Shown here: one piece after another, positions 1 through 64,000 of the stretch | How the letters are laid out: each line of letters begins with the position of its first letter | How positions within the stretch are numbered: position 1 is the stretch's first letter | Origin: Candidatus Rifleibacteriota bacterium | Lineage (GTDB): Bacteria > Muiribacteriota > Ozemobacteria > Ozemobacterales > Ozemobacteraceae | Assembly (NCBI GenBank): GCA_012517355.1 | Contig: JAAYVD010000117.1 | Coordinates: 1 to 64,000, forward strand | Reading direction: 5' to 3' | DNA length: 64,000 nt | Made by a program: the position numbers and the translations under genes | The notes under the pieces: generated by a model | The model's database searches: none | Told to the model about the DNA's origin: nothing | Seen by the model: the letters and a program-made list of their open reading frames with translations, nothing else

Positions 1-36
1 CACCCCCGCCACCCCCGCCACCCCCGCCACCCCCGC
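1..36 (+). repeat. 9-bp tandem repeat (4 units)
   Basis: Four exact copies of CACCCCCGC run from the left edge of the window. Read in the frame of the gene they enter, they encode a Thr-Pro-Ala repeat. This looks like a linker expanded by replication slippage; the array may continue to the left. Confidence 0.9.
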
Positions 37-787
37 CCCTCTCGTCGCCCCCGCCGGTCCTGCCCGGATGCTGCTCGTTTTGTTGACCAAGGGCGTCGAA
101 CAGCGAATCTTCCTGCGCCAGTTGCAAAAGACCTGGCGGGAATGCGACTTTCCCGTCCCCGTCCGGTTCCGCCTCCTCGGCCTGCCTTGCGGGGACACCC
201 AATTCTGGGCCGGAAACCGGCAGCGGTCCAGGCAGACCGATCTGTTGGAGCTGCACGAGAAGCTGGAGGCGGTGGGCACCCCCCAGATCGCCCGGGGAAC
301 CTTCGGAGGCCGGCCCTGGGCGCTGGTCGCCCGGCCCGCCGAACGGCTGTCCGATTTCCATCTCGCGTTGGCCTTTCCCCTCGAGCCCGTCCAGGAGAAT
401 TCCCGGCACCTGTTCCGGGCCTTCCTGCTGCTGGGAGCCCTGTTGGTGACCTTCGCCCTGCTGGTGGGCCACCTGTTCACCGGTCTCATCCTCGATCCGC
501 TCCAGGAGCTGCTCTACGGGCTGCAAGCCCTGGCCGCCTCCCGGTTCACCCACCGCGTGGCGGTGGCCACCGGGGACGACCTCGAGCGGATCGGGGGCGG
601 CCTCAACACCCTGCTCGAGGAAATGGCGGAACTGCGCGCCGCGGCTGCCCTGCAGCACCACCTGACCTCCACCGTCCAGGCCTCCGGCCGGGGCCGCCGC
701 TGGCTGGGCGCGACCTTGGCCGAAACCGGGCTGGGAGGCGATCTTGTCGATCTTGCCCCCGACCCGGCCGGAGCCCCGACCGGCTGA
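2..787 (+). pseudogene. Membrane HAMP/phosphatase-like protein, first part (5'-partial, frameshifted)
   Basis: The frame is open to the left edge, so the gene starts outside the window; the first ATG (68) is probably internal. Counting from that ATG, a transmembrane helix lies at about residues 117-141. A HAMP-like linker follows at 142-190 and ends in the typical DDLERIGGGLN stretch. The beginning of a PP2C/SpoIIE-like domain is at about 223 (GGDLVDL). The frame stops at 785-787. The same domain continues without a gap in the next frame (see 778-1497), which needs one missing base in the C-rich stretch at about 755-780. It is the upstream tandem paralogue of the gene at 1497 and has the same sensor-TM-HAMP-phosphatase layout. 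A sequencing or assembly error in the C run is possible, so pseudogene status is not certain. Confidence 0.65.
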
Positions 788-1497
788 TCCTGAGTTTCGC
801 CCGGCCCACCCTCGGCTCGGCCCTGGTCGCCGCCGGGCTCAAGACCCGGTTCCGGCTGCGGCGCGCCGAGCCCGGCCGGACGTTGGCCGACCTCCATCGG
901 GATCTGTGGGATTCGCTGCCACCGGAGGAACGGACCGCCGGTGAGATCGGGTTGCTGGTGGCCGAGGTCGGGCCCGACGGGACCAGCTTCGCGGTAGTCT
1001 GGTCCGGCGGTTTCGTGATGGGGCAGACCGCAACCTGTCCCGGGACGGAAGCGGTTCCCCAGGTCTCGAGCCTGGCGGCCGGGCCGGGTGGGGCCGCCGG
1101 GGAGGTCCGCCTGCCGCTCGCTCCGGGAATCCGGCTCCTGGTCGGCACTTCCGCCGTCGGTCCGGCGATCGCCTGGCTCCTCGGCGACGAGCCGGCGAAA
1201 CGGTTCGCCGCGCCGGCGTCCGGCGGGCGGGAAGCCGCTTGGGTGGCCGCGGTGGCTGCCGCGACCGCGGCCTCCGCCGAGGCCCAGGCGGTTCCCCGGC
1301 CCGTCGCGGCCCCGGACCGGTCCGAGGTCGGAAGGGCCGCCCTATCCCCACGGAGAGCCACGGCAAATGCCCTATTTGCCGCAGGCCAGGGGGCGGTGCC
1401 GAACCCGGCGTCGCCGGCCTCCCCCGATCGGGAGCCCGGGCCAGGCACCCTGGTGGTCGGCAGTTTCCTGCTCCTCACCAAGGAGGAATCCGGCTGA
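778..1497 (+). pseudogene. PP2C/SpoIIE-like domain continuing the frameshifted gene; catalytic motif absent
   Basis: This is the second part of the same coding sequence, in frame 1. It carries the core of a SpoIIE-like fold: a helix pair after LILSFARP, then EIGLLVAEVGPDG, and a final strand (LVVGSFLLL). The position where active enzymes have GDVxGHG reads SFARPTLG, and the final DD pair is not seen, so the domain is probably not a working phosphatase. Positions 1315-1395 hold an in-frame copy of the dispersed structured repeat found elsewhere in the window. The stop codon overlaps the next start (ATGA at 1496-1499), and an AGGAGG at 1481-1486 serves the next gene, so the two were co-translated. 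The family role would be a partner-switch regulator; the degenerate site makes it a candidate pseudophosphatase or a decaying gene. Confidence 0.6.
1315..1395 (+). repeat. Structured repeat copy inside a coding sequence
   Basis: This is a copy of the multi-stem repeat seen at 20621, 35094, 45144, 46667 and 60095. It keeps the CGAGGTCGGAAG entry and a perfect inner hairpin, CGGCAAAT/ATTTGCCG. Other copies have CGCGAAAC/GTTTCGCG at this place, so both arms changed together. It is 81 bp (27 codons). Read in the host frame, 17 of 27 residues match the peptide obtained from the copy at 60176 in the same frame. Confidence 0.75.
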
Positions 1498-4106
1498 TGG
1501 CTCCCCGCACCCGCTGGCTCTGGATGGCGGTCACGATCTGGGGCATCCCGTCGTTGCTGGCCTGGGCGATCATCGGCGGCATCCAGGCCTGGCAGGAACG
1601 GCAGACGGTCACCCACCTCCTCGAGGCCAGCCATCACCGGCTCCTGCGCCTCTCCACCGAAGTGGAGCCCACCGCCGGCCTGGACGCCACCCTGGCCCCC
1701 GCCGTCGCCGGCTGGCCCGGGGTGCCAGCGGCCGCTGGGGCGGCCGACCGGTTCTGCCGGCAGGTGGAAGACCGGTTCCCGGGCGGAGCGGCCATGGCGT
1801 TCGCGTTCGATGCCGAGGGTCACCTGCGGTCCAGTCGGCACTCCTGGGCCTCCGCCACCGTGGAGGGCTTCTTCCGATGGGCGGGCGGGGGGTCCCCGGA
1901 CCAGGTTCCCGCCGACCTGGAACCCGATCTGCGCCGCCACCTGCAGGTCCACGAAGATCTGGGAGCGGCGCTGGAACGGTGCCACGACCGGGTGGACGCC
2001 ATCGGCGACGGACGGGGGGGCTTTCCCACCCACGCGTGGTTGGGGAAGCGGACCGGGGGCCATCCGGACGAACTGGCCGGGCTGCTCGTCCTGTTCGACC
2101 CGGCCCGTCTGCCGGCGGGCTTCCTGCGGCAGGCCGCCATCGCCCGGTTGTCCGACGACGAGGTCACCTGCGGGTTCCTCGAGGCCGGCGGCTCCCTCCT
2201 CGGCCCGTCCGGGCCCCTGGAGGAGACTGCGCGGGAGGCAGCCTGGCACGCCCGCACGACCCCTTCCCGCTCCGCCCGGTCCGGCGACTGGGTGGTCACC
2301 GCCCTCGACCAGGCGGGTGGCCTCCTGGTCGCGGGTTCGACGCTTCCCCCGGGCCCCCGCCGTCGGACCGCCCTGCTCTTCCTCGTCTACGCGCTGGCCA
2401 GCCTGGCGCTGCTGGCCCGCGGATTCGCCCTGGTCGAATCCGGACATCCTCTCGATCTGCCGCTGGGCGCCAAGCTGGCCGGGCTGATGGGCCTGGGAGT
2501 CCTCCTGCCCCTGGTCCTGGCCGGCACGGTCGGATGGCTCCACCTCCAGGAGGAATGGAAGGGGGTTCTGGCCGCGGGGCGTCGGGAGGCCCTGGAACGC
2601 CTGGAAGAGGCGGATGCCGGCGCGCGCCGGGCCCTGCGACGCCAGGAGATCAGGCTGAACCGCCTGTGCGGCGAAGGCGAGCCTCTCCCTCCCGGGCCCG
2701 AGGTGGTGCGAGAGCGGTTCGAGGAACTGATCCGCGCCGGCATGGTCGACGAGGTCTTCCTGATTGGCTCCACCTCGGAGATCCTCTTCTTCCGGACCGG
2801 GACGGTCCGGGCCGGCCCGCTGTGGGCGGCCCGGCAGCCGCTTCCCGTGCGGCGGGCTTTCCAGGACTACTGCCGCGATCGCCGGGAAACCCTGCGGGAG
2901 GAAGAACAGGAGCTGCTCGACGCGGCCGACCCCCTGGCGGACAAGGTCCAATCCGTGGTCCACAGCCGCATGGGGGAGTTCTACCGGGCGATCCTGCCGC
3001 CTGTGGCCCGCGAGGGAATGAACGTCTTCAATGCCCGACATGGCTTCCCGGCGGTGCCCGCGCCGGGGGGCAAGGATCTGCTGGTCAGCGGCGCCTTTGG
3101 CGACGACCTCACCAACCTGGGCCGGGTGGCCCGCTGCAACCTCGGCTGCCTCCGCGAAGCGAGCCGGCCCATCGCCAAGGGCTACCTGTTCGCCCAGGTG
3201 CTTCCCGGCCCGGCCGGGGCCGCCGACGCCCTCCTCCTGGCCGCTCACCGGTTCGAGCACGTGCTCGTCCCCCACCTGGGCGTCGCGTTCACCCCGCCGG
3301 CCACGCCGGAGAAGCCACCCTGGCAGTTCGCCGTCCCGCTCGTCGCGATGCCCCTGCCCGCCTTTCCCACCGCGGCCGACGGGGCCGCCTTCGCCCGGGA
3401 GGCCGAAGCCATCCGGCAGAACCCGGGTGAACTGCTGGTGCAGACCCGCTTGGTGCGCGGGGTTCCCTGCCTGGTGACCGGTCGCCAGTCCACGGTGGGT
3501 TCCCTGTTCGGTCTCTTCGACGCCACCCCCCTCTCCCTGCTGGAAGCCCGCCTGCACCCGCGGATCCTGCAGGTCGCCATCCTGTTCGGCCTCGCCACCC
3601 TGTTCTGCCTCGTGTTGACCCTGCTTACCGTGCGCCGGCTCCTGCGGCCGATCGGCCAGCTCCAGGACGGGGTGATCGCCATGGCCGCCCGCCAGTTCGC
3701 CCACCGCTTGCAGCCGCCCGGGGAGGACGAACTGGCCGCCCTCTACCGGGCCTTCAACGAGGCGATGACCCACCTCGCCGACATGGAACTGGCCGCGGTG
3801 GTGCAGAAGCAGCTGTTCCCCCCGCGGGGCCTGCGGATGGGGGAATTCCATCTGTCCTGGCACAATGCGATGACCCAGGCGACGGGCGGCGACCTGATCG
3901 ATTTCTTCCGGCTGGACGACGCCCGGATCGCGTTCGCCCTCGGGGACGTCACCGGCCACGGGATCGCCGCCGCCCCGGACGACCCCGCCCCGGCGGTTTT
4001 CGCGGCGGCGCGGGCCTGGACGGGGGCCGTTCCCTGGGCCGACGACGCCTCGGTCTTGATCCTCCAGTGGCGGCCGGTGCCGGCCGTCCCGCCGGCCGGG
4101 ATGTGA
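1497..4106 (+). CDS. Membrane sensor with HAMP and truncated PP2C/SpoIIE phosphatase domain
   Basis: The start at 1497 is set by the ATGA overlap and the AGGAGG at 1481, giving 869 aa. Hydrophobic segments lie at about residues 9-30, 292-312 and 326-346, with another at 688-710 followed by a HAMP linker (710-760). The long region between them is probably an extracytoplasmic sensor. The SpoIIE-type PP2C domain begins near 773 (LFPP) and has GGDLIDFF at 797 and the metal-binding GDVTGHG at 815. It then jumps to the terminal DDASVLIL at about 848. About 100 residues of a normal domain are missing between these motifs, so activity is doubtful even though the metal ligands at both ends remain. Proteins of this type dephosphorylate anti-anti-sigma (STAS) partners in response to a membrane signal. 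No STAS partner or anti-sigma kinase is visible nearby. Confidence 0.8.
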   Translation: MAPRTRWLWMAVTIWGIPSLLAWAIIGGIQAWQERQTVTHLLEASHHRLLRLSTEVEPTAGLDATLAPAVAGWPGVPAAAGAADRFCRQVEDRFPGGAAMAFAFDAEGHLRSSRHSWASATVEGFFRWAGGGSPDQVPADLEPDLRRHLQVHEDLGAALERCHDRVDAIGDGRGGFPTHAWLGKRTGGHPDELAGLLVLFDPARLPAGFLRQAAIARLSDDEVTCGFLEAGGSLLGPSGPLEETAREAAWHARTTPSRSARSGDWVVTALDQAGGLLVAGSTLPPGPRRRTALLFLVYALASLALLARGFALVESGHPLDLPLGAKLAGLMGLGVLLPLVLAGTVGWLHLQEEWKGVLAAGRREALERLEEADAGARRALRRQEIRLNRLCGEGEPLPPGPEVVRERFEELIRAGMVDEVFLIGSTSEILFFRTGTVRAGPLWAARQPLPVRRAFQDYCRDRRETLREEEQELLDAADPLADKVQSVVHSRMGEFYRAILPPVAREGMNVFNARHGFPAVPAPGGKDLLVSGAFGDDLTNLGRVARCNLGCLREASRPIAKGYLFAQVLPGPAGAADALLLAAHRFEHVLVPHLGVAFTPPATPEKPPWQFAVPLVAMPLPAFPTAADGAAFAREAEAIRQNPGELLVQTRLVRGVPCLVTGRQSTVGSLFGLFDATPLSLLEARLHPRILQVAILFGLATLFCLVLTLLTVRRLLRPIGQLQDGVIAMAARQFAHRLQPPGEDELAALYRAFNEAMTHLADMELAAVVQKQLFPPRGLRMGEFHLSWHNAMTQATGGDLIDFFRLDDARIAFALGDVTGHGIAAAPDDPAPAVFAAARAWTGAVPWADDASVLILQWRPVPAVPPAGM

Positions 4107-4155
4107 TATCCTGCGGTTCCACGAACATTCCACCCCCCCCAAAGGAGAAGCCGAC

Positions 4156-4815
4156 ATGCTGCAGGACGGAGAAAAGGGCGCCATCATCCAGCGCGACAAG
4201 AAGACCTATGCCATCGCCCCCCGCATTCCGTGCGGGGTGGTCACCCCCGCGACCCTGCGCCGGATCGCCGACGTGGCCGAGAAGCACCACGTGGCCGCGC
4301 TGAAGATCACCAGCGCGCAACGGATCGCCCTGGTGGGCCTCGCCGAGGAGCAGCTCGATCAGGTCTGGGCCGACCTCGGCATGTCTCCCGGGGCGGCGGT
4401 GGGCCTGTGCGTGCGCAGCATCAAGTGCTGCCCCGGTACCACCTTCTGCAAGCGGGGCCTGCAGGACAGCCTGGCCCTGGGCATGAAGCTCGACGAGCGG
4501 TACCACGGGCTGGAACTGCCCGGCAAGATGAAAATGGGCGTCAGCGGCTGCCCCAACCAGTGCGGGGAGACCTGCATCAAGGACCTCGGGTTCGTGGGTC
4601 TGCCGAAAGGCTGGCGGGTGCTGGTTGGAGGAAAGGGCGGGGCGGTGCCGCGGCTCGCCGACGAGCTGACCCGCGATCTGACCACCGACCAGGCCCTCGA
4701 CCTGGCGCAGCGGGTGGTCGACTGGTTCCGCACCAATGGCCGGCCCCATCAGCGGCTCGGCATGATCATCGACAAGATGGGCCTGGAAGCCTTCCGGCAG
4801 GCCATCCTCGGCTGA
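4156..4815 (+). CDS. Small assimilatory-type sulfite reductase-like protein (siroheme/[4Fe-4S])
   Basis: This protein has 219 aa, the length of the single-subunit small sulfite reductases described in sulfate reducers. An N-terminal ferredoxin-like half domain comes first. Two cysteine clusters follow, CCPGTTFCKRG at about residues 94-104 and CPNQCGETC at about 133-141, which together form the C-x5-C...C-x3-C signature that binds a [4Fe-4S] cluster bridged to siroheme. The family reduces sulfite to sulfide in the cytoplasm, and some members act on nitrite. The gene stands alone: no siroheme synthesis, adenylylsulfate or electron-donor gene adjoins it. An AAAGGAG sits a short way before the ATG. 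Its physiological substrate cannot be told from sequence. Confidence 0.85.
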   Translation: MLQDGEKGAIIQRDKKTYAIAPRIPCGVVTPATLRRIADVAEKHHVAALKITSAQRIALVGLAEEQLDQVWADLGMSPGAAVGLCVRSIKCCPGTTFCKRGLQDSLALGMKLDERYHGLELPGKMKMGVSGCPNQCGETCIKDLGFVGLPKGWRVLVGGKGGAVPRLADELTRDLTTDQALDLAQRVVDWFRTNGRPHQRLGMIIDKMGLEAFRQAILG

Positions 4816-4906
4816 CCCCCGCCGGAGTTGCCGCCGCGACGGAGGATGGGCCCGGCCGGTGGGGAGTCGGCCGTCGCTCCTTGAGCCAGACCAGCGGCCC
4901 TCATGG

Positions 4907-4936
4907 TTGCCATCTTCCAGGGTGAGGGAATAGAAT
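4907..4936 (+). promoter_or_regulatory. Sigma-70-type promoter before the HEAT protein/pilus operon A
   Basis: TTGCCA (4907-4912) and TAGAAT (4931-4936) are separated by 18 bp. Each matches the consensus at five of six positions. It lies 33 bp upstream of the start at 4970. Confidence 0.6.
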
Positions 4937-4969
4937 GGGACCAGGGATCGGAATGGAGAGGGAGGCGAG

Positions 4970-7855
4970 ATGACGACGGAGGCTGCCGCGGGGCCGCCCG
5001 CATGCCCCAAGTCCCTGTCGCTCGGTGAGTGGCTGGCGTTCAGTCTCGCCCACGGCGACGAGACCGACCGCCTGCTGGCGATCGAGGAGATCGCCCTCAA
5101 CCCCCATTACTCCGACCTGTTCTCGCGGCTTCCCGGGCTGGCGGCCGCCGATCCCTCCCCGGCCTGCCGCGCGGCGGCCGCGCGGCTCCTGGCCGCCCAC
5201 CAGGCCGGCGAGGAGGCGCGCCGCATCGTGGCCGGCCTCGAGGTCACCGCCGAGATCCTCACCCCCCTCCTCGAAAGCGCCGCTCCCGAGCTGCGTCGCG
5301 AGATCCTGCGGTCGTTGCGCACCCCGCCGCCCGAGGGGCTGCTCGAACTCTGGCGCCACGACCTGTTGCACGGCTGCTCGCTCGAGAAGACCGAGGCCGC
5401 CCTCATCGTCCTGGCCCGCTTCGGCAAGCCCGCCGATGCCGGCTTCGCCCTCGGCTTGCTGTCCGCCGACCAGCCCGAGGTGGTGCGCGCCGCCCTCGAC
5501 CTGCTGTTCGCGCAGAACGCCGACCTGTTCAAGGAGAGCGTCGCCACCGCGCTGGCTTCGGGCCACCCCGCCGTCCGGCTCCACGCCGTCCGGCAGTTGC
5601 GCAGCATCGACCCCGGCGAGGCGGTGAACTACCTCGAAGCCCTGGTGCTGAGCGAGGACCCGCTGCTGCGGCAGCAGGCGGTGCACGAGCTGCTGCTCAT
5701 CCCCTTCCATGCCGCCGAGCCGGTCTCGCTGCGGTTCCTCGGCTCGGAACCGCGCCCGCTTCTGCTGGTGCTGGTCGCCCTCGCGGTCGCCATCAATCCG
5801 CATCCCGACACGCCTCCCAAATTGTTCGACATCATCCTGGTCTCGCGCGGCCCCAAGCGGGCCATCCTGCAGGCCGGGTTCAACCAGCTCCTGGAATGCA
5901 TCAACCAGGCGGGAATCCTGTCGGTTCCCATCGGGGAATACGTCGCCACGCTGAAGGAAGGCCTGACGCGACGGCGCGAGACCATGCTCGTCACCCTCGG
6001 CCTGCGCGACCTCGCCGCCCCCGAGCCCGAGATCCGGCAGGCGGCCGTCGAACGGCTGCGGCCCTTCCTGGGCCGGCCCGAGGTCGGGGAAGCCCTCCGC
6101 CGCCGGCTGGACGCCGAGACCGACGAGGAGACCCGCGCCCGCCTGGCCGCCTTGGTGGCCCCCGCCGCGCCGGAAGCCCCCGCCCCCGGCGCCCCCGGCG
6201 CCCCCCCCGACCCCGCCACGGCCCTGGCCGCCGCGCTGCGCGACGGGACCTTCGGTTCCCTGCCCCTGCCGCGGCAGCAGGGCCTGCTGCGCGCCCTCGA
6301 CACCCCCGACCGGTTCCGCGCCGCCCGCCCCGCCTGGCGTGGCCTGCTGACCGGCAAGCCCCACCGCGCCGTGCTTCTCGAGCTCATCCACCGGTGCGGG
6401 GAACTGGGGGAGCCGGCCGACGTGCAGGAACTGTCCCCCTTCCTGCGGGCCGCCGAGCCGGCGGTCGCGGCGGCTGCCATCAAGGCCTGCGGCCGGCTCG
6501 ACCTCGACCAGCTCCTGCCCACGCTGAACAAGCTGCTGCAACAGGACGACCCCCGCGTCAAGGCCGCCGCCCTCGAGGTCTTCCTGCGCTCCGACAAGGA
6601 GGGCGCCATCCGCTACCTGGCGACGATGGCCCGCTCCGCCCAGCCCGCCATCCGGCGCCAGGCGCTGCACCTGTTCCCGTTGCTCGACTTCCCCTCGGCC
6701 GCCCCGCTGCTCGAGCGGATGTTCACCGACGACCCGCAGGACGACCTGAAGGTGCAGGCCGGCTTCATGATCGCCGCCAACCCGAGCCTGGCCGGCCTCC
6801 AGACCCTGTGCCGGGGCTGCTGCAACGAGCGCGGTGAGCCGCGGGAGGGCTTCGCCGACCTCTGGGAGGCCGCCCTGCAGGGCGCCGCCCCGGTGCTGGG
6901 CCAGGAGGCCAAGACCCTTCGCGAGAACTGCCTGCAGGCGGTTGCGAAGGCGCGGCAGGCCGAGAAGGCGCCCGTCCCGACCTACTCGTTCCGCAAGGTG
7001 GTGGGGAAGACCCCCTACACGGGGGCGGCCGCGCCCCCCCCGGCGGCGGGCGGCGGACTGGTCACCTGGCTGCACGAGCACTGGGGCGCCCTCGTCGTGG
7101 TGGGCCTGATGCTGGCTCCGCTCGGGTGGGTCCTGCTCTTCCCTGCCTCCCCGTCGTTCGATTCGGGCGCGATGCCCGGCGACGCCGGTGGTCCGGGCGG
7201 TTCCGCGCCCACGGCCATGTCGTCGGGGGCCGGTGGCGGGGGGCTGCGCTCGAACGCCGGGGCGGTCCTGGGCGGGCCCGGGTACGCGAAGTTGATGAAG
7301 AACGTTTCCGGGCAGTGCGAGGAGTTCTCGAAGCAGGCGGCCGCCAGGCGCCAGGAACGGCTGGCCGGCCGGGCCGCCGACGAGGGAACGCCGCTTCCCG
7401 AGCGGATGGGCGCCCTGGCCCGGGTGAACCCCGTCCTGGCCCAGGCCCGCTCCGACCTCGACAGCCAGAAGTTCGACGAGGCCCGCGAGGCCTTCCGGAA
7501 GGTGGCCGACGACCCCGGCGCCGGGACGGCCGAGAAGGTCCTGGCCCGGCAGGGGCTGGTCACCATCGCCGTGCGCACCGGCGGCAGGCCTGAGGAAGTG
7601 GGCGCCACCCTCGACGGCCTGGTCGGCGAGGTCGGCAGGCTGCCCGGCTGCGAGATGACGCCGAAGGTGTCCTTCCAGGAGGAGATGCGGAAAGCGGCCT
7701 CCGCGATGCAGGCGTTCAGCGACCCCGGGAAGAAGGACGCGCTGGCCTCGCGGCTGGAGAAGGATCTCTCCCTCGACCGGGCCGAGGCCGGAAAGCGGGT
7801 CGACACGATGTTGCAGACCCTGTCGGGCATCCCGGAAGGAGGACCCCCGCGATGA
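4970..7855 (+). CDS. HEAT-repeat protein with one transmembrane helix
   Basis: This protein has 961 aa. Residues 1 to about 660 are made of alpha-helical HEAT-type repeats, helix pairs rich in Ala, Leu and Arg with repeated P-x-VR and RxxAL patterns. An Ala-Pro linker interrupts them at about 402-415. Two Pro/Ala/Gly-rich stretches flank a single hydrophobic helix at about 703-725. The last 190 residues are helical, with a TPR-like pair (LDSQKFDEAREAFRKV). HEAT arrays are binding scaffolds and no catalytic motif is seen. The stop overlaps the next start by 4 bp (7852-7855), so it is translationally coupled to the PilX-like gene. It may be a cytoplasmic platform for the pilus-like machine, but this is inference from position only. 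The start at 4970 follows GAGGCGAG. Confidence 0.75.
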   Translation: MTTEAAAGPPACPKSLSLGEWLAFSLAHGDETDRLLAIEEIALNPHYSDLFSRLPGLAAADPSPACRAAAARLLAAHQAGEEARRIVAGLEVTAEILTPLLESAAPELRREILRSLRTPPPEGLLELWRHDLLHGCSLEKTEAALIVLARFGKPADAGFALGLLSADQPEVVRAALDLLFAQNADLFKESVATALASGHPAVRLHAVRQLRSIDPGEAVNYLEALVLSEDPLLRQQAVHELLLIPFHAAEPVSLRFLGSEPRPLLLVLVALAVAINPHPDTPPKLFDIILVSRGPKRAILQAGFNQLLECINQAGILSVPIGEYVATLKEGLTRRRETMLVTLGLRDLAAPEPEIRQAAVERLRPFLGRPEVGEALRRRLDAETDEETRARLAALVAPAAPEAPAPGAPGAPPDPATALAAALRDGTFGSLPLPRQQGLLRALDTPDRFRAARPAWRGLLTGKPHRAVLLELIHRCGELGEPADVQELSPFLRAAEPAVAAAAIKACGRLDLDQLLPTLNKLLQQDDPRVKAAALEVFLRSDKEGAIRYLATMARSAQPAIRRQALHLFPLLDFPSAAPLLERMFTDDPQDDLKVQAGFMIAANPSLAGLQTLCRGCCNERGEPREGFADLWEAALQGAAPVLGQEAKTLRENCLQAVAKARQAEKAPVPTYSFRKVVGKTPYTGAAAPPPAAGGGLVTWLHEHWGALVVVGLMLAPLGWVLLFPASPSFDSGAMPGDAGGPGGSAPTAMSSGAGGGGLRSNAGAVLGGPGYAKLMKNVSGQCEEFSKQAAARRQERLAGRAADEGTPLPERMGALARVNPVLAQARSDLDSQKFDEAREAFRKVADDPGAGTAEKVLARQGLVTIAVRTGGRPEEVGATLDGLVGEVGRLPGCEMTPKVSFQEEMRKAASAMQAFSDPGKKDALASRLEKDLSLDRAEAGKRVDTMLQTLSGIPEGGPPR

Positions 7856-10668
7856 CCATCCCGAAGAACCTCTTGAAGAACCTCTTGAAGAACCTCTTGA
7901 AGAGCCCCGCGAAGATGCCGGGATCCTCCGTCCGGCACTCTGCTTCCCTGCCCCCACGGCTCCCCTCCACGAACTCCCCAACTTCCCGGGCCGCCTTGTC
8001 CCCACTTCCCCCTCTTGCCACTTCTCCATCTTCCGGCCCGACCTTATCCCTCCTTCCCTCTTTCGCCACCTTCCCAATTTCCGGTGCAACCTCGCCCCTC
8101 GATACCCCCTTCCCCCGCTCCCCCGCTCCCGCCGCCTTTCCCCTTCCCCGCCTCGCCGCCGCCCCACCTCTCGGTCTTCCCCCTTCCCCGCTTTCTCCTG
8201 TCGCCGCCTCCCGGACTCCCCACTTCCCCCACCTCCGCCGTGGTTCGGCCTTCCTGATCGTGATCGGGGCGCTGGCGGTGCTGGGTATCATCGCCCTGAC
8301 GCTGTCGCGCACGACCGTGATCGGGCGCTGGACGGTGACCCGCTCGAGCCACGAGAAGCGGGCCGAGGAGTGCGCCGAGGCGGCCACCAGCCTGACCTAC
8401 CGCCTGGCGCTGGAGAGCATGAACGACCTCCAGTTCTTCTACAAGGCGCTGCTGAACCCGTCGAAGTTCTTCACCGACGGCTACTGGTTCACCCAGGTCC
8501 GGCTTCCCGCCTTCATGGCCGGGGCCGACATCGACCTCGCCCAGGCGAAGAACCTGATGGGGAACGCGGTGGCCGAAGGGGTCGACCTCCAGCTGAACCT
8601 GACCGAGCCGCTGGTCAAAGCCCTCTACGACGACGGCATCAAGTACCGCTACGAGTTCGACCCGCAGAACAAGGGCCGCGGCGCCCCCGACTTCGTCTAC
8701 CTCGAGCCGCTGCTCGAGTCCATGGGCGGGAAGACGACGATCGTGGTGCAGGCCAAGGTCAACCGGGCCTACGCCATCATGCCCCGGAGCAGCGAATACG
8801 AGGTCGGGGGCATCACCCATTCCCTGGCGCCGATGACGGGCCTTTTAGGCAAGCTGCTCGACTCGGTCAACGCCGACAGCCTGTCGCTCGATTTCGACCT
8901 GCTGTCGCGCCTTTCGGACGAGAACCTGATCGCCAAGGGCATCGAGGACTCGTTGCGCGACATCACCGCCATGTTCGGCGTGCCGCCCGTCCCCATCCCC
9001 ATCGGCCGCATCCTCGAGGCCCTGGGAATCACCCGCATCATCGCCAATGCCGTCGTCGACGCCCTGGGACTCGACGAGTTCTCCCTGCGCGGCCTGGCCA
9101 GGATGGTCTTCGGCGACTCCCTGACGGTGCGGCTCGATCTGAACAACATCAAGCGCAAGATCCAGGACGAGCTCCTGGGATGCCTTCCCGAACAGATCCG
9201 GTTCCTGGTCGGGAAGCTGTCCTGGGGCATCACCATGGAGAAGATCGGCTCGCTCGAGGTGCGCACCCGGGTCGAGTTCCAGCCGAACTTCCCGGGGCCG
9301 GGGCCGACCGTCAAGAAGGTCCTGGTCGCCGAGCGCGAGTTCCGGGTGACCGACATCCAGCCGGTGGCCCCCGACTACACCTTCTTCGTGGCCAATTCCG
9401 ACAAGCTCTACGAGGACGAGTCCGAGCGCGACGGCTGGACCGGCAACCGGCCCATCGACTGGAACGCCGGCGACGGGGCCCTGTTCTGCCACAACATGCC
9501 GTCGATCGGCCAGCTCCTCGATTTCCTGTCGGGCGTGCTCTCGTTCGACCTCGAGGAGATGATGAAGAAGATCTGCCTGCCGGGGCTGGTGCGGGTCAAC
9601 GGCACGCACCAGGGCCGCATCCAGCTCTCGTTCACCCTGCCCTTCAGTCTCGAGAAGCTCAAGCGCAACGAGATCAGCATGCTGGCCATGAACGGCAAGG
9701 ACGTCATCCCCAAGGTCGAGCGCACCGACTGGAACTTCTGGGGCGGCGACGGCTGGGACTGGCCCTGGTTCCAGGGCAGCGGCTGGTGGCTGCCGATGAT
9801 CCCGTCGTTCAACCGCACCTTCCTGTTCGGCAACTTCGACCTGGAGGTCCCCTTCAGCCTCCGGGTCGAAGGCAACCTGGCCATGGTCTACAACCACCTC
9901 AAGATCCTGATGGTCAACATCTGGGTGCCGCCCATCCCGCCGTTCTTCCCCGGGTTCGGGTTCGTCGTCCCCTGGTTCTGGGCCAGCGAGGAGAGCCAGA
10001 CCTACGGGTTCGCCAACTTCCCCCCGGCCGGGTCGGGCGAGGACATGGCCTCCAAGTGGAACCCCGACAACCCCGCCAACTTCCCGCCGAACCTCTACTC
10101 GACCGCGCAGTACCTGAAGAAATCGAACTTCTTCTACGCCAACTCCGAGGAGTTCTGGAACGACCTGCCCAACCGCAGCAAGGAGGTCGATGGCCAGCGG
10201 TGGTTCCTGTGCGACGGGGTCACCTTCATCAACAATCATTTCAGTATTGTACAAGACCTGAAGGTGATGGGCCGGGGCATGATCGTGGCCGCCGGCAACA
10301 TCCACCTGGGGGCCAACGTGCGGCGCCGTGCCGAGGACCACCTGGGGAACACCTCGGTCTTCTCGCTGGTGGCCCGCAACGGCGGGTTGATCAACAACGC
10401 CCCTACCGACGTGACCGTCGAAGCCTGCGTCTACGCCGACCGCGGCCTGTTCAACGAGGGAACCTTCCCCCTGACCATCGACGGCAACCTCGTGGTGAAC
10501 CGGTTCAACCGCGCCGACTGCCAGGGCGACGTCCACCTCCGCTACAACTCCCGGCACGCCCGCAGTTCGCCCCTCGCGCTGCTCAAACCCCTCGCCAAAT
10601 GGGACCCGTCGCGGTTCCACGCCAGCCTGTCGGGGAAGTATCTGACCTTCGAATTCACCAAGGAATAG
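7852..10668 (+). CDS. Large PilX-like pseudopilin-type protein (operon A)
   Basis: This protein has 938 aa. The ATG overlaps the stop of the preceding gene. The first 120 residues are unusual: a triple LLKN repeat and then a Pro/Ser/Leu-rich low-complexity stretch encoded by a pyrimidine-rich tract. After these comes a prepilin-like entry, RRGSAFLIVIGALAV at about residues 127-141, resembling PilX/GspK-type minor pilins. The rest is a large exported domain. Its C-terminal part (about 780-900) has short strand repeats (DLKVMGRGMIVAAGNIHLG) of a solenoid kind. The paralogue at 52197 shares this plan and the DG-x5-F...GRGMI/GKGII motif. The leader is far longer than any usual prepilin leader, so the true start may lie downstream (no better in-frame ATG is obvious) or the leader may be an expansion. 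Its likely role is a minor pilin at the tip of a type IV pilus or type II secretion-like filament. Confidence 0.75.
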   Translation: MTIPKNLLKNLLKNLLKSPAKMPGSSVRHSASLPPRLPSTNSPTSRAALSPLPPLATSPSSGPTLSLLPSFATFPISGATSPLDTPFPRSPAPAAFPLPRLAAAPPLGLPPSPLSPVAASRTPHFPHLRRGSAFLIVIGALAVLGIIALTLSRTTVIGRWTVTRSSHEKRAEECAEAATSLTYRLALESMNDLQFFYKALLNPSKFFTDGYWFTQVRLPAFMAGADIDLAQAKNLMGNAVAEGVDLQLNLTEPLVKALYDDGIKYRYEFDPQNKGRGAPDFVYLEPLLESMGGKTTIVVQAKVNRAYAIMPRSSEYEVGGITHSLAPMTGLLGKLLDSVNADSLSLDFDLLSRLSDENLIAKGIEDSLRDITAMFGVPPVPIPIGRILEALGITRIIANAVVDALGLDEFSLRGLARMVFGDSLTVRLDLNNIKRKIQDELLGCLPEQIRFLVGKLSWGITMEKIGSLEVRTRVEFQPNFPGPGPTVKKVLVAEREFRVTDIQPVAPDYTFFVANSDKLYEDESERDGWTGNRPIDWNAGDGALFCHNMPSIGQLLDFLSGVLSFDLEEMMKKICLPGLVRVNGTHQGRIQLSFTLPFSLEKLKRNEISMLAMNGKDVIPKVERTDWNFWGGDGWDWPWFQGSGWWLPMIPSFNRTFLFGNFDLEVPFSLRVEGNLAMVYNHLKILMVNIWVPPIPPFFPGFGFVVPWFWASEESQTYGFANFPPAGSGEDMASKWNPDNPANFPPNLYSTAQYLKKSNFFYANSEEFWNDLPNRSKEVDGQRWFLCDGVTFINNHFSIVQDLKVMGRGMIVAAGNIHLGANVRRRAEDHLGNTSVFSLVARNGGLINNAPTDVTVEACVYADRGLFNEGTFPLTIDGNLVVNRFNRADCQGDVHLRYNSRHARSSPLALLKPLAKWDPSRFHASLSGKYLTFEFTKE
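7864..7899 (+). repeat. 12-bp tandem repeat (3 units) encoding LLKN
   Basis: Three exact units of AAGAACCTCTTG lie at codons 5-16 of the PilX-like gene. The units are in frame. Confidence 0.9.
7930..8235 (+). repeat. Polypyrimidine low-complexity tract
   Basis: About 300 bp are dominated by C and T on this strand, with many CTTCCC and TCCCC words. They encode the Pro/Ser/Leu-rich leader of the PilX-like protein. The tract differs sharply from the codon pattern of the flanking genes. Confidence 0.7.
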
Positions 10669-10867
10669 GAGGCTGCCCATCCGCCCGCCTGCCGCCCCCA
10701 TCGGCCCCTCCCGAAAGGTCGCTCCCGCCTTCGGGTCCGGGCGTTCGGCCAGGATCGGGGAACGGCCCCGGCATCGGCTCCGGAGCGCGGGGGCCCTGGC
10801 CTACCAGGCGCCGCCAGGCCAGCCCGGACCGGGCCGCACGCCCCTCCCTCCCCCCCCCGCCTGCCCC

Positions 10868-11392
10868 GTGAACCGGCCCGAACCGGGCTTGTCCCCCCGC
10901 CACCGCCCCCCCGGCCGCTGCGCGATCGCGAGAGGACGTGGCGGGCTGAGCATGCTCGAGATCACCCTGGCGGTGCTGATCCTGGCCCTCGGCCTGATCC
11001 CGATCTACCGGCACCTGTCGCGGCAGAGTTCGGTGGCCGTCGAGACCGAGAAGATCCAGATGGCCGACCATCTCCTCGAGAGCATCAAGGAGGAACTGAC
11101 CGGCATGCCCTACGGGAACCTGTACGAGTTCGCCAAGAACGTGCCAAAGGACGACCTCGGCTACCGGCCGCTCGAGGACGGCATGTATCCGCTGACCAAC
11201 GTGAAGGTGCTCGAGATCCAGAAGAAGTTCAAGGACTACACGGTCTCCGGGCGCTGGAAGTTCCTCGAAAGGCCCATCCCGGGCGGGGTCGACACCAGCA
11301 TGACCCAGGTCGAGGCGAAGGTGGCCTGGACCACCGAGACCAGCGACAAGAAGGAACGGACGCGGACCTTCATGCTGATCGCCCCCCGGTGA
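10868..11392 (+). CDS. PilV-like prepilin (operon A)
   Basis: This protein has 174 aa with a GTG start. After a basic leader of about 29 residues comes the type III prepilin signature GGLSMLEITLAVLIL, where G precedes the cut and E is at +5. A 20-residue hydrophobic helix follows and runs into a soluble domain. The prepilin peptidase site fits minor pilins of the PilV/GspI class. The W-like gene follows 13 bp later. The 199 bp upstream (10669-10867) are very GC-rich and hold no better start; the leader is long, so an internal start is possible, but the only downstream ATG falls inside the prepilin motif. Confidence 0.75.
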   Translation: MNRPEPGLSPRHRPPGRCAIARGRGGLSMLEITLAVLILALGLIPIYRHLSRQSSVAVETEKIQMADHLLESIKEELTGMPYGNLYEFAKNVPKDDLGYRPLEDGMYPLTNVKVLEIQKKFKDYTVSGRWKFLERPIPGGVDTSMTQVEAKVAWTTETSDKKERTRTFMLIAPR

Positions 11393-11405
11393 CAGGAGGA
11401 TGGAG

Positions 11406-12470
11406 ATGAGAACGAGAGCGGGCGTGACGTTGATCGAGATCCTGGTGGCCCTGTTCATCCTGACCGGGGTGTCGGGGGCGATCTACTTCCTGGTCCGCGA
11501 CGCCGGCTACCGGCGCGGGTTGGCGTTGTCGCGCACCCAGGCCCAGGCCGATGCGGTCAAGATCTTCAAGGCCTTGCAGGAGGATCTGACCCGGGCGCGG
11601 GCCGGCACCTACGCGGTGCTCGACGTGGCCGCCCCCGAGTTCGGCATCACCCTGCCCGAAGGCCCCGCCACCGTCGCCTACCGCTACGAGCCGCCACGTC
11701 TGGTGCGCACCAGCACCGCCCCCAACCAGATGCGGGAACTGACCCTCAGTGAAAACCTCGAGCGGTTCGCCCTGACCAAGTCGCTGGGCCACCCCGGGCA
11801 GATCCTGGTCGAGATCGTCACCTGCGTGAAGATGGATGGCATGACCGACGCGCAGGCCCAGCGGTTTACCCAGAACCAGGTCATCACCATGCGGGCCGAC
11901 GCCTCGCAGCAGTTCGATTCGCACTGGGTCGATACCGGCCAGTTCGCCGCCGAGTCGGCCGCCCAGGGCTCGGTCATCGCCGGCGTGGCCGCCGACACCC
12001 AGGCCGACGTCGAGAACATCAGCGTGTCGAGCGAGTTTGCCGCCGCCTCGGCCCAGCAGATCGAGGAGAAGATCCAGGAGATCGTCGGCAAGCTGCGCGA
12101 GATCGCCGGCAACCTCGACGAGATCAACCGCAACATCGCCGACGTGCCGCCCCGCAAACTGATCTACGACCCCGGCCGCGGCAGCATCGAGGACTTCCAG
12201 CAGCAGGTGATCGCCGGCCAGGAGGTCAAGGCCGCCTACGTCAACATGAACACCCGCAGTTCCCTCCGCTGGGACCGCTTCCCCGCCATCGCCCACAACC
12301 GCGGCCGCCGCGACGTGAGCGGCGAGTTCCAGTCGTTCTACAACGGCAAGGCCCGCATGTTCGATTCGGGCAAGAAGCTGATCGACCTGCTGCAAGGCGA
12401 GCCCTTCAAGAAGACCGCCGGCCAGATCGAAGGCCTGGTCGGCTCGTCGGTCTACCGCCGGTTCCTTTGA
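11406..12470 (+). CDS. PilW-like prepilin (operon A)
   Basis: This protein has 354 aa. Two ATGs are available (11400 and 11406). The second is preferred because AGGAGG (11394-11399) is spaced correctly for it. The N-terminus MRTRAGVTLIEILVALF is a textbook prepilin site: G before the cut, then V-T-L-I-E with E at +5. A hydrophobic helix follows. A later stretch (about residues 195-250) is predicted coiled coil (EEKIQEIVGKLREIAGNLDEI). It belongs to the PilW/GspJ class of minor pilins. It closes the operon of HEAT protein, PilX-, PilV- and PilW-like genes. The shorter W-like paralogue at 50958 lacks the coiled coil. Confidence 0.8.
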   Translation: MRTRAGVTLIEILVALFILTGVSGAIYFLVRDAGYRRGLALSRTQAQADAVKIFKALQEDLTRARAGTYAVLDVAAPEFGITLPEGPATVAYRYEPPRLVRTSTAPNQMRELTLSENLERFALTKSLGHPGQILVEIVTCVKMDGMTDAQAQRFTQNQVITMRADASQQFDSHWVDTGQFAAESAAQGSVIAGVAADTQADVENISVSSEFAAASAQQIEEKIQEIVGKLREIAGNLDEINRNIADVPPRKLIYDPGRGSIEDFQQQVIAGQEVKAAYVNMNTRSSLRWDRFPAIAHNRGRRDVSGEFQSFYNGKARMFDSGKKLIDLLQGEPFKKTAGQIEGLVGSSVYRRFL

Positions 12471-12800
12471 TCGCGGAGGTCGCGCCGCCGTCATTCCTTG
12501 GGTCCTGAACAGCGGCGTCGCCACCGCCAGGCGAAAGACCCGGATCCCGCATGGAGGCCTCCGGCCGACCGAAGGCCGGTCTCCCCGCCAAACTTCGCCG
12601 CGCCAACGCCCCCGGGCGCGCCGGCCACAGGAGTTGACCGAGACCAAGCCGGCAAAGCGCCGTGGCCGAAGGACGCTGTGCCGCCCGGGTGGCCTGGGCC
12701 CTGCCTGGCCACCGGGAAGGTGTTCCAGGGAGCGGTCCCGTGCTATCGTGAAGGCGGCCGATGGCCGGTTCGATGAAAACGGAAGTCTGGAGGTTCTCCC
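12471..12800. other. Intergenic region, 330 bp
   Basis: No convincing gene is seen. The right end carries a possible -10 (TATCGT, 12744-12749) for the VWA gene, with only a weak -35 near 12721. A Shine-Dalgarno-like GGAGG lies at about 12789. Confidence 0.4.
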
Positions 12801-14744
12801 ATGAAACGTGCAGTGGTCGCCCTCGTTGCTCTCGCGGCCATCCTTCTCCCGGCGCTGGTCCGGGGCGAGGGGTTTTCCTCGTCGGTCCAGTCGGTGACGG
12901 CCGAGCGCTTCCCCGCTATCTCGGCAGGCATCAAGGTCTTCACGCCCGAACCCATTCCCCTGACGTCCGACAACTTCGAGCTCTTCGAAGACGCGGCGAA
13001 GATCGCCACGTTTTCCATCACGATGGAAAAATCGAGGCAGTACGTCATCCTGGTTCTCGATCGCTCGTCGAGCATCGAGCCGGCCATGCCCCAGGTCAAG
13101 CAGTCGGCGGCGGGATTCGTCAACACCTGCGTCAACGAGCAGACGAGGACCGCGATCCTCTCGTTCGGCAGCGACATCGACCTGACCCGCGACTTCTCGA
13201 CCGACAAGGCCGACCTGGTCAAGGGCATCCAGTCCATCCGCCCGTGGGGCGGCACCCGCCTGTATGACGCCATGTACCAGGCCGCCGAGACCATCAACAA
13301 CGCCGCCGGACGCAGCGATACCAGGACCATCCTCTGCCTCACCGACGGCAAGGACGAGTCTCCCAACGCCACGCCCAACTTTTCCACGAGGCGACCCGAA
13401 GAGGTCATCGGGTTCGCCACCAAGAACCGCATCCGCATCATCACGGTGGGTCTGGGCAACGGCATCGACGAGAACGTCCTGAAGAGGTTCGCGACCGACA
13501 CCAAGGGGTGGTATCTGCGCGCCCCGACGCCGGACCAGCTCGCCAGGGTATTCGCCGAGATCACCCGACGCCTGATGGCGGAACGCCGCTACACGCTGTC
13601 CTACACGACCCCCAGGCCCCAGCGCGACGGCACCCGCCGCGAACTCCTCGTCACCAGCCAGTTGAAAGGCCTGAAGGACCAGGGCAAGGGTTCGTACACC
13701 GCCCCCATCGACACCGCCACTCCGAAGGAGCCAGCCCCCGAACCCGACCGGTGTCCGCCCTTCTCCGTCATCCACATCTCCGGGGCAGCCGACACGATGA
13801 TCACGTTGGCCAAGGCCGACCAGCACCGTTTCGAGCGAACCCGGAACGAGATCACCCTCCGGGTCTCGGTCAGTTCCGACACCCTGCATATCACCGGAGC
13901 CGGCGACGAGGTGCTGACCGTCGAGGCCCCCGCCATCCGGAAGATCATCGTCGATTCCGCGGGCACCCATGTCATCACCAGTTCCCTGCCTTTCGAGCGT
14001 CTGGAGGTCGAAGTCGGGGGGACGGCCAACGTCCGCCTGGCCGGGGGTTGCCAACGCCTGCACCTGAAGCAGGACGGCGCCAACATCGTCGATTTTTCCG
14101 AATTCCAGTCCCCGATCGTCGAGGCGGAATCCACAGGGGACCTGGTGATCCAGGCTCCGCATTCCCTGAAGCTGCACCAGACAGGCAACGGCAAGGTGGT
14201 GGTCCTCGGTTCCACCACCACGCTGGACTACCTCGGAGAGGGCAACAGCGGTCTGTGGGTCGCCCCGACGGAAGTGGCCTCGGTCACCATGTCCGGGAAC
14301 GCCGAGACCTGGTGCTTCGGCTCCCTGCAGAAGGCGGACCTCACCCTTTCGGGCAACAACGAGGTCTTCATCGCACCGGTCGCCAGCCTCCGGTTGAAGG
14401 CCATCGACAACGCCCAGTGCAAGCTCTTCTCCCAGCCACCCGACGTCGAAAAGGAGGTGGACGGGAACGGGGAGCTGAGGCCGGCAACCGACGAGGACCA
14501 GGCAGAGATGAAGACGGCCACCAGGAAAATGGACGACCACGTGCAGGGGATCCGGAAGGCCATCGACAAGGGCGTGCAGGAGATTCAGGGAAGGGCGTCC
14601 GGCGACCGCCGGCCTTCCGGGCTGACCCCAGAGGACGAGCGGAGCGGTTCCGGACGCACCCCCGGTTCGGCCGAAGGCTCCAGCGAGCCTGAGACCTCAC
14701 CCGACTCTTCGGCCGACAGCGCCGGGGCCGACGACGAGGATTGA
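12801..14744 (+). CDS. Secreted von Willebrand A domain protein with C-terminal DUF2807-like domain
   Basis: This protein has 647 aa. A signal peptide covers residues 1-22 (cut after VRG). A VWA domain runs from about 75 to 255. It has the metal-ion-dependent adhesion site DRSSS at about 86-90, a GGT turn and TDGKDES. VWA domains with this site bind a ligand through Mg2+. Residues of about 320-560 form a beta-rich domain resembling DUF2807 (the head-GIN, bactofilin-like beta-solenoid), with successive strands such as LEVEVGGTANVRL and KVVVLGSTTTL. The last 100 residues are acidic and Ser-rich and probably disordered. Fusion of a VWA head to this solenoid is uncommon in my knowledge of either family. 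The neighbours are other secreted proteins. Its function is unknown; adhesion or envelope scaffolding is a guess. Confidence 0.75.
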   Translation: MKRAVVALVALAAILLPALVRGEGFSSSVQSVTAERFPAISAGIKVFTPEPIPLTSDNFELFEDAAKIATFSITMEKSRQYVILVLDRSSSIEPAMPQVKQSAAGFVNTCVNEQTRTAILSFGSDIDLTRDFSTDKADLVKGIQSIRPWGGTRLYDAMYQAAETINNAAGRSDTRTILCLTDGKDESPNATPNFSTRRPEEVIGFATKNRIRIITVGLGNGIDENVLKRFATDTKGWYLRAPTPDQLARVFAEITRRLMAERRYTLSYTTPRPQRDGTRRELLVTSQLKGLKDQGKGSYTAPIDTATPKEPAPEPDRCPPFSVIHISGAADTMITLAKADQHRFERTRNEITLRVSVSSDTLHITGAGDEVLTVEAPAIRKIIVDSAGTHVITSSLPFERLEVEVGGTANVRLAGGCQRLHLKQDGANIVDFSEFQSPIVEAESTGDLVIQAPHSLKLHQTGNGKVVVLGSTTTLDYLGEGNSGLWVAPTEVASVTMSGNAETWCFGSLQKADLTLSGNNEVFIAPVASLRLKAIDNAQCKLFSQPPDVEKEVDGNGELRPATDEDQAEMKTATRKMDDHVQGIRKAIDKGVQEIQGRASGDRRPSGLTPEDERSGSGRTPGSAEGSSEPETSPDSSADSAGADDED

Positions 14745-15119
14745 CCGCTTCCGGCAGGACCAGCCCGGATGGCGGATGAGCAGGGAAGGATCCCCTGTTC
14801 CGGCTCCCCGTGGGACCCGATCCCTGCCTGCGCGCCTTCGCGGCTGACCCCCGGCAGGGTTCCCCTGGAACCCTCCTGCCGCTGTTCCCCCTGTTTCCCG
14901 TGCCGGGAAAGGCCTTCCACGGCCCCTTGGCCCCTCCGTTGACGTGCCCCGCTGGCCACGGGTGGCGGCCGCCTTCGTCCTGGCCCGCCTGGCCGTCGCC
15001 GCCGTTCACCCATCCATGGCGGCTCCCGGGCGGGGAGGAAGAGGTCGCGGCGGCGGCGGGCGATGCGGTAGAATGGCTCCGATCATACGGCCGGCCACCG
15101 GCCTCGCAAGGAGGATCCT
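14745..15119. other. Intergenic region, 375 bp
   Basis: No gene is seen. A candidate extended -10, CGG-TAGAAT, lies at 15066-15074, and AAGGAGG at 15110-15116 precedes the ATG at 15120. The rest is GC-rich with small imperfect inverted repeats and no T-run terminator. Confidence 0.4.
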
Positions 15120-16394
15120 ATGACCTTCCGCTTCCGGTGTTCTTCTCTCGTCCTGCTCCTGTTGCTGGCGCTCGTCACGGCCGCCCCGGCGCCGGGCAAG
15201 TCCCTGACCCGGGCTCTCGCTCCCGCCGACGATGATGACCCTTACACGCAGGTCGTCCGGAAGGTCGAGAACATGGTCAGTGACGGGGCCGTCCAGGCCC
15301 TGGCCCGCAAATACGGGCTCGACGTCATCAATGTGACCTGGGAGGACACCGGCCGGTTCGAGGGTTCCAGCGTCGGGCCCAACATCAGCGACATGACCAT
15401 CCAGGTGCTGCACGGGGCCAAGGAACGTCCGCAGATGACCTGCATGCCGGTGATCCGGCACCCCAACTTCTCCGACATCACCGCCGACCTGCCGATCGGC
15501 AAGTTTCTCGTGCGGACCGGCAACGAGAAGGGGAAGGCCCTGAAAACCACCCCGCTCGGCGCCCTGCTCGAAGACCCGCGTGCGTTCCTGACCGCCCCGG
15601 AGTCCTGGGCCGGCACCGGCAGCACCCTGCTCGCCGAGAAGGACACGCACTTCCTGGTCAGCGCGCAGGCCTGCTTCCTCCCCATTCCGAAGGAAGGGGA
15701 GGCCACGTTCAACCCGGTGCTGTTCAACTACCAGTCGTATGCCAGCGCCCCGGCCGTGCTGGCCATCCTGGTGACCCGCGAGGGGACCAGCGTGACCATC
15801 ATCGACAACACCCGCGACGCCGTCCCCGGCGGCATGGGGTGCGGCCAGCGCCTGTTCTTCAACAGTGACGGGCAGAAGGCCTCGCTCACGGGAAAGCGTT
15901 TGAGCGAGTTCAAGGAACCCGCGCCCACGGCTCCGTCCACGGGCAGCTTCGGCGACGAGGCGAAGGCCGGCCAGGCCAAAGGGCTCAACATGGTGCTGCT
16001 GGTGCAGGTTCCCCTCAAGCAGAAGGAACCCCAGCGGCTCTTTGATTCCGAGGAGTGCTTCGACAAAGCCGCCGCGGGGGCCATGCCAAGTGAGGCGATG
16101 TCCGAGAGTTCGAACGTGGAGGAGGCGGTGATCGGCCACGGCGAGCTCGAGGGCCCCTTCGTCGAGTTCGACAACCTGCCGGTGGAGCGCGACCCCCGGT
16201 TCCCCGTGCGGGTCACCGTGCAGTTCTACAAGGCCACCGACAACGGCGTGGTCAGCGAGGACGACATGCGTTCCATCAAGGAGCAGCTCGACCTCGTGTA
16301 CAAGGATGCCACCTACGTCGGGTCCCTCGTCGTGCCGGCGGGCAACGACCCCACCCGCCCCACCGACTGGAAGCCGACCAAGCCGCGCTTGTAG
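15120..16394 (+). CDS. Secreted protein of unknown function
   Basis: This protein has 424 aa with a clear signal peptide (basic start, Leu-rich core, cut near residue 26). The mature protein is mixed alpha/beta with few cysteines and no family I recognise. Positions 30-36 are acidic (PADDDDP). The start is backed by AAGGAGG 4 bp upstream and a possible -10 at 15069. The next gene is also a secreted unknown with its own promoter, so they are probably separate transcripts. Confidence 0.7.
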   Translation: MTFRFRCSSLVLLLLLALVTAAPAPGKSLTRALAPADDDDPYTQVVRKVENMVSDGAVQALARKYGLDVINVTWEDTGRFEGSSVGPNISDMTIQVLHGAKERPQMTCMPVIRHPNFSDITADLPIGKFLVRTGNEKGKALKTTPLGALLEDPRAFLTAPESWAGTGSTLLAEKDTHFLVSAQACFLPIPKEGEATFNPVLFNYQSYASAPAVLAILVTREGTSVTIIDNTRDAVPGGMGCGQRLFFNSDGQKASLTGKRLSEFKEPAPTAPSTGSFGDEAKAGQAKGLNMVLLVQVPLKQKEPQRLFDSEECFDKAAAGAMPSEAMSESSNVEEAVIGHGELEGPFVEFDNLPVERDPRFPVRVTVQFYKATDNGVVSEDDMRSIKEQLDLVYKDATYVGSLVVPAGNDPTRPTDWKPTKPRL

Positions 16395-16458
16395 GTGGGC
16401 GGTTGCCATCCCCCGGAGCCATCGGGAATCGGACGACCCGGCGGGTCAGGGAAGGATG

Positions 16459-16487
16459 TTGACAGGCCGCACGGAGGCGGGTAGGGT
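16459..16487 (+). promoter_or_regulatory. Sigma-70-type promoter
   Basis: A perfect TTGACA (16459-16464) lies 17 bp from TAGGGT (16482-16487), 35 bp upstream of the start at 16522. Confidence 0.6.
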
Positions 16488-16521
16488 GGGGCATTCCTGC
16501 CCACGACGGAGGAGAGCAACG

Positions 16522-17568
16522 ATGAACCCAACAGGAACACCCGCCAGGATCCTGGTCCTGGTCATGACCTTTGCCGCGTGCGGGCTTCCTTCGCCCGCCC
16601 CCGCCGCCGGGCCGGCTCGGGCCTCGGCTCCGCTGTGCCTGCCCGCCCCGGCCGCCCCGGCGGAGCGGTTCGAAGCGCCGACCATGGCCGTGATGAACTC
16701 GGCGACCGCGCGACGCCGGCTCGAGAAGGGCTTCTTCGCCCAGGTGTTCCGCGGCTTCGGCACCCGGAAAGCCGACCGGATCGGCCGCGACGAGTTGCTG
16801 GGCTTCCACTTCCTGCTCGACACCGACTGCCAGTCGCATGGCCTGCGCGCCCTGATCCAAAAGCACGAACAGGCGGGGTTGCCGCCGGCCGCCGCCCTGG
16901 CCTCGGCGCGTCGTGAGCACCTCGGGGTGCTGCGCCAGACCTTCGCCCGCATCGAGTCGCTGGGCAACCTCTACGAGAACTTCCGGGGCAAGGGCGAGAT
17001 CCTCGAGAAGACGGGGCTCGTCGACCCCGAATCCCACTTCATCTTCACCTCGCCGCACCTGTCCGTGGCCCGGTTCTACGGGCCCATCGTCCTGGTGATC
17101 GAGGAGAACATCCACCGCGGCCTCGACCTCAACGGCATCGCGCGCGACGCGAAGTATTACACGATCGCCCGCTTCCTGCGGAACCTGGCCGACCTGCAGT
17201 TCCGCGCCATCCTGGCCGACTACGTGGCCGACCGCGACGAGTACGTGCTGCCCTCCTACCTGACCCCGGGTGATGTGACCGGGCTGATCGTCCACGATCC
17301 ATCGCCGGTCGTCATCGGCAACCGCATCGCCGTCCCCCCCCCTGCCGTGCGGCGGGTCTACCGCAAGCACATCCAGCGCGGGGCCTTGACCATCGACGTC
17401 TTCGACGGCCGGGATCGTCTGATCGCGCGCCTCTGCCCCTCCCCCTCGGCGGCCGACCCCGACCCCGGCGTCGAACGGTCGCCCGACCGCCTTCCCCCCG
17501 ACATCCAGGCCGCCTGGAACGCCTACGTCGCCCGCCGGCGGCATCCCGGCCGGCCGGCCGCCCCCTGA
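16522..17568 (+). CDS. Secreted protein of unknown function
   Basis: This protein has 348 aa. The ATG at 16522 follows GGAGAG and a promoter; the longer frame upstream has no support. A signal peptide ends near residue 29, and a Pro/Ala spacer follows. The mature part is mostly helical with a central conserved-looking stretch (HFIFTSPHLSVARFYGPIVLVIEE). No catalytic motif or known family is recognised. Nothing shows whether it is lipid-anchored; a Cys at residue 20 is not in a convincing lipobox. YhbY follows 16 bp later. Confidence 0.7.
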   Translation: MNPTGTPARILVLVMTFAACGLPSPAPAAGPARASAPLCLPAPAAPAERFEAPTMAVMNSATARRRLEKGFFAQVFRGFGTRKADRIGRDELLGFHFLLDTDCQSHGLRALIQKHEQAGLPPAAALASARREHLGVLRQTFARIESLGNLYENFRGKGEILEKTGLVDPESHFIFTSPHLSVARFYGPIVLVIEENIHRGLDLNGIARDAKYYTIARFLRNLADLQFRAILADYVADRDEYVLPSYLTPGDVTGLIVHDPSPVVIGNRIAVPPPAVRRVYRKHIQRGALTIDVFDGRDRLIARLCPSPSAADPDPGVERSPDRLPPDIQAAWNAYVARRRHPGRPAAP

Positions 17569-17584
17569 AACGACTGGAGGACCC

Positions 17585-18199
17585 ATGGAGCTCACCCCGA
17601 AACAGCGCAAGCACCTCGAGGCCCTGGCCCACGATATGGAGCCGGTGGTCCGCATCGGCAAGGGAGGCATCACCCCCGCCCTGGTCAAGACCGTCGGCGA
17701 GGCCCTGCAGGCCCGCGAACTGATCAAGGTCAAGATCCTCGACAACGCCGAGGTGGAGCGCGAAGAGGCCGCCGACACGCTGGTGGAACAGACCCGCTGC
17801 CAGCTGGTGCGGGTCATCGGCCGCGTCCTGGTCCTCTACCGGGCGAACCCCCAGCGCAAACGGCCCATCGACCTCTCCGCGCCGGCCCGGCCGGAAGATC
17901 CGTCTGACCCCGACCCGGCCGGTTGGGACGGGACCCCGACCCCGGCGGGAGGGGACCCGCGTCCCGCCCCCGGCGCCAGGAAGGCGCGGCCGGCCACGGG
18001 TTCTGGCGGGCCCCGGCCGGCCGGCAAGCGGCCGCCCACCCGTCGTTCGGGAGGCCGCCGCCCCGGGGGGGCGCGGCCGGAGGGTCGTCGCTTTCCGCCT
18101 TCCCGCCAGGCGGCGAAGCGGGGGCCGGGAAGCCGGGCGCCGGCGAAAAAGCCCCGCATCAAGCGGGCCACCCCTCGCTCCACCACCCGCCGCAGCTGA
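17585..18199 (+). CDS. yhbY: YhbY-like RNA-binding (CRM domain) protein with basic tail
   Basis: This protein has 204 aa. Residues 1-97 are a complete CRM (YhbY) domain. It starts LTPKQRKHLEALAHDM, has the RNA-binding GKGGIT loop at 25-30, and ends VIGRVLVLYR. Proteins of this family bind ribosomal RNA and associate with pre-50S particles. Normal members stop here at about 97 residues. This one adds about 105 residues rich in Arg, Pro and Gly with a Lys/Arg-rich end, probably disordered and RNA-binding. GGAGG precedes the ATG. Confidence 0.85.
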   Translation: MELTPKQRKHLEALAHDMEPVVRIGKGGITPALVKTVGEALQARELIKVKILDNAEVEREEAADTLVEQTRCQLVRVIGRVLVLYRANPQRKRPIDLSAPARPEDPSDPDPAGWDGTPTPAGGDPRPAPGARKARPATGSGGPRPAGKRPPTRRSGGRRPGGARPEGRRFPPSRQAAKRGPGSRAPAKKPRIKRATPRSTTRRS

Positions 18200-18262
18200 T
18201 CACCGGAAGGGCCCAAAGACCTGGGACCGACGCCGGAATACTATTCGGCGAATGAAAGTACC

Positions 18263-19198
18263 ATGCAAATGGATCGTTCCGTTCCCGCCGACGGTGTGGT
18301 GGCCGCCACCCCCGCGGCGGGAGGCGGGTTGCTGACCGGCATCGTCGCCTACTCGCTGTGGGGGGTGCTGCCCGTCTACTGGAAATGGCTGCAGGCGGTG
18401 CCCGCTTTCGAGGTGCTGTGCCACCGCATGGTCTGGTCGCTGGCCTTCCTGCTGCTGCTGAGTGCGGTCCGCGACCGGGGCGCCGGCCTGTGGCGGGCCC
18501 TGGCCGAACCGGCCAACTGGCGAAGGTTCACGGTCACCGCCGTGCTGCTGGGCGGGAACTGGTTCACCTACATCTGGGCCGTCCACCAGGGCCGCATCGT
18601 CGACTGCAGCCTGGGATACTTTTTGAACCCCCTGGTGACCGTTGCCCTGGGCATGGTCGTCCTGGGGGAGCGGCTGAACGGGCCGCAGTGGGTGTCGGTG
18701 GGCTGCGCCGCCGCCGGCGTGGCCTGGCTGGCGCTGGTGTTCGGCACCCTGCCCTGGGTATCGGTCGTGCTGGCCGTCAGCTTCGCCCTCTACACGCTGT
18801 TGCGCAAGACCGCCCGGCTGGGCCCGGTCGATGGCCTGGTCTTCGAAGCCGTGCTGTTCTTCCCGCTCGCGGCTGGCTGGCTGGGCTACCTGCAGGCGGG
18901 CGGCCAGGCCGCCTTCTGGCACCAGGGCTGGGCGACCGACCTCCTGCTGGCCGGCGCCGGAGTCACCACCTCGGTGCCCCTGCTGCTCTTCAACAGCGCC
19001 GCCCGGCGTCTCGAACTGGTCACCATCGGCCTGCTGCAGTATCTGTCCCCGACCTTCCAGTTCGCGCTGGGCGTGTTCCTCTACGGGGAACCCTTCCAGG
19101 CCTCGCGCCTGATCGGCTTCGCCCTGATCTGGACCGGCATCGCCGTCTACGCCTGGGACGGCTGGCGCCGCCGCGCCGGGGCCCGGGTGCCGGGGTGA
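18263..19198 (+). CDS. rarD: RarD-type EamA-family membrane transporter
   Basis: This protein has 311 aa with ten hydrophobic segments. The RarD signature is clear: GIVAYSLWGVLPVYWK at the start, EVLCHRMVWS, NWFTYIWAV and the terminal FALIWTGIAVYAWD. It sits in the inner membrane and belongs to the drug/metabolite transporter group. The substrate of RarD proteins is not firmly known (chloramphenicol sensitivity gave the name). It is monocistronic by spacing. Confidence 0.88.
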   Translation: MQMDRSVPADGVVAATPAAGGGLLTGIVAYSLWGVLPVYWKWLQAVPAFEVLCHRMVWSLAFLLLLSAVRDRGAGLWRALAEPANWRRFTVTAVLLGGNWFTYIWAVHQGRIVDCSLGYFLNPLVTVALGMVVLGERLNGPQWVSVGCAAAGVAWLALVFGTLPWVSVVLAVSFALYTLLRKTARLGPVDGLVFEAVLFFPLAAGWLGYLQAGGQAAFWHQGWATDLLLAGAGVTTSVPLLLFNSAARRLELVTIGLLQYLSPTFQFALGVFLYGEPFQASRLIGFALIWTGIAVYAWDGWRRRAGARVPG

Positions 19199-19308
19199 AC
19201 AGGGAAGCCATCGTCCCGCCCACCCGGGGGCTGTCGCCCGATCGGCGGGGGTGATACCATTGGCCTCGAGCGAACATCCCGCCGCGAACGAGGGGAGGAC
19301 CCCGCCCG

Positions 19309-20469
19309 ATGCACCACCACCGATCTCCAGGAGCCGCCGCCCGGGCGGCCGCCGCCGTCGTCCTGCTCGCCCTGGCCCTGAGCCTGGGGGCCGCGCCGGC
19401 CCTCGGCGCCACCGCTGGCCCTGACCTCGTCTACCGGCCCGAAGACCTCGCCTTCCCCCTGGCCGGGGCGGCCCGCGTCATCGGGGATGCAGACGTCGAG
19501 GCCGTCCTGGCGAGGCTGCTCGGCAAGAACGCCTTCCTGATCCCCTTGCTGCAGCTCGACCGGGGGGACCGCCGCGGGAAGATCCGGCGCCTGTTGCAGC
19601 TCGAGGCGGCGGTCAGGTCGGTCGACCTGAAGGACCTGGGGAAGTTCGAGAACGCCCTCCGTCTCGATGCGTTCCGTGACCTGTGGCAGAGCATCCAGGG
19701 GGTGCGGGGGAAGGCCGCGACCGGGGCCGAACTGGCCTCCCTGGAACGAGCCGTGGAAACCTACGGCATGCTGGTCGATCTCGCGAAACGGCTGGGCAGC
19801 ACGACCAAGCGGGGCCGATACGCCTGGCTGCTGGCCATGGCCCGCGACGAACTGTCCCGCCGCGTCAAGGATCAGGAGAAGGTCCGGGTCCTCAAACAGC
19901 TCATCCGGGAAGACCTCCTCGAGGCGCTCGCGCACCTCGGCAGCCGCCCCGAGCGCGACGCGCCCGCCACCAAAGCCGACATCGAGGAAAAGCTCAAGAC
20001 CCTCGACCAGGAGTTCGGCGGCCTCAATCCGCTGCATGCCCCGACCGGCCAGGGCATCACGACCACCTCGGCCATGGGCCTGCGCCGCCATCCGAAGACC
20101 GGCCGGATCCGGCCGCACGAGGGCATCGACCTCGCCAGCGCCGGGTGCGACGGCTGGAAGGTCGTTGCCGTCGGCCCGGGCCGGGTCGTGCGCAGCGACT
20201 GGAACGGTGGCTACGGGTTCATGGTCGTGGTGCGCCACGACCTCGATGCCGGCGTGTTCTACTCGCGCTATGGCCACCTGCGCAACGAAGGCCGTGCCGC
20301 CCCCGGCACCGTCGTCGGCCGGGGCGATCCCATCGGCCTTTGCAACAACACCGGCGTTTCCACCGGCCCCCACCTGCATTTCGAGGTCCGGCGCGGCAGC
20401 GAGAACGGGAAGCCGATCGATCCGCACCCTCTCCTGACCGGCTCGGCCGCTGCCCTGCCCGTCGAATGA
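19309..20469 (+). CDS. Exported M23-family zinc metallopeptidase
   Basis: This protein has 386 aa. A signal peptide covers about residues 1-34, followed by a long helical region (about 45-235) of coiled-coil character. The C-terminal M23/LytM peptidase domain spans 240-380. All zinc ligands are present: HEGID (HxxxD) at about 270 and GPHLHFEV (HxH) at about 360. Active M23 enzymes cut peptide cross-links of peptidoglycan in the periplasm; proteins with all ligands are expected to be catalytic rather than EnvC-like activators. It stands alone between rarD and a secreted propeller-like protein. Confidence 0.88.
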   Translation: MHHHRSPGAAARAAAAVVLLALALSLGAAPALGATAGPDLVYRPEDLAFPLAGAARVIGDADVEAVLARLLGKNAFLIPLLQLDRGDRRGKIRRLLQLEAAVRSVDLKDLGKFENALRLDAFRDLWQSIQGVRGKAATGAELASLERAVETYGMLVDLAKRLGSTTKRGRYAWLLAMARDELSRRVKDQEKVRVLKQLIREDLLEALAHLGSRPERDAPATKADIEEKLKTLDQEFGGLNPLHAPTGQGITTTSAMGLRRHPKTGRIRPHEGIDLASAGCDGWKVVAVGPGRVVRSDWNGGYGFMVVVRHDLDAGVFYSRYGHLRNEGRAAPGTVVGRGDPIGLCNNTGVSTGPHLHFEVRRGSENGKPIDPHPLLTGSAAALPVE

Positions 20470-20809
20470 CCCCGCCACCCCGATGTCGGCCAACCCTCTC
20501 CTGGCGCCCCCGACGACCGCGCGCAACGCCCATTCCGCGCCGCTCACAGGGGTCGAGCTGCTCCCAGGGCGAAGACATGAGCCACCGCCGGTTGGCCATT
20601 TCCCCCTTCCTCCTTCCCACCCGACCGGCACGACGTCGGAAGGGCTTCCCCTTTGCCGCCACGGATGGCGGCGCGCAACGCCCGTTTCGCGCATCGCCAA
20701 GGGGCCCTGCTGCCGTGGCCGTCGAAAACCCCTTCGGCAACGGACTGGCCGCGAAACCCGAAGCCCCGCGCGCTGCTTCACGGGGCCAAACCGCATCGGA
20801 GGCGTACCC
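20470..20809. other. Intergenic region with structured repeat, 340 bp
   Basis: No gene is supported. It contains the structured repeat at 20621-20707 and a possible decayed fragment at about 20519-20541, which resembles one inner hairpin. A GGAGG (20798-20802) precedes the next start. Confidence 0.5.
20621..20707 (+). repeat. Structured repeat copy
   Basis: It opens with CCGACCGGCACGACGTCGG (5' hairpin). An outer stem (CCCCTTTGC near 20650 against GCCAAGGGG near 20700) encloses CCGCC/GGCGG and GCGCGCAAC/GTTTCGCGC hairpins. The order of parts is the same as in the copies at 60095 and 60176. Confidence 0.8.
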
Positions 20810-22120
20810 ATGAACACCCCCTGGCATCCCCCTGGGATCCTCTTTCTTCTGAGCGTCGCCTTCGCCCTGACCGTCGCCACCGCCCTGGCCGACGATGACC
20901 TCGTCGGCGCCGGACTGGCGGCGAAGCTCGAGGCCCTGCGCGCCGCGCGCACGGCCCGGAATGCCTCGGCGGGGGCTTCCCTGCCGTCGGTGGCTTCGGC
21001 CCCCGTTGTGACGGGAGACCAGGCCGTTTCCGGCACCGTTCCCGGTCAGACCCCGGCCCCCGTTCCGGGCGCCGTGCCGCCTCCGGCCTTCCCCGGGGAA
21101 CCCGCCCCCGGATCGTTGCCCGGGGCTGTCCCCGGCTCGGCCGGTGCCGCCGGTCCGCTTTCCGGGACCATTTCGGGGACGGCTCCCGCGGCCGAGACAG
21201 ACCTGGCCGACCCCGACGGCATCCTGGACGGCCTCGCCGCCCGCCCCCCGGCCGATGCCGTTCCCTGGAAACCGGTGGCAACCCTCGGCGAGGGGAAGGA
21301 CCTCGTCCCCGCCGATCCCGCCGCGGCCCCCTCACTCTTCGTCGGAGCCGGCGGGGAACCGTTCCTCCTCGAGCCCCGCCAGCGACGCATTTCCCGCCTC
21401 GACCCGGTCTCCGGCCAGCGGGTGGTGTTCGCCCGCGACGATTCCCCGGGCCTCCTCGACATCGCCGACGCCGCCGTCCTTCCCGGCGACCGCCTCGTCC
21501 TGGCCGACAACCGTCGGCAGGCCGTCTTCCTGTTCCAGGCCTTCCGCCACACCGCCACGATCGGACTGCTCGGCGAACGGCGGTTGTTCCGGTTCATCCG
21601 GCACGTCTTCGCCCTGCCGGACGGCCGGTTCGGCGTGGCCGACAGCGGCGGCGACCGCAGTTTCCTCTTCAGCCCCGCCGGCGACCTGCAGGCCGAGGTC
21701 CGCGGTGTCGTCGAGCCGGTCTGGCTGAACGGCCGGTTCGTCCGCCTGGTTGCCGAGGACCGGCAGGTGCGGGCCGTCGCCGTCGATCCCGCGACCGGCG
21801 CGGAAGCCCCGCTGTTCACCTACCGGCCGCCGGCCGGGCAGGTTCCCCTCGACGCCCGCCTCATCGGCACCGCCCCTGCCGCCGGCGAACTCGCCGTCCT
21901 CGTCGACGAGGGGGTGGGCGATGCCGACCACCCGGCCTGGAGCCGTGTCCTGCGGTTCCGGGCGGGCCGGCTCCAGACCGCCTCGGTCCTGCCCGACCTG
22001 TCCTTCGACCCGGCCGGCCGCCGTTCCTGCGCCCTGGTCGGGAAGGGCGGGCCCGCCCGCCTGCTCGCCATCCGGGAGACCGGCTCGGGAACCGGCCTGT
22101 TCGCCGCCGACCTGCCGTGA
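20810..22120 (+). CDS. Secreted propeller-like protein of unknown function
   Basis: This protein has 436 aa. The ATG at 20810 follows GGAGGCG. The longer upstream frame runs through the repeat and is rejected. A signal peptide ends at about residue 27. An Ala/Pro/Gly-rich linker spans about 45-135. Repeated beta blades from about 150 (PSLFVGAGGEPFLLEP, RLVLADNRRQAVFLF, RFGVADSGGDRSFLF) suggest a six-bladed NHL-like propeller used for binding. There are no catalytic residues I can name. It is separate from nifU, which has its own promoter. Confidence 0.7.
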   Translation: MNTPWHPPGILFLLSVAFALTVATALADDDLVGAGLAAKLEALRAARTARNASAGASLPSVASAPVVTGDQAVSGTVPGQTPAPVPGAVPPPAFPGEPAPGSLPGAVPGSAGAAGPLSGTISGTAPAAETDLADPDGILDGLAARPPADAVPWKPVATLGEGKDLVPADPAAAPSLFVGAGGEPFLLEPRQRRISRLDPVSGQRVVFARDDSPGLLDIADAAVLPGDRLVLADNRRQAVFLFQAFRHTATIGLLGERRLFRFIRHVFALPDGRFGVADSGGDRSFLFSPAGDLQAEVRGVVEPVWLNGRFVRLVAEDRQVRAVAVDPATGAEAPLFTYRPPAGQVPLDARLIGTAPAAGELAVLVDEGVGDADHPAWSRVLRFRAGRLQTASVLPDLSFDPAGRRSCALVGKGGPARLLAIRETGSGTGLFAADLP

Positions 22121-22174
22121 CGCCCGCCGGGGATGGGAATCCGCAGCGGCGGGGAAGGCATGGCCCGGCGGGCG
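22121..22174. terminator. Long inverted repeat after the propeller gene
   Basis: CGCCCGCCGGG (22121-22131) pairs perfectly with CCCGGCGGGCG (22164-22174), with GTTTCG after it. The 11-bp G+C stem could end transcription, but the loop is 32 nt and the T-run is poor. Confidence 0.35.
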
Positions 22175-22180
22175 GTTTCG

Positions 22181-22189
22181 TGGTAGAAT
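22181..22189 (+). promoter_or_regulatory. Extended -10 promoter of nifUS
   Basis: TGG-TAGAAT has an extended -10 and no good -35. It ends 30 bp before the nifU start, with GCAGGAG as ribosome site. Confidence 0.5.
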
Positions 22190-22219
22190 ACCGCTTGAAA
22201 TCTCCGCAGGAGTGCAACC

Positions 22220-23050
22220 ATGTGGGACTACACCAACTCCGTCCTTGATCACTTCACCAATCCCCGCAATGTCGGTGAGATCGATGACCCCAGCGCCGTG
22301 GGCGAAGTTGGCTCCCTGGCTTGTGGCGACGCCCTGAAGCTGTATCTGAAGATCGACAAGGCGACCGGGAAGATCGTCGACGCCAAGTTCAAGACGTTCG
22401 GCTGCGCCAGCGCCATCGCCTCGGCCTCGGCCCTGACCGAGATCGTCAAGGGGATGACCCTCGACGAGGCCCTCAAGATCAGCAACGAGGACATCGCCAA
22501 GTTCCTCGGCGGCCTGCCCGAACAGAAGATGCACTGCTCGGTGATGGGCAAGGAAGCCCTCGAGGCGGCCGCCGCCAACTACAAGGGCGAGAAGGCCACG
22601 GCGCACGAAGAGGAGCACCCGGTCTGCAAGTGCTTCTGGGTCACCGAGAAGAAGATCCGCGAGGTCATCCTCGAGCACAAGCTGACCACCGTCGAGCAGG
22701 TCACCAACTACACCAAGGCCGGCGGCGGCTGCGGCGGGTGCATCCCCGACATCAAGCGGATCCTCGCCGACGTCATGCACACCCAGGCCCCACAGGCCGA
22801 AGCGCCCAAGATGACCAACCTCAAGCGCATCCAGCTCATCACCCAGACCATCGAAAAGGACGTCGCCCCGACGCTCCGCGCCGATGGCGGCAACATCGAG
22901 CTGGTCGACATCGACGGGACCCTGGTGAAGGTCCGGCTGCAGGGCGCCTGCGCCGGTTGCGCCGGAGCCAAGGCCACGCTGCAGCACCTCGTGCAGGAGA
23001 CGCTGCGCCAGAAGGTGTCGCCCGACCTCGTCGTGGTCGAGGAAAACTGA
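22220..23050 (+). CDS. nifU: NifU iron-sulfur cluster scaffold
   Basis: This protein has 276 aa in the full three-part NifU layout. The IscU-like N-terminal domain (1-125) has its three cluster cysteines (SLACGD, FGCASA, MHCSV). A central BFD-type [2Fe-2S] domain (about 135-190) has CKCF and GGGCGGC. The C-terminal Nfu domain (about 200-276) has CAGC. NifU assembles Fe-S clusters with sulfur from NifS, which follows 2 bp later. There are no nitrogenase genes in the window, so it most likely serves general Fe-S assembly, as in other anaerobes with a NifUS-only system. Confidence 0.95.
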   Translation: MWDYTNSVLDHFTNPRNVGEIDDPSAVGEVGSLACGDALKLYLKIDKATGKIVDAKFKTFGCASAIASASALTEIVKGMTLDEALKISNEDIAKFLGGLPEQKMHCSVMGKEALEAAAANYKGEKATAHEEEHPVCKCFWVTEKKIREVILEHKLTTVEQVTNYTKAGGGCGGCIPDIKRILADVMHTQAPQAEAPKMTNLKRIQLITQTIEKDVAPTLRADGGNIELVDIDGTLVKVRLQGACAGCAGAKATLQHLVQETLRQKVSPDLVVVEEN

Positions 23051-23052
23051 AC

Positions 23053-24255
23053 ATGGCCCCGCGCCAGGTCTACCTCGACAACAACGCCACCACCCAGACC
23101 GCCCCCGAGGTCGTCGAGGCGATGCTTCCCTTTTTCAAAGACCTCTACGGCAACCCCAGCTCGATGCACGTGTTCGGCGGCCAGGTGGCCCAGCACGTCA
23201 CCAAGGCCCGGGAACAGGTGGCCGCCCTCCTCGATGCCCAGCCCGACGAGATCCTGTTCACCTCCTGCGGCACCGAGTCCGACAACCACGCCATCAAGGG
23301 GGTCCTCGAGGCCTTCCCCGAAAAACGCCACATCGTCACCACCAAGGTCGAGCACCCCGCGGTCCTCAACGTCTGCCGGCACCTCGGCAAGCAGGGCTGG
23401 CGCGTCACCGAACTGCCCGTCGACAAGCGCGGCAACCTCGATCTCGACCGCCTCGCCGCCGAACTGACCCCCGACACCGCCCTGCTGTCGGTGATGGCCG
23501 CCAACAACGAGACCGGCACCCTGTTCCCCATCGAGAAGATCGGCGCCATCGCCCGCGAGAAGGGCGTGACCTTCCACACCGACGCCGTGCAGGCGGCCGG
23601 GAAGCTGCCCCTCGACATGCGCAAGCTGCCCGTCGACCTGCTGTCGATCTCCGGCCACAAACTACATGCCCCCAAGGGTATCGGCGTCCTCTACATCCGG
23701 CGCGGCACCCGGATCGCCCCGTTCCTGCACGGCGGCCACCAGGAACGCGGCCGGCGGGCCGGCACTGAGAACGTGCCCTACATCATCGGCCTCGGCAAAG
23801 CCTGCGAACTGGCCCGCACCGAGCTGTTCGAGGAAACCAACCGCCTGCGGCAGCTGCGCGACCGCCTCCAGAAGGGCCTGATGGAAACCATCCCCTACAC
23901 CCACATCAACGGCGACCCCGACTGGCGCCTTCCCAACACCTGCAACCTCGGCTTCGAATACATCGAGGGCGAGGCCATCCTCCTGCACCTGAGCGCGGCC
24001 GGCATCGCCGCCAGCTCCGGCTCGGCCTGTACCAGCGGCAGCCTCGAACCCTCGCACGTGCTGATGGCGATGGAGGTCCCCTTCACCTACGCCCACGGCT
24101 CGGTGCGTTTCTCGCTGTCGAAGTACAACACCGACGCCGAGATCGACTACGTGCTGGCCACCATGCCCGGCATCGTCCAGAAGCTGCGCGACATGTCCCC
24201 CTTCTACCCGAAGGACGCCGCCCGCGTGGGATCTGTGGCCCAGGCGGCAGGCTGA
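23053..24255 (+). CDS. nifS: NifS-type cysteine desulfurase
   Basis: This protein has 400 aa and is a pyridoxal-phosphate enzyme. The start MAPRQVYLDNNATT is typical. The PLP lysine lies in SISGHKLHAPKG (about residue 202). The catalytic cysteine lies in SGSACTSGSLEPSHVL (about 325), with the loop spacing of the NifS/IscS class. It removes sulfur from cysteine and passes it to NifU. The ATG lies 2 bp after the nifU stop. The C-terminal 30 residues extend past the usual end. Confidence 0.95.
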   Translation: MAPRQVYLDNNATTQTAPEVVEAMLPFFKDLYGNPSSMHVFGGQVAQHVTKAREQVAALLDAQPDEILFTSCGTESDNHAIKGVLEAFPEKRHIVTTKVEHPAVLNVCRHLGKQGWRVTELPVDKRGNLDLDRLAAELTPDTALLSVMAANNETGTLFPIEKIGAIAREKGVTFHTDAVQAAGKLPLDMRKLPVDLLSISGHKLHAPKGIGVLYIRRGTRIAPFLHGGHQERGRRAGTENVPYIIGLGKACELARTELFEETNRLRQLRDRLQKGLMETIPYTHINGDPDWRLPNTCNLGFEYIEGEAILLHLSAAGIAASSGSACTSGSLEPSHVLMAMEVPFTYAHGSVRFSLSKYNTDAEIDYVLATMPGIVQKLRDMSPFYPKDAARVGSVAQAAG

Positions 24256-24823
24256 ATCCTCGCCCGGTCATGGCTTCTCCAGCCACGACCGGGACACATT
24301 CCCGGCTGGTGACCGCCGGCGGCATCGCCGCGGCGGCCCGTCCCGTGGGGGAGCTTCTTCCGCCCGCGCCGGCCGGTGGCCGGGCCGTGGCCACCCGGGC
24401 CCCGGTCTTGGTGACCGGCTGGGCGACTGGCCTGGCGACCGGTTTTGCGGCCGGTTTCACGACCGGATGGTGACGGTCGTAGGAATCGAGCGAGGACAAG
24501 CTCTGCTGGATCTCCATCGAGACGACGTCGTCGCTCTGCAGATAGGGGGTCACGCTGAGGGAAAGGCCGACGGGGACTTCCCCGTATTCGATGTTCACGA
24601 CGCCGTTGGTGAACCAGGTGTTCTTCCGGCCGTTCACCTCCTGGCCGACCGTGACCCGGGCCTGTTTGCCGTGGGTGGCCACGATCTGGGGGCTCAAGAG
24701 GACCTTGAAGTCCGTGTTGGTCTCCTGCGCGGACAGGATGTCCTGAACGTCTGGCCGCCGCAAGACTTTGATGGACCGCGGAAAGCGCAGGGAGTTCTCA
24801 CCAGCCGCCACATGGGTCAGCAA
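24083..24823 (-). pseudogene. Secretin (PilQ/GspD-type) domain remnant
   Basis: The first 95 or so residues (24823 down to about 24480) resemble the secretin channel domain. KVLLSPQIVATHGKQARVTV fits the 'SSPRLLTLDNQEA' strand, GQEV is kept, and IEYGEVPVGLSLSVTPYL and EIQQSLSSLDS match the next conserved strands. The final barrel strands (the usual TTVVVKDGQT...GGL region) are missing. They are replaced by a Pro/Ala/Val repeat (KPVARPVAQPV) and a frame that runs antisense into nifS. The N-domains are missing too. It is most likely a 3' and 5' truncated relic of a type II or IV secretin. A minor alternative is a small stand-alone protein. Confidence 0.55.
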
Positions 24824-25122
24824 CCCTTGAGGGGGTGGGTCAGGCTCTGACCCCTGTCAGAAACGCCCGAACGACACCCGCCAGGAGGGCCATCCTGCCG
24901 CCCGGGAACCCTCATCACCTCCGGGTTGGAAAACCTTCCGAGGTGGATCCTGTCCTCTCCTGACCGAGGCAAAGGCCCGGGTTTTTTCCCCCCCCCATCA
25001 CAACCTCGAACATCCTTGCCACGTCCGGATGATCTGACACCCTTCGCCCAATCCCCCCTCAAACCCTTCCCCGTTTCCCCTGCCGCCGTGAGGTGTCTGG
25101 CGGTTGGCCGGAGTCTTGCCGG
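24824..25122. other. Intergenic region with REP-like palindrome
   Basis: About 300 bp separate the secretin remnant and the coaD stop. No gene is seen. A palindrome lies at 24837-24853. The rest is C/T-rich (24980-25080) without structure I can name. Confidence 0.4.
24837..24853. repeat. REP-like palindrome GGGTCAG/CTGACCC
   Basis: A perfect 7-bp stem surrounds a GCT loop. The word GGGTCAG-n-CTGACCC is like the palindromes that accompany REP-associated transposases in other genomes (recalled, not searched). No transposase is in the window. Confidence 0.5.
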
Positions 25123-25608
25123 TCACCCCCTTTGCCGGAACACCCTGACCAGCTCCGCCTCGACGTTGGGCGGGACGAGGGGGCGGATGTCGCCGCCGTA
25201 GCGGGCGACCTCCTTGGCGATGCTCGAGCTGAGGAACGAGTACTGGGTGGACGACATCAGGAAGACGGTTTCGAGATCGGGGGCGAGTTGTTTGTTGACC
25301 GAGAACATCTGCAGCTCGTACTCGTAGTCGGAGACGGCGCGCAGGCCGCGGATGACGGCGCAGGCGCCGGCGGTGCGGCAGAAATCGACGAGCAGGCCGT
25401 TGAAGTGGATGGCCCGCACGTTCTCGATCTCGCGGGTCACCTCGGTGATCATGTCGACGCGCTGCTCGGGGGTGAATAGACACTTTTTTGCCGGATGTAC
25501 AAGCACGCCGACGATGACGTGGTCGAAGATCCGGGCCGCCCGCACCAGGATGTCGAGGTGGCCGTTGGTGAACGGGTCGAAGCTGCCCGGGTAGATGGCG
25601 ATCCTCAT
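25123..25608 (-). CDS. coaD: Phosphopantetheine adenylyltransferase
   Basis: This protein has 161 aa, the normal length. The nucleotidyltransferase motif GSFDPFTNGHLDI (a T/HxGH-type site) is at residues 8-20, and the C-terminal MSSTQYSFLSSSIAKEVA matches the ISSTxVR region. It joins ATP and 4'-phosphopantetheine to dephospho-CoA, the fourth step of coenzyme A synthesis. The start overlaps the maf stop by 4 bp, and it is the last gene of the operon. Confidence 0.96.
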   Translation of the reverse strand: MRIAIYPGSFDPFTNGHLDILVRAARIFDHVIVGVLVHPAKKCLFTPEQRVDMITEVTREIENVRAIHFNGLLVDFCRTAGACAVIRGLRAVSDYEYELQMFSVNKQLAPDLETVFLMSSTQYSFLSSSIAKEVARYGGDIRPLVPPNVEAELVRVFRQRG

Positions 25609-26234
25609 TTGTGGCGGGGTTCCTTCATCCAGTCGATCAGGTCGTGGCCCAGTTCCTTGACCAGGAGCGAAAACGCCATGACGGGAAAGCCGACCACGTT
25701 GAAGTAGCAGCCCTCGATGCGTTCGACGAACAGCGCGGCCATGCCCTGGATGGCGTAGGCGCCGGCCTTGTCGTAGGGTTCGGGGGAGTCGAGGTAACGG
25801 GTGAGTTCCCGTTCGCTCAGTTCCTTGAAGAAGACCTTGGTGACCTCGGCCCGCGCGACGGTGCGCAGTCCGCGCGGATCGACCACGGCGACCCCGGTGA
25901 TGACCTGGTGGGCCCGGCCCGACAGCGAGCCGAGCATCTGCCGGGCGTCCTCGCGGTCGCGCGGCTTGCCCAGGATGGTGGTGTCGACCACCACGATGGT
26001 GTCGGCCCCGATGACCAGGCCCTCGGACAGTGACCGGGCGGCGTGGAACGCCTTCAGGCTGGCCAGCTTGGCCGCCTGCTCGGCGGGGGCCAGGTGGGCC
26101 ACGTCCTCCTGCCGCTCCTGGTAGGGGGAGGCCAGCTCCTCGAAGGGGATCCCCAGGTCGGTCAGGATCTCCTTGCGGCGCGGGGACTTCGAGGCGAGGA
26201 AGAGGGGCGGGTGGGGGCGGGAAGCGGCGGTCAT
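25605..26234 (-). CDS. maf: Maf-family nucleoside triphosphate pyrophosphatase
   Basis: This protein has 209 aa. It shows the Maf start (LFLASKSPRRKEIL), GADTIVVVD at about 80, LGKPRDREDARQML and the end motif (YAIQGMAALFVERIEGCYFNVVGFPV). The family hydrolyses non-canonical or canonical nucleotides such as dTTP/UTP and prevents their incorporation; older names call it a septum formation inhibitor. Start and stop both overlap neighbours by 4 bp. Confidence 0.95.
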   Translation of the reverse strand: MTAASRPHPPLFLASKSPRRKEILTDLGIPFEELASPYQERQEDVAHLAPAEQAAKLASLKAFHAARSLSEGLVIGADTIVVVDTTILGKPRDREDARQMLGSLSGRAHQVITGVAVVDPRGLRTVARAEVTKVFFKELSERELTRYLDSPEPYDKAGAYAIQGMAALFVERIEGCYFNVVGFPVMAFSLLVKELGHDLIDWMKEPRHK

Positions 26235-26938
26235 GCGGTGGTTCTCCTGAACAGTTCAAAGGCGATGCCGGCCACCAGGAGGCCGGAGGGGATCGACAGC
26301 CAGACCATGACGACGAGGTGGAACCAGAGGGGAAGGGCCTGGCCGGCCCACAGGCCGACCGTGCCGAGCTGCGCGAGGTTGTGGGCGACCGCGCCCAGGA
26401 TGCTGATGCCTGCCAGGCCCAGCCATCCGTGCCCGAGCCGCACGGCGAGCGTCATGGTGGCGGCGGCGGCGAGACCCCCCGCCAGGCCGAGCAGGTGCGC
26501 CGGCGAAAACAGCAGGCCCAGCGCCAGGCCCGCCAGCAGGGAGCGGAAGACCACGATCCCCGCAGCGAACCAGGGCGAGATCCGCACGATGGCGAACAGC
26601 ACCAGCGCGTTGGCCAGCCCCGGTTTCAGCCAGGGCACCAGGCGCGGCAGCGGCGCTTCCAGGATCTGCAAAGCGGCCGCCGCCGCCGACAACATGCCCA
26701 GCAGGGCGAGCAGGCGCAATGGTCGTCGGTTCGCCCCCTCGCCAGGGGCAGCGGTCCAGCCGAGCGGAAGGGTGCCAGCAGAGGGCGGAACGGCTACGAC
26801 GACCGCCGTCCCGGTGGTCCCGTCCACACCCGCGCCCGCCAGGGATGGCCTGGCCTCCCGGCCGATTCCGGGGTTGGCTTCAGCAGGGCCCGCCGGCGAG
26901 TGGGCAGCCGGGCGGTCGGGCCGGTCGGGGGCGGTCAT
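26231..26938 (-). CDS. Gx-transporter/heptaprenyl-diphosphate synthase component I-like membrane protein
   Basis: This protein has 235 aa from the ATG at 26938, which overlaps the NusG-II stop by 4 bp. A Pro/Ala/Gly-rich N-terminus of about 65 residues comes before five or six membrane helices. The family signature is LEAPLPRLVPWLKPGLANALVLFAI followed by FRSLLAGLALG and SILGAVAHNLAQL. Such proteins are annotated HepI or 'Gx transporter' and often sit beside ApbE and NusG-II proteins in flavin/electron-transport loci, as here. Substrate unknown. The long N-terminus is odd; a later start is possible. Confidence 0.85.
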   Translation of the reverse strand: MTAPDRPDRPAAHSPAGPAEANPGIGREARPSLAGAGVDGTTGTAVVVAVPPSAGTLPLGWTAAPGEGANRRPLRLLALLGMLSAAAAALQILEAPLPRLVPWLKPGLANALVLFAIVRISPWFAAGIVVFRSLLAGLALGLLFSPAHLLGLAGGLAAAATMTLAVRLGHGWLGLAGISILGAVAHNLAQLGTVGLWAGQALPLWFHLVVMVWLSIPSGLLVAGIAFELFRRTTA

Positions 26939-27327
26939 CGGGTCTCTCCGTCCAGGAAGGTGTCGGTCGCCAGACATTCTACACCAACCCCGTTGGGGGC
27001 GCAGCAGGTTCCCAACGGGGCTTGGACCCAGCCCAGGCTGATGCACAGCCGGTTCGGGCACGGGGAGGAGGCGATCCGCACCCGCCCCGCGGCGTCCCAT
27101 TCCACGACCGACGGCCCCAGGACCCCCTCGATGACGACCGGCCCGGCCGGAGGCTTCGGGAAGAACCGTTCCCGCTCCGGGTGCCCCGCGACGAACAGCC
27201 GGTACCCCGACGGGTGGCGCCCGGCCCGCGGCGTTCCCCACCACCAGGCCAGGCCGGTGCCCAGCAGCAACAGCGCGATGACCACCCCGTCGGCCACGGT
27301 GAAGAACCGGCGCTCGAGGGCGTTCAT
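26935..27327 (-). CDS. NusG domain II-containing membrane-anchored protein
   Basis: This protein has 130 aa. One N-terminal transmembrane helix (about residues 10-30) is followed by a small beta-domain outside the membrane. The domain has the typical SPCPNRLCISLGW...CCAPN cysteine pattern and a VVEGVLGPSVVEW strand. Despite the name, these are not transcription factors; they accompany ApbE and HepI-like proteins and Rnf-type systems. Its role is unknown, possibly in flavin attachment outside the membrane. Confidence 0.85.
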   Translation of the reverse strand: MNALERRFFTVADGVVIALLLLGTGLAWWWGTPRAGRHPSGYRLFVAGHPERERFFPKPPAGPVVIEGVLGPSVVEWDAAGRVRIASSPCPNRLCISLGWVQAPLGTCCAPNGVGVECLATDTFLDGETR

Positions 27328-27496
27328 CAGACGGTCCCCGGCCGTCGTTGGCGACCCTCGCCGGAGCCGGCCTCGCCGCGAAATCTGGGTGGTACCCGGC
27401 CCGCCGGGCCCTCCCGCCCGGCGTCAGGCTTGGGGGCGGCGGGCGTCCGGCCCCCCCGGAGACCGGCGGGAAGCGGTGAAGGGGGGAGGAACCCGT

Positions 27497-29614
27497 TCAT
27501 CGCAGCAGGCTGAGCATGTCGCTGGCGTCGTCCGTCCAGAGCAGGCGCCGGCTGCCCGAGGCCAAGGGATCGACCTCCTGGAAGGTGGCGCGCTCGTGCC
27601 TGGGAAGGGCCAGGAGGTGGCCGGGAGACTGGAACACGGCGTAACACGACCGCATGCACAGGTCGGCGAGGGCCGGGGAGTCGGTCAGCGTGAGTCGCCA
27701 TCCTTCCGCGGCTGCCAGGCCCGTCATCAGCGGCGCCAGGTCGAGGTGGCTGTTGCTGATGTGGACCACCAACACCCCGTCCGGGCGCAGGTGGCGGCGA
27801 TACAGCCGGAACGCCTCCACCGTGAGGAGATGGGTCGGGATGGAGTCGCTGCTGAAGGCGTCGAGAACCAGCAGGTCGAATTGCTGGTCGGGAAGGGCTT
27901 CCAGCCGCTTCCGGCCATCCCCCACCTGGATGTCGATCGTGGCAGGGGCGGAGGCCAGGTAGAAGAAGAAGCGTTGCGCGGCCTCCACCACCGCCGGGTT
28001 CAGTTCGAAGAAGGTGAACCGGTCACCACTCCTCGCATACGCGGCAATGGTGCCGACCCCGAGTCCGACGAGGCCCACATGGAGGGGGCCCCGCGGGGCA
28101 AGGGCCTGCAGCACCGAATCGATCGCCGACCCGGGGCCGAAATAGGCGGTCGGCCCCTGGCTGCGGCCGGGGTCGCGGGGGCGGTTGCCGTGCTGAACCC
28201 GTCCATCGACCAGGATCACCCGGTCGGCGGTGGCGTTGACCCGGATGACCCCGTAGAAGTTCCGGGTGCGCATCCAGAGTTCCCCATAGGGCAGGAATGG
28301 CGGAACGAGGGCGAAGACCAGAATGACCGTGGCCAGGCTGAAGGGCAGCAGGGCGGCCCGTCCCCCCGATCGGGGCCGCCAGCCCGAATGGGGGTCTGCC
28401 CACAGCACCCGGAGCGCTGCCAGGGCGGTCGCCGCCTCGGCCAGAGGGAGTTCCCAATAATCGGAGAAAACCACGGGGGCGGCAAAGTTCACCAGGGCCC
28501 CTCCCACCGCCCCGCCCACCGACAGGACCAGGTAGAAGCCCGTCAGTCCGGCCGCCGGTGGCCGCCGGCGGCTGACCTCCCCGTGCAGGAACCAGGCCAT
28601 GACGAAGAAGGTGGCCAGGTTGAGGGGAACCGCCAACGAGGCGTAGGCCCGTTCCCCGCCGAGCCAGGGCAGACTCTGCGCCGCTCCCAGCAGGAGCACC
28701 CCCAGGGCGGTGGCATCCGGCCGGTACCAGGGCGGCTCGGCGAAGACCAGGACGAAGGTCAGCAGATACAGCGCCAGGGGCAAAACCCAGAGAAACGGGA
28801 TCGAGGCCAGGTCACGGCAGATGTGATTGGTGAATGCCAGCAGAAGCAGGGATCCCGCCGTGGATCCCAGAAACCAGAGGGTGGTGGTCCGCCAGCCGCT
28901 CCCTCCGCCCGTCAGTGGTGGGTGCGGTCCGGCCGAATCCCCGGCGGCCGTCTCCAAAACGGGCGGTGGCAGGGGGGGCGGGGCCTGGCCGGCGGCCCGC
29001 CAGGAAAGCGCCGCGCATCCCAACAACAGCAGGGTCGCCAGGAGGTGGCCGTCGGCCCAGATGCCCAACAGGCTGGCCAGGCCGAACCTCGGTTCGAGCA
29101 GGACGGGGAAGACCAGCAGGGAGCCTAGCGAAGCGATGTTGGAGAGGGCATACAGCCGGTAGGGAAACCTGCCGCCCCCCTGGGAAAGCCAGGCCTGGAG
29201 AAGGGGGCTGGTGGTCGACAGCACCAGGTAGGGAAGGCCGATCGTGACGGAGAGGCGGAGCAGGATGGCCAGGACAGGCCGGTCGGGAAGGTCCGGTCCG
29301 GTCAGGGCGGGGACGGTGGCGGGACCGGTCAGCGACCAGGCCAGATCGCGGGGATTCCGCCACAGGAGCGCGGCCAGGGCCAGGGCACCCTGCAGAACGG
29401 GTTGCCATCGTCGCGAAAGGCGCTGCAACAGGTGGCTCCAGGCGTAGCCCACCAGCAGCAGCACCTGGAAGAACAGCAGGCAGGCCGACCAGACCGCCGC
29501 CGACCCCCCGAAGACCGGCAACAGGGCCTTTCCCGCCAGCGGCTGGATCAGGAACAGCAGAAATGAACACACGAAGATGGTTCCGGCGAACAAGGTGTCG
29601 CGCATGGCAGGCAT
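27497..29614 (-). CDS. Membrane protein with C-terminal spermidine-synthase-like domain
   Basis: This protein has 705 aa. About the first 440 residues form ten to twelve membrane helices in a major-facilitator-like pattern (FLLFLIQPLAGKALLPVFGGSAAVW is typical of this fusion family). The C-terminal part is a class I methyltransferase/spermidine-synthase fold with VGLGVGTIAAY (nucleotide-binding loop), FFELNP and LLVLDAFSSDSIPTHLLT. The polyamine-synthase aspartates are only partly visible, so aminopropyl transfer is not assured. ApbE lies 11 bp upstream. Two starts are possible (29614 and 29605); each has a GAGGA at usable distance. A gap of 169 bp follows before NusG-II. Confidence 0.88.
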   Translation of the reverse strand: MPAMRDTLFAGTIFVCSFLLFLIQPLAGKALLPVFGGSAAVWSACLLFFQVLLLVGYAWSHLLQRLSRRWQPVLQGALALAALLWRNPRDLAWSLTGPATVPALTGPDLPDRPVLAILLRLSVTIGLPYLVLSTTSPLLQAWLSQGGGRFPYRLYALSNIASLGSLLVFPVLLEPRFGLASLLGIWADGHLLATLLLLGCAALSWRAAGQAPPPLPPPVLETAAGDSAGPHPPLTGGGSGWRTTTLWFLGSTAGSLLLLAFTNHICRDLASIPFLWVLPLALYLLTFVLVFAEPPWYRPDATALGVLLLGAAQSLPWLGGERAYASLAVPLNLATFFVMAWFLHGEVSRRRPPAAGLTGFYLVLSVGGAVGGALVNFAAPVVFSDYWELPLAEAATALAALRVLWADPHSGWRPRSGGRAALLPFSLATVILVFALVPPFLPYGELWMRTRNFYGVIRVNATADRVILVDGRVQHGNRPRDPGRSQGPTAYFGPGSAIDSVLQALAPRGPLHVGLVGLGVGTIAAYARSGDRFTFFELNPAVVEAAQRFFFYLASAPATIDIQVGDGRKRLEALPDQQFDLLVLDAFSSDSIPTHLLTVEAFRLYRRHLRPDGVLVVHISNSHLDLAPLMTGLAAAEGWRLTLTDSPALADLCMRSCYAVFQSPGHLLALPRHERATFQEVDPLASGSRRLLWTDDASDMLSLLR

Positions 29615-29625
29615 TCCTCGATTCC

Positions 29626-30690
29626 TCAGGGTCTTACCTGGAGGAACCAGGCGGGGCCCGCCGCGCTCAGCCAGGTCGGGCCGCTGGCGGGCAGGAAGAG
29701 GGCTGGCAGGTGCTCGCGGTCGGCGGCCTGGCGCGCTTCTTCCGGGGGCATGGCGAACAGGGCGGTGCTCCAGATATCGGCCAGGAGTGGCGAACTGGCC
29801 ACCACGGTGACCGAACGGAAGGCGGTGGCCGGTTCGCCGCTACGGGGATCGAAGATGTGGTTGATGCGCCGGTCGCCGGCCATGACGAAGCGCTCGTAAT
29901 CGCCCGACGTCGAGATGGCGATGGGCATGGCCGATTCCACGAGGGCGAGCGGCCCCTCCCCCCGGGGATCGCGGACCGCCACCCGCCAGGGGGCCCCGTC
30001 GGGTTTGCGGCCCTCCATCCACAAATCGCCCCCGTCGTCGATGAAGAACGTGTCGGCCCCCGCCCGGCGCAGGGCGGCGATCGCCTCCTCGATGGCGAAG
30101 CCGCCCGCGATGCCTCCCAGATCGAGCACGGTGCCGGAGGCCAGGGCCACCCTTGTGCCATCCAGCGTGACGAGCCGTGTCCATCCGACCCGGGCCAGGC
30201 AGGCGCGCAGCTCGTCAGGGCCGGGGATCCGCCCTTTCTGGTCGTAGAACCCCCAGGCCCGCTGCAACACGGAAAACGTGGGGTCGAAGAACCCGCCGGT
30301 CATCCGCGCCGCGGCATCGGCACGTTCCAACAGTCGCCGGAACTCCGGCCCGGGCGAAAACGGGCCCGGCGACCGGTTCAGAGCGGACAGGTCGGAGTCG
30401 GGGCGGTGGTAGGAGGCCATCCGCTCGACCCGCTCCATGGCCTGGAACCCGGCCTGGATGGCGCCGGCGGCCGCCCCCCCCGGCCAGGCGGGACGGGGCC
30501 AGACCTTCAGGCTGACGAGGGTGTCCATCATCAGCCGGGTTTCCACGAGTGGCCCCTCGGAGGCGGCATGCGGCTTCGCGAGCGACCACAGGACGATCCC
30601 GACCGCTCCCAGGAAGACCACCCACGACCCCATGCCGGCCCAGGATGGGGCATGCCGGTTCTCCCTCCCGGCTGGCGCTGACCCGCTCAT
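29626..30690 (-). CDS. apbE: FAD:protein FMN transferase (ApbE)
   Basis: This protein has 354 aa. A membrane/signal segment at about 20-40 is followed by the ApbE domain: TRLMMDTLVSLKV, LDLGGIAGGFAIEEA (about 215), FFIDDGGDLW, and the FMN/metal motif HIFDPRSGEPA (about 285). ApbE moves FMN from FAD to a threonine of target flavoproteins on the outer face of the membrane and needs Mg2+. The lack of a clear lipobox suggests a transmembrane anchor. It starts the run ApbE, spermidine-synthase-like, NusG-II, HepI-like, maf, coaD. No target with the usual S(T)GAT flavinylation site was noticed in the window. Confidence 0.93.
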   Translation of the reverse strand: MSGSAPAGRENRHAPSWAGMGSWVVFLGAVGIVLWSLAKPHAASEGPLVETRLMMDTLVSLKVWPRPAWPGGAAAGAIQAGFQAMERVERMASYHRPDSDLSALNRSPGPFSPGPEFRRLLERADAAARMTGGFFDPTFSVLQRAWGFYDQKGRIPGPDELRACLARVGWTRLVTLDGTRVALASGTVLDLGGIAGGFAIEEAIAALRRAGADTFFIDDGGDLWMEGRKPDGAPWRVAVRDPRGEGPLALVESAMPIAISTSGDYERFVMAGDRRINHIFDPRSGEPATAFRSVTVVASSPLLADIWSTALFAMPPEEARQAADREHLPALFLPASGPTWLSAAGPAWFLQVRP

Positions 30691-30850
30691 GTCCTGTCGT
30701 TCCCGGGCCGGTCACCGGCTCCCGCCCGGGGGGCGGGCACGCCGGCGGGCGGCGGCTGGAGCGCGGCAAGAGCCGGGTTTCCCGGTCGGCAGGCCTCCCG
30801 GGCAGGCCCCGCCGTAACCGGCACTGGGCATCGGCCCGCCGCGGCTGCGG

Positions 30851-32311
<1,461 letters not shown>

Positions 32312-32404
32312 GCGGTGGAACCCCCTTCGTCAGACCTGTGGCGGGGGCCCTCGCGCCGCGACCGGCGCCGGGGACCCCGTTCCCCCCGCTCGGGAGGGGA
32401 TGGC

Positions 32405-32433
32405 AGGATACCCCAATCCGCCCGCCGGCACAA
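32405..32433 (-). promoter_or_regulatory. Possible gltX promoter
   Basis: On the minus strand, TTGTGC (32433-32428) lies 17 bp from TATCCT (32410-32405), about 95 bp before the gltX start. The -35 is weak. Confidence 0.4.
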
Positions 32434-32469
32434 CCCCGGACGGGGGCCCGCCGCCATTCTCCCTCAGCG

Positions 32470-32487
32470 ATCAGAAGCCTTTCTGAT
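32470..32487. other. Small hairpin between gltX and the secreted protein gene
   Basis: ATCAGAA and TTCTGAT pair perfectly with a 4-nt loop. No T-run follows on either strand, so a terminator role is doubtful; a REP-like sequence is an alternative. Confidence 0.4.
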
Positions 32488-32597
32488 ACGCAGGGATTTC
32501 CGCAGGCCTTGCCCCCCCCATCAACAAGTCAGACCGAAGTGGCCCGGGAAACGGCTTCAGTGGTTCTGTTGAGAATGGCAGGGCGGCCCGGACCTCT

Positions 32598-33506
32598 TCA
32601 TCGATCCGGGGTGGTGGTTGCCGCCGGAACCTGCTTCTGAAGCCGCTGGAACCACTTGGGGTCGTACCGCCGGAAGACGTCCTGCAACCCGGCGGCGAAC
32701 TCCGCGTCGGTGCCGTCGAGGGAGCGCCTGATCCAGAAGCCGATCGCCATCTCGGGCAGGAAGTTCGTGCCGTTGCGCGGGACGAAGAACTCGTCGAGGG
32801 CCCCGCCATACCGGCGTTCGAGCCAGGAGAGCGCTTCGAAGCCCTCCCCTTGGGAGGCCGCGAGGTAATCCTGCCGGACGGTGGCGAGGTCCATCTGGTT
32901 CCGCGTGAAGAGATAACTGGCGGCCATCAGCCGGAAGAACCGGGCGAACACCCGGTTGTACCAGATGCGGAAACGGGTGCCCAGCAGGTCGTCCTCGGGG
33001 TCGGGAATCAGGTTCTGCCGCGCCCACCGGACGAACGCGGGATTGTAACGCCCGAAATCGTCGCGCGCGGGGAGGCCGGCCGGTGGCAGATAGACCGGCA
33101 CCGCGGCCAGACGGCCGAAGGCGGTCATGTCGTAGAAATCCTCGCTGGCCGTCGCGTTCAGCAGGCCGGCCGCGGCCTTGTTCAGGCCCATGTAGAGGGT
33201 GAGCCCGCGGATGCCGCCCAGGAATGTGCCAAACCTCCGGCGGCGGATGCGCACCGCCTCCCCGCGCGGTTTCTCCTCGAACATGCATTCGTAGGCCTCG
33301 CCGATCATGGCGGTATACAGCCGGTTCACCTCGTCGCGGGAGAGCGAAGATCCCGGCGCCGTCGAGGTCGCCGGGGCCGGGGTGGGGGAAGGGGCCGCCA
33401 CGGGTGGACGGCCGTCCGCGGCCGCGTCGGCACCGCGCAGATGGCCTGGAACCCAGGCAACCAGCACTGAGAGCAGGATTCCCGCCAGCCAAAACCGTTT
33501 GGACAT
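32598..33506 (-). CDS. Secreted protein of unknown function
   Basis: This protein has 302 aa. The ATG at 33506 follows GAGGAGAAAAGCGT; longer frames upstream run into repeats. The signal peptide (cut near residue 25) is followed by a Pro/Ala/Thr linker. The mature protein is helical with many aromatic and Arg residues (RRRRFGTFLGGIRGLTLYMGLNKA; FFRLMAASYLFTRNQ). No family is recognised. An upstream TGG-TAGAAT (minus strand, 33552-33544) is a likely extended -10. Confidence 0.7.
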   Translation of the reverse strand: MSKRFWLAGILLSVLVAWVPGHLRGADAAADGRPPVAAPSPTPAPATSTAPGSSLSRDEVNRLYTAMIGEAYECMFEEKPRGEAVRIRRRRFGTFLGGIRGLTLYMGLNKAAAGLLNATASEDFYDMTAFGRLAAVPVYLPPAGLPARDDFGRYNPAFVRWARQNLIPDPEDDLLGTRFRIWYNRVFARFFRLMAASYLFTRNQMDLATVRQDYLAASQGEGFEALSWLERRYGGALDEFFVPRNGTNFLPEMAIGFWIRRSLDGTDAEFAAGLQDVFRRYDPKWFQRLQKQVPAATTTPDR

Positions 33507-33571
33507 ACGCTTTTCTCCTCTCGGGACAGGTGGGTCCAGCGACATTCTACCATCCCCGCCTCCCGCTCTGA

Positions 33572-33613
33572 TCCGGATCCACCTCCGGATCAACCTCCGG
33601 ATCCACATCCGGA
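33572..33613. repeat. 12-bp tandem repeat
   Basis: Three units of TCCGGATCMACM plus a partial fourth. Each unit contains the palindrome TCCGGA. Confidence 0.85.
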
Positions 33614-33640
33614 CCGGACCCGCACGCCGGGTGAATGGTC

Positions 33641-33693
33641 CTCTCGCCGCCACCAATGACGGCGCGAAAACCCTCGTTCCGAACGAGGCGAGG
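33641..33693 (+). repeat. Structured repeat copy, decayed
   Basis: An outer CTCGCC/GGCGAG pair encloses CGCC/GGCG and a perfect CTCGTT-CCG-AACGAG hairpin. The sequence has drifted far from the consensus, so assignment rests on arm order and nearness to the next copy. Confidence 0.45.
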
Positions 33694-33743
33694 CGGATCA
33701 TCAGCGTGTTGCTTCCCGTAGGGGGCGCGGCCCCCGTTGGCCC

Positions 33744-33822
33744 CTCCGAAGCCGGAGAAGCCCCTATTGCCGCTGCGTCATGGCGGCGTGAAACACCCGC
33801 TACGCGCGCCACCAGGGGGGCT
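33744..33822 (+). repeat. Structured repeat copy, diverged
   Basis: It begins with a CTCCG-AAGC-CGGAG hairpin where other copies have CCGAC...GTCGG, then GCCCCTATTGCCGC, GGCGGCGTGAAACACCCGC and the closing AGGGGGGC. The part order matches the consensus. Confidence 0.65.
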
Positions 33823-33933
33823 CTTTTCCCGACGCCTTCGGATCAGGTCGTTCGCCCGTCGGTTCCGGCGCGACCTCGACGTCGTCCGCGGGCTCTTCTC
33901 CGGATGCATGACGAAAAGGTCGGTCGCCCGGTC

Positions 33934-33962
33934 TTGACTTCCGCCGAACCCCGTGGTATACA
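33934..33962 (+). promoter_or_regulatory. Strong sigma-70-type promoter of the tRNA gene
   Basis: TTGACT (33934-33939), a spacer of 17 bp ending in TGG, and TATACA (33957-33962). It lies 12 bp before the tRNA 5' end. Confidence 0.8.
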
Positions 33963-33973
33963 AGAAAAACCAC

Positions 33974-34048
33974 AGGCTTGTAGCTCAGTTTGGTTAGAGC
34001 ACCACGTTGACATCGTGGGGGTCAGCGGTTCAAGTCCGCTCAAGCCTA
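33974..34048 (+). tRNA. tRNA-Val (anticodon GAC)
   Basis: A full cloverleaf: acceptor AGGCTTG/CAAGCCT, D stem GCTC/GAGC, anticodon stem CCACG/CGTGG around the loop TTGACAT (anticodon GAC), T stem AGCGG/CCGCT around TTCAAGT, and discriminator A. CCA is not encoded. A run of ten T follows at once and may act as a terminator or processing end. Confidence 0.95.
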
Positions 34049-34077
34049 TTTTTTTTTTCCCGCCGAAAGCCGTTTCC

Positions 34078-35004
34078 GTGACCGAGAATAAACACCCCCC
34101 CCAGCTGCTCGACAACATCCGCGTCGTTCTCGTGGAGCCCCAGGGCGCCCTGAACGTCGGCGCCACCTGCCGCGCCATGAAGAACTTCGGCCTGCGCCAC
34201 CTGTTCGTCGTCCGGCCCGGGTGCGAGCTGAATCTCGACGCCATCAAGATGGCCCTGCACGCCAAGGACCTGCTGCAGTCGGCGAAGATCTGCCAGACCA
34301 TCCCCGAGGCGATCGCGGGCAGCGTCCTGGTCCTCGGCACCGCCAACCGCCAGGGCGCCTACCACGAACCCAACATGACCGTCCGGGAAGGACTGGACCG
34401 CATCGGTCGCGATCTCGAGGCGGGGCCCGTTTCCATCCTGTTCGGACGCGAGGAATGGGGTCTGACGAAAGAGGATCTGTCCTTCGCCAACGGCACCATC
34501 CGCATCGTCACCCACCCGCAGTTCACCTCGCTGAACCTGTCCCAGGCGGTGATGCTGATCGCCTACGAACTGTACCAGGCCTTCGGGGTCAAACCCCCGC
34601 GGAAGAAGCGACAGGAAGGGAACCCGTTCGAGGAACCCCCCACGGTCGAGGAACTCGACCGCTTGTACAAACACATGTTCGCGGTGCTGAACATGTGCGA
34701 GTTCCTGCCCCGCATCAATCCTGATGCCCTGTTCCAGATCATCCGGGCGTTCATCTCGCGGGCGGAGGCCCGCCGCCGCGAGATCAACATCCTCATGGGA
34801 ATCTTCTCGCACGTCGACGGGTTCATGAAGAAATATGTCCGCCACCGGGCCGGCAAGCAACCGCTGCCCGGCGAGCAGCCGTTTCCCCCCTCGGCCGGGA
34901 AGAAGGAACCCACCGCCCCGGGGGAACCTGACCCCATCGACGGCAAGCCCCCACCCACGGGAGCCGCCAGGCGCCCGCCCAAGCATACCTCCAGGCACAG
35001 CTGA
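34078..35004 (+). CDS. trmJ: TrmJ-like tRNA (cytidine/uridine-2'-O-) methyltransferase
   Basis: This protein has 308 aa from a GTG at 34078, 29 bp after the tRNA; no strong ribosome site is visible. It is a SPOUT (knotted) methyltransferase. Motif 1 is VVLVEPQGALNVGATCRAMKN, motif 2 is SILFGREEWGLTKEDL and motif 3 is HPQFTSLNLSQAVMLIAYELY. These match TrmJ, which methylates the 2'-O of tRNA position 32. The helical TrmJ-type C-terminus (EELDRLYKHMFAVLNMCEFL) supports this. The last 65 residues are a Pro/Lys-rich tail. It may be read from the tRNA promoter. The family also includes related proteins of unknown target, so the exact site is inference. Confidence 0.85.
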   Translation: MTENKHPPQLLDNIRVVLVEPQGALNVGATCRAMKNFGLRHLFVVRPGCELNLDAIKMALHAKDLLQSAKICQTIPEAIAGSVLVLGTANRQGAYHEPNMTVREGLDRIGRDLEAGPVSILFGREEWGLTKEDLSFANGTIRIVTHPQFTSLNLSQAVMLIAYELYQAFGVKPPRKKRQEGNPFEEPPTVEELDRLYKHMFAVLNMCEFLPRINPDALFQIIRAFISRAEARRREINILMGIFSHVDGFMKKYVRHRAGKQPLPGEQPFPPSAGKKEPTAPGEPDPIDGKPPPTGAARRPPKHTSRHS

Positions 35005-35093
35005 CCCCGCCAGGCCGGGAGGCGTATCACCCCCTCACAACGGTATTGACCGGCTCGTCTGCAACCCCGGCCGCCTGCCCGGCGCCGCCGGCC

Positions 35094-35163
35094 CCGACCG
35101 ACACGATGCCGGAAGTGCCCCTTGGCGGGGGCGAAACGCCCGTTTCGCGCCCCGCCAAGGGGC
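35094..35163 (+). repeat. Structured repeat copy, short form
   Basis: CCGACCGACACGATGCCGG is followed by one long, nearly perfect stem, GCCCCTTGGCGGGG against CCCCGCCAAGGGGC, enclosing GCGAAAC-GCCC-GTTTCGC. The CCGCC/GGCGG arm of the full form is missing and the outer stem is extended to make up for it. A further GAAACG-GG-CGTTTC hairpin lies at about 35170-35185. Confidence 0.8.
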
Positions 35164-35210
35164 TGCCCGGAAACGGGCGTTTCGCCGGCCGCGGGGGGAA
35201 TGACCGGACG

Positions 35211-35726
35211 TTACGGCTGGGCGGGAGGCTGCCCGGGTTTCTCCTCGCGCCGCATCTTGAACATCTCCATCTTCTGGGCCATCGCTCTCTGGATCGCCGG
35301 CATCAGTTCCTTGACCACCTGTGCCAGCGCGCTTTCCTGCAGGCGATGGATCTGCACCCGGCCGTCCTTGTCGATGACCAGGATGGCGATCGGCCGCATG
35401 AACCCGCCGGCCCCGGCCCCGATGCCGTGCCGGTCCTTGGTGGTCTCGGCGTCGCCCTTGTCTGGCCGCTTGGCCGTCTCCTCCTGGCCGAGAAGGCCTT
35501 CTCCCATGCCGAACCCGAGGCCCTTGGCCAGCACCGGAATGATCGTGGTGTCGCCCACCTTCACCGGGGTGCCGAGGGTCTGCGACGAGTCGAGGGTACC
35601 GCCGATCATGCCGGCGAGCTTGTCCATGGCAGGAAAGATCGCCATGTCGTTGTTTGGGGATTCCTGGGCGAACGCCCCTCCCGCCAGGACCAGCACCACC
35701 AGAAAACCCAGAGCCAGTCGTTGCAT
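35211..35726 (-). CDS. Secreted GerW/YtfJ-like protein
   Basis: This protein has 171 aa. The ATG at 35726 lies 1 bp after the stop of the upstream gene, with GGAGGAAC as ribosome site. A signal peptide (1-21) is followed by a GerW-type domain: GTPVKVGDTTIIPVLAKGLG (about 53-72) and the glycine-rich GIGAGAGGFMRPIAILVIDKDG (about 110-131). In spore formers, GerW/YtfJ has a role in germination, but the family is also widespread in non-sporulating bacteria and its biochemical role is unknown. An exported member is unusual in my experience. It is coupled to the membrane protein upstream. Confidence 0.8.
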   Translation of the reverse strand: MQRLALGFLVVLVLAGGAFAQESPNNDMAIFPAMDKLAGMIGGTLDSSQTLGTPVKVGDTTIIPVLAKGLGFGMGEGLLGQEETAKRPDKGDAETTKDRHGIGAGAGGFMRPIAILVIDKDGRVQIHRLQESALAQVVKELMPAIQRAMAQKMEMFKMRREEKPGQPPAQP

Positions 35727-35727
35727 G

Positions 35728-36837
35728 TCACGTTCCTCCTTCGGATGTCGTTGTGGGCGAATCCAGGCCGGCCAATCCGGACCGGATGATGCCTCCGAGA
35801 CCACACAGGATCACCACCCCCGCCAGAGGCCCTCCCAGGCGAGGCGCGGCGGCCACCAGGGCCAGCAACGCGCCGGTCAGAACCGCGGGGGGCAGGGGAA
35901 AGGCGCGCCGGGGGTTGGCTCCGAGCAGGGCCGCCAGGCCACCCGTTCCGGCGATCAGGCCCAGCGGCGAAAAGATCATCAGGGTGATGCCGCATACCGG
36001 CAGCAACAGCGGGATGCCCAGCCGGGAGTTCACCAAAGCGGCGACCAGCCCGGCCAGAAGCAGCAGTCCCACCGCTCCCCAGCCGACCGACCGGAGCGGA
36101 AAACCGCCCAGGGCCCGGGCCCCCGCGGTCAACCGGTGCGGGAACAGGAGGGCCGCCATGACCCCGACCAGCCAGACGGCCACCAGCAGCCATCGCCCGG
36201 CCCGCCGCAACCAGTCTCGCACCGGGGGGGCTTTCGCCAGGCCGGCGATCCCTCGCAGGAGGCCGGCCGGAACCGGCTCCCGCCCATGCTTCGGTCCTTT
36301 CCCGCCGGCTCCCAGGAGTTCCTGCAGCGCTCCCCCGAGCGCGGCCAGGGAAAAGGCGGGGTCTTCATCCAGCGGTTCGAGCCGGGTGCCCGAGGCGTCC
36401 CGGATGAGCAGGAACCGTGGCGTGAGAGCGAGCCCCGCCGCCTGGAACCCGCCCGAGGCGTTCCCTGCCCAGGCCCCGGAAAACCCGTCCGCTCTTCCGA
36501 CCACCGCCACGGTGGTGCTGCCGATCGCCAAAGGTGGGCTCAGCAGCGACAGGGAGGCGGGGTGGGGTGGGGGAGCGGCGACCCCCGCCGGCGGCTCTGC
36601 CGTCACGCCTCTCGGCGGGACGGGGTCGACCGGCGCCTGGGGCCCCGGTCCCGCGGAGGACGTGGCCGGTGAGGCCTGGATGGGGACTGCTGCGGAAACC
36701 GGCGCCAATCCCCCGGCGAGCGACTGGCCGGTCGCCGTGCCGGAAACGACGAGAAGAAGGATCGCCAACACGGAAAACCACAGGGAATGACCCCTGCCCG
36801 GGAATTCCCCTCTGGTCCTCGTTCGTGGTGTGTACAC
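35728..36837 (-). CDS. Membrane protein with GerW-like N-terminal domain
   Basis: This protein has 369 aa. A signal-like helix (about 18-37) is followed by a Pro/Ala-rich linker (to about 95). A short domain (about 96-170) follows the GerW layout: IGSTTVAVVGRADGF, a glycine turn, then LTPRFLLIRDASG. Four or five membrane helices (about 215-350) come after it. The resemblance to the exported GerW protein encoded next, and the 1-bp spacing, suggest that the two act together, one as a membrane partner. No enzyme motif is visible. Confidence 0.65.
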   Translation of the reverse strand: MYTPRTRTRGEFPGRGHSLWFSVLAILLLVVSGTATGQSLAGGLAPVSAAVPIQASPATSSAGPGPQAPVDPVPPRGVTAEPPAGVAAPPPHPASLSLLSPPLAIGSTTVAVVGRADGFSGAWAGNASGGFQAAGLALTPRFLLIRDASGTRLEPLDEDPAFSLAALGGALQELLGAGGKGPKHGREPVPAGLLRGIAGLAKAPPVRDWLRRAGRWLLVAVWLVGVMAALLFPHRLTAGARALGGFPLRSVGWGAVGLLLLAGLVAALVNSRLGIPLLLPVCGITLMIFSPLGLIAGTGGLAALLGANPRRAFPLPPAVLTGALLALVAAAPRLGGPLAGVVILCGLGGIIRSGLAGLDSPTTTSEGGT

Positions 36838-37369
36838 TCTACGACCAGCTTAGGACGCCGCTCCCCGATTGTCAATGCAGGCGGCTGGTCGGCAGTGATT
36901 CTCAACATGTGATCTGGAGGGGTTTTCCGGTCTCTATCGGTCTGCCTTTCTGATGGGGACAGAGTCTGTCGGAATCGCCATCCGTCAGGAAAGTCACGGA
37001 TCGCTGTGGGGGAATTGCTGGCTGGTCAGCCACCCGCCCCTGCCACGCCTGCCGCGGCGACCGGATCCAGCCGGCCGGTCTTCGCCCGGCTGGTGACGCA
37101 GCATCCACCTGCCTTCCGACGGGGTCCCGATTGCCCCTCCTCCGCAACTTCCCGCCTCATCGCAACCCGATGGGATCCGCCCCCAACAAACCATCATCGG
37201 AAGCGATCCCCCCCGTCCGGCACCGGGTGCGGCTCGCGATACCGGTTCGGCCCGGGGCGGGGGTCCCGCCCCGCCCGATCTGACCTGTCACCGGGGAAGG
37301 GGACCATGGTATGCTGGAAACCCCGCGGAATGGCGGGGAAAGTCATCCCAAGGCCATGGGAGGTTGGGT
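36838..37369. other. Divergent intergenic region, about 530 bp
   Basis: No gene is supported in it. It contains a REP-like palindrome (36955-36970). A possible promoter for the rightward gene lies at its end: CTGTCA at 37285-37290 and TGG-TATGCT at 37307-37315. The mixed sequence (36840-37000) is less GC-rich than the surroundings. Confidence 0.4.
36955..36970. repeat. REP-like palindrome GGGGACAGA/TCTGTC
   Basis: GACAGA-G-TCTGTC is an exact palindrome preceded by GGG. Its right outer arm (CCC) has decayed to GGA. The word GGGGACAGAGTCTGTC resembles REP-type elements known from other bacteria (recalled). Confidence 0.5.
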
Positions 37370-40258
37370 ATGCCGGCATCCCGGTTCCGGTTGGGTTCTT
37401 CGCAGGGCTTGTCCTGGATCCTGTTCCTGTTCCTCATGCTTCCCCTGGTGGGGCTGGCCGGAAACCTTCCCGCGGCCAAAACCCCGCCCGATTTTGCGTT
37501 CCGACGCCTGGCCGCCTCCATGCCCCAGTTGCTCGAGATGGCCGACCTGGCGAAGCGCCACCAGGTGACCTTCGGGCTCTATGGCGGCACCGTGCGCGAC
37601 CTGTTTTTGGGCCACCGGTTCACCGTCATCAGCGACCTCGACCTGATCTACGACAGCTCCCAGCCAGGGTTCCCCGCCTTCCGCGACGCCCTGTTCGAGA
37701 TCGGCCGCCGCGACAAGGGGAAGATCCCCTTCCCCGACTTCCACTTCGATCTGGCGGCCCTCGGGGATGAAAACGCCCGCCGGCACCTCTACCACACCGA
37801 AGGCATCACGGCCACCAAGGTGGGGATCACCAGCGACGACATCCTGTTCGACCCGACCGGCCTGGGCGTGCAGGATCTGCGCAACCGCGTGTTCCGCTAT
37901 TACCCGCCCGACCGGGAAAGCATCCGGCTCGAGAACCTCGGCCGGTTCATCCGCGACCTCGTCCGGCTGCACACCTTCACCCTGGATCCCGGCACGCTCG
38001 CCCTGCTTGGGTCGTCCCTGGCCCGCTATCGTGATCCGTCCACCCCCGAAGGGCGCCAGGTGCGGGAGAACGCCCGGCGCTGCCGCGAGGACCTGGCGGG
38101 CGGGGGCCTGCTGCGGTTCCCGAACCTGATCAACCCGATGCGCAACGACCTGCGCTTCCTGCACAACGACCTGCCGGACCGCCTGACCCCCTACTTCCCC
38201 CTCGACATGTTCGTGGGCGACCTGTTCCGCACGGTCACCCAGGCGGATGACATGGAATCGATGCGGCGCGGTTTCGACCTGGTCGGGGTGGGGGAGTTCC
38301 TGCGCGAGATCGGCCTCGGGCCGGAAGCCGACCTCCTGACCGACCCGCGGCTGACCCGGGAAGATCTCTTCGACCGGTTCCACTTCCCCGGCCACCTCCC
38401 CGTCGTCGACCCGGCCCGCCTGCCTCTCGTGCAGCGCTGGCACCAGACTCTGCGGCGCTACACCTACCGGGTGTTGTTCGACATGCTCGCCAGCGAGTTT
38501 CCCACCGACTCGCCGGAGGCCGTGCACCTGCGTCGCCGACGTGACGACCTGATGAAGGATTCGACCTGGAACCTCCTGCAGCCGGGTGACGACTGGCGCG
38601 ACATGATCGAGGGGTTCCTCGACGCCGACTGCAACATCGGACTCCTGCCGCGGGCGAAGCTGATGAAGAGTCTCGACTGGTTCCTCGCCACCTACCTGCC
38701 GTATGGCGAGACCACCCTCCGGCCACTGCCGGCGACCGCCGGCCGCCTGCCCGGCGAACGGCTGCCCTGGCTGCGGCACCTGGAAGCCGGCTACTCGCCC
38801 GAGATCCGCGACATCGACCGCGCGGCTCCCCACGCGTTCGGCGACCTCGACGGCTATCTTGCCATCCAGACCGGGGCCGAACTGAGGGACCTCTGGTGCC
38901 ATCCCCGCACCGCCGCGGGCTTCTTCGCCCTTGACGCCTCCGACACCGTGAGCCTCCTCGGCCGGCTCGGCTACGCCCAGGTCTTCCAGGTCAACGCCGC
39001 GGGATTCTCGCGGCGGGTCCGGACCATGCTGGGATACGATCCCCGCCTCGACCGGGTGCTGATCGCCCAGTACGGATTCCACACCGATGGCCAGCTGCTC
39101 AACCACCAGGCCCGCCTCTGGCTCCTGCGGCGTCACCTGCCCGCCGGCACCCCCGACCGGGTGCTGGTCCTGCGCCGCCCCGAGCGGGATTTCCCCGACC
39201 GGGCGGCTTTCCGGGAGTTCCTGCGGAACCTGCCCGAGCCGGTCGATGTCCTCTTCGCCGGGTTCACCAATCCCCTGAAGAAGCGTCTGACCGACCTCGC
39301 CTTCCACCAGGTGGGCGATCTGCACCTGATGACCGGCCACCTGCCCTGTCCCGCCGGGAAGACCCCGCGCCTCGCCCTGTGTTTGTCAGCCTTTGGGGCA
39401 AACTACGGCGCGCTGCCCGCCCTCGTGGCCGAGGAACTCGCCTGGCACGACCTGCAGGCCGTGGTCTACGTCGGCACCGGCGGCGGCTTGCAGCGCATCC
39501 CGGGTCGGTTCGCCTGGTCGCTGCCCGACCGCGTCTTCCTGGCCCACCCCGCCTGGGCGACGACAAGGCCCCCCGCCGGCACCGCCGCGCCCGCCACGCT
39601 CCCGGGTGAGGCCCCCGGCCGCCCGTCACCCGGTGCCGCCGCCTCTCTTGATCTCATCCCTGATGCCATTGCCACGCCTGATGCCATTGCCACGCCTGAT
39701 GCCATCCCTGACATCACGGCCGCTGCTGACGCGACCGCCGCCGCTGACGACGCCCCTGACGCCACCGCCGCGGTCTCCTCCTCCGGGGAACCGCTCGTCC
39801 TGCCCTTTGCCAACGCCGCCGCCCGACTGGCCCTTCCCCATGCCGTCACCGGAACCCTGCACGGCACGGTGTTGACCCCGCTCCAGGAGACCGTCCCCTG
39901 GGTCCGCCAGGCCCGTGCCGCCGGCACCGACTCGGTCGACTGCGAGGCCTGGCACCTGGTCCACCGTCTGGCCTTCCAACCCACCCCCCCCTGGCTGTAC
40001 CTGCTGGTCAACATCACCGACTTCCCCTCCGACCGGCCCGCCCCCGATCAGGGCGGCATCACCACCGAAAACTCCGCCCTTCAGTACCAACGCGTGGCCC
40101 AAGCCCTCGACCTCGTCGTCGATGACCTCGCCCGCACCGACCTCCTGCCGGTGCCGGCCCCGCCCCCCACCCCGGGCCTGCGGCGCCCCGCGGCGGAGCC
40201 GGCGGGAAGGGCCCACCCCGCGCCGGTCCCGGTGCCGGAGGCCCGGCGCGACCCCTGA
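37370..40258 (+). CDS. Exported fusion: nucleotidyltransferase head domain plus nucleoside-phosphorylase-like domain
   Basis: This protein has 962 aa. The ATG at 37370 follows GGGAGG at 37358. A signal-like helix at about 14-31 is followed by a class II nucleotidyltransferase head domain of the CCA-adding/poly(A) polymerase kind: YGGTVRDLFLG at 71-81 and the DLD metal pair in SDLDLIYD (88-95). A helical section (GRFIRDLVRLHTF, about 195) is like the region after the head in those enzymes. The large middle (about 250-660) is unassigned. From about 665 a nucleoside-phosphorylase-like domain appears: LSAFGANYGALPALVAEELA, VVYVGTGGGLQ, VDCEAWHLVHRLA (about 853; compare VEMEA...) and LVNITDFPSD. 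A low-complexity linker with an 18-bp repeat interrupts it (about 755-805). An exported protein with a CCA-enzyme-like head is unexpected. The function is unknown; the domain calls are by motif only. Confidence 0.7.
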   Translation: MPASRFRLGSSQGLSWILFLFLMLPLVGLAGNLPAAKTPPDFAFRRLAASMPQLLEMADLAKRHQVTFGLYGGTVRDLFLGHRFTVISDLDLIYDSSQPGFPAFRDALFEIGRRDKGKIPFPDFHFDLAALGDENARRHLYHTEGITATKVGITSDDILFDPTGLGVQDLRNRVFRYYPPDRESIRLENLGRFIRDLVRLHTFTLDPGTLALLGSSLARYRDPSTPEGRQVRENARRCREDLAGGGLLRFPNLINPMRNDLRFLHNDLPDRLTPYFPLDMFVGDLFRTVTQADDMESMRRGFDLVGVGEFLREIGLGPEADLLTDPRLTREDLFDRFHFPGHLPVVDPARLPLVQRWHQTLRRYTYRVLFDMLASEFPTDSPEAVHLRRRRDDLMKDSTWNLLQPGDDWRDMIEGFLDADCNIGLLPRAKLMKSLDWFLATYLPYGETTLRPLPATAGRLPGERLPWLRHLEAGYSPEIRDIDRAAPHAFGDLDGYLAIQTGAELRDLWCHPRTAAGFFALDASDTVSLLGRLGYAQVFQVNAAGFSRRVRTMLGYDPRLDRVLIAQYGFHTDGQLLNHQARLWLLRRHLPAGTPDRVLVLRRPERDFPDRAAFREFLRNLPEPVDVLFAGFTNPLKKRLTDLAFHQVGDLHLMTGHLPCPAGKTPRLALCLSAFGANYGALPALVAEELAWHDLQAVVYVGTGGGLQRIPGRFAWSLPDRVFLAHPAWATTRPPAGTAAPATLPGEAPGRPSPGAAASLDLIPDAIATPDAIATPDAIPDITAAADATAAADDAPDATAAVSSSGEPLVLPFANAAARLALPHAVTGTLHGTVLTPLQETVPWVRQARAAGTDSVDCEAWHLVHRLAFQPTPPWLYLLVNITDFPSDRPAPDQGGITTENSALQYQRVAQALDLVVDDLARTDLLPVPAPPPTPGLRRPAAEPAGRAHPAPVPVPEARRDP
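39659..39712 (+). repeat. 18-bp tandem repeat (3 units)
   Basis: Two exact units of CCTGATGCCATTGCCACG and a third, diverged one, in frame, encode a PDAIAT repeat in the linker of the fusion protein. Confidence 0.9.
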
Positions 40259-40261
40259 CCG

Positions 40262-40594
40262 ATGCCCACCAAGGTCCCTCTGGCCCGCAACACCCCTCCG
40301 GTCACCGACTCTTCCCCGGCCCCCGGCACCTCTTCGGCCCCCGGCACCCCGCTGTCCGCCTCTTCCGCACCGGCAGTGGATGCCGCAGCCCGGCGGGTGG
40401 AGCCCCGGCCGAAACCGCTCCCCCCTCCCCCGCCGTCCGCCTTTCCCGCCTCGGCGGTGGGTGCCGCATCCCGGCCGTGGGAGCCCCGGTTGAAACCGCT
40501 CTCCCCTCTCCCCCCGGCGACGACCCGCCACCTGTCCCCTGCCGTCGTTCCAGCCACCCCGGCCGCGGTGGCCCGCTCGTTCCGCCTGCCCTGA
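40262..40594 (+). CDS. Short Pro/Ala-rich reading frame of doubtful coding status
   Basis: This reading frame has 110 codons, starting 3 bp after the preceding stop and ending 3 bp before the MFS start. The product would be low-complexity (Pro, Ala, Ser, Arg), with no signal peptide or domain. An 81-bp tandem duplication (27 codons) keeps the frame, which is mild support for translation. It could instead be a decayed C-terminal extension of the upstream gene: the CCCTGACCGATGCCC words around both junctions are near-identical. Confidence 0.3.
   Translation: MPTKVPLARNTPPVTDSSPAPGTSSAPGTPLSASSAPAVDAAARRVEPRPKPLPPPPPSAFPASAVGAASRPWEPRLKPLSPLPPATTRHLSPAVVPATPAAVARSFRLP
40372..40533 (+). repeat. 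81-bp tandem duplication
   Basis: Two diverged units begin at 40372 and 40453. They share GGAGCCCCGG and GAAACCGCTC words at the same offset. Confidence 0.7.
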
Positions 40595-40597
40595 CCG

Positions 40598-42055
40598 ATG
40601 CCCCTCCCCGCTCCGCCCCTGGTCCCGGCCGCGCCCGCCTCCGCCCCTGGCCCCGGGCTGGCCAGTCGCCGCATCGCCCTGCTGGCCTCGGTGCTGGGCA
40701 GCTTCCTGACCCCGTTCATGATCTCGGCGGTCAACGTCTCCCTCCCCGCCATCGGCGAGGACCTGCAGCTCGACGCCGTCCTGCTCAACTGGGTCCCCAC
40801 CGCTTTCCTGCTCGCCTCCTCGATCTTCCTGCTGCCCAGCGGCCGCCTCGCCGACCGCTGGGGCCGCAAGCGGGTCTACGTGGCGGGCATCGCCCTGTTC
40901 ACCGTCTCCTCCCTCCTCCTCGGCCTGGTGCGCGGGGCCGCCGGCCTGATCGGGCTGCGCGCCGTGCAGGGAATGGCCTGCGGCCAGATCTTCTCCACCG
41001 GCGCCGCCATCCTCGCCTCCGTTTTCCCCCCCGGCGAGCGGGGCCGCGCCCTCGGCATCAACGTCGCCGCCGTCTACTTCGGCCTGTCCGCCGGCCCCTT
41101 CCTCGGGGGCCTGATCACCTTCCACGTCGGCTGGCGCAGCATCTTCCTCGCCCCCGTCCCCTTCGGCGTCGCCACCCTCCTGCTCATCTGGTGGGGCCTG
41201 CCCCAGGAATGGCGGGATCCCGGGCCGCCCCCTCCCTTCGATCTGGTCGGCACCCTGCTCTATGCCCTCGGCCTGCTCCAACTCGTCGGCAGCCTGCCCG
41301 CCCTGCCCGCCGCGCGCGGCTGGGGACTCCTGGCCGGCGGGGCGGCCACCCTGGCCGCGTTTGTCGCGTGGGAGGCCCGCCACGCCGCCCCCCTCCTGCC
41401 GGTCGACCTCTTCCTCACCAACCGGGTATTCGCTTTCGCCAACCTCGCTTCCACCATCCACTACGCCGCCACCTACGCCAACAGCTTCCTGCTCAGCCTC
41501 TTCCTGCAGCAAACCCAGGGCCTGGACCCCCGCCAGGCCGGTGCCCTCCTGGTCGTGCAGCCCCTGTTCCAGGCTGTCTGCTCTCCGCTCGCCGGATGGC
41601 TCAGCGACCGGCGCGACCCCCGCCTTCTGGCCTCGGCCGGGATGGGGCTGACCGGCCTCGGCCTGCTGCTGCTGTCCGGATGCACCGCGGCCACCTCCCG
41701 GGAGTGGCTGGGCGGCGTCCTCGCCATGATGGGGGTCGGGTTCGCCCTGTTCTCGTCGCCCAACATCAACTGCGTGATGGGGTCGGTGGAGCCGCAGCAC
41801 TACGGCCTCGCTTCCGGGGTGCAGAGCACCATGCGCGTGCTGGGCCAGATGGCGAGCATGGCCGTCACCATGCTGCTGTTCTCGCTCATGATCGGCACCA
41901 CCCGGATCGAAGCCGGCCAGCTGCCCGCCTTCCAGGCCGTCTTCCGGCTCGCCTACCGGATCTTCTTCGCCCTCTGCTGCCTGGGCGTCGTCGCTTCCCT
42001 GGCCCGGGGGCCTGCACGCCCGGCCGCGCCCGCGGCCGGCGACCGGATCGCCTGA
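40598..42055 (+). CDS. MFS multidrug-type efflux transporter (14-helix, DHA2/EmrB-like)
   Basis: This protein has 485 aa with about 14 hydrophobic segments. The first helix pair has NVSLPAIGEDLQLD, the loop 2-3 motif is GRLADRWGRKRVY (motif A), and GLRAVQGMACGQIFSTGAAIL and the motif-C-like GLSAGPFLGG follow. These are features of the DHA2 drug:H+ antiporters of the EmrB/QacA kind in the inner membrane. No membrane-fusion partner (EmrA-like) or regulator is adjacent. The substrate cannot be told. The first 25 residues are Pro/Ala-rich. Confidence 0.9.
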   Translation: MPLPAPPLVPAAPASAPGPGLASRRIALLASVLGSFLTPFMISAVNVSLPAIGEDLQLDAVLLNWVPTAFLLASSIFLLPSGRLADRWGRKRVYVAGIALFTVSSLLLGLVRGAAGLIGLRAVQGMACGQIFSTGAAILASVFPPGERGRALGINVAAVYFGLSAGPFLGGLITFHVGWRSIFLAPVPFGVATLLLIWWGLPQEWRDPGPPPPFDLVGTLLYALGLLQLVGSLPALPAARGWGLLAGGAATLAAFVAWEARHAAPLLPVDLFLTNRVFAFANLASTIHYAATYANSFLLSLFLQQTQGLDPRQAGALLVVQPLFQAVCSPLAGWLSDRRDPRLLASAGMGLTGLGLLLLSGCTAATSREWLGGVLAMMGVGFALFSSPNINCVMGSVEPQHYGLASGVQSTMRVLGQMASMAVTMLLFSLMIGTTRIEAGQLPAFQAVFRLAYRIFFALCCLGVVASLARGPARPAAPAAGDRIA

Positions 42056-42062
42056 CCCCGTC

Positions 42063-42479
42063 TCAGAGCCGCAGGTAGACCCAATCGCCCTGCGTCCGCA
42101 TCACCCCCGCACTGGGGGTGGCCACGGCAGGATGCCGCGAGTCGTAGGTCAGGGTCTCCCGCAGGTGGATGTAGAACACCAGTTTGAAATAGTCCGAGCC
42201 GTCGGGGTTGATCCCCGTGTAATACCGCACCTTGACGAGGCCGGGGAAATCGGGGGGAAGATAGTGGGCGGGCAATTCGGGGGGAAGGGTTCCCACCTTC
42301 TTGCGATGCTGCTCGATGAGGCGGACCAGCAGGTCACCCTGCTCGACCCAGACGGGAAGCCAGTCCTCGGTGTAGGGCATCAACTGGAAGACGGCCGCAA
42401 GGATGCCGGCGGCCAGCAATCCCGCCAGCAGGATGCCCGCCACCCGGTAGTGGAACTCGTCGATGCGTGCCGTCAGCAT
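42063..42479 (-). CDS. Small membrane-anchored protein of unknown function
   Basis: This protein has 138 aa from the ATG at 42479. One transmembrane helix lies at about 13-35 (VAGILLAGLLAAGILAAVF). An outside domain has a Pro/Tyr-rich centre (ELPAHYLPPDFPGLVKVRYY) and ends in strand-forming sequence. No family is recognised. Convergent with the MFS gene, 7 bp apart. Confidence 0.65.
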   Translation of the reverse strand: MLTARIDEFHYRVAGILLAGLLAAGILAAVFQLMPYTEDWLPVWVEQGDLLVRLIEQHRKKVGTLPPELPAHYLPPDFPGLVKVRYYTGINPDGSDYFKLVFYIHLRETLTYDSRHPAVATPSAGVMRTQGDWVYLRL

Positions 42480-42509
42480 GCCCTTCCCCGTCTCCGACCC
42501 GTTCGGGCC

Positions 42510-42515
42510 ATTATA
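42510..42515 (-). promoter_or_regulatory. Consensus -10 for the small membrane protein gene
   Basis: The minus strand reads TATAAT, rare in this GC-rich sequence, 31 bp before the start at 42479. No good -35 is seen; the -35 zone falls inside the REP-like element. Confidence 0.45.
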
Positions 42516-42520
42516 ACAAG

Positions 42521-42593
42521 GAATTTCGGGGACACATGACCAAATTTCGCCCCGCCCATTTCGGATCCAGCGGTATCCGAAGACACATGACCA
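42521..42593. repeat. REP-like element with hairpin and direct repeats
   Basis: The words GACACATGACCA occur at 42531-42542 and again at 42582-42593. They flank a perfect TTCGGAT/ATCCGAA hairpin (42560-42581). GGGGACACATGACC with AAATTT nearby resembles elements linked to REP-associated transposases (recalled). It is less GC-rich than its surroundings. Confidence 0.6.
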
Positions 42594-42669
42594 CCTTTTC
42601 CACGAACGGCGGGCGGCCCCCGGGCGAACAACCCACGCCCCCGACCCTTCCTCCCCCGCCGCGGAGGGC

Positions 42670-45030
42670 TCAGGGGGCGAACTCCGCGGCCTCCAGGGCC
42701 CGGGCCACCCCGAGATGGACGGTGCTCCACAACTGGACCGGGTTGGCCTGCGTCTCGGTGCCGCTCTCCGAACCGTAGGCCACGGCTTCCATCCTGCCCC
42801 CGGCGATCCGCCACGACCACAGCTCGGAATTGGCCAGCCGCCCGATGGCCGCCTCGCCCGCGGCGATGTCGGCCACCACGCCCCGCATGGCCGCCACCAG
42901 ATCTTCGCCCCCCGCCCGCCCGTTCCACCGCGCGATCTGCCTGAGAAGACCACGGGTGATCATCGCCTGCTGCCACCCCCAGACCACCAGGCCGTGGTAG
43001 GAACCCCGACCCAGGTCCCGCCACAGCCGTGGTTCAGCCAGAAAGGGATTGGCGGCGAGGATGCCCACCGGGGTCCTGACCCCCAGCGGAAAGGGGAGCC
43101 GCAGCAGCCGCACGATCTCCCAAAGGTCGCCCTCGTCAGGTTCCCCGAGGAAGAGGATGAACCCGACGTCGCTGTTGACCACCCGCACGGGGCTGCCGTC
43201 TCCCCGCAACGACAGGGCAGGGAAGGCCAGCCCGTCACGCAGGTCCCCCGAAACCGCCCGCCCGTCCAGGAACTCCCCGACCGACCCCGCCTCCAACGGT
43301 TGCGCCCGGAACCAGGCGCGCTCCGCGGCGCTCCAGGGCCCCTGCGCGAGGTAGGCCGTGGCGGCCCGCCGTACCTCGTCGGCGTCGGCGGTCACCTGGA
43401 ACAGGCCCGCCGCTTCCCGCCACCGCCCATCCAGGCCGGCCAACCAGCCCGGATGGCTCAGCAGCCGATGCAGGCAGGGCGTCCCCGTTCTCGACACCAG
43501 CCGCTCCCGCACCTTCGGCGGCACCGGCAGGTCGGCCAGCAGCCGCCCGATGCTCCGCAGCGCGGCGGGGACCAGCACCAGGTTGACGTTCCCGGAATAC
43601 CTCCCCCAGCCCAGACCCGCATCCGAATCCCGCCAGTCGCCGACCGTGGGGTGCGTGATCCCCACCAGCCGCCCGGCTCCCGCCCCCTCCCGGAAGCGGA
43701 TGGCCCGCCGCAGGCACCATTCCATGTTCCGCAAGGCCGCCTCCAGGTTGGAGGTGCCGTCCGGCCCCGGCGTCTCCAAAAACTCCGCGCGCGCCGCGGC
43801 CGGCACCGCCGGGTCGGCGAGGAACCGCTCCAGGGCGATGGGCAACAGGAAATCGTCGTCGATCATCTTGTAGTCGTTGACCGGTGCCGCCTCCCGCCCG
43901 AAGGTCGCCCTGGCCTCTCCGCCTTCTCCACCCGCCCCGAATTCCCCGCCCGCCCCGAGTCCCCCGGTTCCCCCGGCTCCCTCGCCGGGCCCGGCGCCGG
44001 TGCCGCCAAGATGCCGGTGGATGGCCTGGCCCCCGATGTCCTCCTCGTGCGCCACCTGGCCGTCGGCCGACAGCCGGTCGAGGACCGACTGCAGCCCCGC
44101 CGCCGCCACCGCGGGCGACAGGCAGTCCTGCAGCAGCAACAGGGTGAGCAGGGTGTCGCGGCCGAAGTAGGTCAGATACCGCCACGATCCCGCCAGGAAT
44201 TTTTCGCGGTAACACAGGAAGCGCAGGCCCCGGAACGCCTCCCGCAACCGCTCGGCCGCCGGTGAGGATTCGCTCGTCCGCTGCCGAAGCCAGTCCATGA
44301 CCTCGGGCCGGAGGATCTCCCCGGCCTGGAACGGTCGCAGGGGCGGAAACTCCACCCGGGCGGTGCAGGTCAGATCCAGGTCCGGACCCGGCCCCGTGAC
44401 CACCCAGCCCCCGGCGGCCTGCCGGGCGGTGGCCCCCGCGGGCAGGGCGATGGACAGTTCATACCGATGGCGGCCGGCGGGCTCGATTCGCTGGAACCGC
44501 ACCAACCGACCGTCCGGCCCTTCCTCCACTTCGCCGACCGGTTCCATGATCCCCATCGGCGGCAGCCCGACCCGGGCCAGGTATGCGATCCTGGCCTGGA
44601 GCCGGTCGGCCACCGCGGCCGGATTCGGGAGGTCGCGCAGGAACCGGACGCTCTCCAGCAGCACCTGCGTCAGACGCACCTCCCGGCCCCCCACCCGCAC
44701 CCCGAACCGGAGGCCACGCCCCCCGTCGGGGGTCTCCACGGCGCGGGGCGGGGTGCTCCAGGTCAGCCCGGGACCGGCCTCGCCGGGCCGCGTCCCCATG
44801 CCGGCAAAGGTCACCGCCATCCCTGAGTTCCCCGCCGGAAAGGCCATCACCAGGCGGGCCGGCGACCCCCCTTCCAGGACCAGGTGCGCCTGCACCTCCC
44901 CGTCCTGGAAGAACCGGTGGCGGTCCCGCCCCTCCGCGAGATCGAAGGCCAGAGGCTCGGCTCCCAGCCGCATGGCGGCCGGAGGCAGGGCAGACAACAC
45001 CAGGAACAGGCACAACCACAGGTGGCGCAT
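42670..45030 (-). CDS. Secreted (alpha/alpha)6 glycosidase-like protein, debranching-enzyme type
   Basis: This protein has 786 aa with a signal peptide of about 24 residues. An N-terminal beta domain (to about 255) is followed by a helical toroid: WRYLTYFGRDTLLTLLLL (about 285), like the F-GRD-S-L motif of amylo-alpha-1,6-glucosidase-type enzymes, then GQVAHEEDIG, and SYHGLVVWGWQQAMITRGLL and NPVQLWSTVHLGVARAL near the end. These fit a six-hairpin glycosidase. A Gly/Ala/Glu-rich insert (about residues 345-375) breaks the toroid and looks like slippage. The substrate is unknown; an extracytoplasmic alpha-glucan is a reasonable guess. The acid/base pair is not certain from sequence alone. Confidence 0.72.
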   Translation of the reverse strand: MRHLWLCLFLVLSALPPAAMRLGAEPLAFDLAEGRDRHRFFQDGEVQAHLVLEGGSPARLVMAFPAGNSGMAVTFAGMGTRPGEAGPGLTWSTPPRAVETPDGGRGLRFGVRVGGREVRLTQVLLESVRFLRDLPNPAAVADRLQARIAYLARVGLPPMGIMEPVGEVEEGPDGRLVRFQRIEPAGRHRYELSIALPAGATARQAAGGWVVTGPGPDLDLTCTARVEFPPLRPFQAGEILRPEVMDWLRQRTSESSPAAERLREAFRGLRFLCYREKFLAGSWRYLTYFGRDTLLTLLLLQDCLSPAVAAAGLQSVLDRLSADGQVAHEEDIGGQAIHRHLGGTGAGPGEGAGGTGGLGAGGEFGAGGEGGEARATFGREAAPVNDYKMIDDDFLLPIALERFLADPAVPAAARAEFLETPGPDGTSNLEAALRNMEWCLRRAIRFREGAGAGRLVGITHPTVGDWRDSDAGLGWGRYSGNVNLVLVPAALRSIGRLLADLPVPPKVRERLVSRTGTPCLHRLLSHPGWLAGLDGRWREAAGLFQVTADADEVRRAATAYLAQGPWSAAERAWFRAQPLEAGSVGEFLDGRAVSGDLRDGLAFPALSLRGDGSPVRVVNSDVGFILFLGEPDEGDLWEIVRLLRLPFPLGVRTPVGILAANPFLAEPRLWRDLGRGSYHGLVVWGWQQAMITRGLLRQIARWNGRAGGEDLVAAMRGVVADIAAGEAAIGRLANSELWSWRIAGGRMEAVAYGSESGTETQANPVQLWSTVHLGVARALEAAEFAP

Positions 45031-45143
45031 GATTCCTCCCCGAAGCAGGAAATCCCCGCGCGACGCGGGTCTCCTACCACCCTACGGCCTTGGCTGACGG
45101 ATGGCAAGCCGCCACCGGCCCGGCCACCGGCCCTCTCCCCGCG

Positions 45144-45228
45144 CCGACCGACACGGTCGGAACGCGGCTCCCCTCCCGCCACGGCGAGCGGCGCGGCGAA
45201 CCGCGCTCCCCCCCATGGCCAGGGGGCC
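45144..45228 (+). repeat. Structured repeat copy
   Basis: CCGACCGACACGGTCGG (5' hairpin) is followed by CGCCACGGCGAGCGGCG, then GCGCGG-CGAA-CCGCGC (perfect stem with changed bases on both arms), and the closing AGGGGGC. It lies in the 272-bp gap between the glycosidase start and the RlmD-like stop. Confidence 0.75.
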
Positions 45229-45302
45229 GACCGCCTCCGCAGATGCCGCGAAGCCCCGCCCGGGATTCCCCGGCGCGGGGCTTCGGTGGACCGTTCCTGG
45301 CT

Positions 45303-46580
45303 CTAGCGCACGAACGTGCCCAGGATCTCCAGGTGGTAGGTGCCGGGGAACAGGTCGAATGCATGCACCTGCTCCAGCCGGTAGCCCATCCGGGTGATGG
45401 CTTGCGCGTCGCGCCGGAAGGTCATCGGGTTGCAGCTCAGGTAGGTGATCTTCTTCGGCTTGATGCCCGACATGCCGCGCAGCACCCGCTGCGACAGGCC
45501 GGTGCGCGGCGGGTTCACGTGCAGGGCGGCGATGACGCCCTTGGTGAACGGGGTGCCGAAGATGGCTTCCGCCTTGCGGCAGACGAACCGGGTGCGGTTC
45601 GACCCCTTGATCTTCTGGTTGCGCAGCGCGTCCTGGTAGGAGTCGTCGTTGCACTCCACCCCCACCGTCTCCTCGAACCGGTTCTCCAGCAGCAGGGTCT
45701 GGATGCCCACCCCGCAGTAGAGGTCGAGCAGCTTGCCCTTCTGCGGAACCGCCTCGTGGACGGTCAGCAGCGTGTAGAGGATCGCCTCCGACCCCTCGAG
45801 GTTGTTCTGGAAGAAGGCGCGCGGCGACACCGTCCACTGCCGCTTCATGAACGTGAACGGTTCCTGTTCCCGCATCAGGGTCAGGTACGAGGTGTTCTGC
45901 GCCACGATCTCCAGCCGGCCCAGGGAGGCGTTGTCGTTGAAGAAGTTCCGGAAGGCCTCCAGGGCCGCCTCGTCGGGGGCCTCGCGCAGGGTGATCAGGG
46001 CCTGCTGCTGCGGGGGGAGGGTGCGAACCATGATCTCGAGCGTGTTCTTGGCGATCTTCCGCTCGGGGTCGGCTTCGAGGAAGGCCCGGAACGCCTCGTA
46101 CATCGCCATGTTGGGGGCGCATTGCACGATGCAACCCTTCAGGCTCACCACGTCGTGCGTCCGGTACTTGTAGTTGCCCAGCACCACCGTGCCGTCCTCG
46201 CGGCACTGCACTTTCAGCTCCATCTTGTTGCGGTAGCGGGTGTCGGCCAGCCCCTCGATCGGGTAGACCTTGCGCGGCGCGAACGGCTTGACCAGGAAGT
46301 TCAGGTAGGCTTCCTTCTCCTGCCGCTGCACCTCGGGGAACAGGTGCAGCCAGTGGCACCCCCCGCATTCGGGGAAGTTGGGGCAGGGCGACAGCTGCCG
46401 GTGCGGCGACGGCTCGACGATCCGCGTCAGCGAGGCCCGCGCGTAGTCGGTTTTCTGCTCGAGGATGTCGACCTCGGCCTTGTCGCGGGGAGCGCCGTAG
46501 GGAACGAAGACCACCTTCCCGTTCAGGTGGCCGAGAGCGTCGATGCCGTAGGTCATTTTCTCGATGGTGATGGTTTCCAT
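45303..46580 (-). CDS. rlmD: RlmD/RumA-type 23S rRNA uracil-C5 methyltransferase
   Basis: This protein has 425 aa from the ATG at 46580. Longer frames pass through a structured repeat and are rejected. A TRAM domain (1-60) binds RNA. A [4Fe-4S] motif, CPNFPECGGCHW, is at about 66-77. The SAM-dependent domain has LLDLYCGVGIQTLLL (about 290) and HVNPPRTGL, and the catalytic cysteine is in YLSCNPMTFRRDA (about 382). The family adds a methyl group to uracil C5 in 23S rRNA (U1939 or U747) or in tRNA; which target applies is not decided by these motifs. Confidence 0.88.
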   Translation of the reverse strand: METITIEKMTYGIDALGHLNGKVVFVPYGAPRDKAEVDILEQKTDYARASLTRIVEPSPHRQLSPCPNFPECGGCHWLHLFPEVQRQEKEAYLNFLVKPFAPRKVYPIEGLADTRYRNKMELKVQCREDGTVVLGNYKYRTHDVVSLKGCIVQCAPNMAMYEAFRAFLEADPERKIAKNTLEIMVRTLPPQQQALITLREAPDEAALEAFRNFFNDNASLGRLEIVAQNTSYLTLMREQEPFTFMKRQWTVSPRAFFQNNLEGSEAILYTLLTVHEAVPQKGKLLDLYCGVGIQTLLLENRFEETVGVECNDDSYQDALRNQKIKGSNRTRFVCRKAEAIFGTPFTKGVIAALHVNPPRTGLSQRVLRGMSGIKPKKITYLSCNPMTFRRDAQAITRMGYRLEQVHAFDLFPGTYHLEILGTFVR

Positions 46581-47029
46581 GCTTTTGGTTCCGTCCTCAG
46601 TGGGAATGACGCCACGCAGCCTTCCCCTGTCCCGCAGGCCAGGTGGCTCCGGCGCGGGTCCGGAGGGCCCCTTTGCGGTGCGCGAAACGGGTGTTTCGCG
46701 CCGCCATCCGTGGCGGCAAAAGGGCACTTCCGACATCGTGTCGGTCAGGATGGGCGGCAACGGCGGCTGTCGTCAAGCGTTTCGTCTGGTGGGAATTGCG
46801 CGGACGGCTGGTGGACCCCCGCGCCCGCCCATTATCGCCCGCCCCCCCGGGGATGTCAATACTGGCCCCCGCCCCCCCAGGGCATCCCGGTTCCGATACG
46901 TCCCGGATGGACGTCCCCACGCGCGCCCCCGGCCGGAAACCCCTTGCCGGCCGGATCTTGCCATGGTCCCCCCTTCCTTTCCCGCGCGGCCGTGGCCCTC
47001 CTCCTGCCCCGGTGACGGGGGAATTCCGC
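46581..47029. other. Intergenic region with structured repeat, about 450 bp
   Basis: It lies between divergent rlmD and rpsO. It holds the repeat at 46667-46746 in minus orientation. The remainder (46750-47029) is GC-rich with no supported gene. Confidence 0.5.
46667..46746 (-). repeat. Structured repeat copy, minus orientation
   Basis: On the minus strand it reads GACCGACACGATGTCGG, then GCCCTTTTGC, CCGCCACGGATGGCGG, CGCGAAAC-ACCC-GTTTCGCG, GCAAAGGGGC. The outer stem keeps pairing through a T-G wobble. It is very close to the copies at 60095 and 60176. Confidence 0.85.
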
Positions 47030-47058
47030 TTTCCATCGGGATCCGATTGTGGTATAGT
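47030..47058 (+). promoter_or_regulatory. Promoter of rpsO-pnp
   Basis: TTTCCA (47030-47035) lies 17 bp, ending TGG, before TATAGT (47053-47058). The -10 matches at 5/6 and is extended by TGG. Confidence 0.7.
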
Positions 47059-47064
47059 GACCGG

Positions 47065-47132
47065 CAGTAGACCTAGGGTCGTACCCAGGCGGTCGATTCT
47101 TGGGTCTTCGATATCAGACAAGGAGTTCAGTC
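47065..47132 (+). promoter_or_regulatory. Structured rpsO leader, candidate S15 autoregulatory site
   Basis: The leader can form CCT/AGG over GGGT-CGT-ACCC (47072-47090) inside a GACC/GGTC pairing, just before the ribosome site (AAGGAG, 47119-47124). S15 represses its own mRNA through leader structures in several bacteria, but these differ by lineage, so this is inference from position and fold. Confidence 0.4.
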
Positions 47133-47402
47133 ATGTCCATCGACAAAGAGTCCAAGACCAAGGTCATCTCCGATTACAAGCGGTCCGACAAGGACACCGG
47201 GTCCCCCGAAGTGCAGGTCGCGATCCTGACCACCCGCATCAACAACCTCGCCTCCCACTTCGAGAACAATCCCAAGGACCACCACTCCCGCCGCGGCCTG
47301 CTGAAGATGATCGGCGCCCGCAAGCGGCACCTCACCTACCTCAAGAACAAGGACTTCGACCGGTACCAGGCTCTCATCAAGAAGCTCGGAATCCGCCGGT
47401 AA
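47133..47402 (+). CDS. rpsO: 30S ribosomal protein S15
   Basis: This protein has 89 aa, the normal length. The ATG at 47133 follows AAGGAG; an upstream TTG frame is rejected. The S15 pattern is complete: [23 protein letters not shown] and [26 protein letters not shown]. It binds the central domain of 16S rRNA. Followed by pnp after 15 bp, the classic rpsO-pnp pair. Confidence 0.97.
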
Positions 47403-47417
47403 GGATCAGGAAAGAGA

Positions 47418-49853
<2,436 letters not shown>

Positions 49854-49870
49854 TCCCTGACCGGCTCTCC

Positions 49871-49910
49871 GAGCCGCGCGGCCAGCAATGAGCCGCGCGG
49901 CTCTTCCTTT
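49871..49910 (+). terminator. Rho-independent-type terminator after pnp
   Basis: GAGCCGCGCGG (49871-49881) pairs perfectly with CCGCGCGGCTC (49893-49903), followed by TTCCTTT. Confidence 0.8.
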
Positions 49911-50167
49911 CGGAAGGAAATCAGAGCCTTCAGCATTTCGACAGAAAACCTCGATGACGGCAGGGAATGGGAGAATGTGGGGGAAGGGAGCCGCCAGCAC
50001 GATCGGCACTATCAGAATCGATGGGTGGATGGTGAAAGGGCCATCGATGCGTCAGTCGAGATGCTGGAGTGTCAGGAAAAGCGACGCCTTCGTTCCTTGC
50101 TTTTCCAGCCGGAACTTGGGTCTTCGTCCTCTCGATGCTCTGCGCCTCTGTGGGGAACCTTCGTTCC
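49911..50167. other. Convergent intergenic region
   Basis: No gene is seen. The stretch from about 49911 to 50167 is noticeably less GC-rich than neighbouring genes. A GGAAAAGC...GCTTTTCC inverted repeat (50075-50107) could end the leftward pilus operon or be a decayed element. Confidence 0.4.
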
Positions 50168-50956
50168 CTAGTTGAGCGCGCGGGCCACCTCGGCGTCGAG
50201 CTCCGCCCGCAGCAGCATCGCCGCCTTTTGCGGCGTGTCGGGGGCGCCGCCGATGGTGGTCCGGATGCGCAGCAACTGCCGCGTCGCCTCCTCGGCGGAG
50301 ATCCAGGCCCCGATCGAATCGGCGTTCATGGCCGGATAGGCCTTCTGGGCCGCCGCCCGCACCCGGCGCATGCACTGGACGAACTTCACCTTGTTGGTGA
50401 TGTACCCGTCGCGGTCCTTGAGCATGAAATAACTCTCGGCCAGCGTGTCGTACAGCTGCGACCGGTGATGCAGGTCGTTCTCGGGAAGGTTGTTCAGCAC
50501 CTCGTGGATGGTGGAGATCACCGCGTCATACCGGCCCGCCGCGAAATAGGCCTTGGCCTCGCTGACTTCCGGAATGTCGACGGCGGCCAGGGTCCGCATC
50601 TCCTCGAACTCGGGAACCCGGCGGGGCTTGATCGGCACCAGATCGGCGGGCATCCGGCTCATCCGGTCGGCCATGTGGCTGGTATAGGCGCCCATCGCCG
50701 CCTCGACTCGCCCCTCGTTGAGGGTCCGCTTGGCCTCCGACACCCGGCTGCTGAACACCGGCGAGTATCCCGGCGACGAGTCGGCGGTGCCGGCCCGCGG
50801 CTTCTTGTAGGTGGCGTAATCGACGTAGATCCGGTCGTGGGCGAACCGCTTGATGTCCGACCGGAAGATCGTGTTCAGGAAATTGTAGACCAGGAACAGC
50901 AGCACGAGGATGAAGATCACCGTCGGCCAGCGTCGTTCTTCGGTGTTGAGGATCAT
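50168..50956 (-). CDS. Single-helix membrane protein at the end of pilus operon B
   Basis: This protein has 262 aa. One transmembrane helix (about 10-31) is near the N-terminus. The rest is helical with TPR-like helix pairs (EAKAYFAAGRYDAVISTIHEVLNNL; YDTLAESYFMLKDRDGYI). It starts 1 bp after the stop of the W-like prepilin gene (TGA-G-ATG) and is therefore coupled to it. It may be an assembly or platform partner of the pseudopilins; operon A has instead a large HEAT protein at its head. Confidence 0.7.
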   Translation of the reverse strand: MILNTEERRWPTVIFILVLLFLVYNFLNTIFRSDIKRFAHDRIYVDYATYKKPRAGTADSSPGYSPVFSSRVSEAKRTLNEGRVEAAMGAYTSHMADRMSRMPADLVPIKPRRVPEFEEMRTLAAVDIPEVSEAKAYFAAGRYDAVISTIHEVLNNLPENDLHHRSQLYDTLAESYFMLKDRDGYITNKVKFVQCMRRVRAAAQKAYPAMNADSIGAWISAEEATRQLLRIRTTIGGAPDTPQKAAMLLRAELDAEVARALN

Positions 50957-50957
50957 C

Positions 50958-51749
50958 TCAGAAGGTCTTGTACTCGTCGGTGGTGCAGAAGTAGCCGGGG
51001 TAGGCCGCCTCCGCCAGGCGCACCCGGCTGTAGAACTTGCCCACCAGATCGAGCTCCTCGTCGCGCCGGTTGCCGACCTCGTCGATCTTGTTGTGGATGC
51101 GCAGGGTGATGAAGGTGGTCAGGGTGGCCTTCTTGGGGTCGGTGGCCGTCACCGGCACCACCTGCACCTTGGGCGGCTCGGTCGGGTTGGTCGTGGTCCG
51201 CTTGAAGACCTGCTGGTACGGCTTGAAATCGAAGTCGGCCACGTCCCGCAGCACCACCTTCTCGAACTTCTCGTTCTCGGTGCCCGAATACTGGGCGGCC
51301 GGCCCCTCCGTGAACACCATCGGGTTGCGGATGAACTTCAGGTAGCCAGGCACCTGCGAGCGTTTCACGGTACCGTCGGTGGACCAGGCATACTCGATCT
51401 TCAGCACGTTGATCGCATACTCGTCGGCCGGCTTGATGGCGCCGTTCAGCGTGTTGAAGAAGATCTCGTCGCTCGGCGTGCGGGTGATCTGGAAACTGTA
51501 GAACCCGAACTTCTTCTCGGCGGGGTTGACGGTGTAGAACCGGTAGGCCGCCGCGACGTCCCGCGCCAGGTGGTCGAGGAAGATGCGGGAATCGGATTGG
51601 ATCTGGCTCTGCGACAGCGTGTGCCGCGTCGTCTCCCGGCCGCCCAGCCAGATCTTCCAGGCGTAGCCCATCAGGAAGGAGATGATCAGGACGGTGATGA
51701 TCATCTCCGTCAGGGTGAAGGTCCGCCGCCAGAAGCTACTTGGGACCAT
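50958..51749 (-). CDS. PilW-like prepilin (operon B)
   Basis: This protein has 263 aa. The N-terminus RRTFTLTEMIITVLIISFLM is a prepilin-like helix with E at the +5 position relative to F; the residue before the cut is T rather than the usual G, which may weaken or alter processing. The beta-rich C-terminal domain is typical of minor pilins. It overlaps the V-like gene by 14 bp. It is the counterpart of the gene at 11406. Confidence 0.75.
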   Translation of the reverse strand: MVPSSFWRRTFTLTEMIITVLIISFLMGYAWKIWLGGRETTRHTLSQSQIQSDSRIFLDHLARDVAAAYRFYTVNPAEKKFGFYSFQITRTPSDEIFFNTLNGAIKPADEYAINVLKIEYAWSTDGTVKRSQVPGYLKFIRNPMVFTEGPAAQYSGTENEKFEKVVLRDVADFDFKPYQQVFKRTTTNPTEPPKVQVVPVTATDPKKATLTTFITLRIHNKIDEVGNRRDEELDLVGKFYSRVRLAEAAYPGYFCTTDEYKTF

Positions 51750-52200
51750 ATTTCACCACCACCGTGCCGAAGCCCAGGCTGAACTCCCGGTCGGGTTCCC
51801 GCCACTTGATCTCCAGTTCGATGCGGTACTTCTTCGGGTTCTTGTCGTCGTCGGCATCGGCCGAGACCTTCGTCTGGAACCGCTTGTAGTAATCCGGAAA
51901 CTCCATCGAGTCGGGGTCGCTCTCCACCAGCCGGCCCGACACTTCCTTGAAATCGTGGAACAACCCGGTCGGTTCCCGGTTCTCCTGGATGATGCCGTCG
52001 AAACCCAGCGCCCGGATCTCGTCGATGATCGTCCGGCCCAGGCTTTGCGCCACCATCAGGTTCTTGGCCTGCGCGGTGGTCTTCTGGCTGCTCTGGAACA
52101 GCACGATCAACGGCAGCAGCCCGAACGAGAACACCACCAGGGTCATCAGCAGTTCCGGGGTCGTGAACCCGCGCTGGCGCCGCCGTCGGGCGAGGATCAT
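51736..52200 (-). CDS. PilV-like prepilin (operon B)
   Basis: This protein has 154 aa from the ATG at 52200, which overlaps the upstream stop by 4 bp. The leader MILARRRRQRG ends in G, then FTTPELLMTLVVFSFGLLPL, a type III prepilin helix with E at +5. It has a soluble beta-rich domain. Counterpart of the gene at 10868. Confidence 0.82.
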   Translation of the reverse strand: MILARRRRQRGFTTPELLMTLVVFSFGLLPLIVLFQSSQKTTAQAKNLMVAQSLGRTIIDEIRALGFDGIIQENREPTGLFHDFKEVSGRLVESDPDSMEFPDYYKRFQTKVSADADDDKNPKKYRIELEIKWREPDREFSLGFGTVVVKYGPK

Positions 52201-54575
52201 TGGCTGGCCCCCGAGAAGAACAGGTGTTGGATCTTCGGGCTCAGGAAGACGGAATGGACCATCAGTTCGTCCTTCTCGTCGTAGTCGACCTTGATGTTGA
52301 ACACCCCGTTCCCCGCGTCGGCGAAGTAGAACGGGCTCTGGATGTCGTGGAAAATCCACAGATCACCGTCCAATCGGGCCTTCTTCACGAAGAAGTTCAC
52401 GTAATTGCCCAGGATCGAGTTCACCTTCGACTGCAGCTGGTTCATCTTCTCGGAGGTGAACGCCGTCTTCCAGGTGGCCGGCGTTGCCGCCGGGTCCATG
52501 CCCAGGGTGCGATAGTCGTCGTCCTCCAGGACCCCGCTGGTGGTGCGGACCCCGGCCAGGGAAAAGACCGAGGCCTGGATCACCTTGCCATACCCGTCGA
52601 TGACCATCTGCGCCCGGTCGAAATCCGGCCAGCCAATGCGTCCCGTCGACTTCTCGATCTGCACGGGGTAGAAGGCCAGGGTCAGGTGGCTGGTCGCCCG
52701 GTGGGCCGGGTCTTTCAAAATGCTGCCGCCGATCACGAAGTTCCCGTCGGGGTTCGTCTCGGTGTTGTACATCCCCACGTAGATGATGCCTTTGCCACGA
52801 TACAGCACGTCGCCCCGGGTGATGAACGAGTCGAGCGAGTAGCAGCCGTCCAGCACCCAGGTCTTGCCGTCGACGGGATCTTTGGGAATGTCGTCCACGC
52901 TCTTGAGCCGGATCGTCGTGACCTTGTTGAAGTCCTTGTAATTGGTCGGATACAGGTTCAGGTGGTTCTTCTCGTCGATGCCGCCCGGCACCGACGGGTC
53001 CTTGGGCTGGAAGATCGCCCGGATGCCCGCCTCGATGCCGGTGTAGGCCCACCGCGCCGGGAAGGAGACCACGTTCCAGCAGGCCAGACCGATCTTCTTG
53101 AAGAACTCCCCGAACTTCTCGCCGAAGCTCTCGGGATTGCGGTGGTTGCCGTAGCAGACCGAAAACTCGGGATACCGCTCGACGGGGAACCCCGACTGCA
53201 TCACTTCCCCGGTCTTGACCAGCTTGAATTGCAGCGTCTCGGCGTAGATCTTCGTCTCGTCGTCATACTTGGCGTCGCTCTCGACCCACCGGTGCTCGAG
53301 CCGCAGGTGCGGGTCGGGCTCCGGCCAGTCCTCGGCGATGCGGTTGGGCTCGAAGTAGGCCGGCACCCGGTCGGGCACGTACCGCCAGGGGAACCGGCAG
53401 TAGGGGCCGGCCGGCAGAAACAGCTGCTTCACCCGCTTGCCCCGCACGTAGTCCTTGGTCGTCGAATCCCCGTAACTCGACAGGAAATCGCCAATGCTCT
53501 CCCAGATGCTGCTGCCACCCTTGGGGATGAACCCCTTGATGTAGGTGTGATGACCGAACATCTTCCTCTCGCTTTCGGTCATGTTCGCCTCGTTGAAGTC
53601 GTTCATCGTTTCCTTCAGGATGTCGTTGCCGAACAGCTTCTTCGGCTCCCAAAGCGCGCGGGCGGGGAAGGGGAGATACGACAGGCCGTTGTAGGTCACG
53701 CTGTACTGGTAGGCCTGGTTCGCTCCTGGCCGCCCATTCGGGTCCTTCCGCGTGAAGGCCCACTGGTAGGCGGGCTTGTCGGTCGGGGCGTAGTCGGGGT
53801 TCTCCAGGCCGATGACCGCCGGCCCGTGCACGTAGACCCGCGACTGGTAGGGGTGGTTCCACAAAATCAGCCGGCCCTTGCCCAGCTGGAAGTCGTTCTT
53901 GATTTCGGCCTGGTGGTTCCGGGGGTCGGGCCCGAAGATGGTGAACATCGTGTAGTTGCGCCCGATCGGCCCCACGTTGACGATCTTCATGTCGCGCGTG
54001 ATCTGGAACAGGAACTTGTGGGCCTTGGTGCCGTGCTTGAACCCGACCGTGACGTCAATGCCCAGGCTCAGCTGGTAGTCGAGCGCCATCTCGCTGTTGA
54101 GCGAGTCCTTGCGGTCCTTGGGCTTGTAGATGCAGGTGGGCAGGTTGACCGGCCGGCAGTCGATCGGCCGGTAGTCCATGATCTTCGCCCGGATCTTCTC
54201 GATGAAGAACCCCGCCCGCGTCATGTGCCGCGAGATCAGGTCGTTCGTCTGGGTCACATAGGGGGCGAAGTCGGGCAGGATGTCGAGCAGGCTGGGGTTG
54301 AGGGCGGTCTTGTCGGGGAAGAACTTCGCGTCCTTCCCCTGCCGCAGCAGGGGCCCCATCTTCCCCGCCTCGCTCGGGTCGCGGAACATCTCCTCCAGCG
54401 ACAAAAACACCTCGTCGGCCGCTGCCTCGGCGATCTGCTGCGACATCGTCGCATACACCGACATCGCCGCCTGCGAATACTCGACCGAACTGCTCTGCAT
54501 CAGGAACAGGCCCATGAAGGCCAGCAAACCGAGGATGAGGACGGCGATGATGTAGGCAAAACCGCGCCTAGCCAT
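52197..54575 (-). CDS. Large PilX-like pseudopilin-type protein (operon B)
   Basis: This protein has 792 aa from the ATG at 54575, with GGAGGACTC before it; the longer frame from 54617 lacks a ribosome site. The short leader MARRG is followed by FAYIIAVLILGLLAFMGLFLM, typical of PilX/GspK-type minor pilins. A very large exported region follows. Near the end (about 590-690), GCYSLDSFITRGDVLYRGKGIIYVG and NFVIGGSI resemble the corresponding part of the 938-aa paralogue in operon A. PilX proteins are normally about 200 residues, so both paralogues are greatly enlarged. Confidence 0.8.
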   Translation of the reverse strand: MARRGFAYIIAVLILGLLAFMGLFLMQSSSVEYSQAAMSVYATMSQQIAEAAADEVFLSLEEMFRDPSEAGKMGPLLRQGKDAKFFPDKTALNPSLLDILPDFAPYVTQTNDLISRHMTRAGFFIEKIRAKIMDYRPIDCRPVNLPTCIYKPKDRKDSLNSEMALDYQLSLGIDVTVGFKHGTKAHKFLFQITRDMKIVNVGPIGRNYTMFTIFGPDPRNHQAEIKNDFQLGKGRLILWNHPYQSRVYVHGPAVIGLENPDYAPTDKPAYQWAFTRKDPNGRPGANQAYQYSVTYNGLSYLPFPARALWEPKKLFGNDILKETMNDFNEANMTESERKMFGHHTYIKGFIPKGGSSIWESIGDFLSSYGDSTTKDYVRGKRVKQLFLPAGPYCRFPWRYVPDRVPAYFEPNRIAEDWPEPDPHLRLEHRWVESDAKYDDETKIYAETLQFKLVKTGEVMQSGFPVERYPEFSVCYGNHRNPESFGEKFGEFFKKIGLACWNVVSFPARWAYTGIEAGIRAIFQPKDPSVPGGIDEKNHLNLYPTNYKDFNKVTTIRLKSVDDIPKDPVDGKTWVLDGCYSLDSFITRGDVLYRGKGIIYVGMYNTETNPDGNFVIGGSILKDPAHRATSHLTLAFYPVQIEKSTGRIGWPDFDRAQMVIDGYGKVIQASVFSLAGVRTTSGVLEDDDYRTLGMDPAATPATWKTAFTSEKMNQLQSKVNSILGNYVNFFVKKARLDGDLWIFHDIQSPFYFADAGNGVFNIKVDYDEKDELMVHSVFLSPKIQHLFFSGASQ

Positions 54576-54629
54576 GAGTCCTCCTTTGACCGATAACCTG
54601 AAGCCAGATCCCATCAACGTTTGTCCTTA

Positions 54630-54658
54630 AGTGTAACATACCCCACCCACCCCGTCAA
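54630..54658 (-). promoter_or_regulatory. Strong promoter of pilus operon B
   Basis: On the minus strand, TTGACG (54658-54653), 17 bp, and TACACT (54635-54630), 55 bp before the start at 54575. Confidence 0.75.
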
Positions 54659-54728
54659 ACCTGCTCGCCGCCGGTTCCGGATTCCGTCCCTCCCCTTCCC
54701 CGCGTGCCCACCCCCGGTGCGGGGTCCA

Positions 54729-55985
54729 CTAGGATGGGGACACCAGGTTCTCCAAGGGGTGGATGCGATACGCCTGCCAGGCCGGGACCAGGGCCGCCAC
54801 CATGCCCAGGACCACTACCATCGGGAGCAGGACATGGTCGACCGGACCCCAACACCAGGGATCGATCTCCAGGCCCGCTTCCGCCCGGAAGACCGGAGCC
54901 CCCGCTCCCAACATCCCGTGCCCCCCAGCCAGGCCCAGCAGGCCCCCGGCCAGGGAGAGACACACCGCCTCGGCCATGATCAGGCCGAAGACCCATCGCC
55001 GGCTGGCCCCGAGGCACCGCAGGAGGGCATAGTCCCGCCGGCGCTCCCGGAGAACCCACAACAGGGCGACCAGCAGGAACAGGGTGCCGATGAGCACCAC
55101 CAGGCCGGCGATGCCAAGGACGAGGTGATCGACCCACCCGATGATGCTGAACAACTGGGGAAGGACCTCGTTGGGAAAGATCACCTGGGCCCGGGGATCC
55201 TTCCTCAGCGCATACTGAAGGTCCTTGAGGCCAGGATGGAGCAGGTCCCCGCGAATCCGGCGGATCTTCAGCAGAGCCCCGGAGACCTCCCGGTGGCCAT
55301 GGTCGGTGAGCATCTCCCGGGTTTCCTCGCCGTGCCCCTCCAGCGTGAAAAAGTCCTCCAGGGGAATGTAGATGGCCCGGTCGTGGGGAGTCCCGGTCCT
55401 GGCCATGATGCCGACGAACGTCAGGGTCGTCCTCCCGTGGACGGGAGCCCCTTCGGTGACGCCACAGGCGGGGGAAAAGGTGTCGCCCAGCTTGATCCCC
55501 AGCTTCCGTGCCGCCTCCCAGCCGGCCACCGCCTGGTGTCGGGCGCCCGGGGGAAACCCCCGTCCCTGCCCGCCCCCGGCCGCGTCGAAACCGATCCCCC
55601 TTCCCGGCTGGATCTCCAGGTCGGTGAAGAAGGAGGGATCGATCGCGTTCACCCGCACCCCGGCGTAGGAGTGCCCCGAAATGAAAGGAATGACGGCGGT
55701 GACCACGGGATTCCGTCTGATCTCCTCGATCGTCTGCCAGGGAATGGTCCCGGGCATCTCCTCCAGATGGTAGAGGGAGTTCAACACGATCTGCAGCGGC
55801 GACCCCCGCGGGCCGACCACGGCATCCACCCCAAGGCCCACGCGCAGGAAAAACCGGTGGGTCTGTTCCCGGAGCGAAACCGTCGCGGTCATGAGGGCGA
55901 CTCCCAGAGCAAGGCTCAGGACAGCCGCCAACGACGAGAGGGCGTGTCGTCGCAGGGAATGGACCACCAGCTGGAAGAAACTCAT
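54729..55985 (-). CDS. FtsX/MacB-type ABC transporter permease
   Basis: This protein has 418 aa. One N-terminal membrane helix (about 18-38), a periplasmic domain (about 45-290), and three C-terminal helices (about 295-410) form the MacB/LolC topology. RERRRDYALLRCLGASRRWVFGLIMAE is the coupling-helix signature, and the end LVPAWQAYRIHPLENL is typical. It works with the ATPase encoded just upstream (4-bp overlap), likely moving or extracting a substrate at the outer face of the inner membrane rather than importing. The substrate is unknown. Confidence 0.9.
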   Translation of the reverse strand: MSFFQLVVHSLRRHALSSLAAVLSLALGVALMTATVSLREQTHRFFLRVGLGVDAVVGPRGSPLQIVLNSLYHLEEMPGTIPWQTIEEIRRNPVVTAVIPFISGHSYAGVRVNAIDPSFFTDLEIQPGRGIGFDAAGGGQGRGFPPGARHQAVAGWEAARKLGIKLGDTFSPACGVTEGAPVHGRTTLTFVGIMARTGTPHDRAIYIPLEDFFTLEGHGEETREMLTDHGHREVSGALLKIRRIRGDLLHPGLKDLQYALRKDPRAQVIFPNEVLPQLFSIIGWVDHLVLGIAGLVVLIGTLFLLVALLWVLRERRRDYALLRCLGASRRWVFGLIMAEAVCLSLAGGLLGLAGGHGMLGAGAPVFRAEAGLEIDPWCWGPVDHVLLPMVVVLGMVAALVPAWQAYRIHPLENLVSPS

Positions 55986-56704
55986 CCGCCTTTCCTCCCG
56001 GGCTCCGCGGTCGCCCGGTTGAGATCGAAAATGGAGACCCGCCGTCCCACGCGGTCCACGGTCGCCGGGTCATGGCTGACCACGACCAGGGTGCACCCCT
56101 TCGTCGCGGCCAGCCGCAAGAACAGGTCCATCGTGTTCCGGGCGTTGGTGGGGTCCAGCGAGGCGGTCGGCTCATCCGCCAGCAGGATGGGTGGCGAATG
56201 GATGACCGCCCTCGCCGCCGCCACCCGCTGCTGTTCCCCTATCGACAGGCGGGCGGGATCCTGGCCGGCCTGGTCGGCCAGGCCGACCTGGGAGAGGACC
56301 TCCATGGCGTCTTCGCGGCGGATCGTCTTCCCGGCAAGGGTGCCGGCCAGGAGCAGATTGTCGATGACCGGCAATCCCTGGAAGAGATTGAAGGCCTGGA
56401 AGACCAACCCGATCCGGTGGGCCCGGAAGGCGTCCCGGCCCGCCTCCGAGAGGAGATCCAGGCGGACGCCGTCCACTTCCACCTCCCCGGCTTCGGGAGA
56501 GAGGAGCCCTGCCAACAGGTGCAGCAGGGTGGACTTGCCCGTTCCCGAGGGGCCGACGATGGCGACCTGTTCGCCGCGGGTCACGGAGAATCCGGGAATA
56601 TCCAGCAGAAGGCGCGGTCCGTTGGCGCCGGGAACGGAATACCGGCATTGGCGGATGGCGAGAAGCGTCTGGTCCGGGGAGCCGCTGGGGGACGCCCCGC
56701 TCAT
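55982..56704 (-). CDS. LolD/MacB-type ABC transporter ATPase
   Basis: This protein has 240 aa. Walker A is GPSGTGKST (about 50), the signature is LSIGEQQRVAAARAV, Walker B is ILLADEPTASLD and the switch is VSHDPAT. Signature residue two is I rather than the usual S-G-G core, as seen in some LolD relatives. It powers the permease encoded 4 bp downstream. Confidence 0.92.
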   Translation of the reverse strand: MSGASPSGSPDQTLLAIRQCRYSVPGANGPRLLLDIPGFSVTRGEQVAIVGPSGTGKSTLLHLLAGLLSPEAGEVEVDGVRLDLLSEAGRDAFRAHRIGLVFQAFNLFQGLPVIDNLLLAGTLAGKTIRREDAMEVLSQVGLADQAGQDPARLSIGEQQRVAAARAVIHSPPILLADEPTASLDPTNARNTMDLFLRLAATKGCTLVVVSHDPATVDRVGRRVSIFDLNRATAEPGRKGG

Positions 56705-58296
56705 TTCGCCCCCAGCTCCCGCAGCAACCCGGTCATGGAGGCGTTCCGCTCCTCGGCCGCCAGTTCCAGGAGGGTTCGCCCGCCCGTGGTCCGGGTTTCG
56801 ACCGAAACCCCCCCTGTGATCAGCTCCCGAACCGCCTCCGGAAGATTATACCGGACGGCGAGATGGATGGGGAACTCCCCCTTCCGGTTGGGAAGGTCGA
56901 CCCGCGCTCCCCTCCTGAGGAGCCACCGGGCCATTTCCCCCTTGCCGTTGGCAATGGCCCAGGCGAGAGGCGTGAAACCCCTGGAGTCCTGGACGTCGAG
57001 GTTGGCACGATGCCTGGCCAGGACTTCCATGGTCTCCAGCTGACCCGCTTCGGCGGCGGCGTGGGCGGGGGTCCGGTGTTGGTGGTTCCGGGCGTCGACC
57101 TGGGCCCCCAGCGAAGCCAGGAACCCCGCTTGCTCGACGAACCCGAAGCGGGCCGCCAGGTGCATCGGAGTGTTTCCCTCCGGGTCCCGGGATTCCAGGT
57201 TGGTTCCTCCCCGCCACAGCAAGTGCAGGCCGGGAAGGTCGTTGGCTTTCGAAAACTGCAGGATCAGGGGGACCGAGGCCACCTCTGACCGGAGGGGATC
57301 GTCATAGGCATCCCTCAGAGAGGTGAACGTGGCGTCCCTGACCCGCAGAAAGCCTTTGGTCCGCCGGTCCGGCGCGGGAACTTCCTCGACCACCCCCACC
57401 AGTTCCCCGCTTTTATGCCACGAGGCAGGGATGGGGGCGCCACTGGCGAGACGGACCTGGATGGAATTGAAGGGGTCGGGGGGAATGCCAGTGCAGCATC
57501 CGTCCCAGGCGAATCTTCCCAGGACCAGGTCCCCATTTTCCCGTTGCCCTTCGGGGCCGACCAGGTTCCCCTTCAATCGCCCCACTTTCCCGAGGAATCC
57601 CGACCAGGAGGCCGGGAGAGCCATCTCCTCGATCCCCTTTCCTGCCAGCCCGTGCAACAACGAGGCAAAATCATCCCAGAGGTCCAGAGCCAGGGCTTCC
57701 GAGCCCAGGGAGGTGGGGCCGAGAGGGATGGGCATCTCGGGCGCGGGAAGGACCTCCTGGGCCTCCATCCGGTAGATGTACCCGTCCTGCGGGGATGGTT
57801 CGACGAAAAAGGTTCCCCGGGCGGTGACCGGTCGGAACCGGACGAATGGCGTCGGTTGGGGGATTTCCACGAGGACGTACTGGTTGAACTGGGGACGCGG
57901 TCCGTAACAGCAGGTCTGGGTCGTGGCCATCAGCATGAAAGCTTTGATCAGATCCCCTTCCTGGAGCGGGAACATGAAGCCAGTGAGCTGGGCGGACCGA
58001 CCATGCCGGGCGGTGATGCCCGAGGGGGGGGGCCGGTCCGGCCGGTCGGCCTGGAAATCCCACTGTTTCAACTGGGAGAACAGGAGGAGGTCTTCCTCCC
58101 CGGCGATGCCGCCTTCCCGGACGCCGATCGAAAAGTGGCCCGTGGTATCTTCCACCGGCCCGACGGAAACAGGCCCGGCACCGCGGGTTGGCCCCGGACA
58201 GGCCAGCAGGACCGCCACCAGGCACGCCAGGACCGCTCCCGTTCGGGGAGGGCCTCCTGGGCCCGGCCGTATGCTGTGCGGGGCGCTTTTCCTCAT
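56701..58296 (-). CDS. Secreted protein with two DUF3299-like modules and ankyrin repeats
   Basis: This protein has 531 aa from the ATG at 58296, which overlaps the upstream stop by 4 bp. The signal peptide ends near residue 38. Two DUF3299-type modules follow. In the first (about 70-190), GFMFPLQEGDLIKAFMLM leads to the CCYGPRPQFNQYV motif. In the second (about 225-320), FAWDGCCTGIPPDPFNSIQV repeats the Cys-Cys/NxxxV pattern. After about 370, four to five ankyrin repeats follow (DPEGNTPMHLAARFG, HQHRTPAHAAAEAG, SRGFTPLAWAIANG, RKGEFPIHLAVRYN, GGRTLLELAAEE). DUF3299 proteins often neighbour MacB-type transporters, as here. The paired cysteines could bind a metal; that is inference. Confidence 0.82.
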   Translation of the reverse strand: MRKSAPHSIRPGPGGPPRTGAVLACLVAVLLACPGPTRGAGPVSVGPVEDTTGHFSIGVREGGIAGEEDLLLFSQLKQWDFQADRPDRPPPSGITARHGRSAQLTGFMFPLQEGDLIKAFMLMATTQTCCYGPRPQFNQYVLVEIPQPTPFVRFRPVTARGTFFVEPSPQDGYIYRMEAQEVLPAPEMPIPLGPTSLGSEALALDLWDDFASLLHGLAGKGIEEMALPASWSGFLGKVGRLKGNLVGPEGQRENGDLVLGRFAWDGCCTGIPPDPFNSIQVRLASGAPIPASWHKSGELVGVVEEVPAPDRRTKGFLRVRDATFTSLRDAYDDPLRSEVASVPLILQFSKANDLPGLHLLWRGGTNLESRDPEGNTPMHLAARFGFVEQAGFLASLGAQVDARNHQHRTPAHAAAEAGQLETMEVLARHRANLDVQDSRGFTPLAWAIANGKGEMARWLLRRGARVDLPNRKGEFPIHLAVRYNLPEAVRELITGGVSVETRTTGGRTLLELAAEERNASMTGLLRELGAK

Positions 58297-59993
58297 GGTT
58301 CCTTTTCCCCGAACACCTCGGCGGTGAACCGGAACAGTTCGGCGCCGGGTTGTTGGTGCGAACCAGGCGGCAAACCGGCTTTCAGATCCAGGTGCTGGAG
58401 AAAGGTGTCCCGGTCCCATCCCTGCTCGGTGGCGACCTGGGGAAGGAAGACTCCCGACCGGAAGCCCCGTTTCAACAGCACCCCGTCACGACCCACCTGG
58501 ATCTCTTCCAGGCTCTTGACCGGGATCATCGGGGACAGCACGGAAATCTCGATGTCGATCTCGCGCAACTCCTCGAGGGTGACCGCCGGAAACCGCGGAT
58601 CCCGAGTCGCCGCCGCCACCGCCATCTCCTGGATCGCGTCCCCCAGCGGCTGGACCCCCTGGATCAACCCGATGCAGCCGCGCAGCTCCCCGTGCTCCTT
58701 CAGCGTCACGAACACCCCGCATTCCTCCCGGAACCGCGGGTCCGCAAACTCGACCTTCGGCTGCGGCTTCCCGGCCAGGACCGCTTCCAGAGTCGTCCGA
58801 ACCGCGGTCAGTGCTTCCTGGTGCATGTCCATGCTTCCCTCTCCTTTTGTGGTTTCGATCTTTCCCAGAGCCGGCGCTGTTCCCGCGGAAAAAGCGGCCG
58901 GCCCCACCTGGGTGGACGCTCCGGATGCCGCCCCCGTCTCCCGTTCCGACGACACGGGAAGGCTGGCCGTGGCCGGGTCGGCCACGGCGGCCGGCGAACC
59001 GGCGGCCGGCGAACCGGCGGCCGGCAAACCGGACGCCTCGAACAGGATGGTCGCATATCCCACCACCTGGTCCCGGTCTCCCGAGGCGGCCGAGGAATCG
59101 GTCTGGACCAGCAACCGCGCCTTGGCCCCTGCCTCCTTCATCACCGTCAGCAGGGCCAGCACTCCGTTCAACCCGCACAGCTCCGTCTCCCCCTTCGCGC
59201 ACCGCGCCAGCAGGCCGGGGGCATCCAGGGCCAGGACCGCCTTGATTCCCGCCTCGTCCAGGGCCCTGGCCGTCGCCACGTCATGGTAGTGCGACCAGTC
59301 GGTCGAGGCCACGATCAGCACCCGTCCCGGAAACCCCGCCAGCACCCTCCGCAAGGTGCGGCCCAGGGCCAGCCCGTTGTCCGGGGCCCCCCCCACCGAC
59401 ACGAAGACGGACGGCCGCATCCCCAGAGTCTTGATGAGGAAGGGAAGCTCCACTTCGAGGGAATGCTCCGCCAGGTGCTGGCTGGGATCCGCCACCAGGG
59501 CTGGATCCGCCGCCAGAAGCTCGCGGCTGGCGGTGCCGTCCGCCGGTACCGGGCCGAGCGGGGTGTCGAAGCCGCCCGCCGGCCAGACCGAGACCGTCGG
59601 CCGGCCAGACCGGTGGTCGACCCCCAGCAGGTAGATCCGGTCGAAGGTCTGCCCCGCCAGGGTCTTGAACCCGGTAGCTGCCGCCGCCCCGGAATAGACA
59701 TACCCCGCGTGCGGCACGACCAGCCCCACCAGCTGCGCCCCCGGGGCGCACACCGTCGGGCTGGCCGCCTTGGCCAGCAGGTCATCGACCAGGTGTCCCA
59801 GCTCGTCGGGATTATCCGGGTAGAAGCTGCCAGCCACCGCGGCCGGCCGCAGCGGGTCCTGCTCCGCTCCGACCGTGGCTCCCGCGCCCAGCACCAGGCA
59901 CAGCAGCACGCCTGCCACCAGCCGCCCCCGCTTGCCCACGGCGCCCAACGGATCCCGGACCGGGGCGCTTCCCGTCCTACGCATGCGTTTCAT
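58293..59993 (-). CDS. MEMO-AMMECR1 fusion protein with signal peptide
   Basis: This protein has 566 aa from the ATG at 59993, with GGTGAGGGGGGGAAC before it. A signal-like helix (about 24-43) comes first. A MEMO1 domain (about 48-320) has PHAGYVYSGAAAATGF, LLGVDHRSG, HSLEVELPFLI, STDWSHYHD and the aligned His/Asp/Cys residues that resemble the metal site of class III dioxygenases. A Gly/Ala/Pro linker with a 15-bp repeat is followed by an AMMECR1 domain (about 390-565; CGVFVTLKEHGELRGCIG, DPRFPAVTLEEL). MEMO-AMMECR1 pairs form the AmmeMemoRadiSam group with a radical-SAM protein, which is absent here. An exported fusion is unusual; the chemistry is unknown. Confidence 0.85.
   Translation of the reverse strand: MKRMRRTGSAPVRDPLGAVGKRGRLVAGVLLCLVLGAGATVGAEQDPLRPAAVAGSFYPDNPDELGHLVDDLLAKAASPTVCAPGAQLVGLVVPHAGYVYSGAAAATGFKTLAGQTFDRIYLLGVDHRSGRPTVSVWPAGGFDTPLGPVPADGTASRELLAADPALVADPSQHLAEHSLEVELPFLIKTLGMRPSVFVSVGGAPDNGLALGRTLRRVLAGFPGRVLIVASTDWSHYHDVATARALDEAGIKAVLALDAPGLLARCAKGETELCGLNGVLALLTVMKEAGAKARLLVQTDSSAASGDRDQVVGYATILFEASGLPAAGSPAAGSPAAVADPATASLPVSSERETGAASGASTQVGPAAFSAGTAPALGKIETTKGEGSMDMHQEALTAVRTTLEAVLAGKPQPKVEFADPRFREECGVFVTLKEHGELRGCIGLIQGVQPLGDAIQEMAVAAATRDPRFPAVTLEELREIDIEISVLSPMIPVKSLEEIQVGRDGVLLKRGFRSGVFLPQVATEQGWDRDTFLQHLDLKAGLPPGSHQQPGAELFRFTAEVFGEKEP
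58986..59030 (-). repeat. 15-bp tandem repeat (3 units)
   Basis: Three units of GGCGGCCGGCGAACC (the third has one change) encode the AAGSP linker of the MEMO-AMMECR1 protein. Confidence 0.9.
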
Positions 59994-60094
59994 GTTCCCC
60001 CCCTCACCTTGTTCCTGCAGGAACCCCGCCCCCCACGGTGCCGGGAACGGTGCCACGACCCTTCCGAAAGCCCGTTCCGGTCTCCGGGTGGGTC

Positions 60095-60176
60095 CCGACC
60101 GACACGAGGTCGGAAGTGCCCCGTTGCCGCCACGGAGGGCGGCGCGAAACGCGAGTTTCGCGCACCGCAAAGGGGC
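60095..60176 (+). repeat. Structured repeat copy A (tandem array)
   Basis: CCGACCGACACGAGGTCGG, then GCCCCGTTGC...GCAAAGGGGC enclosing CCGCC-ACGGAG-GGCGG and CGCGAAAC-GCGA-GTTTCGCG. Copy B begins on the last base of copy A; the period is 81 bp. Confidence 0.92.
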
Positions 60177-60257
60177 CGACCGGCACGAGGTCGGAAGTGC
60201 CCCTTTGCCGCCACGGAGGGCGGCGCGAAACGCGAGTTTCGCGCACCGCAAAGGGGC
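60176..60257 (+). repeat. Structured repeat copy B (tandem array)
   Basis: It is identical to copy A apart from a few bases (GGCACGAG for GACACGAG, GCCCCTTTGC for GCCCCGTTGC). The second change restores full pairing of the outer stem with GCAAAGGGGC. Confidence 0.92.
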
Positions 60258-60320
60258 CGACCGACACGAGGTCGGAAGTGGGCCGCGGGCGCCAGGATGG
60301 CGCATCCTCCGCGGACCCCT
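60257..60320 (+). repeat. Structured repeat copy C, variant body
   Basis: The first 24 bases match copies A and B (CCGACCGACACGAGGTCGGAAG). The body then changes to GGGCCGCGG...CCGCGGACCC around a perfect AGGATG-GCG-CATCCT hairpin. The head is conserved with a different stem body. Confidence 0.7.
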
Positions 60321-60717
60321 CCGGTCCTGACCGGGAAAGGATGGCAACCAAACCCCCTGGCCGGGAGAGGGGCGCGAAAGGCCCGGTTCACGCTTCGCCA
60401 TGGCCCCGCCACCGGTCACGGGCCTTCCCAGGACTCTCGGGCCCCTGTGCTCCAGGTTCCCTTCCGCTCCCGCCCCCGGGGTCGCCGCGGGCGGTCCCCT
60501 GCCAGGGACGTGACATCCGGCTCTTTCTCCCTGCCCTCCGCGCCTTCCCCCGAGCTCCTTTCCGATGGTTCCTGCCTGGCCACCGCCACCTTCCCGGTGG
60601 CGGGTCTGGAGGCCGGACGACCCGGCTTGCTCCCCTTCGGGCCCATTCACGTCCATCTGTGTTCACCCGCGGCCAGGCTTGCCGTCAGCTTCTCCCGGCA
60701 GTCGGGGGAAACCCCGG

Positions 60718-61590
60718 TCAGGCCCCGGCCTCGCCCAGGCCGTGCAGGAAGCTGGCCGACAACTGCCCCACCGCCACCTCCTGGATTGGTCCGGTCATGA
60801 ACAGCACCCCGCGCTCGTCCTGGGAGATGACCAGGTCGCCCCCCGGCATGTGGATCGTCACGGGGGAGGTCAGTTTCCCCAGCTTGATCCCGGCCGCCGC
60901 CACCGCGGTGGCGCCGGTCCCACAGGCCTGGGTCATGCCGCAGCCGCGTTCCCAGACCGTCACCTTCGCCTCCTTCGGCGACTGGATTTCGACGAACTCG
61001 ACGTTGATCCGGCGCGGGTGGTTGGGATGCACCTCGAGCCAGGCGCCCAGGGCGATCATCTCGTCCTGGGTCAGGGGGGTGGTCAGGAACAGCATGGCAT
61101 GCGGATTCCCGATGTTGACGTAGACGGGCTCGAGGGTCTCCTCCTGCCAGTGCAGGGGCTTGCGGTCCTTGGCCGGCAGCAGCTCTCCCGTGGCGGTGAG
61201 GTCGAAGGCCGGCTTTCCCATCTCGACCCGGTACTGGCATTTCCCGTCTTTCACCGTGCCGGCATGGATCTCCTTGACTCCGCTCAGTGTCTCGATCAGC
61301 AGCGGTTCGTGGCCGAGATGGTGCTGGCGGTAGAGGTGCGCCACCCCGCGGATGGCGTTGCCGCACATCTCCGCCTCGGTGCCGTCGATGTTGTACATCT
61401 GCATGCGACAATGGTGCTTCTTGTCGCGCGGCGGCTGGATGAAGATGACGCCGTCCCCGCCCAGGCCGCGGCCCGCACTGCACAGCAGGCGCAGGGTCCG
61501 GGGGTTCTTCAGGACCGACAGGTCCTGGCCGAGCTCGTCGAAGAAGATGAAGGAATTGCCGAGACCGTGCATCTTGTGGAACCCGAACAT
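60718..61590 (-). CDS. dapF: Diaminopimelate epimerase
   Basis: This protein has 290 aa. Both catalytic cysteines are present: EMCGNAIRG (about 75) and the second in QACGTGATA (about 227). The start FHKMHGLGNSFIFFDEL is typical. It converts LL- to meso-diaminopimelate for lysine and peptidoglycan synthesis, with a two-base cysteine mechanism. It is 12 bp downstream of the membrane protein gene and may share its transcript. Confidence 0.96.
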   Translation of the reverse strand: MFGFHKMHGLGNSFIFFDELGQDLSVLKNPRTLRLLCSAGRGLGGDGVIFIQPPRDKKHHCRMQMYNIDGTEAEMCGNAIRGVAHLYRQHHLGHEPLLIETLSGVKEIHAGTVKDGKCQYRVEMGKPAFDLTATGELLPAKDRKPLHWQEETLEPVYVNIGNPHAMLFLTTPLTQDEMIALGAWLEVHPNHPRRINVEFVEIQSPKEAKVTVWERGCGMTQACGTGATAVAAAGIKLGKLTSPVTIHMPGGDLVISQDERGVLFMTGPIQEVAVGQLSASFLHGLGEAGA

Positions 61591-61602
61591 GGGTGCGTCT
61601 CC

Positions 61603-62670
61603 TTATCCGAAATGATGGGCCAGCTGCGAGAAGATCCAGAAGGCCAGGCCGATGGCGGCCAGAAACAGCAGGACCGTCCGCCGGTCCTCGCGCGACAGGC
61701 TCAGTTGCCGCCAGTTCCCTGCCACGAACAACACGCTGATGCAGGGCAGGACCGGCAGCCCCACTCCCACGAACAGGGCGAGCCCCACGGTGATCAGGAA
61801 GCCTGCCCCCAGCAGCAGGATGTTCTTGCGGAGGCCGAGGTCGAATCGGACGGCCGCCTGGAAATAGATGCCAAAAAACAGGAAATCCGTCAACCCGATC
61901 AGGAAGGGAATGGCGGCGCTGGCCCCAGACACCAGCGGGAACCGCAGCAGGAAGAAATGGATCTGCGAGGAGCGGATGATCAGGGCCGTCGCGCCCTGCG
62001 ACACGCTCCAGGCGTCGGCCAGCGTTGCCACCAGCGCGATGGGGATGAGGTGGCTCTTCTCGTCGACCCCGGCGCCGATCCACAGCCCGATGCCGGTCGC
62101 CAGCAGCAGCTGGCTCAGGCAGAGGAGGAAGATCCGGACAGCCGACTCCCCGAAACACTCCTCCAGGAAGTCGGAGATCGCGCCGTGCAGCAGGTTGCGT
62201 GTCACCACCACCCCGTCCCCGCCGGCCACCAGGCCAAGCGCGGCGGTCAGCAGCACCGTCTCCGTCGTGATCGCCGCCGCCTTCTCGATGGCCCGCGTCC
62301 GTTGCGCCAGCGGCTGCGCCGTGAGCACCACCAGGACCAGGCCGACCGCGCCCAGGGCCATGTAGGTCGTCCGGTGCAGGGCCAGCCGGGAAAAGGCCGC
62401 CACCCAGGCGAACCCCAGCAGGATCACCGCCGCGGCCGACAGGAAGTAGGCGGCGGCGCGGGGCAGTTCCGGCAGGCCCGGCCGCAGCACCAGCACCCCG
62501 CCGAAGGCCAGGGCCCAGGCCGCCACCACCCGGACGGGCAGGTCCCAGGGGCGTCCGTTCCCAGCCGGTCCGGTGGTCACCGGGCTGGCGGCCATTCCGC
62601 CCGCCGCCTCGCCAGGCGGGGGAGGGGAGGGGAGCATGGCGGGGTCGTTGCCGGCGGGGCCGCCGCTCAC
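61603..62670 (-). CDS. Polytopic membrane protein of unknown function
   Basis: This protein has about 355 aa with a GTG at 62670 that overlaps the TPR stop (GTGA); an ATG at 62637 would give 344 aa. Neither has a good ribosome site, and coupling favours the GTG. Eight or nine hydrophobic helices are visible. Between them are charged loops such as GVDEKSHLIPIALVATLADAWSV and LIIRSSQIHFFLLRFPLVSG, which look conserved in character. No transporter family is recognised. It sits between a TPR protein and dapF. Confidence 0.7.
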   Translation of the reverse strand: MSGGPAGNDPAMLPSPPPPGEAAGGMAASPVTTGPAGNGRPWDLPVRVVAAWALAFGGVLVLRPGLPELPRAAAYFLSAAAVILLGFAWVAAFSRLALHRTTYMALGAVGLVLVVLTAQPLAQRTRAIEKAAAITTETVLLTAALGLVAGGDGVVVTRNLLHGAISDFLEECFGESAVRIFLLCLSQLLLATGIGLWIGAGVDEKSHLIPIALVATLADAWSVSQGATALIIRSSQIHFFLLRFPLVSGASAAIPFLIGLTDFLFFGIYFQAAVRFDLGLRKNILLLGAGFLITVGLALFVGVGLPVLPCISVLFVAGNWRQLSLSREDRRTVLLFLAAIGLAFWIFSQLAHHFG

Positions 62671-64000
62671 TTCTTCGGGGTGAGGATTCCCAGGCTCTCC
62701 GAGGCGAGGGCGACGATCTCGGCGTCGGTGTTGCTCCTGACCGCCTCTTCGTAGGCCTTGATGGCCTCGGCCTGGCGGTCGAGCTTCTCGTAGATCCGGC
62801 CCAGGTGCAGGTGGACCTCGCTCGAGATGGCCTCGTGCGACAGCCGGAAGATCTTCATCGCCTTCTCCTGCACCTGGCGGGCCTGTTCGAAGTTGCCGTT
62901 GCGGAAGTGGACCCAGGCCAGCGAATCCAGGTAGGTGGCCCGGTTGGGCTTGTCGAGCTCGAGGGCCTTGTCGATCAGCTTCTTCGCCAGGGGCAGCTCG
63001 CGGTTCTGGTCGGCCAGCAGGTAGCCCAGCGTATTGGCGATCGACCCGTTCTCGGGCATCAGCTCCACCATCTTCTTGAACACCGCGATGGCGTCGTCGA
63101 ACCGCTTCTTCTCGAGGAAGGCCGACCCCATCACCGACAGCACCCGCAGGTTGCCGGGGTCTTTCGCCAGCAGGGCCTCCCATTCCTGGCGGGCCTTGTC
63201 GAGATCACCCATCTCGAAGAAGACCACGCCCAGGTTCAGCCGGGGGCTGATGTCGGTCTCGTCGAGCGAGATGGCGCTGCGGTAGATCCGTTCCGCCTCG
63301 ACCAGCTCCTTGGTGCCAAGGTAGACGTTGCCCAGGTTGATGCGGGCCTTGACGTTGTTCGCCTCGAGCGCCAGCACGCGGTTGAACAGCTCCACCGCCC
63401 GTTCCTTCTCGCCGAGCACCGAGTAGACCAGGCCCAGGTTGTTCATCGCGTTGATGTGCTCGGGTTCCATTTTCAGGACCGTCTCGTACTCGTGGATCGC
63501 CTCGAAATACCGCGAGGTCTCGTGGTAGGCCACGCCCAGGTTGTAATGCGCCTCGGCCGGCAGGTTGGGATCCTGCGCGAAGGCCTCCTCGTAGGCCTTG
63601 ATGGCCTCCTCGACCTGGTTGGTGAAGTAGCTGGCCATGCCCAGCAGATACCAGGTGTACGGCTGCCCGCGGTCGATCGCCAGCGTCCGGCGCAGATACG
63701 AGGCCGCCTCGGGGAACCGCTCCAGTTGCAGATACAGCTTGCCCAGGTTCCGGAGCGCCTCCGAATACATCGGGTCGATGGCGATCGCCCGCATCAGCAT
63801 CTCCTCGGCCTTCTGGTTGAGGCCCTCCTGCAGGTAGAGCAGGCCGAGGAAGTTGTGGGCCTCCTCGGAATAGGGATCGATGCTCTTGGCCTTCAGAAAC
63901 GCCTCTTCCGCCTTCTTGTTCTGCTCGAGGATCAGGCAGTTCAGCCCCTCCTGGATCAGGCTCTTGGCCTCCTCCTTGGGGGTGGCGGGCCGGCTCTTGT
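62667..64000 (-). CDS. Tetratricopeptide-repeat protein (5'-partial)
   Basis: The frame is open to the right edge, so the N-terminus is outside the window; 444 residues are visible, ending ESLGILTPKK. They consist of about twelve TPR units of 34 residues with the usual W/L-G-Y-A-F-A-P pattern (EAHNFLGLLYLQEGLNQKAEE; EALRNLGKLYLQLERFPEAAS; AHYNLGVAYHETSRYFEAI; AMNNLGLVYSVLGEKERAVE). TPR arrays bind partner proteins. Coupled to the membrane protein downstream by a 4-bp overlap, which suggests the two interact. Confidence 0.88.
   Translation of the reverse strand, partial: KSRPATPKEEAKSLIQEGLNCLILEQNKKAEEAFLKAKSIDPYSEEAHNFLGLLYLQEGLNQKAEEMLMRAIAIDPMYSEALRNLGKLYLQLERFPEAASYLRRTLAIDRGQPYTWYLLGMASYFTNQVEEAIKAYEEAFAQDPNLPAEAHYNLGVAYHETSRYFEAIHEYETVLKMEPEHINAMNNLGLVYSVLGEKERAVELFNRVLALEANNVKARINLGNVYLGTKELVEAERIYRSAISLDETDISPRLNLGVVFFEMGDLDKARQEWEALLAKDPGNLRVLSVMGSAFLEKKRFDDAIAVFKKMVELMPENGSIANTLGYLLADQNRELPLAKKLIDKALELDKPNRATYLDSLAWVHFRNGNFEQARQVQEKAMKIFRLSHEAISSEVHLHLGRIYEKLDRQAEAIKAYEEAVRSNTDAEIVALASESLGILTPKK

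Follow-up and report, generated by a model that had tools for sequence, protein, structure and literature searches.

Gene organization of the F0 locus

The window, i.e., the whole stretch of 64,000 nucleotides analyzed here, corresponds to contig C13 of a 7.1-Mb Candidatus Rifleibacteriota assembly and carries a gene, designated F0, whose reading frame is open from TTG 37364 or ATG 37370 and ends with the stop codon at 40256–40258. The features of F0 are as follows.

37358–37363, + strand: Shine-Dalgarno-like GGGAGG, read from the sequence ahead of ATG 37370
37370–40258, + strand: whole gene F0, 962 aa plus stop, from the reading frame and homologues
37370–37477, + strand: signal-peptide-like N-terminus, net charge +2, hydrophobic core at residues 16–31
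37490–38035, + strand: class II (CCA/poly(A) polymerase type) nucleotidyltransferase (NTase)-like head and neck, from PolyA_pol matches and hhalign
37583–37600, + strand: GGTVRD of the NTase head, residues 72–77
37631–37642, + strand: SDLD of the NTase head, with D-x-D at residues 89/91
38036–38779, + strand: mostly helical region, possibly NTase body/tail, from weak model helices; conserved in alignment A1
38789–39298, + strand: conserved middle domain, residues 474–643, common to paralogues carrying other NTases
39314–40135, + strand: PNP/MTAN-superfamily domain, from profile matches and catalytic acids
39473–39490, + strand: GTGGGL of the PNP domain, residues 702–707
39569–39793, + strand: low-complexity Ala/Pro/Asp-rich insert in the PNP domain (residues ~734–808), missing from the homologues in A1
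39929–39952, + strand: DSVDCEAW of the PNP domain
40010–40033, + strand: NITDFPSD of the PNP domain

F0 is a real gene, because homologues sharing 44–66% identity run almost end to end and are found beyond its own genus and also in a second family of the phylum. It was found in nine of 40 genomes of the phylum, with an additional fragment in G008; the G003 copy is interrupted. The relatives searched were a sample of 382 genomes, and this taxonomic range is a lower bound. No F0 relatives were detected on the viral contigs searched. The nine members were aligned (A1). A first-pass annotation had described F0 as an exported protein joining a CCA/poly(A)-polymerase-like head to a phosphorylase-like domain, and its observations were confirmed: the frame is open, the motifs lie where they had been placed (GGTVRD and D-x-D being invariant in A1, and GTGGGL, VDCEAW, and ITDFP all present in F0), and the homologues are conserved. 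Single-sequence searches of Pfam, NCBIfam, and PDB with F0 were nearly blank.

Other genes in the window include one for a 786-aa protein whose start resembles a signal peptide and for which Pfam gave no match (42673–45030, − strand), one for a Spore_YtfJ-domain protein with a signal-peptide-like N-terminus (35214–35726, − strand), and a tRNA-Val (GAC) gene, the only tRNA found within the window (33974–34048, + strand).

N-terminal segment and predicted export

The N-terminal segment of F0 reaches a mean hydropathy of 2.56 over 15 residues. According to a hydropathy rule of thumb, used in place of a trained predictor and with start codons picked by eye, a net positive n-region followed by a hydrophobic core (hydropathy ≥1.85) is present in 22/22 family members, while seven controls, three of which are copies of the partner protein F1, stay at ≤1.35. 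The signal-like helix noticed in the first-pass annotation is thus a family-wide pattern seen in every homologue. The window F0 has no textbook AxA site straight after the hydrophobic core, and AxA-like or lipobox-like sites end the N-terminal segment in several other members. F0 is probably exported, with a predicted location in the periplasm or at the surface.

Class II NTase-like head

The window protein alone matched PolyA_pol below the Pfam cut-off (E 0.08, 13.7 bits against a cut-off of 23), and all nine A1 members matched this model. In a single-pair comparison, the F0 profile gave a moderate match to CCA/PAP proteins from this phylum across head and neck (hhalign 79.7%, E 1.5e-5), while the NadD control gave 0.6%, so that profile methods support the class II assignment proposed earlier. 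Motif A is present in F0, with GGxVRD and DxD invariant in A1. Motif B (RRDxT-N) is missing from the alignment of A1 with CCA/PAP proteins, its place being taken by EGITATKVG; motif D (EDxxR) is replaced in A1 by E/H-N-x-G-R, in which the Arg is kept and the Asp lost; and in two genomes Asn replaces the third acidic residue. For these reasons, the head is by its motifs NTase-like and not a CCA enzyme, and its activity could have been lost or changed.

Two-sequence AF2 models (window protein plus L020) were too weak to fix the folds, with a pLDDT of 37.7 for full-length F0, with helices in the middle, and 55.5 for a crop of residues 41–222, in which the secondary-structure order of an NTase appeared at low confidence. 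Foldseek matches of this crop all had E above 1; ANT(2'')-Ia, LnuA, and FKRP were among the matches listed.

PNP/MTAN domain

The window protein alone had no PNP match in Pfam, and PNP_UDP_1 matched five of the nine A1 members (best 7.9e-7), the PF01048 cut-off being exceeded in L026 and L027. Because PolyA_pol matches 9/9 members and PNP_UDP_1 5/9, these profile matches are not attributed to chance. Searched against PDB, the family profile retrieved a solved AMP nucleosidase (3.7e-9), PNPs (~1e-8), and also MTANs. It aligned with PNP/MTAN proteins at 97.5% (hhalign, 8e-12) against a reference alignment that also contained this domain from three F1 proteins, and the F0-only profile reached 67.5% (5e-5). 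The PNP fold suggested in the first-pass annotation is therefore backed by each of these profile methods. The ribose-binding catalytic Glu is kept in 18/18 family members and the base-contacting Asp in 17/18. Since an Arg at the phosphate-site position of DeoD Arg87 was found in none of the 18, the domain is probably a hydrolase rather than a phosphorylase.

Middle domain and paralogues with other NTases

Of the ~400 residues that had been left unassigned between the two ends, a part can now be divided off: they separate into an NTase neck/helical part (to ~470), whose helical portion stays without assignment, and an extra domain at residues 474–643. The profile of this middle domain had no convincing match in PDB. 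Two candidates were discarded: a duplicated PNP domain gave only 0.7–1.9% in hhalign, and a match to 6-phosphogluconolactonase (E 0.009 over part of the chain) was judged to be chance.

Within the phylum, 17 genomes encode the middle domain, and it also occurs in G227, which belongs to a different phylum. The middle and PNP domains are joined to an N-terminal NadD-like domain in L133, L134, L137–L140, L203 (from another phylum), and L205, and to a C-terminal one in L144–L146; in L135 and L136 they are followed by a conserved C-terminal domain of ~250 aa without Pfam match; and in L147–L149 and L152 they occur without an NTase. The NadD-like domain matches CTP_transf_like (6e-16) and solved NadD (1.6e-26), and its HxxH and SSTxxR motifs are intact in all eight aligned copies. 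The genome of the window holds two NadD-type members (L133 and L134) besides F0. On the family tree, clades track architecture near the tips; deep forks are weak, and exchanges of the NTase module therefore could not be counted. Directly 5' of NTase-less members lies a HEAT plus WG-repeat protein (L147:285-2768, on which Pfam was run, and L149:5186-7666).

The pairing itself is argued to be functional, because two unrelated NTase folds join the same exported core.

Conserved gene neighborhood

A neighbor survey in the homologues, as proposed in the first-pass annotation, revealed a conserved gene set. The usual order in most of them is F3 (NTT-HEAT), F2 (PhnD-like lipoprotein), F1 (PNP-radical SAM), and F0 last. 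F1 is upstream of F0 in six genomes, with an ATGA overlap in several; it combines a PNP domain with a radical SAM domain, the latter bearing a conserved C-x3-C-x2-C motif, and has no signal peptide. The F1 fusions at L026:10860-13739 and L102:8284-11409 and their relatives share the conserved stretches HIQGLNSISAEPEEGL and SRGCGxxCSxCCSGG. No named family matched the radical SAM part above cut-off, and the PNP domain of F1 matched NCBIfam HpnG at 1e-12, far below cut-off. Upstream of F1, F2 is a PhnD-like substrate-binding lipoprotein (~1e-49). F3, which lies upstream of F2 at four of the loci inspected, has an NTT domain followed by HEAT repeats and aligned with NTT-HEAT proteins at 99.8% (E 5.6e-30); these reference proteins were found with the TLC model and align to stand-alone NTTs at 99.9%. 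In two loci, dCache-HAMP or HAMP proteins lie near the NTT-HEAT gene.

F1 is present in eight of the nine F0 genomes and in no genome lacking F0 (p 1.2e-7, in a test that takes no account of shared ancestry); the only F0 genome without F1 is G010, which is 67% complete. In the genome of the window, F4-F1 are on contig C41 (L102), apart from F0 on C13, and the two are likewise separate in G007. The NadD-type paralogues had no F1-F4 neighbors within the stretches examined. NTT-type genes are widespread in this large-genome phylum (22/37 genomes above the Pfam cut-off), with examples at G000:C127, G037:C332, G034:C207, and G038:C281, among others.

Proposed function of F0

Our favored explanation, to which we give about an even chance, is that F0 would be a nucleotide enzyme with two activities that works outside the cytoplasm, with an NTT-like transporter either feeding or emptying it. 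Nucleotide chemistry outside the cytoplasm is suggested because F0 relatives share their operon with a nucleotide transporter. The first-pass annotation had objected that no NTP is expected there; this objection loses force given the NTT-HEAT transporter-like protein encoded in the same operon. Support at the sequence level covers the architecture, the signal-peptide-like N-termini, the operon, the co-occurrence, and the reuse of the middle and PNP domains with a second NTase type; we infer the catalysis, the location after export, the direction of transport, and the order of attaching and stripping.

In the proposed mechanism, the N-terminal class II NTase-like domain of F0 would take a nucleotide from an NTP and attach it to an acceptor, and the PNP domain of F0 would remove the base, both outside the cytoplasm. 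The NTT-HEAT protein F3 would carry nucleotides across the inner membrane; the lipoprotein F2 would bind a ligand; and cytoplasmic F1 would make or modify a related, adenosyl-type compound. Following the logic of HpnG and the radical SAM enzyme HpnH, the PNP domain of F1 may remove the base or clear SAM by-products. By the same analogy, attaching a nucleotide and then stripping the base would amount to net transfer of a phosphoribosyl-type group, a specific version of the mechanism that we consider doubtful. In an equally tentative form, NTT-HEAT would export NTPs, and the exported enzymes would load a nucleotide onto an acceptor, either in the envelope or extracellular, before stripping off the base; their NTases (class II or NadD) would be interchangeable on a constant middle-plus-nucleosidase core.

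Other explanations have to be weighed against this enzyme reading. The exported PNP domain might serve nutrient scavenging, hydrolyzing external nucleosides or nucleotides whose products are then imported, with the NTase-like domains as remnants or binding modules. Exported salvage nucleosidases are known in Borrelia (PMC7557402), a PhnD-like binding lipoprotein and an NTT-like transporter are in the operon, and the class II NTase has eroded motifs B and D. However, the invariant GGxVRD and DxD of F0 and the intact NadD motifs in eight paralogue domains are unexpected for remnants, and salvage does not explain the cytoplasmic PNP-radical SAM partner; we regard scavenging as rather unlikely. 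Quite improbable, in our judgment, is a membrane-anchored cytoplasmic enzyme, in which the N-terminal helix would stay uncleaved and anchor domains that face the cell interior. Both NTPs and the radical SAM partner reside in the cytoplasm, and with no textbook AxA site in the window F0 its cleavage is only putative, yet the n-region ahead of the helix carries a net positive charge in every one of the 22 members, which predicts that the remainder lies outside, and several members do have AxA-like or lipobox-like sites.

Non-catalytic sensing of extracytoplasmic nucleotides by both domains, tied to the dCache-HAMP gene of two loci, would accord with the position of these dCache-HAMP or HAMP proteins adjoining the NTT-HEAT gene and with the altered NTase motifs. 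It is very unlikely: the ribose Glu and base Asp are kept in nearly all members, and HxxH and SSTxxR are kept in the NadD-type ones. The first-pass annotation had also raised an effector of a conflict system. PNP domains of some cytoplasmic systems are predicted to be effectors or signal generators (PMC7159879), and in the present family domains are swapped around a constant core. However, the described systems are NTPase-coupled multi-gene systems with PNP domains, none of which was seen here; F0 had no PADLOC match, and its conserved neighbors, which form a stable operon with it, comprise one transporter-like protein, one binding lipoprotein, and one radical SAM enzyme but no immunity-like partner. 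Together with the signal-peptide-like N-termini, these findings speak against a role in conflict, whether as effector or signal generator, and leave it only a very slim chance.

Comparison with known systems

F0 represents a previously undescribed family of NTase-nucleosidase fusions in a little-studied bacterial group. Its parts belong to known superfamilies; new are their combination, location, and extra domain. The layout, for which the first-pass annotation had known no precedent, is indeed absent from Pfam, NCBIfam, and PADLOC, and a non-exhaustive search of these together with PDB and open-access PMC papers found no described system coupling an NTase and a nucleosidase outside the cytoplasm.

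The NTase end resembles the CCA-adding enzyme/poly(A) polymerase head (PF01743), with GGxVRD, DxD, DPxG..DL, and the neck pattern aligning over 137 columns; however, F0 lacks motif B, has a changed motif D and a signal-peptide-like start, and is fused to two further domains. The paralogues carry the same domain type as the nicotinate-nucleotide adenylyltransferase NadD, in a version that appears to be exported and is fused to the middle and PNP module. With MTA/SAH nucleosidase, AMP nucleosidase, and DeoD PNP (PF01048), F0 shares both catalytic acids and profile similarity at the level of the fold; it differs from them in lacking the phosphate-site Arg and in being fused and probably exported, and most family members fall below the Pfam cut-off. 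The Borrelia MTANs Bgp and MtnN presumably lack an F0-type NTase part. Like F0, these exported nucleosidases, used for salvage, are MTAN-superfamily proteins with signal peptides (PMC7557402), but they are not known to come with an NTT operon.

HpnH and HpnG, in which formation of adenosylhopane is followed by removal of adenine (PMC4337730), likewise place an adenosyl-adding and a PNP-type enzyme in one pathway, and the PNP domain of F1 matches HpnG; however, F1 unites both kinds of domain, scores far under the HpnG cut-off, and accompanies an apparently exported NTase-PNP protein. Finally, F3 is by profile a member of the NTT-HEAT proteins, to which a 2017 study of nucleotide-transporter fusions assigned no function (PMC5381601). 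The F0 operon gives these proteins a concrete context and turns the export of nucleotides to an enzyme outside the cytoplasm into a hypothesis that can be tested. The neighbors of F3, unlike those of the fusions in that study, are predicted exported nucleotide enzymes and not cNBD proteins.

Follow-up and report, generated by a model that had tools for sequence, protein, structure and literature searches.

Operon B, a row of four genes on the minus strand at positions 50168-54575, most plausibly encodes a minor-pseudopilin complex of the tip-forming and priming kind, one of many in its genome that would work on shared type IV machines, a reading to which we assign a probability of roughly 55%. 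The window, i.e. the whole stretch of 64,000 nucleotides analyzed here, belongs to contig C13 of a 7.11-Mb draft genome (G000). According to the mechanism proposed, the products of operon B would form an inner-membrane complex in which X_B stands in for GspK/PilX at the tip, V_B for GspI/PilV and W_B for GspJ/PilW, while a TPR-like protein anchored by one helix would act as a dedicated assembly or docking partner. Such a complex would prime and cap a type IV filament whose building machine is encoded elsewhere, and the large outer part of X would be an exposed tip domain that meets a surface or a substrate.

The four genes of operon B are tightly packed, open and coding-like, as expected from the original prediction of a paralogous X-V-W operon at this place. 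X_B (52197..54575, minus strand), a protein of 792 aa in PilX/GspK-like position, is followed on the same strand by the PilV-like pseudopilin V_B (51736..52200), by W_B (50958..51749), a pseudopilin in GspJ/PilW position, and by a companion protein (50168..50956) with one predicted membrane helix and then a TPR-like region. X and V overlap by 4 bases and V and W by 14, and a single base separates the stop codon of W from the ATG of the companion; gene starts are approximate because genes were called with a simple codon model of our own. A ribosome-binding site (AAAGGAG, 54581..54587, minus strand) precedes X_B, and further upstream lies a sigma-70-type promoter (TTGACG-17-TACACT with TG before the second hexamer, 54630..54658, minus strand). 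This was the sole promoter-like site in the scanned region, where 0.6 were expected from shuffled sequences, and all four aligned genomes preserve both hexamers and the distance between them although the flanking DNA has diverged; the promoter that had been claimed for operon B is thereby borne out as a conserved element. Between this promoter and the gene that is the direct neighbor in the two closest relatives, the window carries genes for an ABC permease, an ABC ATPase and an ankyrin-repeat protein (54729-58155), all absent there in these two relatives. The promoter of operon B has stayed with X.

X_B has the short, normal leader originally ascribed to it (MARRG^FAYII), followed by a pilin-type N-terminal helix that lacks Glu5 and by a large periplasmic part, which includes the GKGII C-terminal region. 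Its closest named relative is Candidatus Ozemobacter sibiricus (Riflebacteria), with 83% identity. Profile searches with X_B gave no match in Pfam or NCBIfam, the T2SS GspK profile NF037980 did not match and the PDB profile search was empty; the AlphaFold model, built from an input of four sequences, had a mean pLDDT of 28.6. The lack of any sequence match of X_B to GspK, PilX or a solved structure counts against a tip complex. Its GspK/PilX-like position follows from the mature X being without Glu5 beside two pseudopilins that have it, an observation that is independent only for cassette B, as the absence of Glu5 was also part of the rule by which paralogues were searched.

V_B and W_B both carry the prepilin motif with Glu5, composed of a short basic leader, a cleavage motif and a hydrophobic helix, and Glu5 is present in every aligned row (13 for V and 18 for W). 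By these features both belong to the type IV pilin-like proteins that depend on prepilin peptidase. The residue preceding the cleavage site is T in W_B and mostly G or A in its relatives. PF07963 matches 18/18 W orthologues (E<=0.1), with the window's own copies below the cut-off of 21.2 bits (V_B 17.5 bits, W_B 16.0 bits). Similarly, the PilV model TIGR02523 matches 13/13 V_B orthologues at E<=0.1, with V_B itself at 28.2 bits and thus under the curated cut-off of 52.2. Profile searches of the PDB led from W to pilin N-termini and from V to chance-like matches only. GspK and PilX are likewise without Glu5 and are located at or near the tip (PMC7541494), and XcpX sits atop the XcpUVWX complex (PMC6211770). 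The combination of two Glu5 pseudopilins with one protein lacking it, together with the tip clusters of Myxococcus xanthus discussed below, is why operon B is read here as one tip or priming complex, even though the same architecture could sit in a pseudopilus confined to the periplasm.

The membrane helix of the operon B companion is predicted at about residues 13-31. The TPR assignment of its window copy falls below the Pfam cut-off, with better scores for orthologues (TPR_2 in 11/16 at E<=0.1, best 5.7e-5), and the companion's profile matches designed TPR chains at 7e-10. The AlphaFold model of this protein had a pLDDT of 46.2. This protein, the fourth gene at every locus compared, would have the assembly or docking role proposed above.

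A search with X_B over 39 genomes of the phylum gave matches in 29, comprising 23 of the 24 genomes of its own family, where X_B is essentially single-copy (a number of copies being split or truncated by a contig end), as well as weak matches in 6 of 15 genomes outside it. The sole family genome without a match is 64% complete. We fetched 20 of the 22 other family loci, the two omitted lying at contig ends, and X, V, W and the TPR-like gene were present in this order at 20/20 (X or the TPR gene being contig-cut in a few). Convergent genes for PNPase and S15 lie downstream of the cassette at 11 of the 20 loci, six differ and three run off the contig. Across its family, cassette B is conserved as an orthologous module, essentially in single copy. 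In other families of the phylum, genes for X-like proteins likewise neighbor prepilin genes; a companion with a membrane helix is often present as well, and a HEAT protein sometimes. Near cassette B in many relatives, and at 60718-63998 in the window, are genes for a TPR protein (g62667), a small secreted-type protein and DapF, which are possible functional partners.

A second cassette, operon A, spans positions 4970-12470 on the plus strand, about 38 kb from operon B. It starts with a companion (4970..7855) that has HEAT repeats, a helix near residue 706 and a TPR-like tail, followed by X (open frame from 7852 to 10668), V (10868..11392) and W (11400..12470); the true start of this X is uncertain because its pilin-type helix begins near residue 131. 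Pairwise BLAST comparison of A and B was weak (E 0.003 for X, 0.002 for V and 0.006 for W). On the profile level V_B matched V_A with P 95 and W_B matched W_A with P 96, compared to 12 and 62 for the crosswise pairs, in agreement with the proposed paralogy of A and B. For X, hhalign aligned 62 N-terminal columns (P 89, E 2e-6) and a C-terminal region of 141 columns (P 82, E 1e-5); beyond both regions one short block aligns, weakly. The GRGMI/GKGII segment originally noticed near the X C-terminus is part of this longer shared region. The "same enlarged X" of the original prediction therefore holds as distant homology, since the N- and C-terminal regions align and little else does, and does not hold as close similarity.

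Trees for each gene type (70 V, 70 W and 69 X sequences), the check that had been suggested, placed all B members in one clade each time (21 V, 21 W and 20 X sequences, support 0.98 to 1.0). The group of five that includes A was intact in the X and V trees and not in the W tree. A and B came approximately together in the V tree, with two foreign sequences inside the grouping (support 0.89), and in the X tree, where one foreign sequence, a T2SS-type GspK, fell inside (support 0.84) and the alignment is very divergent; in the W tree they did not group. By profile comparison, cassettes A and B are distantly related.

The contrast drawn between the companions, TPR-like at the end of B and HEAT at the head of A, is real. 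Their single helix does not set them apart, as the HEAT protein of operon A likewise has one predicted helix plus a TPR-like tail, and an outgroup locus (L159) has both companion kinds in one row (HEAT gene, X, a 269-aa companion, V and W). We do not claim the companions of A and B as one family: directly compared, companion B and the HEAT tail gave P 2.5 in hhalign, and the links from companion B to the companions of two other loci, L098 and L101 (P 62), and from these to the HEAT tail of A (P 71) are weak.

The original prediction of a family of such cassettes in the genome was right and understated. PF07963 has 107 matches in this genome at E<=0.001 and 137 at E<=0.01 (30 to 121 in the other 38 phylum genomes). 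We read the stretches around PF07963 and PilV-model matches and found 49 X/V/W triplets by rule and six by inspection, i.e. at least 55; as the reading was confined to the surroundings of known pilin matches, these counts are minimum values. The rules had returned 56 triplets, six of which were dropped as mis-assigned (L083, L089, L096, L107 and two in L119). Among the remaining 50, which were kept for the distance and paralogy counts, L143 has an unconfirmed X and was left out of the 49. Eight extra candidates were inspected and six of them added, with X homology at E of about 1e-11 or better; L107 and one L119 triplet re-entered with corrected gene roles, while the first L119 set and the L096 candidate had no X homology and were not counted. 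The cassettes occur in three gene orders (X-V-W, V-W-X and V-X-W), and 34 of 49 X proteins are 480 aa or longer. GspK matches at E<=0.1 were obtained for nine of the 49, and one X paralogue, located in a machine-linked operon (L102), matches GspK over its full length (E 1.6e-28).

For 38 cassettes with an X paralogue (50 bits or more), the best partner of V was in the same cassette as that of X in 29 cases and that of W in 26. In 10,000 shuffles the mean was about 0.8 and the observed counts were never attained, a result that is strong, but not a formal probability, because the shuffles ignore relatedness between cassettes. The cassettes have mostly been duplicated as units. At one locus (L099, G000 C134:6000-20000) three X-V-W cassettes stand in tandem on one strand, two of the X proteins being 50% and 37% identical to the third, and this arrangement appears to be a tandem multiplication.

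No gene in operon A or operon B matches an ATPase, a platform protein or a secretin, and T2SSE, T2SSF or secretin matches lie within 10 kb of only 2 of the 50 cassettes, L143 being counted among these 50. The whole genome has 34 T2SSE-family matches, some of which are probably retraction ATPases, 30 T2SSF domain matches, which we grouped into about 13 platform-protein genes, and eight secretin matches. The original prediction had taken the two diverged cassettes with their different companions to suggest separate filaments, so that A and B would each be a complete filament with its own shaft. More than 50 cassettes would then need more machines than were found, and we consider this reading, which is not upheld by these counts, very improbable; cassettes with separate substrates or tips are possible. 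That machinery is so rare in their vicinity speaks against a filament for each cassette and in favor of many alternative tip or priming complexes served by few machines. Unlinked machinery is no proof of sharing, however, and the 34 ATPase-family matches could serve more systems.

Three further sites with machinery-type genes or prepilin rows were observed. Within the window, positions 24473-24730 (minus strand) encode half a secretin domain (positions 1-89 of 169, E 1.6e-12) in a 257-codon open frame where no gene was called, possibly a remnant. Just past the window (G000 C13:71700-76808) an ATPase, two platform domains and a secretin are clustered as in a Tad-type cluster. L085 (G000 C149:52000-63000) contains consecutive, similar prepilin genes (about 230-250 aa) whose prepilin motifs are strong, and a secretin match and a platform-protein gene lie nearby.

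That 48 of the 50 cassettes are without nearby machinery would also fit free-standing envelope complexes, in which the prepilin helix is a membrane and processing signal only and no filament is made. The companions of A and B, both repeat proteins with a membrane helix, are compatible with this, as are the weak matches of several W proteins to Verru_Chthon families, whose model names give no function. In filaments, on the other hand, Glu5 packs against the neighboring pilin, and it is retained in every V and W row. Two Glu5 proteins with one lacking it is, moreover, the composition of known tip complexes (PMC7541494), and we regard free-standing complexes as unlikely.

Alternatively, the cassettes may be substrate-recognizing tips of a T2SS-like pseudopilus, each X selecting a different exported enzyme and few machines carrying out the export. 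At L102 the genome does encode a complete T2SS-like operon that includes a true GspK, and a similar one lies at L095. Cassette B, though, shows no consistent linkage to genes for exported enzymes, its neighbors in relatives being PNPase, DapF and a few others, and a T2SS usually handles many substrates through a single tip, which makes this explanation rather unlikely.

In the preferred reading as a tip and priming complex, the at least 55 cassettes probably share few machines, and operon B is the conserved, essentially single-copy member. What the sequences show directly is the gene order and its conservation, the promoter, the pilin motifs, the joint duplication of X, V and W and the rarity of machinery nearby; that the products form one complex, that it sits at a tip, that machines are shared and what the TPR protein does are inferred. 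Taken further, Ozemobacteraceae might hold more than 50 interchangeable pilus tips per genome that compete for few type IV machines, with B as the constitutive housekeeping tip and the TPR-like protein as its loader. The tips of this tentatively proposed repertoire would be paralogous X-V-W complexes, of which many would expose a large X domain and some would bring a repeat-protein partner of their own. Should the cassettes prove to be alternative tips, the tip sets of a single bacterium would outnumber about ninefold the largest count of PilY1 genes per genome given for 67 myxobacterial genomes, which is six (PMC13190605). Such a bacterium would lend itself to studying the choice of a tip by a pilus machine, a question also posed by the three clusters of M. 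xanthus. The single-copy cassette B is a defined starting point across the family, and the unnamed X family and its TPR partner could enter annotation libraries. If the cassettes are not tips, they constitute a large family of orphan pseudopilin complexes needing a function in a phylum whose pili are hardly described; we found no work on its pilins in the literature searched.

Several stand-alone minor-pilin clusters per genome are also known from M. xanthus and its relatives. The three minor-pilin/PilY1 clusters of M. xanthus have been proposed to differ in the properties that they confer on the pilus tip (PMC7541494), whereas the genome studied here has at least 55 triplets with a large X and gave no match in a PilY1 search, which had no positive control as the 14 control genomes gave none either. 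GspI-GspJ-GspK of the T2SS share with operon B the combination of two Glu5 pseudopilins and one protein without Glu5. They differ from it in that X_B has 792 aa and no GspK match, the gene order is K-I-J-like, and the operon has neither an H gene nor machine genes. The Verru_Chthon cassettes of Verrucomicrobia, which follow the order A-B-C-D, have a large PilX-like first protein and several prepilin-type proteins and are repeated per genome. These multicopy cassettes are named in NCBIfam (TIGR02596, TIGR02599 and TIGR02600), and our literature search found no paper on them. W_B orthologues weakly match their protein C in 11/18 cases and protein D in 7/18 (E<=0.1). Protein A is matched in 20 of the 39 phylum genomes, in most cases over no more than its first 63 or so residues; none of the 39 exceeded the cut-off of 332.3 bits, there was no match at E<=0.01 in the genome studied here, and 0/49 X proteins matched protein A in NCBIfam at E<=0.1. 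Judged by protein A, cassette B does not appear to be a Verru_Chthon member, and its TPR-like fourth gene is a further difference. Multicopy pseudopilin cassettes as such were already known; those described here differ in their X family, in the TPR partner and in how many there are.
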